This document shows, piece after piece, positions 1-43,903 of a stretch of 43,903 nucleotides of DNA. This stretch comes from a virus. Position 1 is the first letter of the stretch; the number at the start of each line of letters is the position of its first letter. The DNA is taken from positions 1 through 43,903 of the IMG/VR virus record IMGVR_UViG_3300013094_000101, one strand, 5' to 3'. The translations under genes and the position numbers were made by a program. Under the pieces are notes generated by a model. The model was given only the letters and a program-made list of their open reading frames with translations, did not search any database and was not told where the DNA came from.

Positions 1-387
1 AACGGTTTTGAAATTTATCTCAAGAAGTCTCACATGACGATCAATCCGGATGCCAGCATCACAATCGAACATGCGGATTCACAAAGCATCATTGAATTGG
101 TCGGACCTGATTGCAACATTACGACACAAGCAAACGTCAACATCACAGCCGCGACAAAAATCGAAGCGACTGCTGAGACATGCATACTCAACGGAACTAA
201 GAAGACTCAGCTAGGGCCATCGGGAAATTACAGCGCCGTTGGAGCTGAACCGATGTGGGCATTCGTAAAAGCTCTAAGTGCTGCTGTTGACTTAAAATGG
301 CCATGCAGCCCAGGTGTAAATAGTGCGGCAGCAGCAGCTGCAGAAATTGCATCATCATCTAAGAATGTTAAAGTTTCTGTGCCTTAA
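1..387 (+). CDS. Baseplate spike/hub protein, C-terminal part (gp5/VgrG-like), 5' partial
   Basis: The reading frame is open from the first base, so this is the C-terminal 128 residues of a longer protein and the internal ATG at 34 is not its start. The visible part has short alternating beta-type repeats of the kind ASITIEHADS, NITTQANVNITAATKIEATA and LNGTKKTQLG. This is the pattern of the triple-stranded beta-helix and OB-like tails of T4 gp5, VgrG and phage baseplate V proteins. An Ala-rich linker and the end KNVKVSVP follow. The role would be the membrane-puncturing spike at the tip of the tail tube. The last 12 codons are repeated, with many synonymous changes, at the end of the downstream endonuclease gene (1509-1547), which suggests that this 3' end was supplied by the mobile cassette. 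Assignment rests on sequence style and baseplate context only. Confidence 0.6.
   Translation, partial: NGFEIYLKKSHMTINPDASITIEHADSQSIIELVGPDCNITTQANVNITAATKIEATAETCILNGTKKTQLGPSGNYSAVGAEPMWAFVKALSAAVDLKWPCSPGVNSAAAAAAEIASSSKNVKVSVP
349..387 (+). repeat. Recoded 3' end of spike gene (copy 1 of 2)
   Basis: Twelve codons plus stop encode ASSSKNVKVSVP. The partner at 1509-1547 encodes ASTSQNVKVTVP. Most codons differ at the third base and this copy is the more AT-rich of the two, as expected if it came in with the endonuclease cassette and the partner is the original 3' end. Confidence 0.65.
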
Positions 388-393
388 AAAGTT

Positions 394-414
394 GCTGTAG
401 ATCTTAAATGGCCT
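394..414 (+). repeat. Fossil copy of spike codons AVDLKWP beyond the stop
   Basis: In the same frame as the spike gene but after its stop codon, these seven codons spell AVDLKWP. The same peptide is encoded at 283-303 inside the gene. Every nucleotide difference between the two copies is synonymous. This suggests a second, older duplicated gene end left by an earlier insertion or recombination. Confidence 0.5.
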
Positions 415-416
415 AA

Positions 417-425
417 GATATATAA
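417..425 (+). promoter_or_regulatory. Putative promoter (GATATATAA) of the GIY-YIG gene
   Basis: An AT-only box GATATATAA lies 9 bases before the ATG at 435, followed by the A-rich leader AATAAAACT. It resembles the TTGATATATA motifs before other genes in this window. The very short spacing to the start codon makes this one less certain. Confidence 0.3.
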
Positions 426-434
426 AATAAAACT

Positions 435-1547
435 ATGTATCATTACGTCTATAAATTAGCAAATCCTATTACAAATGAATTTTATATCGGTAGCAGAAGT
501 TGTAAATGCAAGCCAGCTGAAGATACTTATATAGGTTCAATGCAAGCATGGCCAAAGCAACCTGGATTCAATAAAAAAATATTAGTAAAGTCTATTTTAA
601 AGGATTCATTCAATTCACATGAAGATAAATTAAGTTATGAATTAAACTTAATTAAGGAACATTGGAATGATCCACTAAATAGAAATTATTCTTTACCGAA
701 TTCTTCTTTTAGTAATGGTACATTCACAGTAGAAGATTGCGCTGGTAATCGTTTTATTGTAAAACCAAATGATCCACGTCTGCTAGATGGATTAGTTATT
801 AAATTATCTACATATAAAGATAAAAATGGTAAGATTTCATATGTACGTATAGACGATCCAAAAGTTTTAACCGGTGAACTTGTTGGTATTAATAAAGGTA
901 AAAAAAGCGTATCTAACAAAGACGGTAAAATATTTCAGGTTTCATTAAGTGACGATAGATTAAAAACAGGTGAACTTGTTGGTATTAATAAAGGAAAAAC
1001 TCTCACAAAAGATAAATGCGGAAATAAATTATTTGTCAACTCTGATGATATAAGATTAAAAACAGGTGAACTTGTTGGTATAACAAAAGATTTTTTTACT
1101 GTTGAGGATAAAGATGGCAATTATTTTAATGTAACTAAAGATGATGAGCGAGTTTTAAATGGCGAATTAGTTGCAACAAACAAGAACAGAATTTATGTCG
1201 AAAAGGATAACGAAATCAAAAGGATAAAGAAACATGAATTGTTAGAATATGAACTAAACGGTTGGAAAAAACATAAATTACATGATGGAAAAAAGACTGT
1301 TTATAATAAAACTACTTTAAAAACAAAAAGATTAAAGCCTGACGATGTCAAAGCTTTTTTATTAAACAATCTTGATTGGATTGAGGGACGCCCGCCTGGA
1401 AGAAAATTTATTCACAATGATGAACTTAAAGAAAATCGTTACATTTTTGAAAAAGAAATCGTCAATTACGGTGATGATTGGAAACTTGGAAGAAAGCATT
1501 ATAAACAAGCATCAACCTCACAAAACGTCAAGGTGACCGTGCCTTAG
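435..1547 (+). CDS. GIY-YIG homing endonuclease with tandem repeat region
   Basis: The N-terminus MYHYVYKLANPITNEFYIGS is a GIY-YIG nuclease start (YVYK and YIGS), with a catalytic-type Glu probably further on in the first 100 residues. Residues about 95-270 hold five imperfect units of roughly 32-35 residues ending in GELVGINKGK, which probably bind DNA. The C-terminal 12 residues (ASTSQNVKVTVP) are not endonuclease sequence but the leftover end of the spike gene, read in frame. The gene is much richer in A and T than the flanking structural genes, a usual sign of a recently acquired homing gene. It sits between two genes of the tail region. Function is likely site-specific DNA cleavage that drives its own spread; cleavage specificity cannot be read from the sequence. 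Confidence 0.85.
   Translation: MYHYVYKLANPITNEFYIGSRSCKCKPAEDTYIGSMQAWPKQPGFNKKILVKSILKDSFNSHEDKLSYELNLIKEHWNDPLNRNYSLPNSSFSNGTFTVEDCAGNRFIVKPNDPRLLDGLVIKLSTYKDKNGKISYVRIDDPKVLTGELVGINKGKKSVSNKDGKIFQVSLSDDRLKTGELVGINKGKTLTKDKCGNKLFVNSDDIRLKTGELVGITKDFFTVEDKDGNYFNVTKDDERVLNGELVATNKNRIYVEKDNEIKRIKKHELLEYELNGWKKHKLHDGKKTVYNKTTLKTKRLKPDDVKAFLLNNLDWIEGRPPGRKFIHNDELKENRYIFEKEIVNYGDDWKLGRKHYKQASTSQNVKVTVP
873..1093 (+). repeat. Direct repeats inside the GIY-YIG gene
   Basis: The segment GGTGAACTTGTTGGTAT occurs exactly at 873, 969 and 1075, each within a larger repeat unit of about 96-106 bases. The units encode the motif DDxRLxTGELVGINKGK. Near-identity at the DNA level points to recent duplication or ongoing homogenisation of the repeat units. 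Confidence 0.85.
1509..1547 (+). repeat. Original 3' end of spike gene (copy 2 of 2)
   Basis: Thirteen codons including the stop encode ASTSQNVKVTVP. The codons used (GTC AAG GTG ACC) match the GC-richer style of the neighbouring structural genes, so this looks like the ancestral 3' end, now fused in frame to the endonuclease. Confidence 0.65.
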
Positions 1548-1578
1548 TGAATCTTTATTTTGAAGAAATATATACATA

Positions 1579-4287
1579 ATGCCAAGCGCGGAAGAAGCTC
1601 AATCATACGTATCCTCGATTTTATCATTGCTTGATTCAAAGCAATCACAAGCTGATGCAATCGTAAACGAAATCAAGAAACATGCGGTTGACATAAATGG
1701 AGTTCCTTATATCAAAGATGAATCAAGCAATTCGCAAGATCTTATATCGATCATTTCTGACTCATACGGAAATATCATAGATCCTTCACCAATAGTCTCC
1801 GCGAAGTCTTCTGTCATTGACGTTCCGGTGACGGCATGTCCTACAACTCCGCCTCCAGAATTTCCTAAATATTCGCAAAGCGAAATCAATAAAGTTGTGG
1901 CCGACGTCGCGGCTGAATGTGAAACTCGTGGAGTTCCGTCTCCTTTACTTCGAGGAGTTTCTCTGAAAGAATCCATCGCTGCAAAGTGTGACATCACCGC
2001 TCCAGTTATTCTTGAACCCGCTACCTTTTTACCTACGCCTCCCTTTGGCGCTGTACAAGCTGCCGCTGGGGAATCTCCTTATGCAACGACAACGGAGCCA
2101 AAAGATTCTTTAAAGCGTCCTGCAAAGACCATCATAATACTCGAAGATCTTACAAAACTCTCAGCGAAAGGAGTGACTCTAGTCGATGTCACTCCTCTTA
2201 AAAAGGTAGGTGATAGAGTCTCTTGCGGAGAAGCCATCATGAAAGTAGGCAATAAGACTCTTACGTCTCCGATAAACTCAGGAATCATAAAAAAGATTCA
2301 TGCAGCAGGCAAAGCCGCAAAGAATCAACAGCTCGTGACGATCGAAGACACTTCTACAGATGATCCCATCGGAAAAACTCTTTCACAAGCCGATGACATA
2401 TCTAAAAAACTTAATGACGTCACCTCGCTGAAAGATCAATTGGGAAAGATGGAACATGATCTCTGGACAAAAAAGATCATATTGGGTATTTATGAAGGCC
2501 AACTGCAAGGCTACTTGGAATATTACAAGTCTTTTACTGCGTTGATACAACAACGAGATGATCTGAGTTCTCGATTTGTAGCAAACACTGAGACGATAAA
2601 AAAGTTGTTAGGAGGCTCTTTGAATTATTCGACTCTATCATCAACGGGTTCTAAAGGTCCAGCAGCTCCTATACCATCAGCAGACAATATCAAAAAGGCT
2701 GATTCATTGCTTAAAGACCAACAAGACTTAGCGACGCAGATCAACACAATCAATTCACAAATAACTGTTCTACAAAAATCTCAGCCTACATATTTCACAA
2801 TTGATGGAAGCACTGGATCATTAGCTTCAGCAGAAAAAACAACATCAGGCAACTCTATCGAATACAAATTAGTTCCACTTAATCCTATGCAAAAGTCAAA
2901 ACCCGCTTTGAGGCAGTCGGATGTACTCACCAAATTGGGTCCTACGGTTCTTTCTTTCACAAACAATCTCTTGTTCAATGGATCTTATACGCCCGACAAA
3001 TGGAATGAAGCTATAGCCCCTCCAATCACAACCAAAGGGTATAATGCAGCAAAATTAGACATCGACATCAATCACCCTGGAAGTTTCTCTTACAACAAAA
3101 TTCTTTCAGGAAGCGGTGATTTTAATTTTGTGTTTAGAATCTCGAATTCTTTCAGAAGCATTCCTTGGCGCGGATCTTTGTATCAATCAAGGAAAGATTT
3201 TTATGATGCTGTGACATCTGCGACAAACGACATCAAGAACAAAGTCAACACAGATTCTTCGGCGAAAAAACTCAACGATTTAAGAACTCAAGAAAGACTA
3301 TTGCCGCTTCAAATTCAAGACCTCGCAAACAAAGTCTATGATCAAGTCATTGAAGTTTCAAAACAATTTGGCTACTATCAAATCTACCAAAGTTCAATAT
3401 ATCTTCAAAGAGGAGCTGATAAAACAGCAGAATTGACAAAACAACGAGACGATGCAAAAGCAATTTTCGATGCTGACTACACGGTCTTTCAAGAAATCTT
3501 AAAAAAATTAGCAGATGTCGAGGCGGCGATCGATGACTTTCCGATAACACTACAAAAGAATTTTAGCGGCGGCTGTGTATTGCCGGACGCTAGTGATCCG
3601 ACATGTCTACATGTCGAGGGTGAAGCTGTGAACATGATCAAATGGCCAAAATCAAGTGTGCCTTTGCCTACAGATGACGACAATTATCGAGGAAATCCTC
3701 AACCCAATTCTCCACCCATCACCGAGTTTTCTTACTGGCAAAAGTACTGTGCAAAGGCCACGGTAGTCAATCTTCTTCCTACGTTTTGGCCTATTGGACT
3801 CTTGATACCTACTCCTGCTGGGTTGTTGAAAATACCTCTTCCGATTATCTGGACACCGTTCGCGGTAATTCCAACACCTTTCTGTGTGCTTGTGATTGGG
3901 TTGGCCCTTTGTGGAATTTGTCCAGCGCCGTTTGTTTACGTCGTCAACCCAGGTTGGCCGTTTCCTATCAGTGTCGCAGGCCCACAATCTTCTTGGCACG
4001 TCACCGGAATTCGTGGTCCACAGCAAATTGCTGGATTGACGACATCGACTCCGCTTCCTGCATTTCCAAAAATCACGATACCGCTAAAATACACGGTCAA
4101 AGGAGTAACCAATCAGCAGCCTGTGACAATCGATGCAGCGCCTTACTTGACAAAGCTCTTGCCTTTCTCACAAGATGATCTTCCACCTTACGAAAGATTG
4201 ACTCTTTCGAATCTTCCTTACATTTTGTACCTGACAAAATGGTGTGCAGCAGGAAAAAAGACGATGGGTTTTTTTGAGAATCCCTAA
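1579..4287 (+). CDS. 902-residue putative baseplate/tail structural protein with lipoyl-like domain and hydrophobic segment
   Basis: I do not recognise the family as a whole. Residues about 175-260 look like a biotinyl/lipoyl-type (barrel-sandwich hybrid) domain: VGDRVSCGEAIMKVGNKTL followed by SPINSGIIKKI, with a Lys near the hairpin position used for modification in carrier proteins. In a virion protein this fold is more likely structural. Long charged, probably helical stretches occur at about 265-400 and 555-700. Residues about 730-800 are very hydrophobic and Pro-rich (for example LLPTFWPIGLLIPTPAGLL) with several Cys. The gene lies immediately after the spike-like gene and before the S1-domain gene, so a baseplate hub or tail-tip role is plausible. 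The start at 1579 has an AT-rich leader and no Shine-Dalgarno sequence. Confidence 0.55.
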   Translation: MPSAEEAQSYVSSILSLLDSKQSQADAIVNEIKKHAVDINGVPYIKDESSNSQDLISIISDSYGNIIDPSPIVSAKSSVIDVPVTACPTTPPPEFPKYSQSEINKVVADVAAECETRGVPSPLLRGVSLKESIAAKCDITAPVILEPATFLPTPPFGAVQAAAGESPYATTTEPKDSLKRPAKTIIILEDLTKLSAKGVTLVDVTPLKKVGDRVSCGEAIMKVGNKTLTSPINSGIIKKIHAAGKAAKNQQLVTIEDTSTDDPIGKTLSQADDISKKLNDVTSLKDQLGKMEHDLWTKKIILGIYEGQLQGYLEYYKSFTALIQQRDDLSSRFVANTETIKKLLGGSLNYSTLSSTGSKGPAAPIPSADNIKKADSLLKDQQDLATQINTINSQITVLQKSQPTYFTIDGSTGSLASAEKTTSGNSIEYKLVPLNPMQKSKPALRQSDVLTKLGPTVLSFTNNLLFNGSYTPDKWNEAIAPPITTKGYNAAKLDIDINHPGSFSYNKILSGSGDFNFVFRISNSFRSIPWRGSLYQSRKDFYDAVTSATNDIKNKVNTDSSAKKLNDLRTQERLLPLQIQDLANKVYDQVIEVSKQFGYYQIYQSSIYLQRGADKTAELTKQRDDAKAIFDADYTVFQEILKKLADVEAAIDDFPITLQKNFSGGCVLPDASDPTCLHVEGEAVNMIKWPKSSVPLPTDDDNYRGNPQPNSPPITEFSYWQKYCAKATVVNLLPTFWPIGLLIPTPAGLLKIPLPIIWTPFAVIPTPFCVLVIGLALCGICPAPFVYVVNPGWPFPISVAGPQSSWHVTGIRGPQQIAGLTTSTPLPAFPKITIPLKYTVKGVTNQQPVTIDAAPYLTKLLPFSQDDLPPYERLTLSNLPYILYLTKWCAAGKKTMGFFENP

Positions 4288-4292
4288 TAACA

Positions 4293-4305
4293 TTGGATAT
4301 ATACT
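4293..4305 (+). promoter_or_regulatory. Putative phage promoter (TTGGATATATACT)
   Basis: The motif lies 16 bases upstream of the ATG at 4322 and is followed by the A-rich leader CAAATAAAATAAA. It matches the TTGATATATAG boxes at 8332 and 27581. It would start a transcription unit from the S1-domain gene through the short, closely spaced genes that follow. Confidence 0.45.
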
Positions 4306-4321
4306 CTACAAATAAAATAAA

Positions 4322-5539
4322 ATGGAACTAAAAAAACAAATTGACACCGAGACACTAGCATTTGATGACAACTATTGGTTGTACCTATCAAAACAAAAGA
4401 GTAAGAACTTCAACCAAGCAGTAAGTGAAAAGTACGGACTTAACGTATATTCTCACGAATCTTATGCAGAGGATCTTGCCAAACTTTATTCAGGAATTTC
4501 AGAAGTAGCGAACAAAGAGCCTAGACCAGGTGAAATATACAAAGTGGTCGATGTGAGAGTGATTAGCTCTAAAGAACTCCAATTGACACTATCAGGATTT
4601 CTTGATGCAGTAGTTAACCTAGACCAGGAAAAGCGTTTCCTTTCGATGATTGGAACGACCGAAACTGAGTTGATAGAATCTTTGAAGACCGAAGAAGGAA
4701 GAGTAAAGTTTTGTCTTGCCAACTATCATGTAAGAATTGAAATCGTATTCCCTTATGTCAAAGCTTCGTTGTACGAAGGCCAATTATCACACGTGAAGAA
4801 AGATTTCTTTGAACAAATCAAGAATCCGACTGCTGCTTACTATGGAACAATCACTGGTAAGAATCAAGGAGGATTTATCATTTCAGTCGAAGGAGTCAAT
4901 GGTTTCTTACCAGGTTCTCTTGCTGCTGCAAACGTAGTCAGAGATTTTGATGATATGATAGGAAAAGTTGTTCCTGTGATGATCGAAGATTTCTTGGCAG
5001 AGAGCAACATATTTGTTTTCTCGTATAAGAAATACTTATCACATGTATTGCCATCAAAGATTAATGCTCTTGATCTTGATAAAAAATACACAGGTACTAT
5101 CACTGGTCTTGCGAAGTATGGTATCTTTGTCGAGTTCGATGAAATATTCACTGGTCTTTTACACAGCAGTAAAATGTCAAATGAATTGAAAGAAAGATTC
5201 AAGAACTATGAATTAAGCGCGGGCGACACAGTAGACTTTTGGATCAAAGAAATTACTCCTGACAAGAAAATCATCTTGACCGATGAAAATCCGTTGGTAA
5301 GAGTAAAAGAATTGGAAGAATTCAAAGAAAAGAACCTTGGAATTATTCGCGGTGGTGAAGTAGTTTCGATTCAGCCATTTGGTGCTTTGATCAAATTACA
5401 AAAAGACATCGTTGGTTTGATTTCACAAAAAGAAATCAAGACAAAGAAAAAGAGATACACCGTTGGTGACAAAGTGATGGTTACAATTGAAAGAGTCCAG
5501 AACGACAAAATATTCTTGACGATTCCAAACGAAGAATAA
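4322..5539 (+). CDS. Ribosomal protein S1-like protein with multiple S1 RNA-binding domains
   Basis: The 405-residue protein contains about four S1-type OB-fold repeats. Repeat 1 is degenerate (about 62-130). Repeat 2 is about 158-240 (YYGTITGKNQGGFIISVEGV, then GFLPGS). Repeat 3 is about 252-330 (YTGTITGLAKYGIFVEFD, then TGLLHSSKMS). Repeat 4 is about 340-405 (GGEVVSIQPFGALIKL, then VGLISQKEI). The order GTITG...G.FV...G..GLL..S is the hallmark of bS1 domains. Bacterial S1 usually has four to six repeats and brings mRNA to the 30S subunit. A phage copy could steer ribosomes to the A-rich, Shine-Dalgarno-less phage leaders, but it could equally bind RNA in another process. It is followed after 14 bases by the amidoligase-like gene, so the two are probably cotranscribed. 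Confidence 0.85.
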   Translation: MELKKQIDTETLAFDDNYWLYLSKQKSKNFNQAVSEKYGLNVYSHESYAEDLAKLYSGISEVANKEPRPGEIYKVVDVRVISSKELQLTLSGFLDAVVNLDQEKRFLSMIGTTETELIESLKTEEGRVKFCLANYHVRIEIVFPYVKASLYEGQLSHVKKDFFEQIKNPTAAYYGTITGKNQGGFIISVEGVNGFLPGSLAAANVVRDFDDMIGKVVPVMIEDFLAESNIFVFSYKKYLSHVLPSKINALDLDKKYTGTITGLAKYGIFVEFDEIFTGLLHSSKMSNELKERFKNYELSAGDTVDFWIKEITPDKKIILTDENPLVRVKELEEFKEKNLGIIRGGEVVSIQPFGALIKLQKDIVGLISQKEIKTKKKRYTVGDKVMVTIERVQNDKIFLTIPNEE

Positions 5540-5553
5540 AACAAATTTATTAA

Positions 5554-6957
5554 ATGAAGATCAAAAAATCTTACACAGAGAAAGAAGTATTAGATGGAGC
5601 ACGTCTAGGGATAGAATTCGAGTTCTATTCAAATCTTCCTCTTGAAGAAACGGCAAAGTCTATTGCTCAGTACATCGGTAAACGTGTAGTCATTCCGATG
5701 GCACTGAGCAATATCCTTGAGCCAAAACCTCTTTATCACTCTCCTGTCAATCCGTCGGCTGATATTTTTAAGCTTGAACCAGATTATTCAGGTGGAAAAA
5801 ATATGTGTGAATTGGTAACAGGCCCTATGGCTTATCGCGATGCCAGAAATGTATTGATCAAAGTTTTTGAATGGATTGGAACAAATGGCTACACAAACGA
5901 ACGTTGTTCAACTCACGCAAACGTCAGCATAGATCCAAATAAGATACATACTCTATCACTGATTCCGCAGTTACACATTGCAAAATTCATATTGGATTTC
6001 GATGAACAAAGAATCTATGACATATTTCCAGAAAGAGCTGAATCGGTTTACGCGCGAAGCATCAAGAGCATTCGCCCAAACAAAGTGCTATTTTTCAGCC
6101 CTGGGCTCGAAGAATTTAGCCGAGCAACATTGACGCTTCCTGCTGATGAAAAATACTATGGAGTGAATTTCCTAAAAGCTGAAAAAGGATACTTGGAATA
6201 TCGTTACATGGGCGGAAAGGATTATCACAAAAAGACTCGTAAGATACTTGATTTGATCGACTATTACATTATGCATTTGTACAATACATTGAATTTCAAC
6301 GGAGTTTTTTCCGAGAATGATCGAGCAAAGTATAAAGCGTTGATGGAAAGACAACATATCATTTACAAATCATTCATAAAGTACGGAGAATTCAAAAAGA
6401 ATTTTCCTGACATTGAAGTTTCTATGGACCTGCAACATGATGATCAATCTCTGCAAGCTGTTTGGAACAATTTGCGCGATAAATTATTTGAATTGATCGT
6501 CACTGGTGGTATGAAGAAAGGTAAGTTCAATTATGACACAGAAATAGGAAGGTACCAGCTCAGAGAGACAAAAATCGACAATTGTAAAGTATCGGACATT
6601 GAATTCATTGAATGCGAAGTACAAGGCGTGATTTCGCGTTCTTGGTTTTACAACTGTGTCGTCAAAAACTCTCGAATCGAACACTCCGTCGCAATGAAAG
6701 AAAATGTTTTCAATTTCTCAAAAATTGCTGACACACCTCTACATATGACGAACATTTGTAACGACTGTTTCATTGAAAACAAGCGCCATGTAATCAACTG
6801 CGAAGTGAATAGCGGCGTAATCAGAAATGGTGAAATTGGTAAGTTAGCAAAAATATCGAAAGAAACTATGATAGTCGAACTCATCGAACCTGCCGAATCG
6901 CCTGGCAGCTTTAAAGAGGATGATGAAGATAAGAAAAAAGTAAAAAATAAAAAATAA
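5554..6957 (+). CDS. Amidoligase-like (COOH-NH2 ligase fold) protein with C-terminal repeat domain
   Basis: Residues about 14-250 carry features of the putative amidoligase family related to glutamine synthetase/GCS: LGIEFEFYS near the N-terminus (the EFE metal-binding type motif), then MCELVTGPMAYRDA, and CSTHANVSID (His-containing motif). Such enzymes join carboxyl and amino groups and are found in some large phages, where targets are unknown. Residues about 325-440 form short repeats (IDNCKVSDIEFIECEVQG, RSWFYNCVVKNSRIEHS) that look like a pentapeptide or right-handed beta-helix type solenoid. The C-terminus is a highly charged tail rich in Asp, Glu and Lys. The gene is closely spaced with its neighbours on both sides. 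The enzyme assignment is by motif only. Confidence 0.65.
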   Translation: MKIKKSYTEKEVLDGARLGIEFEFYSNLPLEETAKSIAQYIGKRVVIPMALSNILEPKPLYHSPVNPSADIFKLEPDYSGGKNMCELVTGPMAYRDARNVLIKVFEWIGTNGYTNERCSTHANVSIDPNKIHTLSLIPQLHIAKFILDFDEQRIYDIFPERAESVYARSIKSIRPNKVLFFSPGLEEFSRATLTLPADEKYYGVNFLKAEKGYLEYRYMGGKDYHKKTRKILDLIDYYIMHLYNTLNFNGVFSENDRAKYKALMERQHIIYKSFIKYGEFKKNFPDIEVSMDLQHDDQSLQAVWNNLRDKLFELIVTGGMKKGKFNYDTEIGRYQLRETKIDNCKVSDIEFIECEVQGVISRSWFYNCVVKNSRIEHSVAMKENVFNFSKIADTPLHMTNICNDCFIENKRHVINCEVNSGVIRNGEIGKLAKISKETMIVELIEPAESPGSFKEDDEDKKKVKNKK

Positions 6958-6958
6958 A

Positions 6959-7225
6959 ATGAGCAAGTTACAATTACAACCAATCATGTCTATTCAAGAA
7001 ATAGAAGATCTTAACGGCTTTAACAAATTCAGCCAAAAGACAAAAGTTACAATCAAAAATGGTGTATTGACAATCACGTCTCCAGATTCAACTGCTGATG
7101 AGATCGATGAAAATCTTTCTAAGATTGGGTTTCCATCTTTGGGAGATCTTAAAGCTGCAATTCAAGGTTCTGTAGAGACTGGTACTCTTGGTGAAAAATA
7201 CTCGATCAAGTTTACTCTTAAGTAA
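6959..7225 (+). CDS. Small protein of unknown function (88 aa)
   Basis: It starts one base after the stop codon of the amidoligase-like gene, so it is almost certainly cotranslated or cotranscribed with it. The protein is a small alpha/beta sequence (TKVTIKNGVLTITSP, then EIDENLSKIGFPSLGDLKAA) with no Cys and no membrane segment. Its C-terminal half has a loose similarity in style to the small protein encoded at 9001-9315. I do not recognise a family. Confidence 0.7.
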   Translation: MSKLQLQPIMSIQEIEDLNGFNKFSQKTKVTIKNGVLTITSPDSTADEIDENLSKIGFPSLGDLKAAIQGSVETGTLGEKYSIKFTLK

Positions 7226-7252
7226 TTCATTGACTAAAATAAAACAACAAAG

Positions 7253-7504
7253 ATAATCAAATCATTTGAAAAATTTGTCTATGAATCTAAAATTGCTGAG
7301 ATAACAGAAATGGCTCTTGCAGATGTAAACGTACAAGCGGTTTTAAAAGAATGGGATTCCGCTGATAAAAAGAGAAAAGAAGAAATTTCCGAAGAAATTT
7401 CTGGAACTTCTCACAATGATCGTAATCGTATCATCAAGGACATGTCCGAATACAGCTACGAAGAGATCAAGGAAACAATGGAAAAGTTAGGAATAACTTT
7501 CTAA
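7253..7504 (+). CDS. Small protein with capsid-targeting-like N-terminus; probable AUA start
   Basis: The first ATG in frame is at 7310, but the frame is open upstream to 7238 and encodes IIKSFEKFVYESKIAEITEM. This strongly resembles the N-terminus of the protein at 9001 (YLQTYEQFVNE) and the T4 capsid-targeting sequence (MKTYQEFI.E). No ATG, GTG or TTG exists in that stretch. The only position that fits is ATA at 7253, preceded by the A-rich leader AAAACAACAAAG typical of this genome. The rest of the protein is charged and helical (VLKEWDSADKKRKEEISEEI). It may be an internal head protein. If the ATG at 7310 is used instead, the product is 64 residues and lacks the motif. Confidence 0.55.
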   Translation: MIKSFEKFVYESKIAEITEMALADVNVQAVLKEWDSADKKRKEEISEEISGTSHNDRNRIIKDMSEYSYEEIKETMEKLGITF

Positions 7505-7519
7505 AATAACAAAGGTTAC

Positions 7520-8299
7520 ATGACCCGAAATGAGCTTATTGAAATAGTCAACGGTGAAATCACCGGTAGCGGATCTTTGCCTTATTCTGTGCCCGAAAAG
7601 GAAAGCAATCGTATCATTGATCAGTCACTGAATTGGTTCTTTCAAAACTATGGCCCAGCGACCGAGACACAATATTATGTGATCGAGCAAAAATGGTTTT
7701 CTTCGGATGAATTCACGAAAACTCGTGCGCTCTTGCTGCCTGATTGTGTTGTTTCTGTTTTCGAAGTAAAAGAAATCAGCGGTGGCGGTCGTCTAGGTAC
7801 GATCGACCGAGATTTTGCTGATAACCGTTTGATCGCATCCGAGCTGTTCTTGTCACCCTTCCAATCAGATGATTTGGTGCTTAGGACTGCACAGTATTCA
7901 TATTGGGATTTGACGCAAGCTTTCATACTTGAAAGAATTTCTTACGATTACAACAGAAATACACACCGTCTAAAAATACTTGGGCGTGATCCAAAAAAAG
8001 ACGTATTTTTGCAGACTTGTGCAAAGATCGAAGAAAATCGTTTGTACGATGATTGGTTCTTTCAACGCTGGGTGACTGCTCAATCCAAAATGTCGTTGGC
8101 TCGCATCCTAGGAACGTTTAAGTTTAATCTTCCAGGTGGAATCGAAGTCGATGCAAGCGCGATGAAAGACGAAGGAAAAGAAGAATTAGAAGAGATCAAA
8201 AAACGGATCGACGACGAAAACAGTCCCGATTGGTTTTACATTTTCCACTCTTTTGTTCCATTTGTGATAGCTTTAAGCGCTTTATCACTATTGTCATAA
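7520..8299 (+). CDS. Putative neck/tail-completion or other virion structural protein (259 aa)
   Basis: I do not recognise the family with certainty. The sequence contains conserved-looking stretches such as SLARILGTFKFNLPGG followed by an acidic helix (KEELEEIKKRIDDENSPDWF). These remind me of small head-to-tail connector proteins of T4-like phages, but this is memory of style and not a verified match. The last 17 residues (FVPFVIALSALSLLS) are hydrophobic and unlike the rest. The ending may have been altered by the endonuclease-like gene inserted just downstream at 8360, although I could not find a duplicated 3' end here as at the spike and Fpg loci. Confidence 0.45.
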   Translation: MTRNELIEIVNGEITGSGSLPYSVPEKESNRIIDQSLNWFFQNYGPATETQYYVIEQKWFSSDEFTKTRALLLPDCVVSVFEVKEISGGGRLGTIDRDFADNRLIASELFLSPFQSDDLVLRTAQYSYWDLTQAFILERISYDYNRNTHRLKILGRDPKKDVFLQTCAKIEENRLYDDWFFQRWVTAQSKMSLARILGTFKFNLPGGIEVDASAMKDEGKEELEEIKKRIDDENSPDWFYIFHSFVPFVIALSALSLLS

Positions 8300-8331
8300 A
8301 TAAGTCTGGTGTATTTTCAGCATTTTTTATG

Positions 8332-8342
8332 TTGATATATAG
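8332..8342 (+). promoter_or_regulatory. Putative phage promoter (TTGATATATAG)
   Basis: The box lies 17 bases before the ATG at 8360 in a 60-base intergenic gap. The same 11 bases, with two extra bases in the TA run, occur at 27581-27593 upstream of another structural gene, at nearly the same distance from the start codon. Confidence 0.5.
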
Positions 8343-8359
8343 AATAAACTATTTCTATT

Positions 8360-9004
8360 ATGTCAATATTTGAAAAATATTTCAAAGAAAAGTACAACCC
8401 GCTAAGACCTAGCACATTTATCATAAAGGTCAAAGCAAACACAAATGGAGAACTTGACGATTTGAAAAGGCTTACGTCTTTCTTGGATGAATATTATAAA
8501 AATCCGCCAGTGACGCAGAGGATAAAGCACTATGCCGCTGGCGTTTTTTTTGTTCATAAATGTCCAATATGCGATAATCCTCTTTTGTATAGAGAAAAAC
8601 CAAACCCGGATTATCATAAGACTTGTGGAAAGATAGAATGTAGACATAAGTTTAATTATCTTTCAACGGCTGAGTCAATGAAAGAAAAATACGGGGTGGA
8701 AAACATTTCTCAAACAAAGGAATGGAATGAAAAGGTAAAAAGCACAAATTTGCGAAAAAGAGGAGTTGAATGGAACACGCAAAGAATCGAGTTGATAGAT
8801 GCAAGAAGAGCTTCTTGGAAAGAAAATAAAGAAGATCAAATAGCTGCTAGAATTGCAACGAATCAAAAAAAGTATGGATCAGATTACGCAATACAGAATA
8901 AAGAAGTAAAAGAAAAGTTTAAAAAATCAATAAATAATTCTGAAGATCTATCGGATATTACTTCACTGCGTATTCAAACTTCTAAAAAGAACAATGAACA
9001 ATGA
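8360..9004 (+). CDS. Degenerate zinc-finger homing-endonuclease-like protein
   Basis: Residues about 68-98 form a zinc-binding module (CPICDNPLLY, then KTCGKIECRHK). After it come repeated motifs MKEKYGVENISQ, NLRKRGVEWNTQ and NQKKYGSDYAIQ. The same architecture occurs in the minus-strand endonuclease at 24611-25489, which in addition has a C-terminal PD-(D/E)XK-type nuclease domain. That nuclease domain is absent here: the protein stops at 214 residues after a low-complexity Asn/Lys-rich end, so it is probably a decayed, inactive copy or works with another nuclease. The stop codon overlaps the next start (ATGA at 9001). Confidence 0.6.
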   Translation: MSIFEKYFKEKYNPLRPSTFIIKVKANTNGELDDLKRLTSFLDEYYKNPPVTQRIKHYAAGVFFVHKCPICDNPLLYREKPNPDYHKTCGKIECRHKFNYLSTAESMKEKYGVENISQTKEWNEKVKSTNLRKRGVEWNTQRIELIDARRASWKENKEDQIAARIATNQKKYGSDYAIQNKEVKEKFKKSINNSEDLSDITSLRIQTSKKNNEQ

Positions 9005-9315
9005 AATACCTTCAAACATACGAACAATTCGTAAACGAGAACGATGATGACACTGGAATGCCAAGAAGCACCACTGCTTCATTAGGTCCTAAAATGGGTC
9101 GTCTTGTCATCGGAGGACCAAGCGTCGAAAAGAATAAAGAAAAGATCTTGGCAGGAATCGCAAAAGTCGATTCTTCAGCAAAGATGGATTTTTATCCAGC
9201 GACAGGTAAAATCGTAGGAACTTTTGCGACATCAACGATCAAAGACGTGCAAAAAGTTCTTCGTGGTATCGATGCAAATCTTACCGCCGAAATTAAAAAT
9301 GCAGCAAAAAAATAA
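9001..9315 (+). CDS. Small protein with capsid-targeting-like N-terminus (104 aa)
   Basis: The N-terminus MKYLQTYEQFVNENDDD resembles the T4 capsid-targeting sequence MKTYQEFI.E, which marks internal head proteins for packaging and cleavage by the prohead protease. The remainder is a small alpha/beta domain (KILAGIAKVDSSAKMDFYPA, then GTFATSTIKDVQKVLRGI). Function is otherwise unknown. The ATG overlaps the stop codon of the preceding gene in an ATGA arrangement. A virion-internal role is an inference from the N-terminus alone. Confidence 0.65.
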   Translation: MKYLQTYEQFVNENDDDTGMPRSTTASLGPKMGRLVIGGPSVEKNKEKILAGIAKVDSSAKMDFYPATGKIVGTFATSTIKDVQKVLRGIDANLTAEIKNAAKK

Positions 9316-9321
9316 TTCACG

Positions 9322-9606
9322 ATGCCTACTCCATCTTTTACACAGTACCTGAATGAAAGTCTTAACGAATCGTTGTCCGATTACTTAAGCGCTATCAAAA
9401 AACATGATTGGTACTATATGATGAGCGACGATGATAGAGTCTATCGCCAAGCTCAAACCGAAATCAGCAAAATCAAGCAATTGTACGCTGAACTTCCAGA
9501 AAAAAACAAAACCGAAGCTTTTCGAGCGTTCAATGCAATGAAAAAGGAAAACTTTCCAAATGCAAACGACCTTGATCAAAAAAAGTTTGACGGTTACCAC
9601 GGTTAA
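9322..9606 (+). CDS. Small protein with capsid-targeting-like N-terminus (94 aa)
   Basis: The N-terminus PSFTQYLNESLNESLSDYL has the aromatic-x-x-aromatic-x-x-Glu spacing of the T4 capsid-targeting signal, with the NESL unit repeated. The rest is helical and charged (AQTEISKIKQLYAELPEKNK). It lies between the small protein at 9001 and the gp25-like gene, whose ATG overlaps this gene's stop by one base (TAATG). No known family recognised. Confidence 0.6.
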   Translation: MPTPSFTQYLNESLNESLSDYLSAIKKHDWYYMMSDDDRVYRQAQTEISKIKQLYAELPEKNKTEAFRAFNAMKKENFPNANDLDQKKFDGYHG

Positions 9607-9968
9607 TGCTAAGAGAATTATACTGTCGAAACTCGAGTGATCCAAGCTACAATCCAAAACAGCTGGTCACAAACAGCGCCTTAGAAGGACTGCTGACAAA
9701 AATCCGTATGATCATTTTCACAAAAACGGGTGAAATATTGGGAGTCCCTGAATTGGGACTCAATTTGGAAGAACATTTGTTTGAACTAAACGCAAACACC
9801 TCACAAATAAAAAGAGCTTTCTACGATCAGCTCGCTGCATACGCTCCCGAAGCTGGGAGATTTAATGTGGAAATCGATGTAAATTTTCAGCCTGGAGAAG
9901 TCCGGGACATTTGCTTTATTGATATATACATAGACGGTACCAAGTTATTGGGCGTCTTGGCAAAATAA
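9606..9968 (+). CDS. Baseplate wedge protein, gp25/GPW-like
   Basis: The 120-residue protein matches the length and layout of the GPW/gp25 family: IRMIIFTKTGEILGVPELG, then NLEEHLFELNANTSQIKRA, and an Asp-rich C-terminal strand region (FNVEIDVNFQPGEVRD). In T4, gp25 is part of the baseplate wedge core and helps nucleate the tail sheath. Its position directly before a gp6/J-like wedge gene is the usual order in contractile tails. The start overlaps the previous stop codon, so translation is probably coupled. Confidence 0.85.
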   Translation: MLRELYCRNSSDPSYNPKQLVTNSALEGLLTKIRMIIFTKTGEILGVPELGLNLEEHLFELNANTSQIKRAFYDQLAAYAPEAGRFNVEIDVNFQPGEVRDICFIDIYIDGTKLLGVLAK

Positions 9969-9982
9969 AGCAGAAAAAATCG

Positions 9983-11692
9983 ATGTCTACATCCAGTACA
10001 CCAAAAATATTTACGCTGGCAGGTCTCTCTTTCGAGCAGATGTACGCTAACGTAAGAACCTACCTCATCAATCAATTTCAACAAGTCGGTGATGTTTTTA
10101 GCCCGGCAAGTGCATACGGACAGCTAATGTCTGTAATCCTTGACATGGGTAAGTTGATTTTCTACTACATAGAAGACAGCGTCACCGAAATGAACATCTA
10201 CACAGCTTCTCGAGACGTATCAATCAAAAGTTTGGCCAGAATTGCTGGTCATAATCCTACAAGATCCATCTCAGCATCGGGCACTTTGATACTTTCTTAC
10301 AGCGGAGCGGGAATCGACATGTACGGAAATACAGTCATCATTCCAAACTATACAAAACTTACGAACTCTATCACAGGTCTACCTTATTTGATAGTTCTTA
10401 ACACAGAAGAGACTCGACTCGAGCTCACTGGTAAGAAACAAGTCGAAGTAAAGATAATGCAAGGTGAAATCGAGGCGCAACAGTTGACAGGCACCGGTAG
10501 AGAAATGCAATCGTTCAGCATCAATCCAAAAAGAGGGTATCAAATCGACAATGATTTTGTCAACCTATATGTGAACAATGAAGCCTGGAAAGTCTATGAT
10601 TCAATGTACGACATTCCATATCAAACAAACGGTGCAATGATCAAAACAGGTATCAATGGCGGACTTGACATTTATTTTGGGAATACCTACTTTGGAGCAG
10701 TCCCTGCTCTAGGTTCAACTATACGAGTCGAATACCTCACAAATGCTGGAAACGCTGGAAACATTTTCGATGACGAGAATCCTTCATTTGATTTTGTCGA
10801 CGACGGATTTGATTTGGCAGGAAATACAGTCGATCTTAACAAAGCATTGAACACAAGAATTGGACTATCTGTCAATTTTGGAGCTGATTCTGAGCCAGTC
10901 TATTTGACACAAGTGCTGGCGCCAAAGACCAGTCGCGCGTATGTTCTTGCAAATCCTGACAACTATACATATTTCATGGAAAGATTCAACATGTTCAGTG
11001 TTGTTGACGCGTTCAATACGTTCGATGACAACAATTTTGCTGATGATAATATTGTCTATTTGTTTTTGATTCCTGACGTCAACAAAAGAAAACCATCAAA
11101 TGCTGACTATTTCAATACACCGATCAATCTTTTCACGCTATCCGATGATGAAAAGAATAAAATATACAATTTGATCGAACAAAGCGGACAAAAGGTGATC
11201 AACACAGTTCTAAAGATCGTAGATCCAATAATTAAGAAATATGTAATCAACATTCAAATTGGTGCATTCAGCGGTTATAGCAAAGATGTGATTCGCCAAC
11301 AGATCGTATCAAAATGCTCTGATTACTTCTTAAGCAATCGTCGAAGAGATAAAATACCAAAATCTGACTTAATTGCGATCATTGAGGGGATTGAAGGTGT
11401 CGATTCAGTAAATGTTTGGTTTGTTTCAGAAGCGAATGAAGCCTATAAAGCTGATCCGGCTAATGCACAAAATGCTCCGATAGGTCTTGATGATTTTGGA
11501 GATGTTGTCATTGGACGCGGAGAGCTTGCATTAATTCGAGGTGGATGGAATGATCGCGCTGGTTTTTATTATTATGATACAACTGATTCTTCGAAACCAG
11601 GAAGCATTAATATAGTATTTGGAACAGATACCAATCTAAACCTAAACATGGAATTGCACAGAATCAATGTCGATTCTATAATGAACAACTAA
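9983..11692 (+). CDS. Baseplate wedge protein, gp6/baseplate-J-like
   Basis: The N-terminal part contains VTEMNIYTASRDVSIKSLAR followed by IAGHNPTRSISASGTL, a pattern typical of T4 gp6 and J-family wedge proteins. The C-terminal half (about residues 410-480: VINTVLKIVDPIIKKYVINI, then DVIRQQIVSKCSDYF and IEGIEGVDSVNVWF) matches the gp6/J C-terminal alpha/beta domain. gp6 forms the inner ring that joins the wedges of the baseplate. At 569 residues the length is close to T4 gp6. It follows the gp25-like gene by 14 bases. Confidence 0.85.
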   Translation: MSTSSTPKIFTLAGLSFEQMYANVRTYLINQFQQVGDVFSPASAYGQLMSVILDMGKLIFYYIEDSVTEMNIYTASRDVSIKSLARIAGHNPTRSISASGTLILSYSGAGIDMYGNTVIIPNYTKLTNSITGLPYLIVLNTEETRLELTGKKQVEVKIMQGEIEAQQLTGTGREMQSFSINPKRGYQIDNDFVNLYVNNEAWKVYDSMYDIPYQTNGAMIKTGINGGLDIYFGNTYFGAVPALGSTIRVEYLTNAGNAGNIFDDENPSFDFVDDGFDLAGNTVDLNKALNTRIGLSVNFGADSEPVYLTQVLAPKTSRAYVLANPDNYTYFMERFNMFSVVDAFNTFDDNNFADDNIVYLFLIPDVNKRKPSNADYFNTPINLFTLSDDEKNKIYNLIEQSGQKVINTVLKIVDPIIKKYVINIQIGAFSGYSKDVIRQQIVSKCSDYFLSNRRRDKIPKSDLIAIIEGIEGVDSVNVWFVSEANEAYKADPANAQNAPIGLDDFGDVVIGRGELALIRGGWNDRAGFYYYDTTDSSKPGSINIVFGTDTNLNLNMELHRINVDSIMNN

Positions 11693-11696
11693 TAAC

Positions 11697-11975
11697 ATGA
11701 CAGGAACATCAGAACCACGACAAGGAGATTACTTGGTAAGAACAAGTTACTATGATTATATGATTCATCTACAAGATGATCTGCTAAACACAGGTTATGA
11801 CTGGAGAACAAATCTATTTCAAAAATCTACTTCTAATTATTTGCTTGCTGAGACAAAAAGAGCAGGAATCATCAATCAATTCCAGACATTGATGGTTTAT
11901 TTGATCGACCGTGTAAGTATGATAAAAAAATCTTTTAACTACACAGTCGATAAAAACTACAAATATCTTAACTAA
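11697..11975 (+). CDS. Small putative baseplate-associated protein (92 aa)
   Basis: The gene sits with 4 bases to the gp6-like gene and no gap before the giant gene at 11976, so it is part of the baseplate operon. The protein is helical and rich in Tyr (RTSYYDYMIHLQDDLLNTGY). No family recognised. It could be a wedge accessory subunit; this is inferred from position only. Confidence 0.65.
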   Translation: MTGTSEPRQGDYLVRTSYYDYMIHLQDDLLNTGYDWRTNLFQKSTSNYLLAETKRAGIINQFQTLMVYLIDRVSMIKKSFNYTVDKNYKYLN

Positions 11976-14900
11976 ATGCTACTCAATAACAGATTTAGAA
12001 TTTTTAATAAGAACGGAGAAAACATCAATCCTATTGATCGTTTCAATCTCTATGTTACAATCATCGATCCAGAAAATACTGGAGTAAATGGATATGTACG
12101 TGCTTATGTTGATTATACAGGAAAGCTTGTCCATGTAGAAATAGTCGAAAGTGGATTCGGATATAGTAGTGAAACCTACTTACGATTTGATACAATGATA
12201 TACCCAAACACATTTATCGAAACGGATTCATCTCTTTTGTCAAAAGGTGAAAATGGAGAATTGTTGTCTTACGCTATTCCGGACATCTATGACAGGTTTC
12301 CTGCTCCATCTTCTTATTCATTTACAAACTATTATTTGCCAAACGTCTCGACTGGATTAATTGAATCAGAAAACTTTTTCATTGTTGAAAAAGTCATTGA
12401 TGAAAATGGGAATGAAGCATATACATATCCTAGAGTAGAGAGCTATGGACCATTTAATTTTTCAAGTTATGTATCAAATGGCATAAGTGCTACGTTGACA
12501 GTGCTTTCGGTAGATTTCAATGGATATGTAAATTCTGACTATCCTTTTATGATCGCGGGAGCTCCTAACTTAGAAAGCATAGTAGTTGGAATGACTGTCA
12601 TCGGAAATAATGTTCCATCTGGAACAACAATTACAGGATTTACAAATCATCCAGATGGAACAATTGACATATTTCTGTCAAATTCTCTTACATCTTTTGG
12701 TAATTTATCTTTTAGCGCTTATATTGAACACAATTTACAAGCTGGTTCTGAAATATCTATTCCTACTGGAAATTTAGCAGGGTCTTATATAGTAACACAA
12801 ATCTCGGATTTATCAATTTCTTTTGATAGCAATTTGATTGATAGCGGAGGATCTGGAATATATTATGTAATCCCGCAATTTCAAGCAATTTTAACATCAA
12901 ATAGTGATCCAGAATTTTTCTTTTACACAGTTCAATATAATGTAGACTATCCTACCATAATTAAGTCTCAAGTATTAAATTTTCAATTCACTAATCCTTC
13001 TCTATTAGATTCTCCTGATACTTTTTCTAGTGGAAATGGTGAATTTACTCGTGTTTTGCATTCTTCTTTAGAAAGTAAAGCTTTTCAATTAAACGTAGGT
13101 TTACAAGCTGATTATGAAGGTGTATATGACGCTGTTATTCAAATTTCTGATGTGTCATTTTCCACTCCAAGCACCATATTTGTTGCTTTCATTGAAGGAG
13201 AAGTTGAAGGAGAGGATGAAAGATTAGGTCTTCTTTTAGAAAATTTTGGAAGAGATGTAAATATTGAAGAGGAATTGATATTTAGAGATTCTGACATTAA
13301 CGAAGGAAATGTTGATTATATTCTCTTAAATCAAAAGAGAAAGGAAATGTTGATTCAAGGCGATCAAATTTGGCCTTATCTTGGATCTTACAAAGGATTA
13401 GTGAATATTGTTAATTGGTTTGGATATTATGATATTAGAATCAAAGAATACTTTTTGAATGTCAACATCAATGATGTGTATTATAATACATACCGTCATG
13501 TGCAGATACCTTTTCAGTTGGCTGAAAAAGGAATACACCCTGAATCAATCAATCTCGTGCCTAGTCAATATTATCGAAAGACCGGATTGTTTGGATTATT
13601 TTATGACATAGTCAAAGATAGCGGAACTTTTGATGAGTATGGTATTCCGGTAACAGAAGATGCGTTTGCTTATACAAATGATGAAGTACTTATAAAATTA
13701 TTTGCACTAAAAACATTTCTTAAAAATAAATTTCTTCCTCTTAATACAAGAATAGTAGACATTGCAGGAGAAGGAGTTTATTATGAAAGATATGCAATAA
13801 ATTCATGGTCAGACCGTAATGATCGTTTTTTAATTGATGCTGGTAAAAGAATAGATTTCTATGTACCTGATTCTGTTCAAATAATTGATTCCCGTCTTTA
13901 TAATAGTTTAGGAGGAGTTCTTTCTCCTGAATTATCTGATGCATTAAATAAAAATACTTCTACATATAACTTTAGCACAGTCACAATAATAGATGGCGGA
14001 TCTTTTTCAGGAATAATTCCAAAAGTAACTTTTCCAGGAAACGCAATTCAACAAGCTTTTGGCACATGTCGTGTAAATGCTCTATTAGATCAAGAAATTT
14101 CATTTGGCGGCGGATATGGATCTGGATATGCGATCAATGATATTATAACTCTTGAAGGTGGTGTGTATGAAATACCTATAAGAGTAGTTGTCACCGGTAT
14201 TAATACTGATGGAAGCGTTATTAGCATTACAATTAATCATCCTGAATTTACAGGAAAAAATTACACATCATTACCCATAACTTTTTCCCAATATTCTGTA
14301 ATGAGACCAGTTGGATCTCAGTACGAAGTTCCGTTAGGAGCTTCTGGTTTTTCTTTAACTTCTTCTTTACTTTATTACACATTAAGTGGCATTACTTTAT
14401 CAAACCTAGGAATTGGATATAGCACAATACCAAGTGCTCAATTTATTGCTATTGATAATATAATCACAAATCCGATAGTCAACCTGAATTATGTATCATC
14501 GCCTGATACTCCTGTAGGTTACTATACAAATAGTGTAAATGTTGAAAGATACCCAGATTCTCCTGAAATCATGATAGCTGCTCCTTTGAATATGAGCACA
14601 GATTTTGTATTGACTTGGGATGAAGTGCCGTACTCTTGGAACACATTCACTGGAAGCAATGACGCGAATCTAAAAGCTTGGACAAACAATCTTCCTGCTG
14701 GAAACGGAGAATTGATAGCTATTGAAATAATCAGTCAAGGTGAAAGCTATACATCAGCTCCTTCTTTAACTATTCAAGGAGGTGGAGGATATGGAGCAAC
14801 TGCTATAGCACAGACTCAAGCAGGGATGATTAACATAATTGAATACACAATAGCCGGTGTTTCAACTTCCAGCACAGGAGCAAACAATGATGTATTGAGT

Positions 14901-17900
14901 GTCTATCCTGCTCTTGTGAATATACTCACAGGTTCAGGAAATGTTCCTATAGTTACACCAAATCACATCGTCAAAGGCGACACAATAACAAAAATTCCCG
15001 ATGGAACTATAATTTCTAATGTTAACGTTTCATCAAATGAAATTTTCTTAAGTACATATGATGGAAATCTTACATCTACAAATTTACAAGTAGGTGATAA
15101 AATTTACATACATCAAGGTGTAAGTGTAACTTCTCCAGGAGCAGGATTTATTTCCAATCCTCAAATTGCTGTTAATGGAGGACACACTCAAACAAGTTAT
15201 ACATGGGATCATATTGCTCGTGGAGAATTCCACGAATTAGAATGGAAAATTCAATTAACTTCTCCAGAAGATCCTAAAAAATCTTTCTTTTATGCTTCTG
15301 GAATACAAAGTATTGATAGCCTTTTCAATAACACAGTTTATTTGCCATACACCGGAAAATATACAGTACAATTAGATTTAATAGATACAAATAACAATAT
15401 ATCAAATAAAATTAAATATGATTATGTGAATGTTTATATACCAGAAGCAGATTTTTCTTTTGTTTCAAAAAGTGTAGATGATGGAAAAACTACATGGGAT
15501 GATTTTGATCAAATAGTAGAATCTTCGGATATAACGCAACCCATAATTAAAGCAAACACCCCGTATAATTCTCCTGAGCCGGTAGAATATATTTGGGACA
15601 ATTTTAATTCACGATGGATTAACATAACAAATAATCAAACTGTTTGGAATGATTGCCAGGTCAACTGGGAAACTCTAGAAATCACGGATTTATCAGATAT
15701 TAATTATCCTAATTTTCCAGATGTTAACAAAATAGAAGTTTTACAAGTTTCTTCACAAGATGTTTATGAAGGTTATGTACTTAGTTATACAGATAACACA
15801 TCATTTCCTTCAACTTTGAATCCTACATTGACTTTAGCTGGACAATTTATCTATCCTAAATTGAATCCTTCATACGATCCAACAGACTGGTTATATTTAA
15901 GAAGAGATGGAAATATCTATCAGGTTCCTATCATTAGCACAAACTATTCATCAATTGGAGAAACAATAATAGAACTAGGATCTTTGCCTCCATCATCATT
16001 TAGAAATAACCCAACTTCTTGGGAAGTTTTGAGAGAAATTGGTGGAACCGTTGTGGTGGCAGGAAACCAAATTTATGATATTAAAACAAATCCTGCAGGA
16101 TTCATATCCGGAGATTATCTAATACTAGAAAAAAATGGAAATACTCCCATTCTAAAAAGACAAATAATATCTCAAACCAATTTAGAAGGAATTACTATAA
16201 AGAACGGCGCAATTTTTTCTGATTTAAAAAAACCTGGTTCAATAGGAAAGGTTTATAAAATTAGAGACTATCATGAAACAAATGGAAATTTATCCTGGAG
16301 CTTAGATGAATCTTCAATTAGTACAATATCAATCCCTTCAAATGGCAATGGTTCGGACAATGGTGGAACTTATGATAATTTAGTTCAAAGTTCTACTTCA
16401 GGAAATGGATCAGGAGCGTTATTCACAGTTTATTTGGATGGAAACAATTTTAGCGTTTCAATCTTAAAAACTGGTATTGGTTATAATGTTGGAGATACTA
16501 TAACAATAAATGGAAGCGTTTTTGGTGGAGATGATGGAACTAATGATTTAGTAATGTCTGTAACCACGACACAATCTTCATCTTCTTGGGATTTCATGAA
16601 TAACTCGGATGAATCTTCTTTGTCTCAAGGAAAGATATTCTTAAATGATTTAAGAATATCTTGTGATCCTTTAAATGAAATTCAGCCTGGATTTACTAGA
16701 CTTAAACTATATGCATATGATGGATCGCAATTAGTTTATTCTCAGACATTCAGAACAAAACATATTTCATTCAACACAAGTAATGTAGGATTTGTTTACA
16801 ACTTTTGGCAAGGAAACACGTATGTGATTGATGTAATAGGAGTTGATGGAGGATCGTTAGATGATCTAAGAAACTTTTTAGTAGACTTTGTAAGTTACAA
16901 CACAACGGCACCAATAGTTTATTTGGAGTATGAGTATGATATTTTTACAACTCGAGAAAGATATTTTGAGGATGTAAGTTCAGATGAATATTTATACCTA
17001 GATTATGATAATTACCCTCCAACTAACGATTTTATCGATAGCATAAATTTTGGTGATTCATATAATCAAACAAATTCAAATTGGTTTTATGATCATGGTT
17101 TTTTAGGTAATTCATACTCATTGAATATCATCAACACGGGTATTTGGAAAGGAGGAATAGGAACTTTGTTGACTCTTGATGATAATAATTTTGAACTTTT
17201 TAGAACAGATTCAAATTTTCTTGCTTCACAACAAGAATTTGATGAAGATTATGCAAAAAGACATATAGGAACTAGAACTTTAAATTGGGAAAATTATAAT
17301 GAAGTTATATGGAATGATTTTTCTGGAAATTCTTGGGATACTTTAGATTACACAGAGGAATTAGGATGTGAATTTGTAATAAAGACAATAGCAGAAAATG
17401 GAACTATTAAATTTAATGAAGATGAAGTTTTTACATTCACATCGGTGAATGATTCTTTCAGTGATGCAAGAAATTTAGCTGCTGCTGTTCAGGATTTAAA
17501 CAATTCAAACAATTCAGGAATCAGTAGATTTTCATATTCTCCGACATCACTGTACCCAGCAATACAATCAACATCTTACACATTGCCATGCGGAATAAAT
17601 GGTTATCATATAAACAAGATACAAAAAGGACCTGATGGAAATATATGGGCAATTCTTGAGATAGGAGACACATCATGCGGTTGTGGTATATACTATTATG
17701 ATGGAATTGCTTGGGCAGAATTAATACTCACAAACTCATCATCAGATCATACATGGGTAGATTTTGGTTGGACTTCTACAAATCAATTAGTGGCCATAAC
17801 AAGACATTCTGTGTACACTTCTGTAGCAAATAACTATGCTTCATTACAACTTAAATTAACACCTGGACCAAATTTAAGTTGTATGCACCTTGATGTTGCT

Positions 17901-19727
17901 GATCACTTATGGTTAGGTTCAAATGCAGGTTTATCTCTTTGGGTTTTTGATACATCATCAGGAGAATTTCTAACAGACACTGGAATATCAGGGTTGCCTG
18001 ATAGCAATGTATGGGCTATCGCGGAGGATTCTGCAAATGGATTAATATGGGTCACAACAGATACTTCTATCAGTAATATCACTTGGGACAGCGATCCTGA
18101 TAATGTATCTTTTAACCAAGCGTATGGATCAGTTCCTGGATCTTCTGGAGGAACTTTATCTCTATATCCATCAACATTGGATCCAGTACTTACAACTGGC
18201 GCTGGAGTTTACATATATTCAATATCTTCATCAGATCCAGGGAACTCTTATTATACAAGACTCTCTAATAATCAAGGGTCTTCTTCTCCTATTGCTGGAT
18301 CTTTGTTCATAACTTCGGATAATGAAATATTTTTTGTGAATTTTTTCTTAGAAAAAATTCTTCTTGAACCTGTGTTTAATGGAGACCTCTCTTTATATGA
18401 TTACACTGTTGTACAAGATTCATTATACCAGAACTCTCTTGGATTCAGTAGTACTCGGTTTACATCTGTATTTTATGATGAATCATCGCAGACTACATGG
18501 ATTGGTGATCATGTAACAAAAATCTGGTCTTTTCAATATTCATCCACCGAGGAAGTTCCTTATTTTGGAAAAATAGACTTAGATACTTTTAACTATCAAA
18601 ATTCAATGTTCATAAGTGGTTATGAACTCTCGGAATTAGGAGATTCTTTTTATGGAAGTTTCGTAGATGTAGATACTTACATAACATCTATAATTTGGAA
18701 CGGATCAATGTATCAAATAGGTCTTTCAAAAAATATTCCTAAAAAGGCTTTATTCAATGCAAACTCAATCAATCCAAATATAATAAAAAATGTTATCGGG
18801 TTGACTGAAAAAGATTTAAGAGTCGGAGACTTGATTTCCGGAGATAATATCACGGGTGTTGCGACAGTTATGGAAATTATAAAGTCTGATGGAATGATTA
18901 AAGAAATTATCATAGACATACCTTTTGATTATGAATCTACTCTTAGTAATTTTTATGTAGAATGGTACACTTTTGATAATGCAAAATTGTCAATTCCTTG
19001 GATTTGGAATGAAATACTTATGAATGATTCAAAGATTTATGCATCAGCAAAAAATCCAAGTCTAGATAATTTAGGCTATCTTACTGGAAGCAACGGGGTG
19101 GAATTTTTGTTTCCACAGGATGAAAATACAAATTTAGGTGACATTACATCTACAATTTCTCATACGTTTCCGATGAATAATTTTTATAAATGGTTTGGAT
19201 ATAAAATTGGAAATGTTGGCTCATTTGAGTATGGAATCCAACAATTTTTACAACAATATCGCTATGCTCAAATATATTACAATCTTGGAACTTCTCCTTT
19301 AGGAACTCCTGGATGGTATCCAGCAGACAATTTACCATTAGTATATTCTTACATAAATAGTGATGTTTTTGATAACATGGATGATGCAAAGGCATCATCA
19401 AATAGATTACCTTTTGAAAGATCAATAGGAGGATCTTATACATGGGAAGAGACTCATATTGGTATTAATCAAGATAAATTACCGGTCGGTAGTTCTGTGC
19501 TCTTATCTTCCGATGTAAGCTCTATTGCAGGAAAAACTGCATTCCTTTGGAAGATAATCGAAAATGGTACTGTACTGGTAGAAACCACAGATCCTCAACT
19601 ACTTTGGACTTTTGGCTACACCGGAGAATTCGACGTAGAGCTTACGATATTTGACACAAATGGAAATAATAAGACAATGAGAAAAAATTCTTTCTTGATT
19701 GTATATGCATCTGAGATGAATTCGTAA
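11976..19727 (+). CDS. Giant baseplate wedge/tail protein (2,583 aa) with beta-propeller and PKD-like domains
   Basis: By position after gp25- and gp6-like genes it corresponds to the place of T4 gp7, but it is more than twice as long. Residues about 400-550 (RKEMLIQGDQIWPYLGSYKG, then NIVNWFGYYDIRIKEYF) look like a wedge core. About six copies of a GxGY-type beta motif are scattered along it (VESGFGYSS, GSGYAINDIITLEGG, GESYTSAPSLTIQGG, GAGFISNPQIAVNGG, GIGYNVGDTITINGS). PKD-like strands occur near 1080-1155 (PYTGKYTVQLDLIDTNNN) and at the end (YTGEFDVELTIFDTNGN). Residues about 1870-2195 form propeller blades of the type PDGNIWAI, ADHLWLGS, NGLIWVTT and QTTWIGD. The extra domains probably decorate the baseplate periphery and may contact the host surface. 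AT content rises in the inserted parts. Confidence 0.7.
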   Translation: MLLNNRFRIFNKNGENINPIDRFNLYVTIIDPENTGVNGYVRAYVDYTGKLVHVEIVESGFGYSSETYLRFDTMIYPNTFIETDSSLLSKGENGELLSYAIPDIYDRFPAPSSYSFTNYYLPNVSTGLIESENFFIVEKVIDENGNEAYTYPRVESYGPFNFSSYVSNGISATLTVLSVDFNGYVNSDYPFMIAGAPNLESIVVGMTVIGNNVPSGTTITGFTNHPDGTIDIFLSNSLTSFGNLSFSAYIEHNLQAGSEISIPTGNLAGSYIVTQISDLSISFDSNLIDSGGSGIYYVIPQFQAILTSNSDPEFFFYTVQYNVDYPTIIKSQVLNFQFTNPSLLDSPDTFSSGNGEFTRVLHSSLESKAFQLNVGLQADYEGVYDAVIQISDVSFSTPSTIFVAFIEGEVEGEDERLGLLLENFGRDVNIEEELIFRDSDINEGNVDYILLNQKRKEMLIQGDQIWPYLGSYKGLVNIVNWFGYYDIRIKEYFLNVNINDVYYNTYRHVQIPFQLAEKGIHPESINLVPSQYYRKTGLFGLFYDIVKDSGTFDEYGIPVTEDAFAYTNDEVLIKLFALKTFLKNKFLPLNTRIVDIAGEGVYYERYAINSWSDRNDRFLIDAGKRIDFYVPDSVQIIDSRLYNSLGGVLSPELSDALNKNTSTYNFSTVTIIDGGSFSGIIPKVTFPGNAIQQAFGTCRVNALLDQEISFGGGYGSGYAINDIITLEGGVYEIPIRVVVTGINTDGSVISITINHPEFTGKNYTSLPITFSQYSVMRPVGSQYEVPLGASGFSLTSSLLYYTLSGITLSNLGIGYSTIPSAQFIAIDNIITNPIVNLNYVSSPDTPVGYYTNSVNVERYPDSPEIMIAAPLNMSTDFVLTWDEVPYSWNTFTGSNDANLKAWTNNLPAGNGELIAIEIISQGESYTSAPSLTIQGGGGYGATAIAQTQAGMINIIEYTIAGVSTSSTGANNDVLSVYPALVNILTGSGNVPIVTPNHIVKGDTITKIPDGTIISNVNVSSNEIFLSTYDGNLTSTNLQVGDKIYIHQGVSVTSPGAGFISNPQIAVNGGHTQTSYTWDHIARGEFHELEWKIQLTSPEDPKKSFFYASGIQSIDSLFNNTVYLPYTGKYTVQLDLIDTNNNISNKIKYDYVNVYIPEADFSFVSKSVDDGKTTWDDFDQIVESSDITQPIIKANTPYNSPEPVEYIWDNFNSRWINITNNQTVWNDCQVNWETLEITDLSDINYPNFPDVNKIEVLQVSSQDVYEGYVLSYTDNTSFPSTLNPTLTLAGQFIYPKLNPSYDPTDWLYLRRDGNIYQVPIISTNYSSIGETIIELGSLPPSSFRNNPTSWEVLREIGGTVVVAGNQIYDIKTNPAGFISGDYLILEKNGNTPILKRQIISQTNLEGITIKNGAIFSDLKKPGSIGKVYKIRDYHETNGNLSWSLDESSISTISIPSNGNGSDNGGTYDNLVQSSTSGNGSGALFTVYLDGNNFSVSILKTGIGYNVGDTITINGSVFGGDDGTNDLVMSVTTTQSSSSWDFMNNSDESSLSQGKIFLNDLRISCDPLNEIQPGFTRLKLYAYDGSQLVYSQTFRTKHISFNTSNVGFVYNFWQGNTYVIDVIGVDGGSLDDLRNFLVDFVSYNTTAPIVYLEYEYDIFTTRERYFEDVSSDEYLYLDYDNYPPTNDFIDSINFGDSYNQTNSNWFYDHGFLGNSYSLNIINTGIWKGGIGTLLTLDDNNFELFRTDSNFLASQQEFDEDYAKRHIGTRTLNWENYNEVIWNDFSGNSWDTLDYTEELGCEFVIKTIAENGTIKFNEDEVFTFTSVNDSFSDARNLAAAVQDLNNSNNSGISRFSYSPTSLYPAIQSTSYTLPCGINGYHINKIQKGPDGNIWAILEIGDTSCGCGIYYYDGIAWAELILTNSSSDHTWVDFGWTSTNQLVAITRHSVYTSVANNYASLQLKLTPGPNLSCMHLDVADHLWLGSNAGLSLWVFDTSSGEFLTDTGISGLPDSNVWAIAEDSANGLIWVTTDTSISNITWDSDPDNVSFNQAYGSVPGSSGGTLSLYPSTLDPVLTTGAGVYIYSISSSDPGNSYYTRLSNNQGSSSPIAGSLFITSDNEIFFVNFFLEKILLEPVFNGDLSLYDYTVVQDSLYQNSLGFSSTRFTSVFYDESSQTTWIGDHVTKIWSFQYSSTEEVPYFGKIDLDTFNYQNSMFISGYELSELGDSFYGSFVDVDTYITSIIWNGSMYQIGLSKNIPKKALFNANSINPNIIKNVIGLTEKDLRVGDLISGDNITGVATVMEIIKSDGMIKEIIIDIPFDYESTLSNFYVEWYTFDNAKLSIPWIWNEILMNDSKIYASAKNPSLDNLGYLTGSNGVEFLFPQDENTNLGDITSTISHTFPMNNFYKWFGYKIGNVGSFEYGIQQFLQQYRYAQIYYNLGTSPLGTPGWYPADNLPLVYSYINSDVFDNMDDAKASSNRLPFERSIGGSYTWEETHIGINQDKLPVGSSVLLSSDVSSIAGKTAFLWKIIENGTVLVETTDPQLLWTFGYTGEFDVELTIFDTNGNNKTMRKNSFLIVYASEMNS

Positions 19728-19730
19728 CAA

Positions 19731-19740
19731 ATATATATAA
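19731..19740 (+). promoter_or_regulatory. TATATA-rich box before the HAD gene
   Basis: ATATATATAA lies 3 bases upstream of the ATG at 19744, between the end of the baseplate operon and the enzyme block. It could be a promoter element serving downstream genes, or simply an AT-rich leader. Confidence 0.25.
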
Positions 19741-19743
19741 ACT

Positions 19744-20313
19744 ATGAAAGGATATAGAGTCAATGAAGTATTAATAAAAGGGAAAAAGTCTGAAAAACTA
19801 GCTGTGTTTGATTTAGATGATTGTTTGATCATTTCAAGCGCTCGCATCCAAGTAATCGACCCTGAAACGCATAAAGTCATCAAGACTTTGACTCCTGCTG
19901 AGTTTAACTATTTCAAACCTACCAGAAAAGTCAATCTGTCTTTTAAAGAATTTGAGGATTACGACATTCTCAAGAAATCTCATTTCATTCAAGAAGTCCT
20001 TCATAAGCTTCTTGATTACTACAAATCAGGAGTTCACGTATCAATCGTGACGGCTCGTTCAGATGCAAAAATGATCGGGAAATTTTTCCTAGAAAATGGT
20101 ATTGCAATACATCCAGACTTGATATTTGCTATCAGTGATCCGACACTCCCTTTCAAGGGCAGTATCGCTGAAAAGAAAAAACAAGCTCTCCAGTCTTTGG
20201 TACAACAAGGTTATTCAAATTTCATCTTCTTTGATGACAACGAAGAAAATCTTATGCTTGCTAAAGAATTGGAAAAAGAAGAGGATGTAGTAGTCAAAAC
20301 CGTAAAAGTATAG
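19744..20313 (+). CDS. HAD-superfamily hydrolase/phosphatase
   Basis: All four HAD motifs can be seen in a 189-residue protein: motif I AVFDLDDCLI (nucleophile Asp and acid/base Asp), motif II SIVTARSD (Thr), motif III Lys in the KGSIAEKKKQAL region, and motif IV FIFFDDNEEN (Asp pair). The size fits a small capless or C1-capped phosphatase. In T4 a HAD domain in PseT removes 3'-phosphates from nucleic acid ends, which would suit the neighbouring repair genes, but a nucleotide or small-molecule substrate is equally possible. It is the first gene of the enzyme block and is followed after 3 bases by the Cys-rich protein. Confidence 0.85.
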   Translation: MKGYRVNEVLIKGKKSEKLAVFDLDDCLIISSARIQVIDPETHKVIKTLTPAEFNYFKPTRKVNLSFKEFEDYDILKKSHFIQEVLHKLLDYYKSGVHVSIVTARSDAKMIGKFFLENGIAIHPDLIFAISDPTLPFKGSIAEKKKQALQSLVQQGYSNFIFFDDNEENLMLAKELEKEEDVVVKTVKV

Positions 20314-20316
20314 CCT

Positions 20317-20571
20317 ATGATTTTAATGCAAATTGCAGAAGGATGGTTCAATGGGTTTTTAAAAGACCTCAACCTTCTCGACGAAAAAACCAAGAAATTG
20401 GGAGAATCGCGCATGTCTGTTTGTTTAAAATGTCCTATTAGAACCGGTGATCGATGTGATCGAAATAAAGCCGGATCGAACAAACATGGGATCCCATTTA
20501 ATGGATGTGGATGTATAATCACCAAGAAAACTTTATGTATAGAATGTGTTTGCCCTGGCGGACATTGGTAA
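20317..20571 (+). CDS. Small cysteine-rich, probably zinc-binding protein (84 aa)
   Basis: The C-terminal 50 residues contain CLKCPIRTGDRC, then GCGCIITKKTLC and CVCPGGHW, giving nine Cys in a pattern expected for one or two zinc sites. The N-terminal part is helical (WFNGFLKDLNLLDEKTKKLG). Similar short Cys-rich proteins ending in CP.G.W occur in T4-like phages of unknown role. It is tightly packed between the HAD gene and phoH, so coexpression is likely. Confidence 0.7.
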   Translation: MILMQIAEGWFNGFLKDLNLLDEKTKKLGESRMSVCLKCPIRTGDRCDRNKAGSNKHGIPFNGCGCIITKKTLCIECVCPGGHW

Positions 20572-20582
20572 AAAACAAATAT

Positions 20583-20822
20583 ATGGCTAAGACTACATCG
20601 AAAACCCGAAGAACAAAGAATGAAGAAGATTTCGAAATGGAACCGCTGCAACAGCAACCCATTTTGTCAAGCATTAAAGTTAACTTAAAATGCAAAACAG
20701 AGAAACAAAAGACACTGTGCAAATTAATCGAGTCAAAAGATGTAACGATCGCTGCCGGTCCAGCAGGATGTTTAACAAAAAATGAAAAAATAAAAGTATA
20801 TATGCTAAGAAATAAACCTTAG
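20583..20822 (+). CDS. phoH: PhoH-like ATPase N-terminal extein fused to 17-residue split-intein N fragment
   Basis: Residues 1-62 are the N-terminal part of a PhoH-like P-loop ATPase, ending in DVTIAAGPAG, the first half of the Walker A loop. From residue 63 (codon 20769-20771) the sequence becomes CLTKNEKIKVYMLRNKP and stops at TAG 20820. Cys followed by LTK is a classic intein block A start, with Cys as the splicing nucleophile. The rest of Walker A (TGKT) is 1.6 kb downstream after the intein C fragment. I read this as a fractured gene with a naturally split intein of the atypical, very short N-fragment kind. The N fragment is net basic. The ATG at 20583 has an A-rich leader; an ATG 26 codons upstream lies within the preceding gene and is unlikely. 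Confidence 0.85.
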   Translation: MAKTTSKTRRTKNEEDFEMEPLQQQPILSSIKVNLKCKTEKQKTLCKLIESKDVTIAAGPAGCLTKNEKIKVYMLRNKP

Positions 20823-20826
20823 TTTT

Positions 20827-22023
20827 ATGTATAAATCTGATAATTTAAAACAATACACAAAAGATTTACGCAATCTAATAAAGAATGATGACATAAATTT
20901 TATGTCTTTAAAAAAATATTTTACAAAATATGCAGAAGAATTGCATTTAAAAGTAACAGATGATCTTGTAAATAAAAGTTTATTTAATTTTGAAAAAAAT
21001 AAATTAATAACACAAATTAATTACTTAAATATTTTACATTTTGGTTTTTCAACAAAGAAGAAATCATTGGATTTCTGGATATCTAGAGGATGGAGACCAG
21101 ATGAAGTGGAAGAAAAAATAAAAAGCTTAAGTTCTTTCAGTTATTCTTATTTATTAAATAAAGGATATTCTAAAGAAGAAGCTAAAGAAATAATTAGTAA
21201 CCGTGTCAAATCAAATCATGCCACAAAAAACCCAAATTTTGATACCAGAGTATATGGAAGATCAGTTGATTATTATAAAAAAAGAGTAAACAAAAAAACT
21301 GGGGTCTTTTATACCGAGGATGAAATTCATGACATAATAGTTAGATTGCAATCGAATGCTTCAAAGATAAGATGGAAAAAACATAAAGAAAATCCTACAT
21401 ATAAATCATTAAACACTAGAATAGAATACTACATAGAAAAAGGACTAAGTATAAAAGAAGCTGAAATTGCTTTAAAAGAAAGGCAGGCTACAAATAAGGT
21501 TTCATATTATATTTCTAAATTTGGTAAAGAAAAAGGACTAATTAAGTACAATGAAAGATTAAAGAATTATAGTAATAAAATAAAAGAAGATTGGAAAAAA
21601 AATCCTTATAAACGTTGGAATTCAGGAAAAAGATATTCAAATTCTTCTATATTATTTTTTGATTCTATATTAAATGAATTAAAAGATCTTAAAAATTTTG
21701 TAGTTTATTATAAAAATAATGAATTTTTTATAGTAAATGATTCTTCTATATTTTTTTATGACTTTTGTATTAAAGAATTAAAATTAATTATAGAATATAA
21801 TGGATTAGCTTTTCATCCAAAAACTGAAAATCAAAATTGGAAATCTATATGGGGAAATTTTAGCGCAGCAGAAATTTATAAAAAAGATATGTACAAAAAA
21901 GATTTAGCTGAATCTAAAGGTTTTACTTTATTAACAATATTTGAAGATGAAGAAACAGAAAAAAAACAAACCATAATTAATGAAATATCTAAAAGAATTA
22001 GGGAGAGACACGATAATAGCTGA
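20827..22023 (+). CDS. Vsr-like (EDxHD-type) homing endonuclease in the fractured phoH gene
   Basis: The C-terminal third has a Vsr-like nuclease signature: LKLIIEYNGLAFHP, then YKKDMYKKDLAESKGFTLLT and IFEDEE, that is Glu, Asn-Gly, His, followed by Asp/Lys and a final acidic pair. This is the family found with split inteins in phage genes. The middle holds three units of the RG.s.eEA type (FWISRGWRPDEVEEKI, YLLNKGYSKEEAKEII, YYIEKGLSIKEAEIAL) that probably recognise DNA. It starts 4 bases after the stop of the phoH N-terminal gene and overlaps the start of the C-terminal gene by 44 bases. It is strongly AT-rich. The likely role is to cut intein-free phoH at the Walker A codons. Confidence 0.85.
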   Translation: MYKSDNLKQYTKDLRNLIKNDDINFMSLKKYFTKYAEELHLKVTDDLVNKSLFNFEKNKLITQINYLNILHFGFSTKKKSLDFWISRGWRPDEVEEKIKSLSSFSYSYLLNKGYSKEEAKEIISNRVKSNHATKNPNFDTRVYGRSVDYYKKRVNKKTGVFYTEDEIHDIIVRLQSNASKIRWKKHKENPTYKSLNTRIEYYIEKGLSIKEAEIALKERQATNKVSYYISKFGKEKGLIKYNERLKNYSNKIKEDWKKNPYKRWNSGKRYSNSSILFFDSILNELKDLKNFVVYYKNNEFFIVNDSSIFFYDFCIKELKLIIEYNGLAFHPKTENQNWKSIWGNFSAAEIYKKDMYKKDLAESKGFTLLTIFEDEETEKKQTIINEISKRIRERHDNS

Positions 22024-23029
22024 TCTTCTTAACTATTATGAAGAAGATCAGCTATCAAATTATTCTGATGAGTATTTAGAAGAGTTTTTTTCTAACCACA
22101 TTAATGCTAATGCAAAAGAATTAAAAATTTCTGAAATTTTTAATGTGCATGAAAAAATTCTAGTTAATTCTTTAGATGGATATGTATTAATTACTGATAA
22201 AGTAATAAAAGAGAACTTGGATTGTTTTACAGTAACATTAAAAAATGGTGCAAAAATTTCTTGTTCATATAATCATTTAGTAGAAACAAAAGATGGGTGG
22301 AAAAAAATAATTGATTTGACAAAAAAAGATTTAATATTAACATCTGACGGATTTATTTATTTTAAAAATAAAAGAAAACTTAAAAACCAAACAGTTTATG
22401 ATTTCCAGGTAAATCATCCTAACCATAGATATTTAACAGCATCTGGAATTTCTAGTCATAATACTGGCAAAACTTATATTGCTTGCGCCGAAGCTTTAAG
22501 ATTGCTAATTGCTCCAACATCTACTTTTAAAAAGATTGTGATCGTCAAATCGGTAACCGTATTGGAAGGAGAAGACATTGGTTACTTGAAAGGCAATATG
22601 AAAGAAAAAATGGAGCCTTTCATGAATTCTTTCATGGACAACTTTTACAAAATCATAGGTAAAGAAAATTCGGTGGCTCTTCTTGCATCCGAAATCATAG
22701 AAATTCTGCCGCTTGCGTACATAAGAGGAAGAAGCATCGACGAGGCAATCATCATTATCGATGAATCACAGAACATGCCAAAACACCACTTAAAGAGCAC
22801 CGTCACTCGAATTGGAGAAAAATCAAAAATGATTTTTCTAGCAGACGAGGATCAAGTCGATTTAAAGAACAAAAAAGACAGTGGTTTGACTTGGTTTTTG
22901 GATGTGACAGCGGATCTTGATGAATTTGGAACTATGAGATTTACTAAAGATGATGTCGTCAGAAACCCGCTGATTTCCAAATTCTTGAAACACATCGAAG
23001 AAAAAGAGTCTACTCAGAATTCAATATAA
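21980..23029 (+). CDS. phoH: Split-intein C fragment fused to PhoH-like ATPase C-terminal extein
   Basis: Residues 1-161 are the intein C fragment. It has an unusual acidic leader (about residues 15-50), then block B (NGAKISCSYNHLVETKDGW), block F (VYDFQVNHPNHRYLTASGI) and block G (SSHN) ending in Asn at 22460-22462. From Thr+1 the extein reads TGKTYIACAEALRLL, completing Walker A, with Walker B as IIIIDESQNMPKHH. The extein is 188 residues, so spliced PhoH would be 250 residues, the usual size of this ATPase domain. Phage PhoH proteins are common but their job is poorly known. ATG at 21980 is the only start possible: an in-frame stop lies just upstream and no later ATG precedes block B. Without trans-splicing neither half can bind ATP. 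Confidence 0.9.
   Translation: MKYLKELGRDTIIADLLNYYEEDQLSNYSDEYLEEFFSNHINANAKELKISEIFNVHEKILVNSLDGYVLITDKVIKENLDCFTVTLKNGAKISCSYNHLVETKDGWKKIIDLTKKDLILTSDGFIYFKNKRKLKNQTVYDFQVNHPNHRYLTASGISSHNTGKTYIACAEALRLLIAPTSTFKKIVIVKSVTVLEGEDIGYLKGNMKEKMEPFMNSFMDNFYKIIGKENSVALLASEIIEILPLAYIRGRSIDEAIIIIDESQNMPKHHLKSTVTRIGEKSKMIFLADEDQVDLKNKKDSGLTWFLDVTADLDEFGTMRFTKDDVVRNPLISKFLKHIEEKESTQNSI
22016..22055 (+). terminator. 15-bp perfect hairpin at the end of the endonuclease gene, inside intein C fragment
   Basis: Arms ATAGCTGATCTTCTT (22016-22030) and AAGAAGATCAGCTAT (22041-22055) are perfectly complementary around a 10-base loop. The left arm contains the endonuclease stop codon (22021-22023), and the whole hairpin lies 36 bases into the intein C-fragment gene. 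No U-run follows, so it may protect the endonuclease mRNA 3' end or slow ribosomes rather than terminate transcription. Confidence 0.5.
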
Positions 23030-23454
23030 TTGATGTAGCTTTTTTGTTTGAACCAATCTGGTCCATAGCTAACGGTGATTTGTTCATCAGCCTCGATGTC
23101 ACTGATAGCAACCACATGTGCCAACTTATTTTTTGTGTCGACGACAAATTGTGAATTGTTTTTATTGCTGTGATTGTATAAGCTCAGGTAGCCTAGCATA
23201 ATCGCAGCAGTAGAGACACCTCTTTCATCTGTTCCCCACATAACAGCGTAACGATCAATGCCAATCTCGGAATCTTTGATCCCCTCTCCCATTGATACAA
23301 ATATCGCTAGGTCGATCAGTCTTTTTGGGTACAAAAAGACGGGTGATGTTTCTATGCAATCACCCGCTTGTATTCTTTCTTTTGTAAAAACTCCCCATCC
23401 ATCGATTTCGGGAATCCTCTTCAGAAATACTTTTTGACTAATTTGTGCTTCCAT
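23014..23454 (-). CDS. SET-domain protein (putative protein lysine methyltransferase)
   Basis: The 146-residue protein is a compact SET domain. The N-terminal motif is GWGVFTKERIQAGDCIE (SAM-binding GxG type). The core motif is LGYLSLYNHSNKNNSQF, with the diagnostic NHS. The C-terminal motif is ISDIEADEQITVSYGPDW, with the catalytic-type Tyr. SET enzymes transfer methyl groups from S-adenosylmethionine to lysines; the target in a phage-infected cell is unknown. The gene is on the minus strand, overlaps the upstream zinc-ribbon gene by 17 bases and overlaps the 3' end of phoH by 16 bases tail to tail. Confidence 0.85.
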   Translation of the reverse strand: MEAQISQKVFLKRIPEIDGWGVFTKERIQAGDCIETSPVFLYPKRLIDLAIFVSMGEGIKDSEIGIDRYAVMWGTDERGVSTAAIMLGYLSLYNHSNKNNSQFVVDTKNKLAHVVAISDIEADEQITVSYGPDWFKQKSYINYIEF

Positions 23455-23719
23455 TGAATGTTACAAGTTTCGATGGAGTAGATACGATTTCTTCCGGAAT
23501 TCCTGGAATCTTGTCTGCGTAAAAAGATGGAATCTTTCCACAGCTTTTGCAGATGATAACATCAGCTGGTATAATTTCTTCTCTTCCTGATGGACTGAGC
23601 AATGCTGATACCTTTTTGACCATCACACCGCTATCGAAAATTTTTCCCCCACAACTACATGCAACCCAGGGAAGAGAGTTGATGTCAAATGGCAAGCTTC
23701 TGCCTTGTTCGTTTGTCAT
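23438..23719 (-). CDS. Small zinc-ribbon protein (93 aa)
   Basis: Two Cys pairs are visible, ACSCGGKIFDSG near residue 21 and ICKSCGKIPSF near residue 57, forming a probable zinc ribbon, with a KKVSALLSPSGREEIIPADV segment between them. Function is unknown; similar short zinc proteins occur in T4-like phages of marine and other bacteria. It is the first gene of a two-gene minus-strand unit with the SET gene, and transcription would start in the 23720-23911 gap. Confidence 0.7.
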   Translation of the reverse strand: MTNEQGRSLPFDINSLPWVACSCGGKIFDSGVMVKKVSALLSPSGREEIIPADVIICKSCGKIPSFYADKIPGIPEEIVSTPSKLVTFNGSTN

Positions 23720-23911
23720 ATATTTTGTTTTGTTCTAAAGTATCTATCCTTCATCCGAAGTAAGTATATTTTTTATACGGTTTCTCGAAATAGTTTTCAA
23801 TAGAACTAAAAAACTTTTTTGTATATAATCTCTAATTCAAATTGTTAATAACTTATCATACAAGTTTCAAAGAGATTGATTATATTTGTTATAACAAAAT
23901 AAAAATAGAAT
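23720..23911. promoter_or_regulatory. Divergent intergenic region, probable promoters on both strands
   Basis: This is the longest gene-free stretch of the window (192 bases). It separates the minus-strand zinc-ribbon/SET genes from the plus-strand exonuclease gene. It is extremely AT-rich. TATATTTG at 23881-23888 matches the Bacteroidota -7 consensus TAnnTTTG, 24 bases upstream of the ATG at 23912, but I see no convincing -33 TTG at the expected distance. Confidence 0.4.
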
Positions 23912-24604
23912 ATGTTTACAAAAAGCAATCTGTCAAAAATGCTGTTTCTGGATATAGAAACCTGTGGCAAGTACAAAAACTATGAAGACTTTTTAGCCGC
24001 AGATCCAGAAGGAGCTTCGATTTTTGCCGGTAAGTGTAAGAGATTAAATTTTGGAGATCCATCCGAAGGATACCTTGATAAGGTAGCACTTTTTCCTGAA
24101 TTTGGAAAAATCGTTTGTCTTTCTTATGGAATATGGGCCGATGGAATCATCACAGTAAAAACAATTGAGGATGAGGATGAGGAAATTCTATTGAAAAAAG
24201 CAGCAAACTTGTTTAACAAAGCTGCAACAAAGAGTTTAGCTCCTACTGGCTGGAATATCAAAAACTTTGATATTCCTTGGATCGTTAGAAAAATGCTTAT
24301 GCATGGAATAGCTGTTCCTTCTTCTATCGAAACTCACAACAAAAAACCTTGGGAAGTGTCGATCATAGACCTTAAAGAATGGTGGAAGAGCTTTTCTACA
24401 CTCGATGTAACATTCGAAGAAGCTGCTTACAGCATGTCGATACCTTCGCCAAAAGATGAAATGCACGGTGGACAAGTACACGAAAACTATTGGTTCAAAG
24501 ACAACAAAACCGGAATCTTTACGTACTGTGAAAAGGATGTGAAGACGATGATTCTTATGATTGAAAAAATATACTATACGTATAATGCAGGATCACTGGT
24601 TTAA
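23912..24604 (+). CDS. DnaQ-like 3'-5' exonuclease (DEDDy type)
   Basis: The protein has the three exonuclease motifs of the RNase H-like DEDDy class: Exo I MLFLDIET (Asp and Glu), Exo II TGWNIKNFDIPWI (Asp) and Exo III FTYCEKDVKTM (Tyr and Asp). The total length of 230 residues fits the family of stand-alone exonucleases related to the proofreading domain of family B polymerases. It would trim single-stranded DNA or RNA 3' ends in replication or repair. It stands alone on the plus strand between the divergent promoter region and a converging endonuclease gene. Confidence 0.85.
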   Translation: MFTKSNLSKMLFLDIETCGKYKNYEDFLAADPEGASIFAGKCKRLNFGDPSEGYLDKVALFPEFGKIVCLSYGIWADGIITVKTIEDEDEEILLKKAANLFNKAATKSLAPTGWNIKNFDIPWIVRKMLMHGIAVPSSIETHNKKPWEVSIIDLKEWWKSFSTLDVTFEEAAYSMSIPSPKDEMHGGQVHENYWFKDNKTGIFTYCEKDVKTMILMIEKIYYTYNAGSLV

Positions 24605-24610
24605 CCATAG

Positions 24611-25489
24611 TTATAATATAATGAACTCAAAAGACAAGCCTTTATTTAAGCATGCTTGTCTTTTGAGTTCATTTTCTATTTTATTTACTTTATAAGTCCA
24701 AGAAGATTTTACTTCATATACTTTATTTTCTGAAATGATAAAAAAATCAGGATAATATTTTCTAATCTTATTATCTTGTTCATATTCAATATATCCTATT
24801 TTTTTATTAATTTCTTTAACACTTGTTAAGATGTCATCTTCTTTATATTTTAACAATAAAGAATCTAATACTTTCCCTTCATATCCTTGTAAACGAGCAA
24901 TTTTACCAGATGGCAAAATATAATCATAAAATAGTTTTGAATTATTTTTTTGAGATTCCATAACATCAGCAGTTTGCATTGGGTGTCCACCATATTTTTC
25001 TTTGAATGTTCTTTTAATTTTTTTATGTGTTTCAGGATTAGAAAATGCGCTTACAAATGTTCCATTATTAACTCTATATGTTGTGTAATTATTAACACCA
25101 TATTTTAACATAATAGAAGTATTTAGATTTTCTTTTGTTTTGTCAGTTTGCATTGGGTGCCCACCATAGTTTTCTTGAAATGTTTTATTAGCAGCATTTT
25201 GTTTTTTATTTTTCCAAATTTCGCATTCTTTATTGCAACATAAATTATCGTAACCTAAAGTAAAACCGCGATATTTTTTATTTCTTCCACATAAGCATTT
25301 TGGAATTTTTATCATGTTATGATAATAAAGAAAAATATCCTCTTTAAGAATCCCTGATAATTGTGGAATTTCTTTAATTAATTGATCTTTATTATATTTA
25401 CTGAGGTTTGACAATGCAATTGCTAAAAAATGTCCTCCTTTTAAAATTTCTTCTTTTAAATGTTTTTTAAGATTCTTCCCATTCCACAT
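24611..25489 (-). CDS. Zinc-finger homing endonuclease with C-terminal PD-(D/E)XK nuclease
   Basis: Residues about 64-92 form a zinc-binding module (CLCGRNKKYRGF, then LCCNKECEIWK). Then come repeats of the type FQENYGGHPMQT, LKYGVNNYTT and FKEKYGGHPMQT, as in the gene at 8360. The C-terminus has RKYYPDFFIISENKVYEVKS, a PD-(D/E)XK nuclease motif (Asp, then Glu-Val-Lys). The gene is AT-rich, on the minus strand, and free-standing between the exonuclease and Fpg genes. Its last codons form the long hairpin at 24620-24673. Likely role: DNA cleavage at an allele lacking it; target unknown. Confidence 0.75.
   Translation of the reverse strand: MWNGKNLKKHLKEEILKGGHFLAIALSNLSKYNKDQLIKEIPQLSGILKEDIFLYYHNMIKIPKCLCGRNKKYRGFTLGYDNLCCNKECEIWKNKKQNAANKTFQENYGGHPMQTDKTKENLNTSIMLKYGVNNYTTYRVNNGTFVSAFSNPETHKKIKRTFKEKYGGHPMQTADVMESQKNNSKLFYDYILPSGKIARLQGYEGKVLDSLLLKYKEDDILTSVKEINKKIGYIEYEQDNKIRKYYPDFFIISENKVYEVKSSWTYKVNKIENELKRQACLNKGLSFEFIIL
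24620..24673. terminator. 20-bp perfect inverted repeat, probable bidirectional terminator
   Basis: The left arm 24620-24639 (AATGAACTCAAAAGACAAGC) and right arm 24654-24673 pair perfectly over 20 bp with a 14-base loop. On the plus strand it is followed by TTTCTATTTTATTT, so it could terminate the exonuclease transcript. It lies inside the last 18 codons of the converging endonuclease gene, which therefore encode the hairpin. Confidence 0.7.
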
Positions 25490-25549
25490 AAAAACTAAAT
25501 TATTTTATAGTATATAATAATATTAACAGAACAAAAAATTACACAAATC

Positions 25550-26398
25550 ATGCCGGAGCTAAGTGAGATTAAAATTATGTCTGACTTTATTAATCATGTA
25601 ACTTCGATAGAAAAATTTTTTGAAAGGATTGAAAAGTCACCTGTATCAAAAGTGAAAACTCCACTTGAAGTATTCAATGGCGGTGTATTTACGATAGCAA
25701 ATGCGCAATCACGAGGAAAAGAATTGATGCTGACTTTGGAAATGGTAGGCGGTGATTTGCATAATAGTATCCAACAAAAACTATTAGTAAGTTTAGGCAT
25801 GAGTGGAAATTGGATTTACATGAGAAAAGAAAGCGCAAATCTCGAAAAAGTGCTGAAACACGCCCATTTAAGATTTGTGACGACTCACGGAAATTACTTG
25901 GTACTTCATGATGTCAGAAGATTTGCCAAGTGGAGATGGGACGACAATTGGAACAAAGGAAGAGGCCCTTGTCCATTGACAGAGTATGATAAATTTTGTG
26001 AAAATATAAAACTTCAATGGAAGAAGCACCGAGCTTTCAAAGTCCCACTCAATGAATTGCTGATGAACCAAACATTCTTTAACGGAGTTGGAAACTATAT
26101 TAGAAGCGAATCCTTATATAGAACAAAAATAAATCCTTTTATTATAGCTAATATGTTAAATATAAAAGATTTAGACAATTTATTGTCTACCATACATATT
26201 TGCTTCAGAGATTCATATACGCTAGGTGGTGGACAACTTAGAGATTGGCATAATCCTTATGGCACAGAAGGAAAATCATTTAAAGAGTGGATAAAATGTT
26301 ATGGATTAAGTACAATGAATAAAGTAAAAGATAATACAGGTAGAACTTTTTGGTATGATCCTATATGGCAAGAAGAATGTAAAAAACTATATTATTAA
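25550..26398 (+). CDS. Fpg/Nei family DNA glycosylase (hybrid gene with recoded 3' part)
   Basis: The start MPELSEIKIM is the Fpg/Nei N-terminus; after Met removal Pro is the nucleophile and Glu the acid. QSRGKELML holds the beta-hairpin Lys. LLMNQTFFNGVGNYIRSE is the helix-two-turn-helix DNA-binding motif. The C-terminus has GRTFWYDP in place of the usual zinc finger (no Cys4), so it resembles zinc-less finger enzymes. Length 282 residues is normal. The role is excision of oxidised bases with AP-lyase cleavage. From about residue 182 onward the codons become clearly more AT-rich, and a second, diverged copy of this same part exists at 27273-27557. The last part of this gene therefore appears to have arrived with the adjoining GIY-YIG cassette. 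Fpg versus Nei cannot be separated by eye. Confidence 0.85.
   Translation: MPELSEIKIMSDFINHVTSIEKFFERIEKSPVSKVKTPLEVFNGGVFTIANAQSRGKELMLTLEMVGGDLHNSIQQKLLVSLGMSGNWIYMRKESANLEKVLKHAHLRFVTTHGNYLVLHDVRRFAKWRWDDNWNKGRGPCPLTEYDKFCENIKLQWKKHRAFKVPLNELLMNQTFFNGVGNYIRSESLYRTKINPFIIANMLNIKDLDNLLSTIHICFRDSYTLGGGQLRDWHNPYGTEGKSFKEWIKCYGLSTMNKVKDNTGRTFWYDPIWQEECKKLYY
26093..26398 (+). repeat. Replacement 3' exon of the glycosylase gene
   Basis: This 306-base segment encodes NYIRSESLYRTKINPF onward to the stop. It aligns along its length with the remnant at 27273-27557 (NYIRAEILYRLGINPF onward). The proteins share GGGQL.DWHNPYGTEG and GR.FWYDP.W, but the DNA differs at most third positions. Recoding would make the site resistant to the linked endonuclease. 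Confidence 0.8.
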
Positions 26399-26415
26399 GT
26401 TTTTTACATACGGGG

Positions 26416-26429
26416 TGATGTATAAATAA
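26416..26429 (+). promoter_or_regulatory. Putative late promoter (TATAAATA) of the GIY-YIG gene
   Basis: TATAAATA at 26421-26428 is identical to the T4 late promoter box, preceded by TGATG. It lies 11 bases before the ATG at 26440. Short spacing and general AT richness keep confidence moderate. Confidence 0.4.
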
Positions 26430-26439
26430 TAATAAACTT

Positions 26440-27273
26440 ATGAAATATTATGTTTACTATCTTATAGACCCGTTTACAAATAAAGTATTTTATGTAGGTA
26501 AAGGTACAGGTAAAAGAATGTACATGCATGAAAAAAGTGCGTTAAACGGTTTTAAACCAAATAATAATACTGCATTATACAATAAAATAATTGATATTCA
26601 CATAAATGACTCATTTGTAAAATATGAAAAAATATTTGAAACAAACGATGAAACAATTGCTTATCAAGTTGAAATGGACGAAATCTTTAAAATAGGCATT
26701 CAGAATCTAACTAATTTATCAACAACTAGAAATTATAAAGGTAATTCAGAATATGTAAAGATTGGTTTAAAACGTAGCAAAAAAAATTTAGAAAGACTAG
26801 AATTTATTAAAACAGAAGAATACCGTAATAAATGTAAAGAAAATAATACAGGTGATAAAAATCCGATGTTTAACATTAAATGGAATTCTTTACAAAGAAA
26901 AAATATAATAGAAGCAAATAAAAAACCAAAATCTGAATTACATAAAGAAAACATAAGCAAATCATTAAAAGGCAGAAATATTACAAAAGAACATCGAGAC
27001 AATTTAAGCAGTTCTCTTAAGAATTCAATTATATTCCAAACAAAAATGAAAAGTGAAGAATATAGACATGCACAATCTATAAAATCACAAGGAGCAAACA
27101 ACCCAAATGCAAAAACCTTTAAATTTATCTCTCCTGAAAATATAGAATATATAGTAACAGGATCATTTGTAAATTTTTGTCGTGATCATAAATTATCTTT
27201 ATCCAATATGCGTAAAGTAAAAAACAAAGAATTAGATGAATATAAATCTTGGAAAGTTTTAGAAATTCTTTAA
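26440..27273 (+). CDS. GIY-YIG homing endonuclease with NUMOD-type modules
   Basis: The N-terminus MKYYVYYLIDPFTNKVFYVG carries the GIY-YIG motif (YVYYL and FYVGKG), with the catalytic Glu probably in the QVEMDEIFKIG segment. The middle has NUMOD3-like units (NTGDKNPMFNIKW and SKSLKGRNITKEHRDNLSSS). The end (FVNFCRDHKLSLSNMRKVK, ending SWKVLEIL) is a helix-turn-helix of the NUMOD1/IENR type. This is the classic architecture of free-standing and intron-encoded phage endonucleases. The gene is far more AT-rich than the glycosylase N-terminal part. It presumably cleaves uninvaded glycosylase genes near the helix-two-turn-helix codons. Confidence 0.88.
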   Translation: MKYYVYYLIDPFTNKVFYVGKGTGKRMYMHEKSALNGFKPNNNTALYNKIIDIHINDSFVKYEKIFETNDETIAYQVEMDEIFKIGIQNLTNLSTTRNYKGNSEYVKIGLKRSKKNLERLEFIKTEEYRNKCKENNTGDKNPMFNIKWNSLQRKNIIEANKKPKSELHKENISKSLKGRNITKEHRDNLSSSLKNSIIFQTKMKSEEYRHAQSIKSQGANNPNAKTFKFISPENIEYIVTGSFVNFCRDHKLSLSNMRKVKNKELDEYKSWKVLEIL

Positions 27274-27557
27274 ATTATATTCGTGCTGAAATTCTCTATC
27301 GTCTTGGGATTAACCCATTCACGATTGCAAATGAAATCAGCATCGATGATTTAAACAACTTACTTAATCTTTGTCATCTATGTTGCAGGGACTCGTATTC
27401 ATTAGGAGGAGGACAGCTCAAAGACTGGCACAATCCCTATGGGACCGAAGGTAGGACTTTCAAAGACTGGATAAAATGTTACAGCGTTCCAGGAATGGAA
27501 TCATTGACGGATAAGACTGGTAGAAGATTTTGGTACGATCCTAAATGGAAAGAGTAA
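27273..27557 (+). pseudogene. Remnant 3' end of the original Fpg/Nei glycosylase gene
   Basis: These 94 codons plus stop start at NYIRAEILYRLGINPF and run to GRRFWYDPKWKE. They are homologous to residues about 182-276 of the intact glycosylase. There is no sensible start codon: the only upstream start in frame is a TTG inside the endonuclease gene, in another frame from it. The codon style matches the glycosylase N-terminal part, so this is the displaced ancestral end. Its intact frame suggests a recent insertion. Confidence 0.85.
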
Positions 27558-27580
27558 TACTATGATCCTAAATTATGTGG

Positions 27581-27593
27581 TTGATATATATAG
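27581..27593 (+). promoter_or_regulatory. Putative phage promoter (TTGATATATATAG)
   Basis: The box lies 19 bases before the ATG at 27613 and is followed by the leader AAAAAGTAAAACAAAAACT. It is nearly identical to the box at 8332 and probably starts transcription of the second structural block. Confidence 0.5.
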
Positions 27594-27612
27594 AAAAAGT
27601 AAAACAAAAACT

Positions 27613-28458
27613 ATGGCAACCATATCAGTAACACAGATTTTAGGGGGTGATAACATTGCAGGGTCAAGAGTCACAATCAACAGTAATTTTAACACAATTG
27701 TAAATGCAATTAATTCTCAAGGAACTTATTTAGACACATCTGCAACTCCAGGAGCAGCATTGAATGTAGGTTCTGCGTTAGTCAAAGCTTACACACGTCC
27801 TACAACCACACAAATCTTCACTTGCGAAGCGACAGGTTTATTTGGTGGAAATTTAACCGTAGGACAAGATACCGGGATAACTCGAGATTTAACTGTTGGA
27901 AGAAATACAATTCTTCACGGAACATTAACTATCGACGGATCAGGCGGAGGAACTGGTTCTTCTATACTATCATCAATTCCATTTTCACAAGATGCTGCAA
28001 ACATCAATCCACAATTTTATTCTGGCGGAAGCATAAACTCTTTATCAATAGATCCAACTTCTTCGAGCTCGTTAAGTGGAACTGGGACTACAAAAACATT
28101 GGTAACAACTTCTTCTTTTAATAAAGTTAATACGATTCGTCTTAACTATTCTAATTACACCGGAGTTTCTCCATACAACTGTTCTACTATAAAGCTACCA
28201 AACGTGAGCGATGCAAACGTGGCTAATGGTCAAATATTAAATTTATTAATAGATGCCGTTTCATCTACGTCCGGAACAACAGGAACTTTTGGAATTGATA
28301 CCTCGAATTGGCTTGGAGGGTATACACAAGCATTGTTTAATGGAACTAGCACAAATGCAACTAATCCAATATTATTTCAATCAATTATCACGGTATTTGC
28401 TGACAGCAATGGATGGAGAGTTTTAAATGTCTTTGGACATGATTGCAGTGTATACTAA
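27613..28458 (+). CDS. Virion structural protein, probably fibre or decoration (281 aa)
   Basis: I chose the ATG at 27613, which has an A-rich leader and a promoter-like box at the usual distance; the frame is open upstream to 27562, but this would cover the box. The sequence is rich in Gly, Ser, Thr and Asn, with repetitive beta strands (GLFGGNLTVGQDTGITRDL, TVGRNTILHGTLTIDGSG), as in trimeric phage fibre or tail-associated proteins. It opens the second structural block and is followed after 14 bases by another large virion gene. No specific family recognised. Confidence 0.6.
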   Translation: MATISVTQILGGDNIAGSRVTINSNFNTIVNAINSQGTYLDTSATPGAALNVGSALVKAYTRPTTTQIFTCEATGLFGGNLTVGQDTGITRDLTVGRNTILHGTLTIDGSGGGTGSSILSSIPFSQDAANINPQFYSGGSINSLSIDPTSSSSLSGTGTTKTLVTTSSFNKVNTIRLNYSNYTGVSPYNCSTIKLPNVSDANVANGQILNLLIDAVSSTSGTTGTFGIDTSNWLGGYTQALFNGTSTNATNPILFQSIITVFADSNGWRVLNVFGHDCSVY

Positions 28459-28472
28459 AAATATTCAGTCTA

Positions 28473-30623
28473 ATGATAGCACCATTAATTAAGCCTATTA
28501 GAGTGCAAGGTGGAACTTTCTACACGTTCTCATCAGCATCCGAAGATTTAGGGCTTTCTTTCAACGATTCACAGAGTAAGTTTAGATTTTCTAAATTTTC
28601 TCTTTTAAATATACCTAAAGTAGGAAATTCTACGATAGGAGAAAATCTATTGAATTTCTCAAATAGCCCGGGAGGATATAGTGAAATAGATGGATCAAAA
28701 ACAGCTAACGATTATTTAGCAGAATCTTTCCAAAATTATTGTTTGAACTTAGAAACAATGGTGACTTCTTCACCTAGTTACGATTCAAACTATCCTTTAT
28801 CCGTTAGTGAAAGAGTTTTTTTTAAGTGGTTAAAAGAAATTGGCGCAATACGTTTCAGACAAGCAAATATTGGAATTGAACAATCTTCCTCTTCTTATGG
28901 AACACGTTTTGTCGAAGAAGATGAATCAACTACATACACTAAAGTAATAAAATATGTAGGAGACATTAACATACTAAATACCGTAAGAAATAATAATAAC
29001 GCATTTTCAGAAGTTTATGTGTATGTTCCAGTATCTCATGGAAATACTCCGGTTGTTCTTTTTAATACTATCAGTGATACTAATTATGCTCCTGATCAAG
29101 TCTATACAAATACTCCGTCTGATCCTCTTGACAACACACTTATCTATGGTAGAAATAATTCTACAATTCAACCAGCTGGACTGTCGATTCAAGCTTTCTT
29201 TGATAGCGACACGAACATTTTTGCTACATTAGATCCATTTGGTGCTGAAGGGTATGCGTATTCATATAATTTTACCACAAATTCTTGGATACAAGAAGGA
29301 CAGCCAGGATTCAGTTGGTGGTACCCAGATCCAATTGAAAATTCATATTTTACGCAACCTTCAACATTTACAGATCCTTCAAATCTTACATTAAGAATAA
29401 GTAGCGTCAATAAAGAAGTAACTTTTGTCAGATCAAATCTTGATGGAATTACAACAGAATTCAATACTAGCGTGTATTCAGGAATGAATGCATCATCCAT
29501 AACAAATTTTGGAACTTATAATGAAACACCAACTGCTCAATCATTTGATTTTAATGCAGTGCTTGTTTATTATGATCTATACAATCCAACAACCAGCGAA
29601 TCAGAAGCTACTAATTTATTTGGGATTCTTTTTCTTGATAAAGTCGATCCATTACCTTCAGGTGGTGGAATGATTCCGGTATTGACAAAATACAAACCAA
29701 ACTCTATCACAGGAGATAATGGCAACTCATTTGGATTCAGAATCAATCTTAAATTCGATGTGAATGCACAGGATACCTCCGTAGACACTTCTATAAATGA
29801 TTATAATCCATATTCATTAGAATTGTACATGGACGCGTTAAATGCTATGGTCAATTCTTATGACTTAATGACACAGAATAATGGCGTGATAATTGATTTG
29901 CAAGAACAAATAAATGAACTAAGTTCTTTAATTTTGACGACCAGCAACACATCGGACATTACTGATAGACTAACAAATATAGAAAACACATTATCATCAA
30001 ACGGAGCAATTTTTACAAATAACCAAAATTTGCTTAACCTTATTGAAAGAAATTATACAGAAATAACAAACATCTATAAGAATTACACTAGTGTTCAAAT
30101 GTCTTATAACATAGATCTTTTGACGCAAGGAGATGGCATCAATCTTGATAAATCTAATGCTGGTTCGGTTACAGTTTCTTCATCGACTCAAATGTTTAAC
30201 GTCGGTACAAATCCGATCATTTCAATTGCAGAAGATTTTACAGTCAATCCTTCAAGCTATTCTTATGTTCATAATTTAGTCAATTTCACAAATTATTTAA
30301 AAATAACCGATGGTGCTTATGCGGTTCCTTATAGTGTAGATAGGGATGTTGTAATCTATATCAATGATGCTAATATTTCTTGGAAAGCAGGACAAACAAT
30401 GAGATTTTCCTTTAAATATGGTCTTAATCTTTCGACCACCAGCGGAAATTTTAATTTCATAGTATATACAGATGCAAAAGATAATCTGAACACTGGATTT
30501 CCTTATTCAGCTGAAGCCGCATACATAACATATGCAGATTTTGTAGCAAAAGGAAATTCTCCAATAATAGAAATCATATGTATTAATCCAGCTACGTATC
30601 AATTTGCATACGATATTCTCTAA
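28473..30623 (+). CDS. Large virion structural protein, baseplate/tail (716 aa)
   Basis: The ATG at 28473 is preferred over an in-frame TTG at 28443, which lies inside the preceding gene. The N-terminus (IAPLIKPIRVQGGTFYTFSS, then EDLGLSFNDSQSKFRFSKFS) reads like a conserved baseplate protein of T4-like phages. The rest is beta-rich with a short coiled-coil near residues 470-540 (NNGVIIDLQEQINELSSLIL). Role inferred from its place in the structural operon; exact T4 counterpart is not clear. Confidence 0.6.
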   Translation: MIAPLIKPIRVQGGTFYTFSSASEDLGLSFNDSQSKFRFSKFSLLNIPKVGNSTIGENLLNFSNSPGGYSEIDGSKTANDYLAESFQNYCLNLETMVTSSPSYDSNYPLSVSERVFFKWLKEIGAIRFRQANIGIEQSSSSYGTRFVEEDESTTYTKVIKYVGDINILNTVRNNNNAFSEVYVYVPVSHGNTPVVLFNTISDTNYAPDQVYTNTPSDPLDNTLIYGRNNSTIQPAGLSIQAFFDSDTNIFATLDPFGAEGYAYSYNFTTNSWIQEGQPGFSWWYPDPIENSYFTQPSTFTDPSNLTLRISSVNKEVTFVRSNLDGITTEFNTSVYSGMNASSITNFGTYNETPTAQSFDFNAVLVYYDLYNPTTSESEATNLFGILFLDKVDPLPSGGGMIPVLTKYKPNSITGDNGNSFGFRINLKFDVNAQDTSVDTSINDYNPYSLELYMDALNAMVNSYDLMTQNNGVIIDLQEQINELSSLILTTSNTSDITDRLTNIENTLSSNGAIFTNNQNLLNLIERNYTEITNIYKNYTSVQMSYNIDLLTQGDGINLDKSNAGSVTVSSSTQMFNVGTNPIISIAEDFTVNPSSYSYVHNLVNFTNYLKITDGAYAVPYSVDRDVVIYINDANISWKAGQTMRFSFKYGLNLSTTSGNFNFIVYTDAKDNLNTGFPYSAEAAYITYADFVAKGNSPIIEIICINPATYQFAYDIL

Positions 30624-30637
30624 AAACAAAACCACTA

Positions 30638-33600
30638 ATGGCACAAACATCAAATAGTTTTGCTTCTGTACTAGCAGATTTTATACGATTGCAAAATAAT
30701 TCAATCGAGCAATTACAGCAAGTATCCAATGCAGTTTCGAGCAATGCTGACACTGTTACCGTCACCCAAACAAATTCTGACGGAACCACATCAACATTTA
30801 CGCTTCCATCATTTGGATGGATAAAGTCTAGCATTGATAGAATTGACACAACTCTTAGCACGATGTTAGGATTTGATGGTTCTGATGCTTATATCAGGCT
30901 TCCTGACGGAACTTTTAAGAAAATATATCAAGCATCAAATATAACAGATCCTACACCGGTAGGAAAGGTGACTCCTCCTTCTAAATTTATTGCACAGAAC
31001 AACTGGTTTTTTGATTCATTATTATCACCTTCTCTCAAAGTTAGCATAGATGTATCAAAATATATTCAGCAGATCGAATCGTCGATCTATGTTAAAAAAA
31101 TGATTCTTAACTTAGATACTGATGCAAAAGTACAATATTTTACCAATAATTTAGATGGAAATAATAACATTGATTATGTTACATTTTTAGTAGAACTTCA
31201 AAAGAGAGGAATCACTTATTTTGTGGATGAAGGTGTCCAACCTTTGCCTTTGTCAGTAGTTCGATATACCGGGGATTTTGTAGTAGTTAACACAAAAGAC
31301 ATCGTCACAAACAATACCGACGGATCTACATCGACAAAGCGCTGGTATTTACTAAACACATTAAAGTACAACGACAACCTTTCATTAAGCAAACAGACTT
31401 TGACTCTAAAAGTCGGAGATAATTTGCTAAAAGGTGAATCCATATATCAAATTCAACAAATTGACACTTCAACCAATCTTGTTAGAGTCAACAGATCCTC
31501 GGGGTATGATCCTTTTGTAATAGGAGAAAGTGTAGCATTTTACTCTGAAGTTTTTTCACCTAAAATAGTTAATGTAGGCATTGGATTTGGAGAATACGAT
31601 GTCGTATTCTTTAAAACTATCAATAATCAAGAAAATTTAATCGCATCTCAGTATTCTCCAGGAGTTGCTTTTTATACCAATGATCTTACGATTGATCTTA
31701 CAACAGGTCCAAAAAACTTACAAGATTTTTACAATCAAAACGTACAAGATTTTGGTAAAGTTCTTCTAGCTGGAACAAAAGATAATAAAATTCCTGCAGT
31801 GATGGGTGTTTTGCCTAACACTCCTGTTTTAAATTCTGACAATTTTCAGGTAGTAAGCATTAATGATCATAAGCTAAATCAAGCAGATATTGAAGCAATT
31901 CGTAAAAAACAAGCCGATAAAGTCAGACTTGAAAAGGAGATTGCTGAATTGCAAGTATCAATAGATGCAAAGAAAGAACAACTTTATACTACTAAATTTA
32001 ACTCCGATACTGAAAGAAGAGCTGTAAAGAATCAATTAGATAGTTTAATTCGTCAAAAAGATTCTGATTCCTCTTTATATTCTTCAATTGTCAAAGATTT
32101 AGCAGTCACTGCTCAAAACCAACCTAGCGCTCTAGATGCTCCTATTTATAGAATAAGAGGTTTTTTTGCAATTCCTGATACAGTTAAAGATGATAATGGA
32201 AATGACCAAGCAATCGTACAATTTTACACATACTACCAATATGTAAGTCCAGATGGAAGCTCATCAAATGTAAAACAATTTGACTATCAAGATTCGAGTG
32301 GAGCTATCAAAAGAGGCACATTCAGTAATCTTAATGTATCTAAATCAGAAATTAGAAAGAAAGTATATGATCCTGTGCAAGGAAAGTATGTATGGGATTC
32401 CGAAGATATTCAAAATGCCGATGTTATTAATATCAATCAGATTGATATTCCAATTACAAATGGTGAGAGCGTAGAATTTTATGTAGTTGCAGTTTCAGAA
32501 GCTGGATGGCCTGATAATCCTTTGTTGTCTCTTCCTTCGAATACAATTTCAATAACATTTCCTGCAAATCTAGTAACAGCTGATGAAGCAACATTAGCGC
32601 TGACAGAAGCATCACAAGATATTGTTCGCGTCAATCTTGAAGATGATCTATCAGCAAAAGGATTAGACACACACCTTTCTTCTTCATTCAATGCAAACGA
32701 GCAATATTATGCTCATGGATCGGATGTTATTTCTTCAAATTTTTATAACTCTTCAGGAAATGTAATAAGTCTATATGACTTGTTGAATACAATGAAAACA
32801 CAGATTACTGATCTTCAAAATCGTCTAAATAATGTAATAGGAGACATCAGTGTTTCTATAGTTGATGAAGATAAAAATACTAAAACTCCAATCAAAAATG
32901 GAGACATTGTTACATTATTTGCTGGATATTACAAAGATTCCACCGGTTTATTGCCGGCAGCTAACCGTCGCGGTGCGATCATTGCAAAAACTTATAAGAT
33001 TTATTTGGAAAACAACGAAGCATCTCCTCTTCAAATGATAGCAAGAATACCTGGAGGTGTTGCTGAAGATCTTCCAATAAGTTCTTCAATGAATCCAACA
33101 ATCAATGATCCTGATTATAACAATTATCGTAAGTATGACATTACTCCAATAGTCAATCCATCGATTAACACAAATGATACAAACAACTCTAATAAGATCA
33201 GTACTGCTTTCTATCAAAGTGGACAACTAAAAGGGCAGTTCTTATATTCAAGATATACTGATATTGGACTTGTGAACACTTTATATCAAGGAGTGACTGC
33301 CACAGATAGAGCAATTTTGCCATCAAGTTCTACCGGTTACGGCACACAGTCTTGGCTATGGAATTGGGTAGACACAAACGGAACGGTTGCAGCGGGAGCA
33401 GGACCTACAGGTGGAGGATATCAAAATGAATTTGCTATTCACGTTGATCATCCATTGATCAACCCAGCAGCAGGAACAACTGGTATAAGTTTAACAGGTT
33501 TACAAACTCCAACAATTTATATTGATCCATCTTCTGGTTATCCTTTATCACCTGAAGCTGTTAGTTCTTTTAGACACTCTTTTGGATTTAATAATCCAGG

Positions 33601-34189
33601 TGATAAAAATGTTCCGTCTAAACAATTAGAGTATTCTAAGAATTGGAGCGGAGTCACAATAGCGCCAGGAGCTACTTCATATTCACCAAACATAAGTGAT
33701 TTACCAGATAAGTTTGGATTTATTGACAATGATAGATACTTAGTAGGATCAAATACTTGTGGAGCTTATTTATTCATTGGGCCAGTTTCTTATAATCAGT
33801 TGTTGGTAAATGGAGTAGATGCAAGAGCTACGGCCACAATTAATCCAGGAGATGCCAACGCAATAGTCATACCAATTATTTTTCAATATAGAATGACTGA
33901 TTACTATGGTCCTTCAATTAATAGCGCTTCAACATCTGCTGGAGAAGGTATTCTCGGAGGCTATAATCCATCATTATCAGTCCCTCCTAAGAATCTTACA
34001 TATGTAAGACAAATAGGAATTGATCTTTATCAACAAGACAAGCAGACATTTTCTTTTGATGTTCAAGTTTCAGCAACATATCAAAAAGATTCATTAGTTC
34101 AACTTTATCAAACAGGTCTGCCATCAACAGTTAAAGATGTCAAACAAGTTACATATGATAAGGCAACCATCAAACGTATATTTTCATAA
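30638..34189 (+). CDS. Large virion structural protein, baseplate/tail (1,183 aa)
   Basis: The N-terminal part is helical (SFASVLADFIRLQNNSIEQL). Residues about 410-490 form a strong coiled coil (DIEAIRKKQADKVRLEKEIA, then ELQVSIDAKKEQL). The middle and C-terminal parts are beta-rich with fibronectin-like stretches (GESVEFYVVAVSEAGWPDNP). The stop overlaps the next start (TAATG), showing translational coupling with the 2,546-residue gene. Likely a tail or baseplate component; no family assigned. Confidence 0.6.
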   Translation: MAQTSNSFASVLADFIRLQNNSIEQLQQVSNAVSSNADTVTVTQTNSDGTTSTFTLPSFGWIKSSIDRIDTTLSTMLGFDGSDAYIRLPDGTFKKIYQASNITDPTPVGKVTPPSKFIAQNNWFFDSLLSPSLKVSIDVSKYIQQIESSIYVKKMILNLDTDAKVQYFTNNLDGNNNIDYVTFLVELQKRGITYFVDEGVQPLPLSVVRYTGDFVVVNTKDIVTNNTDGSTSTKRWYLLNTLKYNDNLSLSKQTLTLKVGDNLLKGESIYQIQQIDTSTNLVRVNRSSGYDPFVIGESVAFYSEVFSPKIVNVGIGFGEYDVVFFKTINNQENLIASQYSPGVAFYTNDLTIDLTTGPKNLQDFYNQNVQDFGKVLLAGTKDNKIPAVMGVLPNTPVLNSDNFQVVSINDHKLNQADIEAIRKKQADKVRLEKEIAELQVSIDAKKEQLYTTKFNSDTERRAVKNQLDSLIRQKDSDSSLYSSIVKDLAVTAQNQPSALDAPIYRIRGFFAIPDTVKDDNGNDQAIVQFYTYYQYVSPDGSSSNVKQFDYQDSSGAIKRGTFSNLNVSKSEIRKKVYDPVQGKYVWDSEDIQNADVININQIDIPITNGESVEFYVVAVSEAGWPDNPLLSLPSNTISITFPANLVTADEATLALTEASQDIVRVNLEDDLSAKGLDTHLSSSFNANEQYYAHGSDVISSNFYNSSGNVISLYDLLNTMKTQITDLQNRLNNVIGDISVSIVDEDKNTKTPIKNGDIVTLFAGYYKDSTGLLPAANRRGAIIAKTYKIYLENNEASPLQMIARIPGGVAEDLPISSSMNPTINDPDYNNYRKYDITPIVNPSINTNDTNNSNKISTAFYQSGQLKGQFLYSRYTDIGLVNTLYQGVTATDRAILPSSSTGYGTQSWLWNWVDTNGTVAAGAGPTGGGYQNEFAIHVDHPLINPAAGTTGISLTGLQTPTIYIDPSSGYPLSPEAVSSFRHSFGFNNPGDKNVPSKQLEYSKNWSGVTIAPGATSYSPNISDLPDKFGFIDNDRYLVGSNTCGAYLFIGPVSYNQLLVNGVDARATATINPGDANAIVIPIIFQYRMTDYYGPSINSASTSAGEGILGGYNPSLSVPPKNLTYVRQIGIDLYQQDKQTFSFDVQVSATYQKDSLVQLYQTGLPSTVKDVKQVTYDKATIKRIFS

Positions 34190-37100
34190 TGACTGGACCT
34201 AATTTTTATAATATTGATTTTGACCGAGAAATAGTTTTACAAGGTCAATCCACTACCTTTATCACCATATCTAGAAATGATTCTTACGGTGTAACCGGAG
34301 GACATGAAGATGTGTATGTGATGCTTTTTCCAAACACAAAAACATTTCGCTCTCACTATTCTGGAGTTGCTGATTCTTCGAGTTCTTATTCTGATGGAGT
34401 ATCACAATATAATATTAAACTTTCAAATCCAGGAGGAGAAACAGTCAATCCTAATCAACTATCAATCAATAATCCTGGATTTGGTCCTTCGGGTTCTTAT
34501 ATCAAGAATTCGAATGATTTTGTGTTTGCAACAGACATTTCCATGATTGATAATCTTTTTGTAGATGATAAATATCCTCCTAGTTACATAGGACAGAACT
34601 TAGGATCTACAGGTAATATCATATCTCCAGCATTTACAGAAGTTACTGTGTCTTCAGCTGCAGGATCATCTTTTTCTGTCACAGGAACTTCAGGTTCTAC
34701 AGCAACAGTACACATTGGAACTTGGGAATGGGAAAATCCAAATGATCAATGGAAGATCAATGGAAGATCTCTAAAAGATCTTGAATATATTGCATACACA
34801 ACACCATACCCTCCGTCGAAAGAAAATGTAGCAAACTTTGTCAACATTTTCGATGGAACGACCCAAAGCTTTTTGACTGATAAGCTTCAAGGAACTGGAT
34901 ATGTTGGAAGACAGATTGGAGGATGGGGAGTCATTAAGTATGATCCTAATGTTCCTAATGCTTCCATAACAATTCGTATTGATTACGATGGCTCTGCTGA
35001 TTCCCACATGAAATTAAATTTTGTAGTCTGGAAAGTAGATCAGAATGCTGCAGTTAAATCTTTTTCGTATGCTGCACCTTTATTGAATCAACAAGGTTTT
35101 ACAGGTTTGAATAATTCTGTATCTTATATCAATTCTCCATACGGTGCAAAGTCTGGATCAATTGATCTAGGAATATCTCAATGGGTTGACTATCAAGAAA
35201 CTCATTTTTTTGGATATACACAAGAACAAAATAAAACATCAAGAGAGACTTGGCAAAATCAATATAAATCAGAAATTAAGATATATGAAGATCTTTCTTC
35301 TTACGGATTGATAAAAACAAATCCAAAGATATCTGGGAATGTAAAAATAACACAAGATTCAAATGGTGACATTTGGTTAAATTCTATAGATGCAAATAAT
35401 GAGCTTGCAGATTCTACATATAAAAAATTTGCAATAAGTTCAAAATCTACTTATGCGAAAGATTTATACACCTTTTTTAAGAATGGAAAAACTCCATCTT
35501 CAACCATATTTGATCTTTATCAAGCAGATTCTACATATGAAAATACAAAAAGAAATTTGTACGAACAATACGACAATTTCTATAATTATGGAGTAGAAAA
35601 CCAAAAAAATCGCTATTATGACGAGGCTTTTTCTTTTTTTGCTCCAATTTGGCTAAGAAATATAGTTCCAGATTTTTTTATTATTTTTAGGTTAGATCAC
35701 CCTGTATCAGTTGAAAGTTATAATGATCTCGCAACTAACCCAGAAAAATTTGCTGAATTTTTTACAGAAAGTAGGATCATTAAAACTTTTGATATAAGAA
35801 GCACCTCAAAACTTGGATCTTATATTAGAAACATTGTTAATGATCCTAGATTTAAAAATAGTCCACTAGATGTAAGTTTTGACCAAGATGTAGCGACAAC
35901 TTGGTATGGAATTTCGTATGCAAATGGAACTATGTCAGGAAAGGGTGAATTCTTATATGATTACTGGTCACAAGATCGACCTATTATAGAACTTGAAGAA
36001 TATATCACCGGTGGATTCGAAAGAAACGGAATCATAAGTACAAATTTATTAAATTTAGAATTTTTATTCAATGATGAAACTGCTACTCCTTATACAATCA
36101 ATCGTTACTTTGGACTATATGTCACGGAAAACCAGCTTGCTAACTTTCAGATAGCTTCGGATGTAATTTCAAAAATCACATCACAAACGCCATATCCTCA
36201 AACTGGTGTAGATGCAGAACCATATAGCACAAAATCATTTACTCAATCAAATTCCAATGGGATTCAATTACCTGTTAATTATTATCATAACACTTCATCC
36301 GGTGTTAACAATACAAACATACCTGCATATCAAGGAGACGTTATTGGAAAATTTCCGTTGCCATCAATGGTGGATGATCCGCTAAGAATATTTTATGTAA
36401 AAGATCGTAATGATCTTTTTAAAAGAATAAAAAAAATGTCTGAAGTTGATTATGGGTATCCAGGAACAGCTGATTATAAAAGAGTAACTCAACTAAATTT
36501 GTTTGAGTACACAGATGACATTAGTAATTATGGTGGAGTCAATCAAATGACATCTCAAGCAACAGCTACACTTTTAGATGCTGGAAATGCTCAACTACGT
36601 TTACATTTATCCAGTGTAGGTACAGATACTGTTTTTGCTGATCAAGAAGTAATAGAAATTGCGGTTGATCAATTCAATCATGAAACACGCATTCATACAT
36701 ATTATCTTAGATTAACATATAATTCTCTATCTACTGTAAAATTTGAAGTTTTTAAAGATCAATATGTAGAAAAAATAGAGGCAGGCCAAGGATTTTTTAT
36801 GCCTGGAGTAGGAGAAACTAGAAATCTCTCTGTCACTGATGCAACAAATTTTTCTGATGGCCAATACATATACATCACAAATGCTGGGCAATTTATAGTT
36901 AATCAAGTTGATTATGATGCATCAACTATTACAATAACCAATGCTTTTACGAATAAAAATGTCGTGGCAGGAACTGTGGTTAATGATTATGAATTAATCG
37001 TAATAGGATTGCCTTCATATGAAATTGAATATGTATATTCTCCTACAAATGCAGATGTAACAATTGATCCTTTGATTACTATTACTATCACAGACACTCC

Positions 37101-40100
37101 TTCATCTTATGATTCAAGTGTATCTTATAAAATAGATGTCAAAGATACAGCAATCAATATTGTTAATCTTGTCAATACATCAAATACAATTGATGCAAGA
37201 CTGTCTCCAGCTTATCCACAGTATCGTTGGAGAATGATTGCGAATAGCTCTGGATTGCGTCCAGGAGAGGCTTGGGATTATCCTGTTGAAGACATTGATG
37301 GTCATGATTGGGTGACGACATTCAGCAACACTGGATCTCCATCACAAGTAGCCCAAGCATTGGCTCTAGCCATAAATTCTTTTGATAATCGTCCGTGTGA
37401 TGCAGTTTCTTATAATGAAATAGTGTATTTGAAATCAAAATTAAATGGAGAACTTGGAAACAGCATTGTCATAACTAGAAATATGATAGATGGAATCAGT
37501 AATATTTACAACTTAGGATTCTACGATCATAAAAATGTGAATGTTTCAGAAACTGCTAATGTTCTTAAGTTGGGTGGAAGCTCTTTTGTTACTAATCCAA
37601 TTTCTACAAATTTCTTGGATCAAGTAGGAATTTGCGGAAACACATACACATATCTTAAATTTAAAAAATCAAGCCCTAATGAATTTGCTGATGGATATTA
37701 TGCGCAAATTAGAATAGGTGTTGATCCAACATCGATACAAACTGCAAGAAATACCGGAACAGAAATTTTTAATACAGTAGTCCCGCCTGATAATATCTTT
37801 GTTAATGAAAATCTTCCATACTCTGTAGATATTAGCAATGTTGGATTTGACACATTCGTGGAATATGTAATCGAACAAAGTGTTGGTCCTCTTGCTGTTA
37901 AACAATATTTTGTAGGGGGATCAAATAGAAACCGTAATCGTGCTAAAATAGCTTTTGGCGATTCAGAAAGATATTATAGTGACCGTCGAATTAGATTGAC
38001 TGGAGATATTACATTAGGTTCTGACATCATCAAAAATATAAATGTTGATAATATTTATATAGGTGCGACTGTTGTAGGATCCGGAATTCCTGAAAATACA
38101 ATAGTCAATGCAATAAGTTTGATAAATGGATTTGTCTACATTAGCAATCTTTCTACAGCTACATTGACTAATAATTCTTTAGAAATTGGAGATCTAAACA
38201 TCATTAATACAAATGTAATAAATAATCAATGGTTTCAAACACAAAAAGGTAGTTACTCTTCGATATATGGGTGGGATGTTCAAGGAAACTATGTGTATTC
38301 ATTACCATATCTAGAAGAACCTGTGTATGATTCAAAAAATCAACTACAAGATTTTGTAGATCTTGGAGGGTATAGCGTAATTCAAGTAACAGACACAACA
38401 CAAGAATTTTATCAATCAGCAGATAAAAGAATAGTTGCATATGATTTATATAGGCCCGCATTGGGAGTTTTTTCAATTTTTCCAATAAAAGAATTTGATG
38501 TTGATTTTATTTTTTCTGATTATTCGTACACTCCAATCATAGAATCTTTTAGATATTTCTTTAATGAAACAGTCACCATCGGACAAACTCTAGTGCTTCC
38601 AGTTAAAGAAAATTGGGTTGTCACATGTTCAGATGCTGGAAGATATGATATTTTATTTGAGACGTTTAACCCATTAACAAATTCTTGGGATTCTCTAACA
38701 ACCATTGAGGCTGGGTATGACGGAACTTCAATTATGCTTAATACATACTATCCATTTTATGTATATGATGAATTTGAATCTCCTATTGATGATGAAGATT
38801 ATAACAATGCAAATTATTATCATGAAACTCCTATCGGAAAAAAATATTCAATAGAAGGATCTGGACTAAGAAACTACATGTCTAAGATTATCACTTATCG
38901 TGATGAATTTGGAAACTTGACTGAGCAAGAGCCTGTATCTTTTAGGATAAGTTTTTCAATACCTATAAACACATCGGACGATGATGTATCGGAAAATGCT
39001 ACATTTAATATAAAGAAAAATGATTATTCACAAGACAAAGATCTAGAAAAATTTCAAGGATTTCTTGGTTTGGAGGATATACAAACACAAGAAGACGTCG
39101 AAGCATTTAGAAGTCTTATAGAAAAGGGAGAATATATTGATGCTTTTTTATCACAGTTGTTAAAATCTGAATATGATAGGCTAAGAGAAAATTATAACAA
39201 GAGTTATGCAACTAAATCTCGAGTAGTTCCTTATATCAGTAAATGGGTTCAATTAGGCACAGATGCAAGAGACAATTATTATCGTTTGAATACTTCGAAG
39301 GCATTTGGAATTAGCAATCTATCTCCGGATAGCAGTGTAAATTTTGCTGAAGCTTCTTTGTTGACTAATGAATTTCCATACTTAGACACTGTTCCAAAAG
39401 ATTACCCCGAAGAATCTTTAGAAGGCTCTAGATCGTATATGTTTGCCAAATTAAATGATATTGCTAATGCAAATACAATGAAAACTTGGTATGATTTGCT
39501 CACATCTGACACCTCTGATGATTGGTTTACTAAGTATTTTTCTGTGGGTTATCCTACAGAAATTAGTGGAGCTTCAAATCTTGTAACAAAATCTCGCGAA
39601 GAAAGATTCACGTTCTTTGTTTATAATAATGGATTAGAAAGATCACAGACATTATTTAGAGGAGCAAAAATACAAGTTATTGATCTCAACGATCAAATTA
39701 ATCCACCGGTTGAAGTAAGTGCTTCTACAAAATATGATGGGTATAAATTTGCTTCAATTGCGCAAGTATTACCACACACTCCATTTACAAAAGAAAAACC
39801 TGTGAGCATCGAAATATGCAAAAACGATGTTTTCAAAACAATTTTGATGATTATCACGATTAAGATTCAAGATTATAGAATTCAATCAGGATTAAATGAT
39901 TATCTATTCTTTTATGCTGTTAATGATCAGCTAAAAAATTATGGACAACAGCAAGTGATGACAAACATTAGCGGTCCGCTTGCTGTTGACAATACATTAA
40001 CGCCAAATAAATTTGCGCCGTATAGTGATTTCAGCATAAGCTCATATACTGATTTAGCAAAAATGAGACCAAGACAAGGATTTCTTGGAGCAGGATATTT

Positions 40101-41829
40101 AGAATTAGGAGACACTTTACTAGGAGGTGTCGTAATTGAAAATGGTGAAAACCCGATTGCTTCTGGAAATAATTATACATTCAATTTAGTTTCAGTTGAC
40201 CCTTCATTCAGCTTTTCAGTATTGGATGAAATTATTCCTACATTAGATAAATACAAAAATAAATTTAACTCATATTTTAATTCTTCAAATGTTGGATCTG
40301 GTGGAATAAACGTAGTGCCTACATCTTTTACTCAAGATGGGAATCTGTACAAGCTTCTAAATGTATTATCTTCGAACGATGAAACTTTTTATCAATTAAT
40401 CAACAGACAAGATAGTCGTCTAACAATAGATAGATTCTTGCCTTCTCAAATATCATTTAATTCATCGCTAAATCCTATTGTTTCATCGTTGTTATCGGAA
40501 AAGCCACCGTTTAACATCTTATCTAATCAGTACTCTTTGACAAATAGTTCTTCATCTCATCCGAGTGAAAATAAATTATCTACGATTGAAACTTACAATA
40601 TTAAAGGCGGAACTGATTCATATGCATACATAAAAAATATATTGACATATGCATCGATTTCTAATTATGTAAATGAGGGATCATCATTCATCGAATATTA
40701 TAATGTTGTGAATGGCGTTAAGACTCCTGCATCAGATTATTCTTTACAATTCATTCAAGCTGATCAAATTATAAAATCAGGTGTTCTTGTATATGTAAAC
40801 GATGAAGATAAACCTATTGAATACTTAGGAACTAACAACATAGGCTATAACATAGTAGATACTAATCAAAGTGAAGTCATATACCGTCACAGAGGATCTT
40901 ATGAACCAAAGTCTAGAGATATTTTATCTTTCTGGGTTCGAGAAGATCAGGCAACAACCGAGCATTTTGAGAAAGATTTTTTACTATCAAATACACACTT
41001 TAATGATGCATCACCGCTATCTGGTCTCATTAAAAATTATGGCATAAATAAAGTATCCGATGCAGAAATACTAAAAATATCTAAAAGTTCTGCATACCCG
41101 AGTTTATACCCATTAATATCAGAAATTTCTATTGATGTAAAAGATAATTTTGTATTTGATAGCACATGGGATAAAGAATTTTATCGTAAATATTATGACA
41201 TAAAAAATTGGAATGGAGTTGATGGAATAAATGAAATGAAAGAATTTAAGTCTTTCATGGGATCAAAAGCAATGAACATTCCTTACACTCAACAGCTAGA
41301 GACTTTTAATACTACCGAACTTACGTACACAATAATCCAGTCAGCGCAAGGAGTAGGAGTGCAACAATTGTCGTCAAAGACAACAGATTTTACCGATTCC
41401 AACGGTAACACCGTTCCAATTCTGTCAATCAACATAGATGTAAAAGCAAGACTTCTTAGACAAATGATCGAAGACATCTCATCTTCACAAAACTTTGATG
41501 AATTTTCTTGGTTACAGACCTTAGGAATACCGGAATTTAATTCACTATCATCAGCTGATATATTAAAAATGAAGACAGATTACTTAAATAAAAATATTCT
41601 TCAATTATATCAAATCTCTCAAGTAAACTTATACGCATATTCAAAAGAAGGATTACTTATAGTTGATTTATCTTTATCACAAGCACAAAAAATAGGCGAG
41701 GGGTACCGCATAGATAAGAATTGCAAAGTTACTACAGATTCATCAACATTTATGACAAACATCACAAAGAACATCGATACAAAAAAACCAAATGGATATG
41801 CAGTAGAGGTGGTACTTGTAAGAATTTAA
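34189..41829 (+). CDS. Giant virion structural protein, tail/baseplate (2,546 aa)
   Basis: It is a single open frame of 7.6 kb, coupled by TAATG to the previous gene. The sequence is beta-rich throughout with many Asn, Ser, Tyr and Gly. A module near residues 1265-1325 (DITLGSDIIKNINVDNIYIG, GSGIPENTIVNAI, then VYISNLSTATLTNNSLEI) resembles modules in the giant protein at 11976. It lacks a signal peptide or membrane segment. A long peripheral baseplate or tail-fibre role is likely; the protein family is not recognised. Confidence 0.6.
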   Translation: MTGPNFYNIDFDREIVLQGQSTTFITISRNDSYGVTGGHEDVYVMLFPNTKTFRSHYSGVADSSSSYSDGVSQYNIKLSNPGGETVNPNQLSINNPGFGPSGSYIKNSNDFVFATDISMIDNLFVDDKYPPSYIGQNLGSTGNIISPAFTEVTVSSAAGSSFSVTGTSGSTATVHIGTWEWENPNDQWKINGRSLKDLEYIAYTTPYPPSKENVANFVNIFDGTTQSFLTDKLQGTGYVGRQIGGWGVIKYDPNVPNASITIRIDYDGSADSHMKLNFVVWKVDQNAAVKSFSYAAPLLNQQGFTGLNNSVSYINSPYGAKSGSIDLGISQWVDYQETHFFGYTQEQNKTSRETWQNQYKSEIKIYEDLSSYGLIKTNPKISGNVKITQDSNGDIWLNSIDANNELADSTYKKFAISSKSTYAKDLYTFFKNGKTPSSTIFDLYQADSTYENTKRNLYEQYDNFYNYGVENQKNRYYDEAFSFFAPIWLRNIVPDFFIIFRLDHPVSVESYNDLATNPEKFAEFFTESRIIKTFDIRSTSKLGSYIRNIVNDPRFKNSPLDVSFDQDVATTWYGISYANGTMSGKGEFLYDYWSQDRPIIELEEYITGGFERNGIISTNLLNLEFLFNDETATPYTINRYFGLYVTENQLANFQIASDVISKITSQTPYPQTGVDAEPYSTKSFTQSNSNGIQLPVNYYHNTSSGVNNTNIPAYQGDVIGKFPLPSMVDDPLRIFYVKDRNDLFKRIKKMSEVDYGYPGTADYKRVTQLNLFEYTDDISNYGGVNQMTSQATATLLDAGNAQLRLHLSSVGTDTVFADQEVIEIAVDQFNHETRIHTYYLRLTYNSLSTVKFEVFKDQYVEKIEAGQGFFMPGVGETRNLSVTDATNFSDGQYIYITNAGQFIVNQVDYDASTITITNAFTNKNVVAGTVVNDYELIVIGLPSYEIEYVYSPTNADVTIDPLITITITDTPSSYDSSVSYKIDVKDTAINIVNLVNTSNTIDARLSPAYPQYRWRMIANSSGLRPGEAWDYPVEDIDGHDWVTTFSNTGSPSQVAQALALAINSFDNRPCDAVSYNEIVYLKSKLNGELGNSIVITRNMIDGISNIYNLGFYDHKNVNVSETANVLKLGGSSFVTNPISTNFLDQVGICGNTYTYLKFKKSSPNEFADGYYAQIRIGVDPTSIQTARNTGTEIFNTVVPPDNIFVNENLPYSVDISNVGFDTFVEYVIEQSVGPLAVKQYFVGGSNRNRNRAKIAFGDSERYYSDRRIRLTGDITLGSDIIKNINVDNIYIGATVVGSGIPENTIVNAISLINGFVYISNLSTATLTNNSLEIGDLNIINTNVINNQWFQTQKGSYSSIYGWDVQGNYVYSLPYLEEPVYDSKNQLQDFVDLGGYSVIQVTDTTQEFYQSADKRIVAYDLYRPALGVFSIFPIKEFDVDFIFSDYSYTPIIESFRYFFNETVTIGQTLVLPVKENWVVTCSDAGRYDILFETFNPLTNSWDSLTTIEAGYDGTSIMLNTYYPFYVYDEFESPIDDEDYNNANYYHETPIGKKYSIEGSGLRNYMSKIITYRDEFGNLTEQEPVSFRISFSIPINTSDDDVSENATFNIKKNDYSQDKDLEKFQGFLGLEDIQTQEDVEAFRSLIEKGEYIDAFLSQLLKSEYDRLRENYNKSYATKSRVVPYISKWVQLGTDARDNYYRLNTSKAFGISNLSPDSSVNFAEASLLTNEFPYLDTVPKDYPEESLEGSRSYMFAKLNDIANANTMKTWYDLLTSDTSDDWFTKYFSVGYPTEISGASNLVTKSREERFTFFVYNNGLERSQTLFRGAKIQVIDLNDQINPPVEVSASTKYDGYKFASIAQVLPHTPFTKEKPVSIEICKNDVFKTILMIITIKIQDYRIQSGLNDYLFFYAVNDQLKNYGQQQVMTNISGPLAVDNTLTPNKFAPYSDFSISSYTDLAKMRPRQGFLGAGYLELGDTLLGGVVIENGENPIASGNNYTFNLVSVDPSFSFSVLDEIIPTLDKYKNKFNSYFNSSNVGSGGINVVPTSFTQDGNLYKLLNVLSSNDETFYQLINRQDSRLTIDRFLPSQISFNSSLNPIVSSLLSEKPPFNILSNQYSLTNSSSSHPSENKLSTIETYNIKGGTDSYAYIKNILTYASISNYVNEGSSFIEYYNVVNGVKTPASDYSLQFIQADQIIKSGVLVYVNDEDKPIEYLGTNNIGYNIVDTNQSEVIYRHRGSYEPKSRDILSFWVREDQATTEHFEKDFLLSNTHFNDASPLSGLIKNYGINKVSDAEILKISKSSAYPSLYPLISEISIDVKDNFVFDSTWDKEFYRKYYDIKNWNGVDGINEMKEFKSFMGSKAMNIPYTQQLETFNTTELTYTIIQSAQGVGVQQLSSKTTDFTDSNGNTVPILSINIDVKARLLRQMIEDISSSQNFDEFSWLQTLGIPEFNSLSSADILKMKTDYLNKNILQLYQISQVNLYAYSKEGLLIVDLSLSQAQKIGEGYRIDKNCKVTTDSSTFMTNITKNIDTKKPNGYAVEVVLVRI

Positions 41830-41846
41830 GATCATATAATGTTTGG

Positions 41847-41861
41847 TTGATAAATATATAA
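41847..41861 (+). promoter_or_regulatory. Putative phage promoter (TTGATAAATATATAA)
   Basis: The box combines the TTGAT start seen at 8332 and 27581 with a TATATA run, 24 bases before the ATG at 41886, followed by an A-rich leader. It would drive the collagen-like fibre gene. Confidence 0.45.
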
Positions 41862-41885
41862 AATAAGATAAAAAAACTAATAGGA

Positions 41886-43903
41886 ATGCTCAATCTCCAA
41901 CAAATACTTAACAGCGACAGTATATCAACACTTGTCGGTAAATTAAACACCAATTTCCAACAGTTAGCTTTGTCAGGAGGTGGACCGCAGGGCATACCAG
42001 GAGAACAAGGGATTCCTGGTCTTCCAGGGAGACAAGGACTTGTAGGTCCACAAGGCCCATTAGGTCCTACAGGGACTGTAGTTGGAATCATTCCATTTGG
42101 AACTACCGCTGGAGGAAGCACAGGTCCTACAGGAATTGCTGGACCTTGGAACACAAATTCTTATGTATATCTTACTCAAAGAATTGGTACTGGGACTAAT
42201 TATGTAGGAGATATATGGATAGATCATTTCAATGATGGTTTTTGGAAATATATTGATTCTCCGGATGAATCATATACTGGAACAAACAGTCCATACAGCA
42301 CATCTGGAACTGCTGGAGTTCCTCCATCTGGAGGATATTTTGGAGGTGAAGGATGGTATTTCTACCCTATGTCAGGAAATAGGAATGCGGTTACTGGTGA
42401 TGTTTGGGTCAGTGATACTACAACATATCAATCTAAGCCTACTTATGAATACGGCCCATCCGGTACAACAAATCTCACGGTAAAAAACGGAAGATTTCTT
42501 AGTAAATATGGAACCATTTGGATTTCTTCTGGGAATGGAGTCAATGGCACAGATGGTATTTTAGAATCTCCATCTCTATATGAATGGGGTTATACTGGAA
42601 TTGGTAGCGGAAGCCCCGCAAATCCAGGAAGATATAATAGCGGAATAGATCGTTTGTATTTTAAGGAAAGCGTAGATAGCTTACCTTATCTTTCAAATGT
42701 AACCGCACGAAGCTGGATCGATGCATCAGCAACTGGTGATGGACCCGCTTCTTCAAGCGTTGAATATCCGGTAATAGGTGGAGCTCAATTTTCTGGAAGA
42801 ACTAATTGGGTTTCTCCATTATATGATCCGTCATTAGATCAATATACTCCTCTTAAATTTTATACAGAAAGACGTGATGAATTTATATCAGGATACAATT
42901 TCGGAACTTTAGGATTATATATGATTTCTAGCGAAGCAAATGCTGGATGGACATCCATAGATGATGAATCAATATATTTAAAATCCTTATTTGTATATTC
43001 AACTCGAGTAAGTCTATCCCCTGATGCTGCAAATGCAGAAAGCTTTACAGGATCGCTAAGCACAGAAAGCACAAAAAATCTTGGTGAAATGTTGTTTGAT
43101 GTAAAAAGATTAATATCATCAAATCAATTTGTATGTTCAACTCCAGCTGATTTATACAGATCTTCTGATTATTCTTCTTTGCATGCTTACATAGAAAGCT
43201 TAGATACTTCAACTTCTTATACAGTAACACAAGGTTTTATAAGTGCAGTTAACGGAAAATCATTGACAAATCTTGATGCAAATAGTACAAACTTTTTAGA
43301 TTATGGAACTGGTGATGGATCCTTAGGATCCATTGGAGCGACTGGCGCTGCCGCCAACGGAAATTATACCAGAAGTACCTGGTATGGATCCGCTTTTTAC
43401 GCAAACCCAAGTAACTGGTCACAGTTATCAGATTCAAACAATCCAAGCTCTGATACTTCAACTAACCCTAATTATGCTGATAAAATGTATCGATTAGCTG
43501 GAATGAGAGAGCGAGGAAAAAAGACTTGGGATGTTAATAACAACACCCAATTTCTTAGTGAGCTTATTTTTTATACATCTAGAATCGATTATGGAAATTT
43601 GGGTTATACTGGAACTACTCAACTTGACGTCACAAATATAGATCCGACAATCAATCAACAGAGTAGCGTGCCTTCTTTGTACATATCTTCTTTTAGAAAT
43701 ATAGGTATTGGAACATTTGCAGCAGATGATTCAGGAGTATTTGAACCAAATGCTCGTCTACATGTAAGAGCTTTTATAGGTTCTGGTTATACAGGACCTG
43801 TTTATCATAGTGTACAAAATTCAACTGATCCTTTTGCTTCATATCCGAGCAAAATTTGGAAGACTGCTGCATTTGTAAGTGACATCGGAAATGTACCAGG
43901 AAA
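41886..43903 (+). CDS. Collagen-like tail fibre protein, 3' partial
   Basis: The frame runs 672 codons to the window edge without a stop. After an N-terminal helix (LNLQQILNSDSISTLVGKLN), residues about 32-65 are Gly-x-y repeats (GPQGIPGEQGIPGLPGRQ, then GLVGPQGPLGPTG), a collagen-like triple-helical stalk. A long Gly/Ser/Tyr-rich beta part follows (GEGWYFYPMSGNRNAVTGDV). Collagen-like repeats are common in phage fibres, where they make trimeric rods. Near the end, SSFRNIGIGT and NARLHVRAF suggest the start of a fibre-tip region of the intramolecular-chaperone type, which would lie outside the window. Confidence 0.75.
   Translation, partial: MLNLQQILNSDSISTLVGKLNTNFQQLALSGGGPQGIPGEQGIPGLPGRQGLVGPQGPLGPTGTVVGIIPFGTTAGGSTGPTGIAGPWNTNSYVYLTQRIGTGTNYVGDIWIDHFNDGFWKYIDSPDESYTGTNSPYSTSGTAGVPPSGGYFGGEGWYFYPMSGNRNAVTGDVWVSDTTTYQSKPTYEYGPSGTTNLTVKNGRFLSKYGTIWISSGNGVNGTDGILESPSLYEWGYTGIGSGSPANPGRYNSGIDRLYFKESVDSLPYLSNVTARSWIDASATGDGPASSSVEYPVIGGAQFSGRTNWVSPLYDPSLDQYTPLKFYTERRDEFISGYNFGTLGLYMISSEANAGWTSIDDESIYLKSLFVYSTRVSLSPDAANAESFTGSLSTESTKNLGEMLFDVKRLISSNQFVCSTPADLYRSSDYSSLHAYIESLDTSTSYTVTQGFISAVNGKSLTNLDANSTNFLDYGTGDGSLGSIGATGAAANGNYTRSTWYGSAFYANPSNWSQLSDSNNPSSDTSTNPNYADKMYRLAGMRERGKKTWDVNNNTQFLSELIFYTSRIDYGNLGYTGTTQLDVTNIDPTINQQSSVPSLYISSFRNIGIGTFAADDSGVFEPNARLHVRAFIGSGYTGPVYHSVQNSTDPFASYPSKIWKTAAFVSDIGNVPG

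What the first reader, a model, noticed from the sequence alone, without database searches (positions are those of the whole stretch)
20583..23029. Fractured phoH gene with a naturally split intein whose N fragment is only 17 residues
The Walker A motif is broken as GPAG / TGKT. The first half is followed by CLTKNEKIKVYMLRNKP and a stop. The second half is preceded by intein blocks B, F and G ending SSHN. An EDxHD-type endonuclease gene lies between. Split inteins with free-standing endonucleases in fractured phage genes are known, and a few atypically split inteins have N fragments of about 15-25 residues. One in the P-loop of a PhoH ATPase may be new. The N fragment is basic and the C fragment has a long acidic leader, which suggests electrostatic association, reversed relative to the usual acidic-N/basic-C pattern. 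ATPase activity would depend strictly on trans-splicing.
Basis: partly seen in the sequence, partly recalled or inferred. Interest (0 to 1): 0.88.

Follow-up and report, generated by a model that had tools for sequence, protein, structure and literature searches.

The report
Split intein breaking phage phoH gene
A phage gene for the ATP-using protein PhoH is cut in two, inside its ATP-binding loop, by a mobile self-splicing protein element and its DNA-cutting enzyme, so a working PhoH probably forms only when the two separately made halves splice together; the element belongs to a known family of split inteins but sits in a gene where this family had not been described in the literature I could search.

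Summary
phoH is fractured exactly inside its Walker A loop (GPAG|TGKT). The order is a 62-aa N half plus a 17-aa intein-N (CLTKNEKIKVYMLRNKP, then a stop), a 398-aa homing-endonuclease gene, and a 161-aa intein-C plus the 188-aa C half.

The 1694-bp insert is absent from syntenic phages with an intact phoH up to 74% identical. The intein-C model (mean pLDDT 93.7) matches the solved VidaL intein first. All splicing residues are present. The same intein and endonuclease family splits phoH at the same site in a 462-kb GenBank phage (LR756500) and splits RecA/UvsX at the Walker A site in many other phages.

The 17-aa N fragment is normal for this family: relatives have 15-33, VidaL 16, PolB16 15. 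The basic-N/acidic-leader pattern is common in the relatives. The leader is a helical insert that also occurs in an unsplit relative, so it is not a special docking tail.

What is new is the target gene: PhoH, invaded by a clade whose other members sit in RecA. Trans-splicing was not shown.

Verdict: real, a new member of a known kind, with a moderately interesting evolutionary twist (apparent movement between P-loops of unrelated ATPases).

The parts
20583..20768 (+). N-terminal half of PhoH (N-extein, 62 aa) ending in the first half of Walker A, GPAG
   Evidence: matches PhoH profile positions 2-30; PHROG 170 E 6.8e-6
20769..20822 (+). intein-N, 17 aa CLTKNEKIKVYMLRNKP, then stop TAG
   Evidence: 25.1 bits against a profile of relatives' N fragments, next best in six frames 10.9
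20827..22023 (+). free-standing Vsr-like homing endonuclease, 398 aa
   Evidence: family alignment with invariant Y311, E323, G326, H330, D354; homologous to endonucleases between halves of other split inteins
21980..22153 (+). helical acidic leader of intein-C (about 58 aa, net charge -8), homologous to an internal insert of a contiguous intein
21980..22462 (+). intein-C, 161 aa, with S96xxH99, D141 and terminal H160-N161; start codon lies inside the endonuclease ORF (44-nt overlap)
22463..23029 (+). C-terminal part of PhoH (C-extein, 188 aa) starting with the second half of Walker A, TGKT (Thr+1 nucleophile)
   Evidence: Pfam PhoH E 1.2e-49; 56-74% identical to intact syntenic phoH in L111-L123
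20769..22462 (+). whole insertion (1694 bp) relative to intact phoH
   Evidence: 71 of 72 PhoH relatives uninterrupted at the site; syntenic empty sites L111-L123

Best explanation
A mobile split-intein element of the VidaL type has invaded phoH at the Walker A codon boundary. Expression of the locus gives three proteins: PhoH-N with a 17-aa intein-N tail, the homing endonuclease, and intein-C joined to PhoH-C. The two intein pieces find each other and rebuild the intein fold. A class 1 reaction then follows: Cys1 acyl shift, transfer to Thr+1, and Asn161 cyclisation assisted by His160. This ligates GPAG to TGKT and makes intact, ATP-binding PhoH. The endonuclease cuts intein-free phoH alleles in co-infecting phages, so that the insert is copied into them. 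The clade otherwise lives in the RecA/UvsX P-loop, so this phoH copy most likely derives from a RecA copy. Shown here: anatomy, homology, intact residues, predicted fold of the C part, exact empty sites in syntenic phages, nesting in the RecA clade. Inferred: trans-splicing, endonuclease activity, homing, direction of movement.
For: Exact empty site: 71 of 72 IMG/VR PhoH relatives are uninterrupted; L111-L123 keep the flanking gene order with intact phoH; the joined halves align without a gap at the P-loop with the intact PhoH of LR756501. Same arrangement elsewhere: phoH in LR756500, UvsX in PA5oct with a 17-aa N fragment, gp41 helicase in VmeM-32, and many RecA/UvsX loci. Contiguous relatives carry N and C parts in one chain: SCTP-2 UvsX and L092 RecA; L092 lacks the 1.25-kb endonuclease stretch that its 72-75% identical relative L185 has. 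Structure: intein-C model pLDDT 93.7; VidaL is the top PDB hit by sequence and by fold. Trees: in the 33-row intein tree the window falls in a long-leader set of 9 RecA and 2 PhoH rows (100/99); its endonuclease falls in the RecA-type clade (100/98).
Against: No experiment shows splicing or cutting. The N+C complex was not modelled, because chimeric input is not accepted. The window's intein is the most diverged of its group (end branch 2.2-3.0), which could mean fast evolution or the start of decay. No clear ribosome-binding site was seen before the C half.
Confidence: 0.9

Rival explanations
1. The insertion has killed phoH: the intein pieces are decaying remnants, splicing no longer happens, and the endonuclease gene simply sits in a dead gene.
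For: The window intein has the longest branch of its clade, and PhoH is not known to be essential for phages (own knowledge).
Against: Cys1, S96xxH99, D141, H160-N161 and Thr+1 are all kept; intein-C folds with pLDDT 93.7; both PhoH halves are intact and open over 250 aa; endonuclease catalytic-type residues are kept.
Confidence: 0.06
2. The split is used as a regulator: PhoH activity is delayed or tuned by slow trans-splicing, and the insert is kept for that benefit rather than as a selfish element.
For: The insert sits in the ATP-binding loop, so splicing would be the on switch; conditional splicing is described for mycobacterial DnaB inteins (PMC6195587, PMC7360933).
Against: Sporadic distribution (71 of 72 relatives without it), a linked endonuclease with conserved residues, and nesting among inteins of another gene all fit a selfish element.
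Confidence: 0.05
3. The two halves are joined at RNA level (group I or II intron) or by recoding rather than by protein splicing.
For: Phage endonuclease genes often sit in introns (general knowledge).
Against: No Rfam intron match in the window; the inserted coding sequence has intein sequence on both sides of the endonuclease and an intein fold in its C part.
Confidence: 0.01
4. Assembly or base error.
For: The record is a virus contig of unknown finishing quality.
Against: Halves in different frames with a complete gene between; the same layout in independent assemblies, including a GenBank huge phage.
Confidence: 0.01

Closest known systems
VidaL split intein (PDB 6vgv/6vgw) and its UvsX relatives, for example in Pseudomonas phage PA5oct
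   Same: Top sequence and fold match; split just after the first strands, with a 15-19-aa N fragment (VidaL 16, PA5oct 17); Walker A insertion; endonuclease between the halves in many loci.
   Different: Target is PhoH, not UvsX; Thr+1 not Ser+1; intein-C carries an extra helical leader of about 35-40 aa (leader 58 aa against 21-22 in UvsX members); core charge +6 against -9 to -16.
Long-leader RecA split inteins of large phages (L014, L184, L185, L189, L193, L194, L196; contiguous L092)
   Same: Same clade for intein (100/99) and endonuclease (100/98), same helical leader, in most the same SSHN|TGKT junction.
   Different: Inserted in RecA, not PhoH. No published description was found in the library searched.
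Fractured phoH of uncultured huge phage LR756500 (L002, identical to L013)
   Same: Same gene family, same codon boundary, same endonuclease family, long leader.
   Different: PIN-PhoH (PhoH2-like) host protein; 26-aa N fragment; intein-C only 38% identical.
Aeromonas phage Aes508/Aes123 PolB1 split intein with VSR endonuclease
   Same: Endonuclease gene of the same superfamily lies between the halves and overlaps the C half.
   Different: Canonical split (long N, short C), in DNA polymerase, and cysteine-less.
Mycobacterial PhoH inteins
   Same: Intein in PhoH (PMC6195587, PMC7360933).
   Different: Class 3 inteins in an uninterrupted gene; insertion site not compared here.

Membership tests
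Atypically split class 1 intein (VidaL/AceL type) | Short intein-N (15-37 aa, PMC13014065) on one ORF, long intein-C on another | tested here: met
   17 aa and 161 aa
Atypically split class 1 intein (VidaL/AceL type) | Split just after the first beta strands (S1 site) | tested here: met
   N fragment ends where VidaL's does; contiguous SCTP-2 and L092 show both parts joined at this point
Atypically split class 1 intein (VidaL/AceL type) | Catalytic residues: Cys1, block B [TS]xxH, block F Asp, terminal His-Asn, Cys/Ser/Thr at +1 | tested here: met
   C1, S96xxH99, D141, H160-N161, Thr+1
Atypically split class 1 intein (VidaL/AceL type) | Hint (intein) fold | tested here: met
   intein-C model pLDDT 93.7; top PDB hit VidaL, rmsd 1.7 over 113 columns. 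The N+C complex itself was not modelled
Atypically split class 1 intein (VidaL/AceL type) | Trans-splicing activity | not testable with these tools
   needs an experiment
Fractured gene with EDxHD/Vsr-type homing endonuclease | Endonuclease gene in the same orientation between the two halves | tested here: met
   20827-22023
Fractured gene with EDxHD/Vsr-type homing endonuclease | Homology to known VSR-type split-intein endonucleases, with conserved acidic/His residues | tested here: met
   Aes508 family 26%, E about 1e-4; E323, H330, D354 invariant in ten sequences, the D of FYD (next to Y311) in most
Fractured gene with EDxHD/Vsr-type homing endonuclease | EDxHD signature as defined by Dassa et al. 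2009 | tested here: inconclusive
   defining paper not held; a Vsr profile hit appears only in a relative and below cut-off
Fractured gene with EDxHD/Vsr-type homing endonuclease | Site-specific cleavage of intein-free phoH | not testable with these tools
   needs an assay
PhoH (PF02562) | P-loop ATPase domain restored when halves are joined | tested here: met
   profile 2-30 on the N half and 22-204 on the C half; gapless at the P-loop against intact PhoH
Group I/II intron | Rfam-recognisable ribozyme | tested here: not met
   no match at gathering cut-off in the window

The most novel reading that the evidence does not exclude
A clade of mobile trans-splicing inteins with a helical leader moves between Walker A motifs of unrelated ATPases (RecA/UvsX to PhoH, perhaps more than once). 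This happens because its endonuclease recognises the conserved P-loop coding DNA, so the ATP-binding loop itself is the homing target rather than one gene.
Probability: 0.35. Interest if true: 0.65.

Novelty: new member of a known kind. Interest (0 to 1): 0.45.

Why it matters
It adds PhoH to the genes split by very-short-N inteins and supplies about ten further natural pairs of a long-leader subfamily, useful for protein ligation with synthesised N fragments. The L092/L185 pair (unsplit without endonuclease, split with it) and the phoH/RecA nesting make two questions testable: how an intein becomes split, and whether such elements jump between genes that share only a P-loop.

Tried and rejected
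Single-sequence scans of IMG/VR with intein-C, PhoH-C or the endonuclease gave no confirmed relatives; profile queries were needed. Two profile scans of bacterial and archaeal genomes found none. Intron search: none. A profile of the endonuclease found no convincing solved structure (weak hits to a sulfotransferase and tail proteins, taken as chance). The idea that the acidic leader evolved to bind the basic N fragment was set aside, because the contiguous L092 has the leader too and leader charge in relatives runs from -10 to +1. The idea that the leader is a leftover DNA-binding domain is open: L094's leader hits HTH_26 (E 7e-5), but the window's does not. Two separate invasions of phoH are neither shown nor excluded (AU p 0.21 and 0.31). 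The promoter/terminator scan was no better than shuffles. Alignment A7 misaligned contiguous rows and was replaced by A8.

Full report
What is there. On the + strand, 20583-20768 encodes 62 aa of PhoH ending GPAG. It is followed in frame by CLTKNEKIKVYMLRNKP and a stop (20769-20822). Four bases later a 398-aa ORF starts (20827-22023). A third ORF starts 44 nt before its end in another frame (21980-23029); it reads 161 aa of intein-C ending GISSHN, then TGKTYIACA..., the rest of PhoH. The C half matches PhoH at E 1.2e-49 and the intein splicing domain at E 6e-5. The N half adds the missing first PhoH profile positions. No intron family was found. The window is a 43.9-kb virus record.

Not chance. 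Profile scans of IMG/VR brought in about 100 loci with related inteins. A weight matrix from 11 relatives' N fragments, without the window, gives the 17-mer 25.1 bits; the best of all other 14-mers in six frames is 10.9.

The empty site. A profile of PhoH found 72 relatives in IMG/VR. In 71 the P-loop is uninterrupted; the last begins at a contig end. Thirteen (L111-L123) share the local gene order (HAD gene, often an 84-aa gene, phoH, SET gene, 93-aa gene) and have an intact phoH, up to 74% identical in the C part. The 1694-bp segment 20769-22462 is therefore an insertion at the exact boundary GPAG|TGKT. One of these phages (IMGVR_UViG_3300043425_001539) has intact phoH, 67% identical (L112), but carries an intein of the same clade, with its endonuclease, in RecA (L015).

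The family. The best solved relative is VidaL, by sequence (E 1.6e-5 for the window alone; 4.8e-45 with the family profile) and by fold. VidaL-type loci themselves are among the hits (L087, L089, L090: CLPKEAVVQIRLTKKG or close variants). Known N fragments are 16 aa for VidaL and 15 aa for PolB16; natural atypical ones span 15-37 (PMC13014065, PMC10189870). In the UvsX loci here they are 15-19 aa and in long-leader RecA loci 26-33. The window's 17 is ordinary for the wider family, though the shortest in its own subfamily.

The second phoH case. In LR756500 (462 kb, GenBank, unannotated; its stretch is identical to IMGVR_UViG_3300025030_000039) a PIN-PhoH gene is broken at the same boundary: LTGKAG|CLYPDEKIKIYK... 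stop, a 430-aa endonuclease, then intein-C ...GISSHN|TGKT. No other phoH case appeared in 50,697 phage records at this sensitivity.

The leader. UvsX members have about 21 aa before the first conserved motif of intein-C. The window, LR756500 and the RecA subfamily have 56-77. The model of the window's intein-C shows the extra part as helices (pLDDT 93.7). In L092 the same stretch lies inside one continuous intein, between the N fragment and the rest, and is again modelled as two helices. It is thus a structural insert at the split point. But the window's core is +6, and the leader is not unique to split forms.

How it became split. L185 (split, with endonuclease) and L092 (contiguous, without it) are 72-75% identical in DNA across the gene. 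L185 has about 1.25 kb at 3686-4934 where L092 has about 20 bp. Gain or loss of the endonuclease is the difference between a split and an unsplit allele; the direction is not known.

Where it came from. In the 33-row intein tree the two phoH inteins fall in a set with nine RecA inteins (100/99). The LR756500 copy sits next to RecA copy L189 there (97/67) and also in the endonuclease tree (89/90). A single phoH invasion is not rejected (AU p 0.31 and 0.21). The target DNAs resemble each other: across the 24 bases coding for the Walker A motif, the window's phoH and the RecA gene of L193 share 20 (read). Movement between genes through this similarity is an inference.

Mechanism. Shown: anatomy, intact splicing residues (C1, S96xxH99, D141, H160-N161, Thr+1), fold of the C part, exact target boundary, conserved endonuclease residues (E323, H330, D354 invariant). 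Inferred: trans-splicing to GPAGTGKT, dependence of ATP binding on it, endonuclease cutting of empty phoH alleles, homing.

Verdict. The finding is real and correctly read in its main point. Size of the N fragment and charge pattern are family norms. The new part is the target gene and the long-leader clade. I file it as a new member of a known kind, interest 0.45. The library searched holds no paper joining split inteins with PhoH beyond papers on the mycobacterial ones and one passing co-mention and none joining split inteins with UvsX, but subscription papers, including the defining 2009 'fractured genes' paper and the VidaL paper, could not be read.

Noticed in passing
L014 4505-8950 and L184 3683-7256: The RecA/UvsX-like gene is in three pieces: a Walker A split intein with endonuclease, then a second, canonically split intein after NHTYA, with a further ORF between in L014. 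RecA would need two trans-splicing reactions. L193 and L107 look the same.
   Followed up: partly
L092 5228-6786 versus L185 3343-6116: Natural pair of related RecA genes (72-75% DNA identity): one with a split intein and endonuclease, one with the same intein unsplit and the 1.25-kb endonuclease stretch missing.
   Followed up: yes
window 24611-25489 (-): A second putative homing endonuclease (DUF7487, E 5e-31) lies between the exonuclease and Fpg-like glycosylase genes; in syntenic relatives such as L113 those two genes are adjacent without it.
   Followed up: partly
window 435-1547 (+): Gene matching an HNH endonuclease family (phrog_12434, E 2e-15), a third nuclease-like gene in 44 kb.
   Followed up: no
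window 23014-23454 (-): SET-domain gene overlapping the 3' end of phoH tail to tail by 16 bp; it stays next to phoH in all 13 syntenic relatives.
   Followed up: partly
L094 5545-5775: The intein-C leader of this UvsX split intein matches a Cro/C1-type HTH model (HTH_26, E 7e-5, above Pfam's cut-off), so the leader may descend from a DNA-binding domain.
   Followed up: partly
L186 4661-6599: RecA split intein without any endonuclease: the N half ends 19 nt before the ATG of the C half.
   Followed up: no
L016-L086, many loci: Numerous gp41-like helicase genes carry related Walker A inteins, contiguous in some (L039-L042) and apparently split in others, forming a clade of their own (99/96).
   Followed up: partly
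window 11976-19727 and 34189-41829: Two very large phage genes (2583 and 2546 aa), the first just upstream of the phoH neighbourhood.
   Followed up: no
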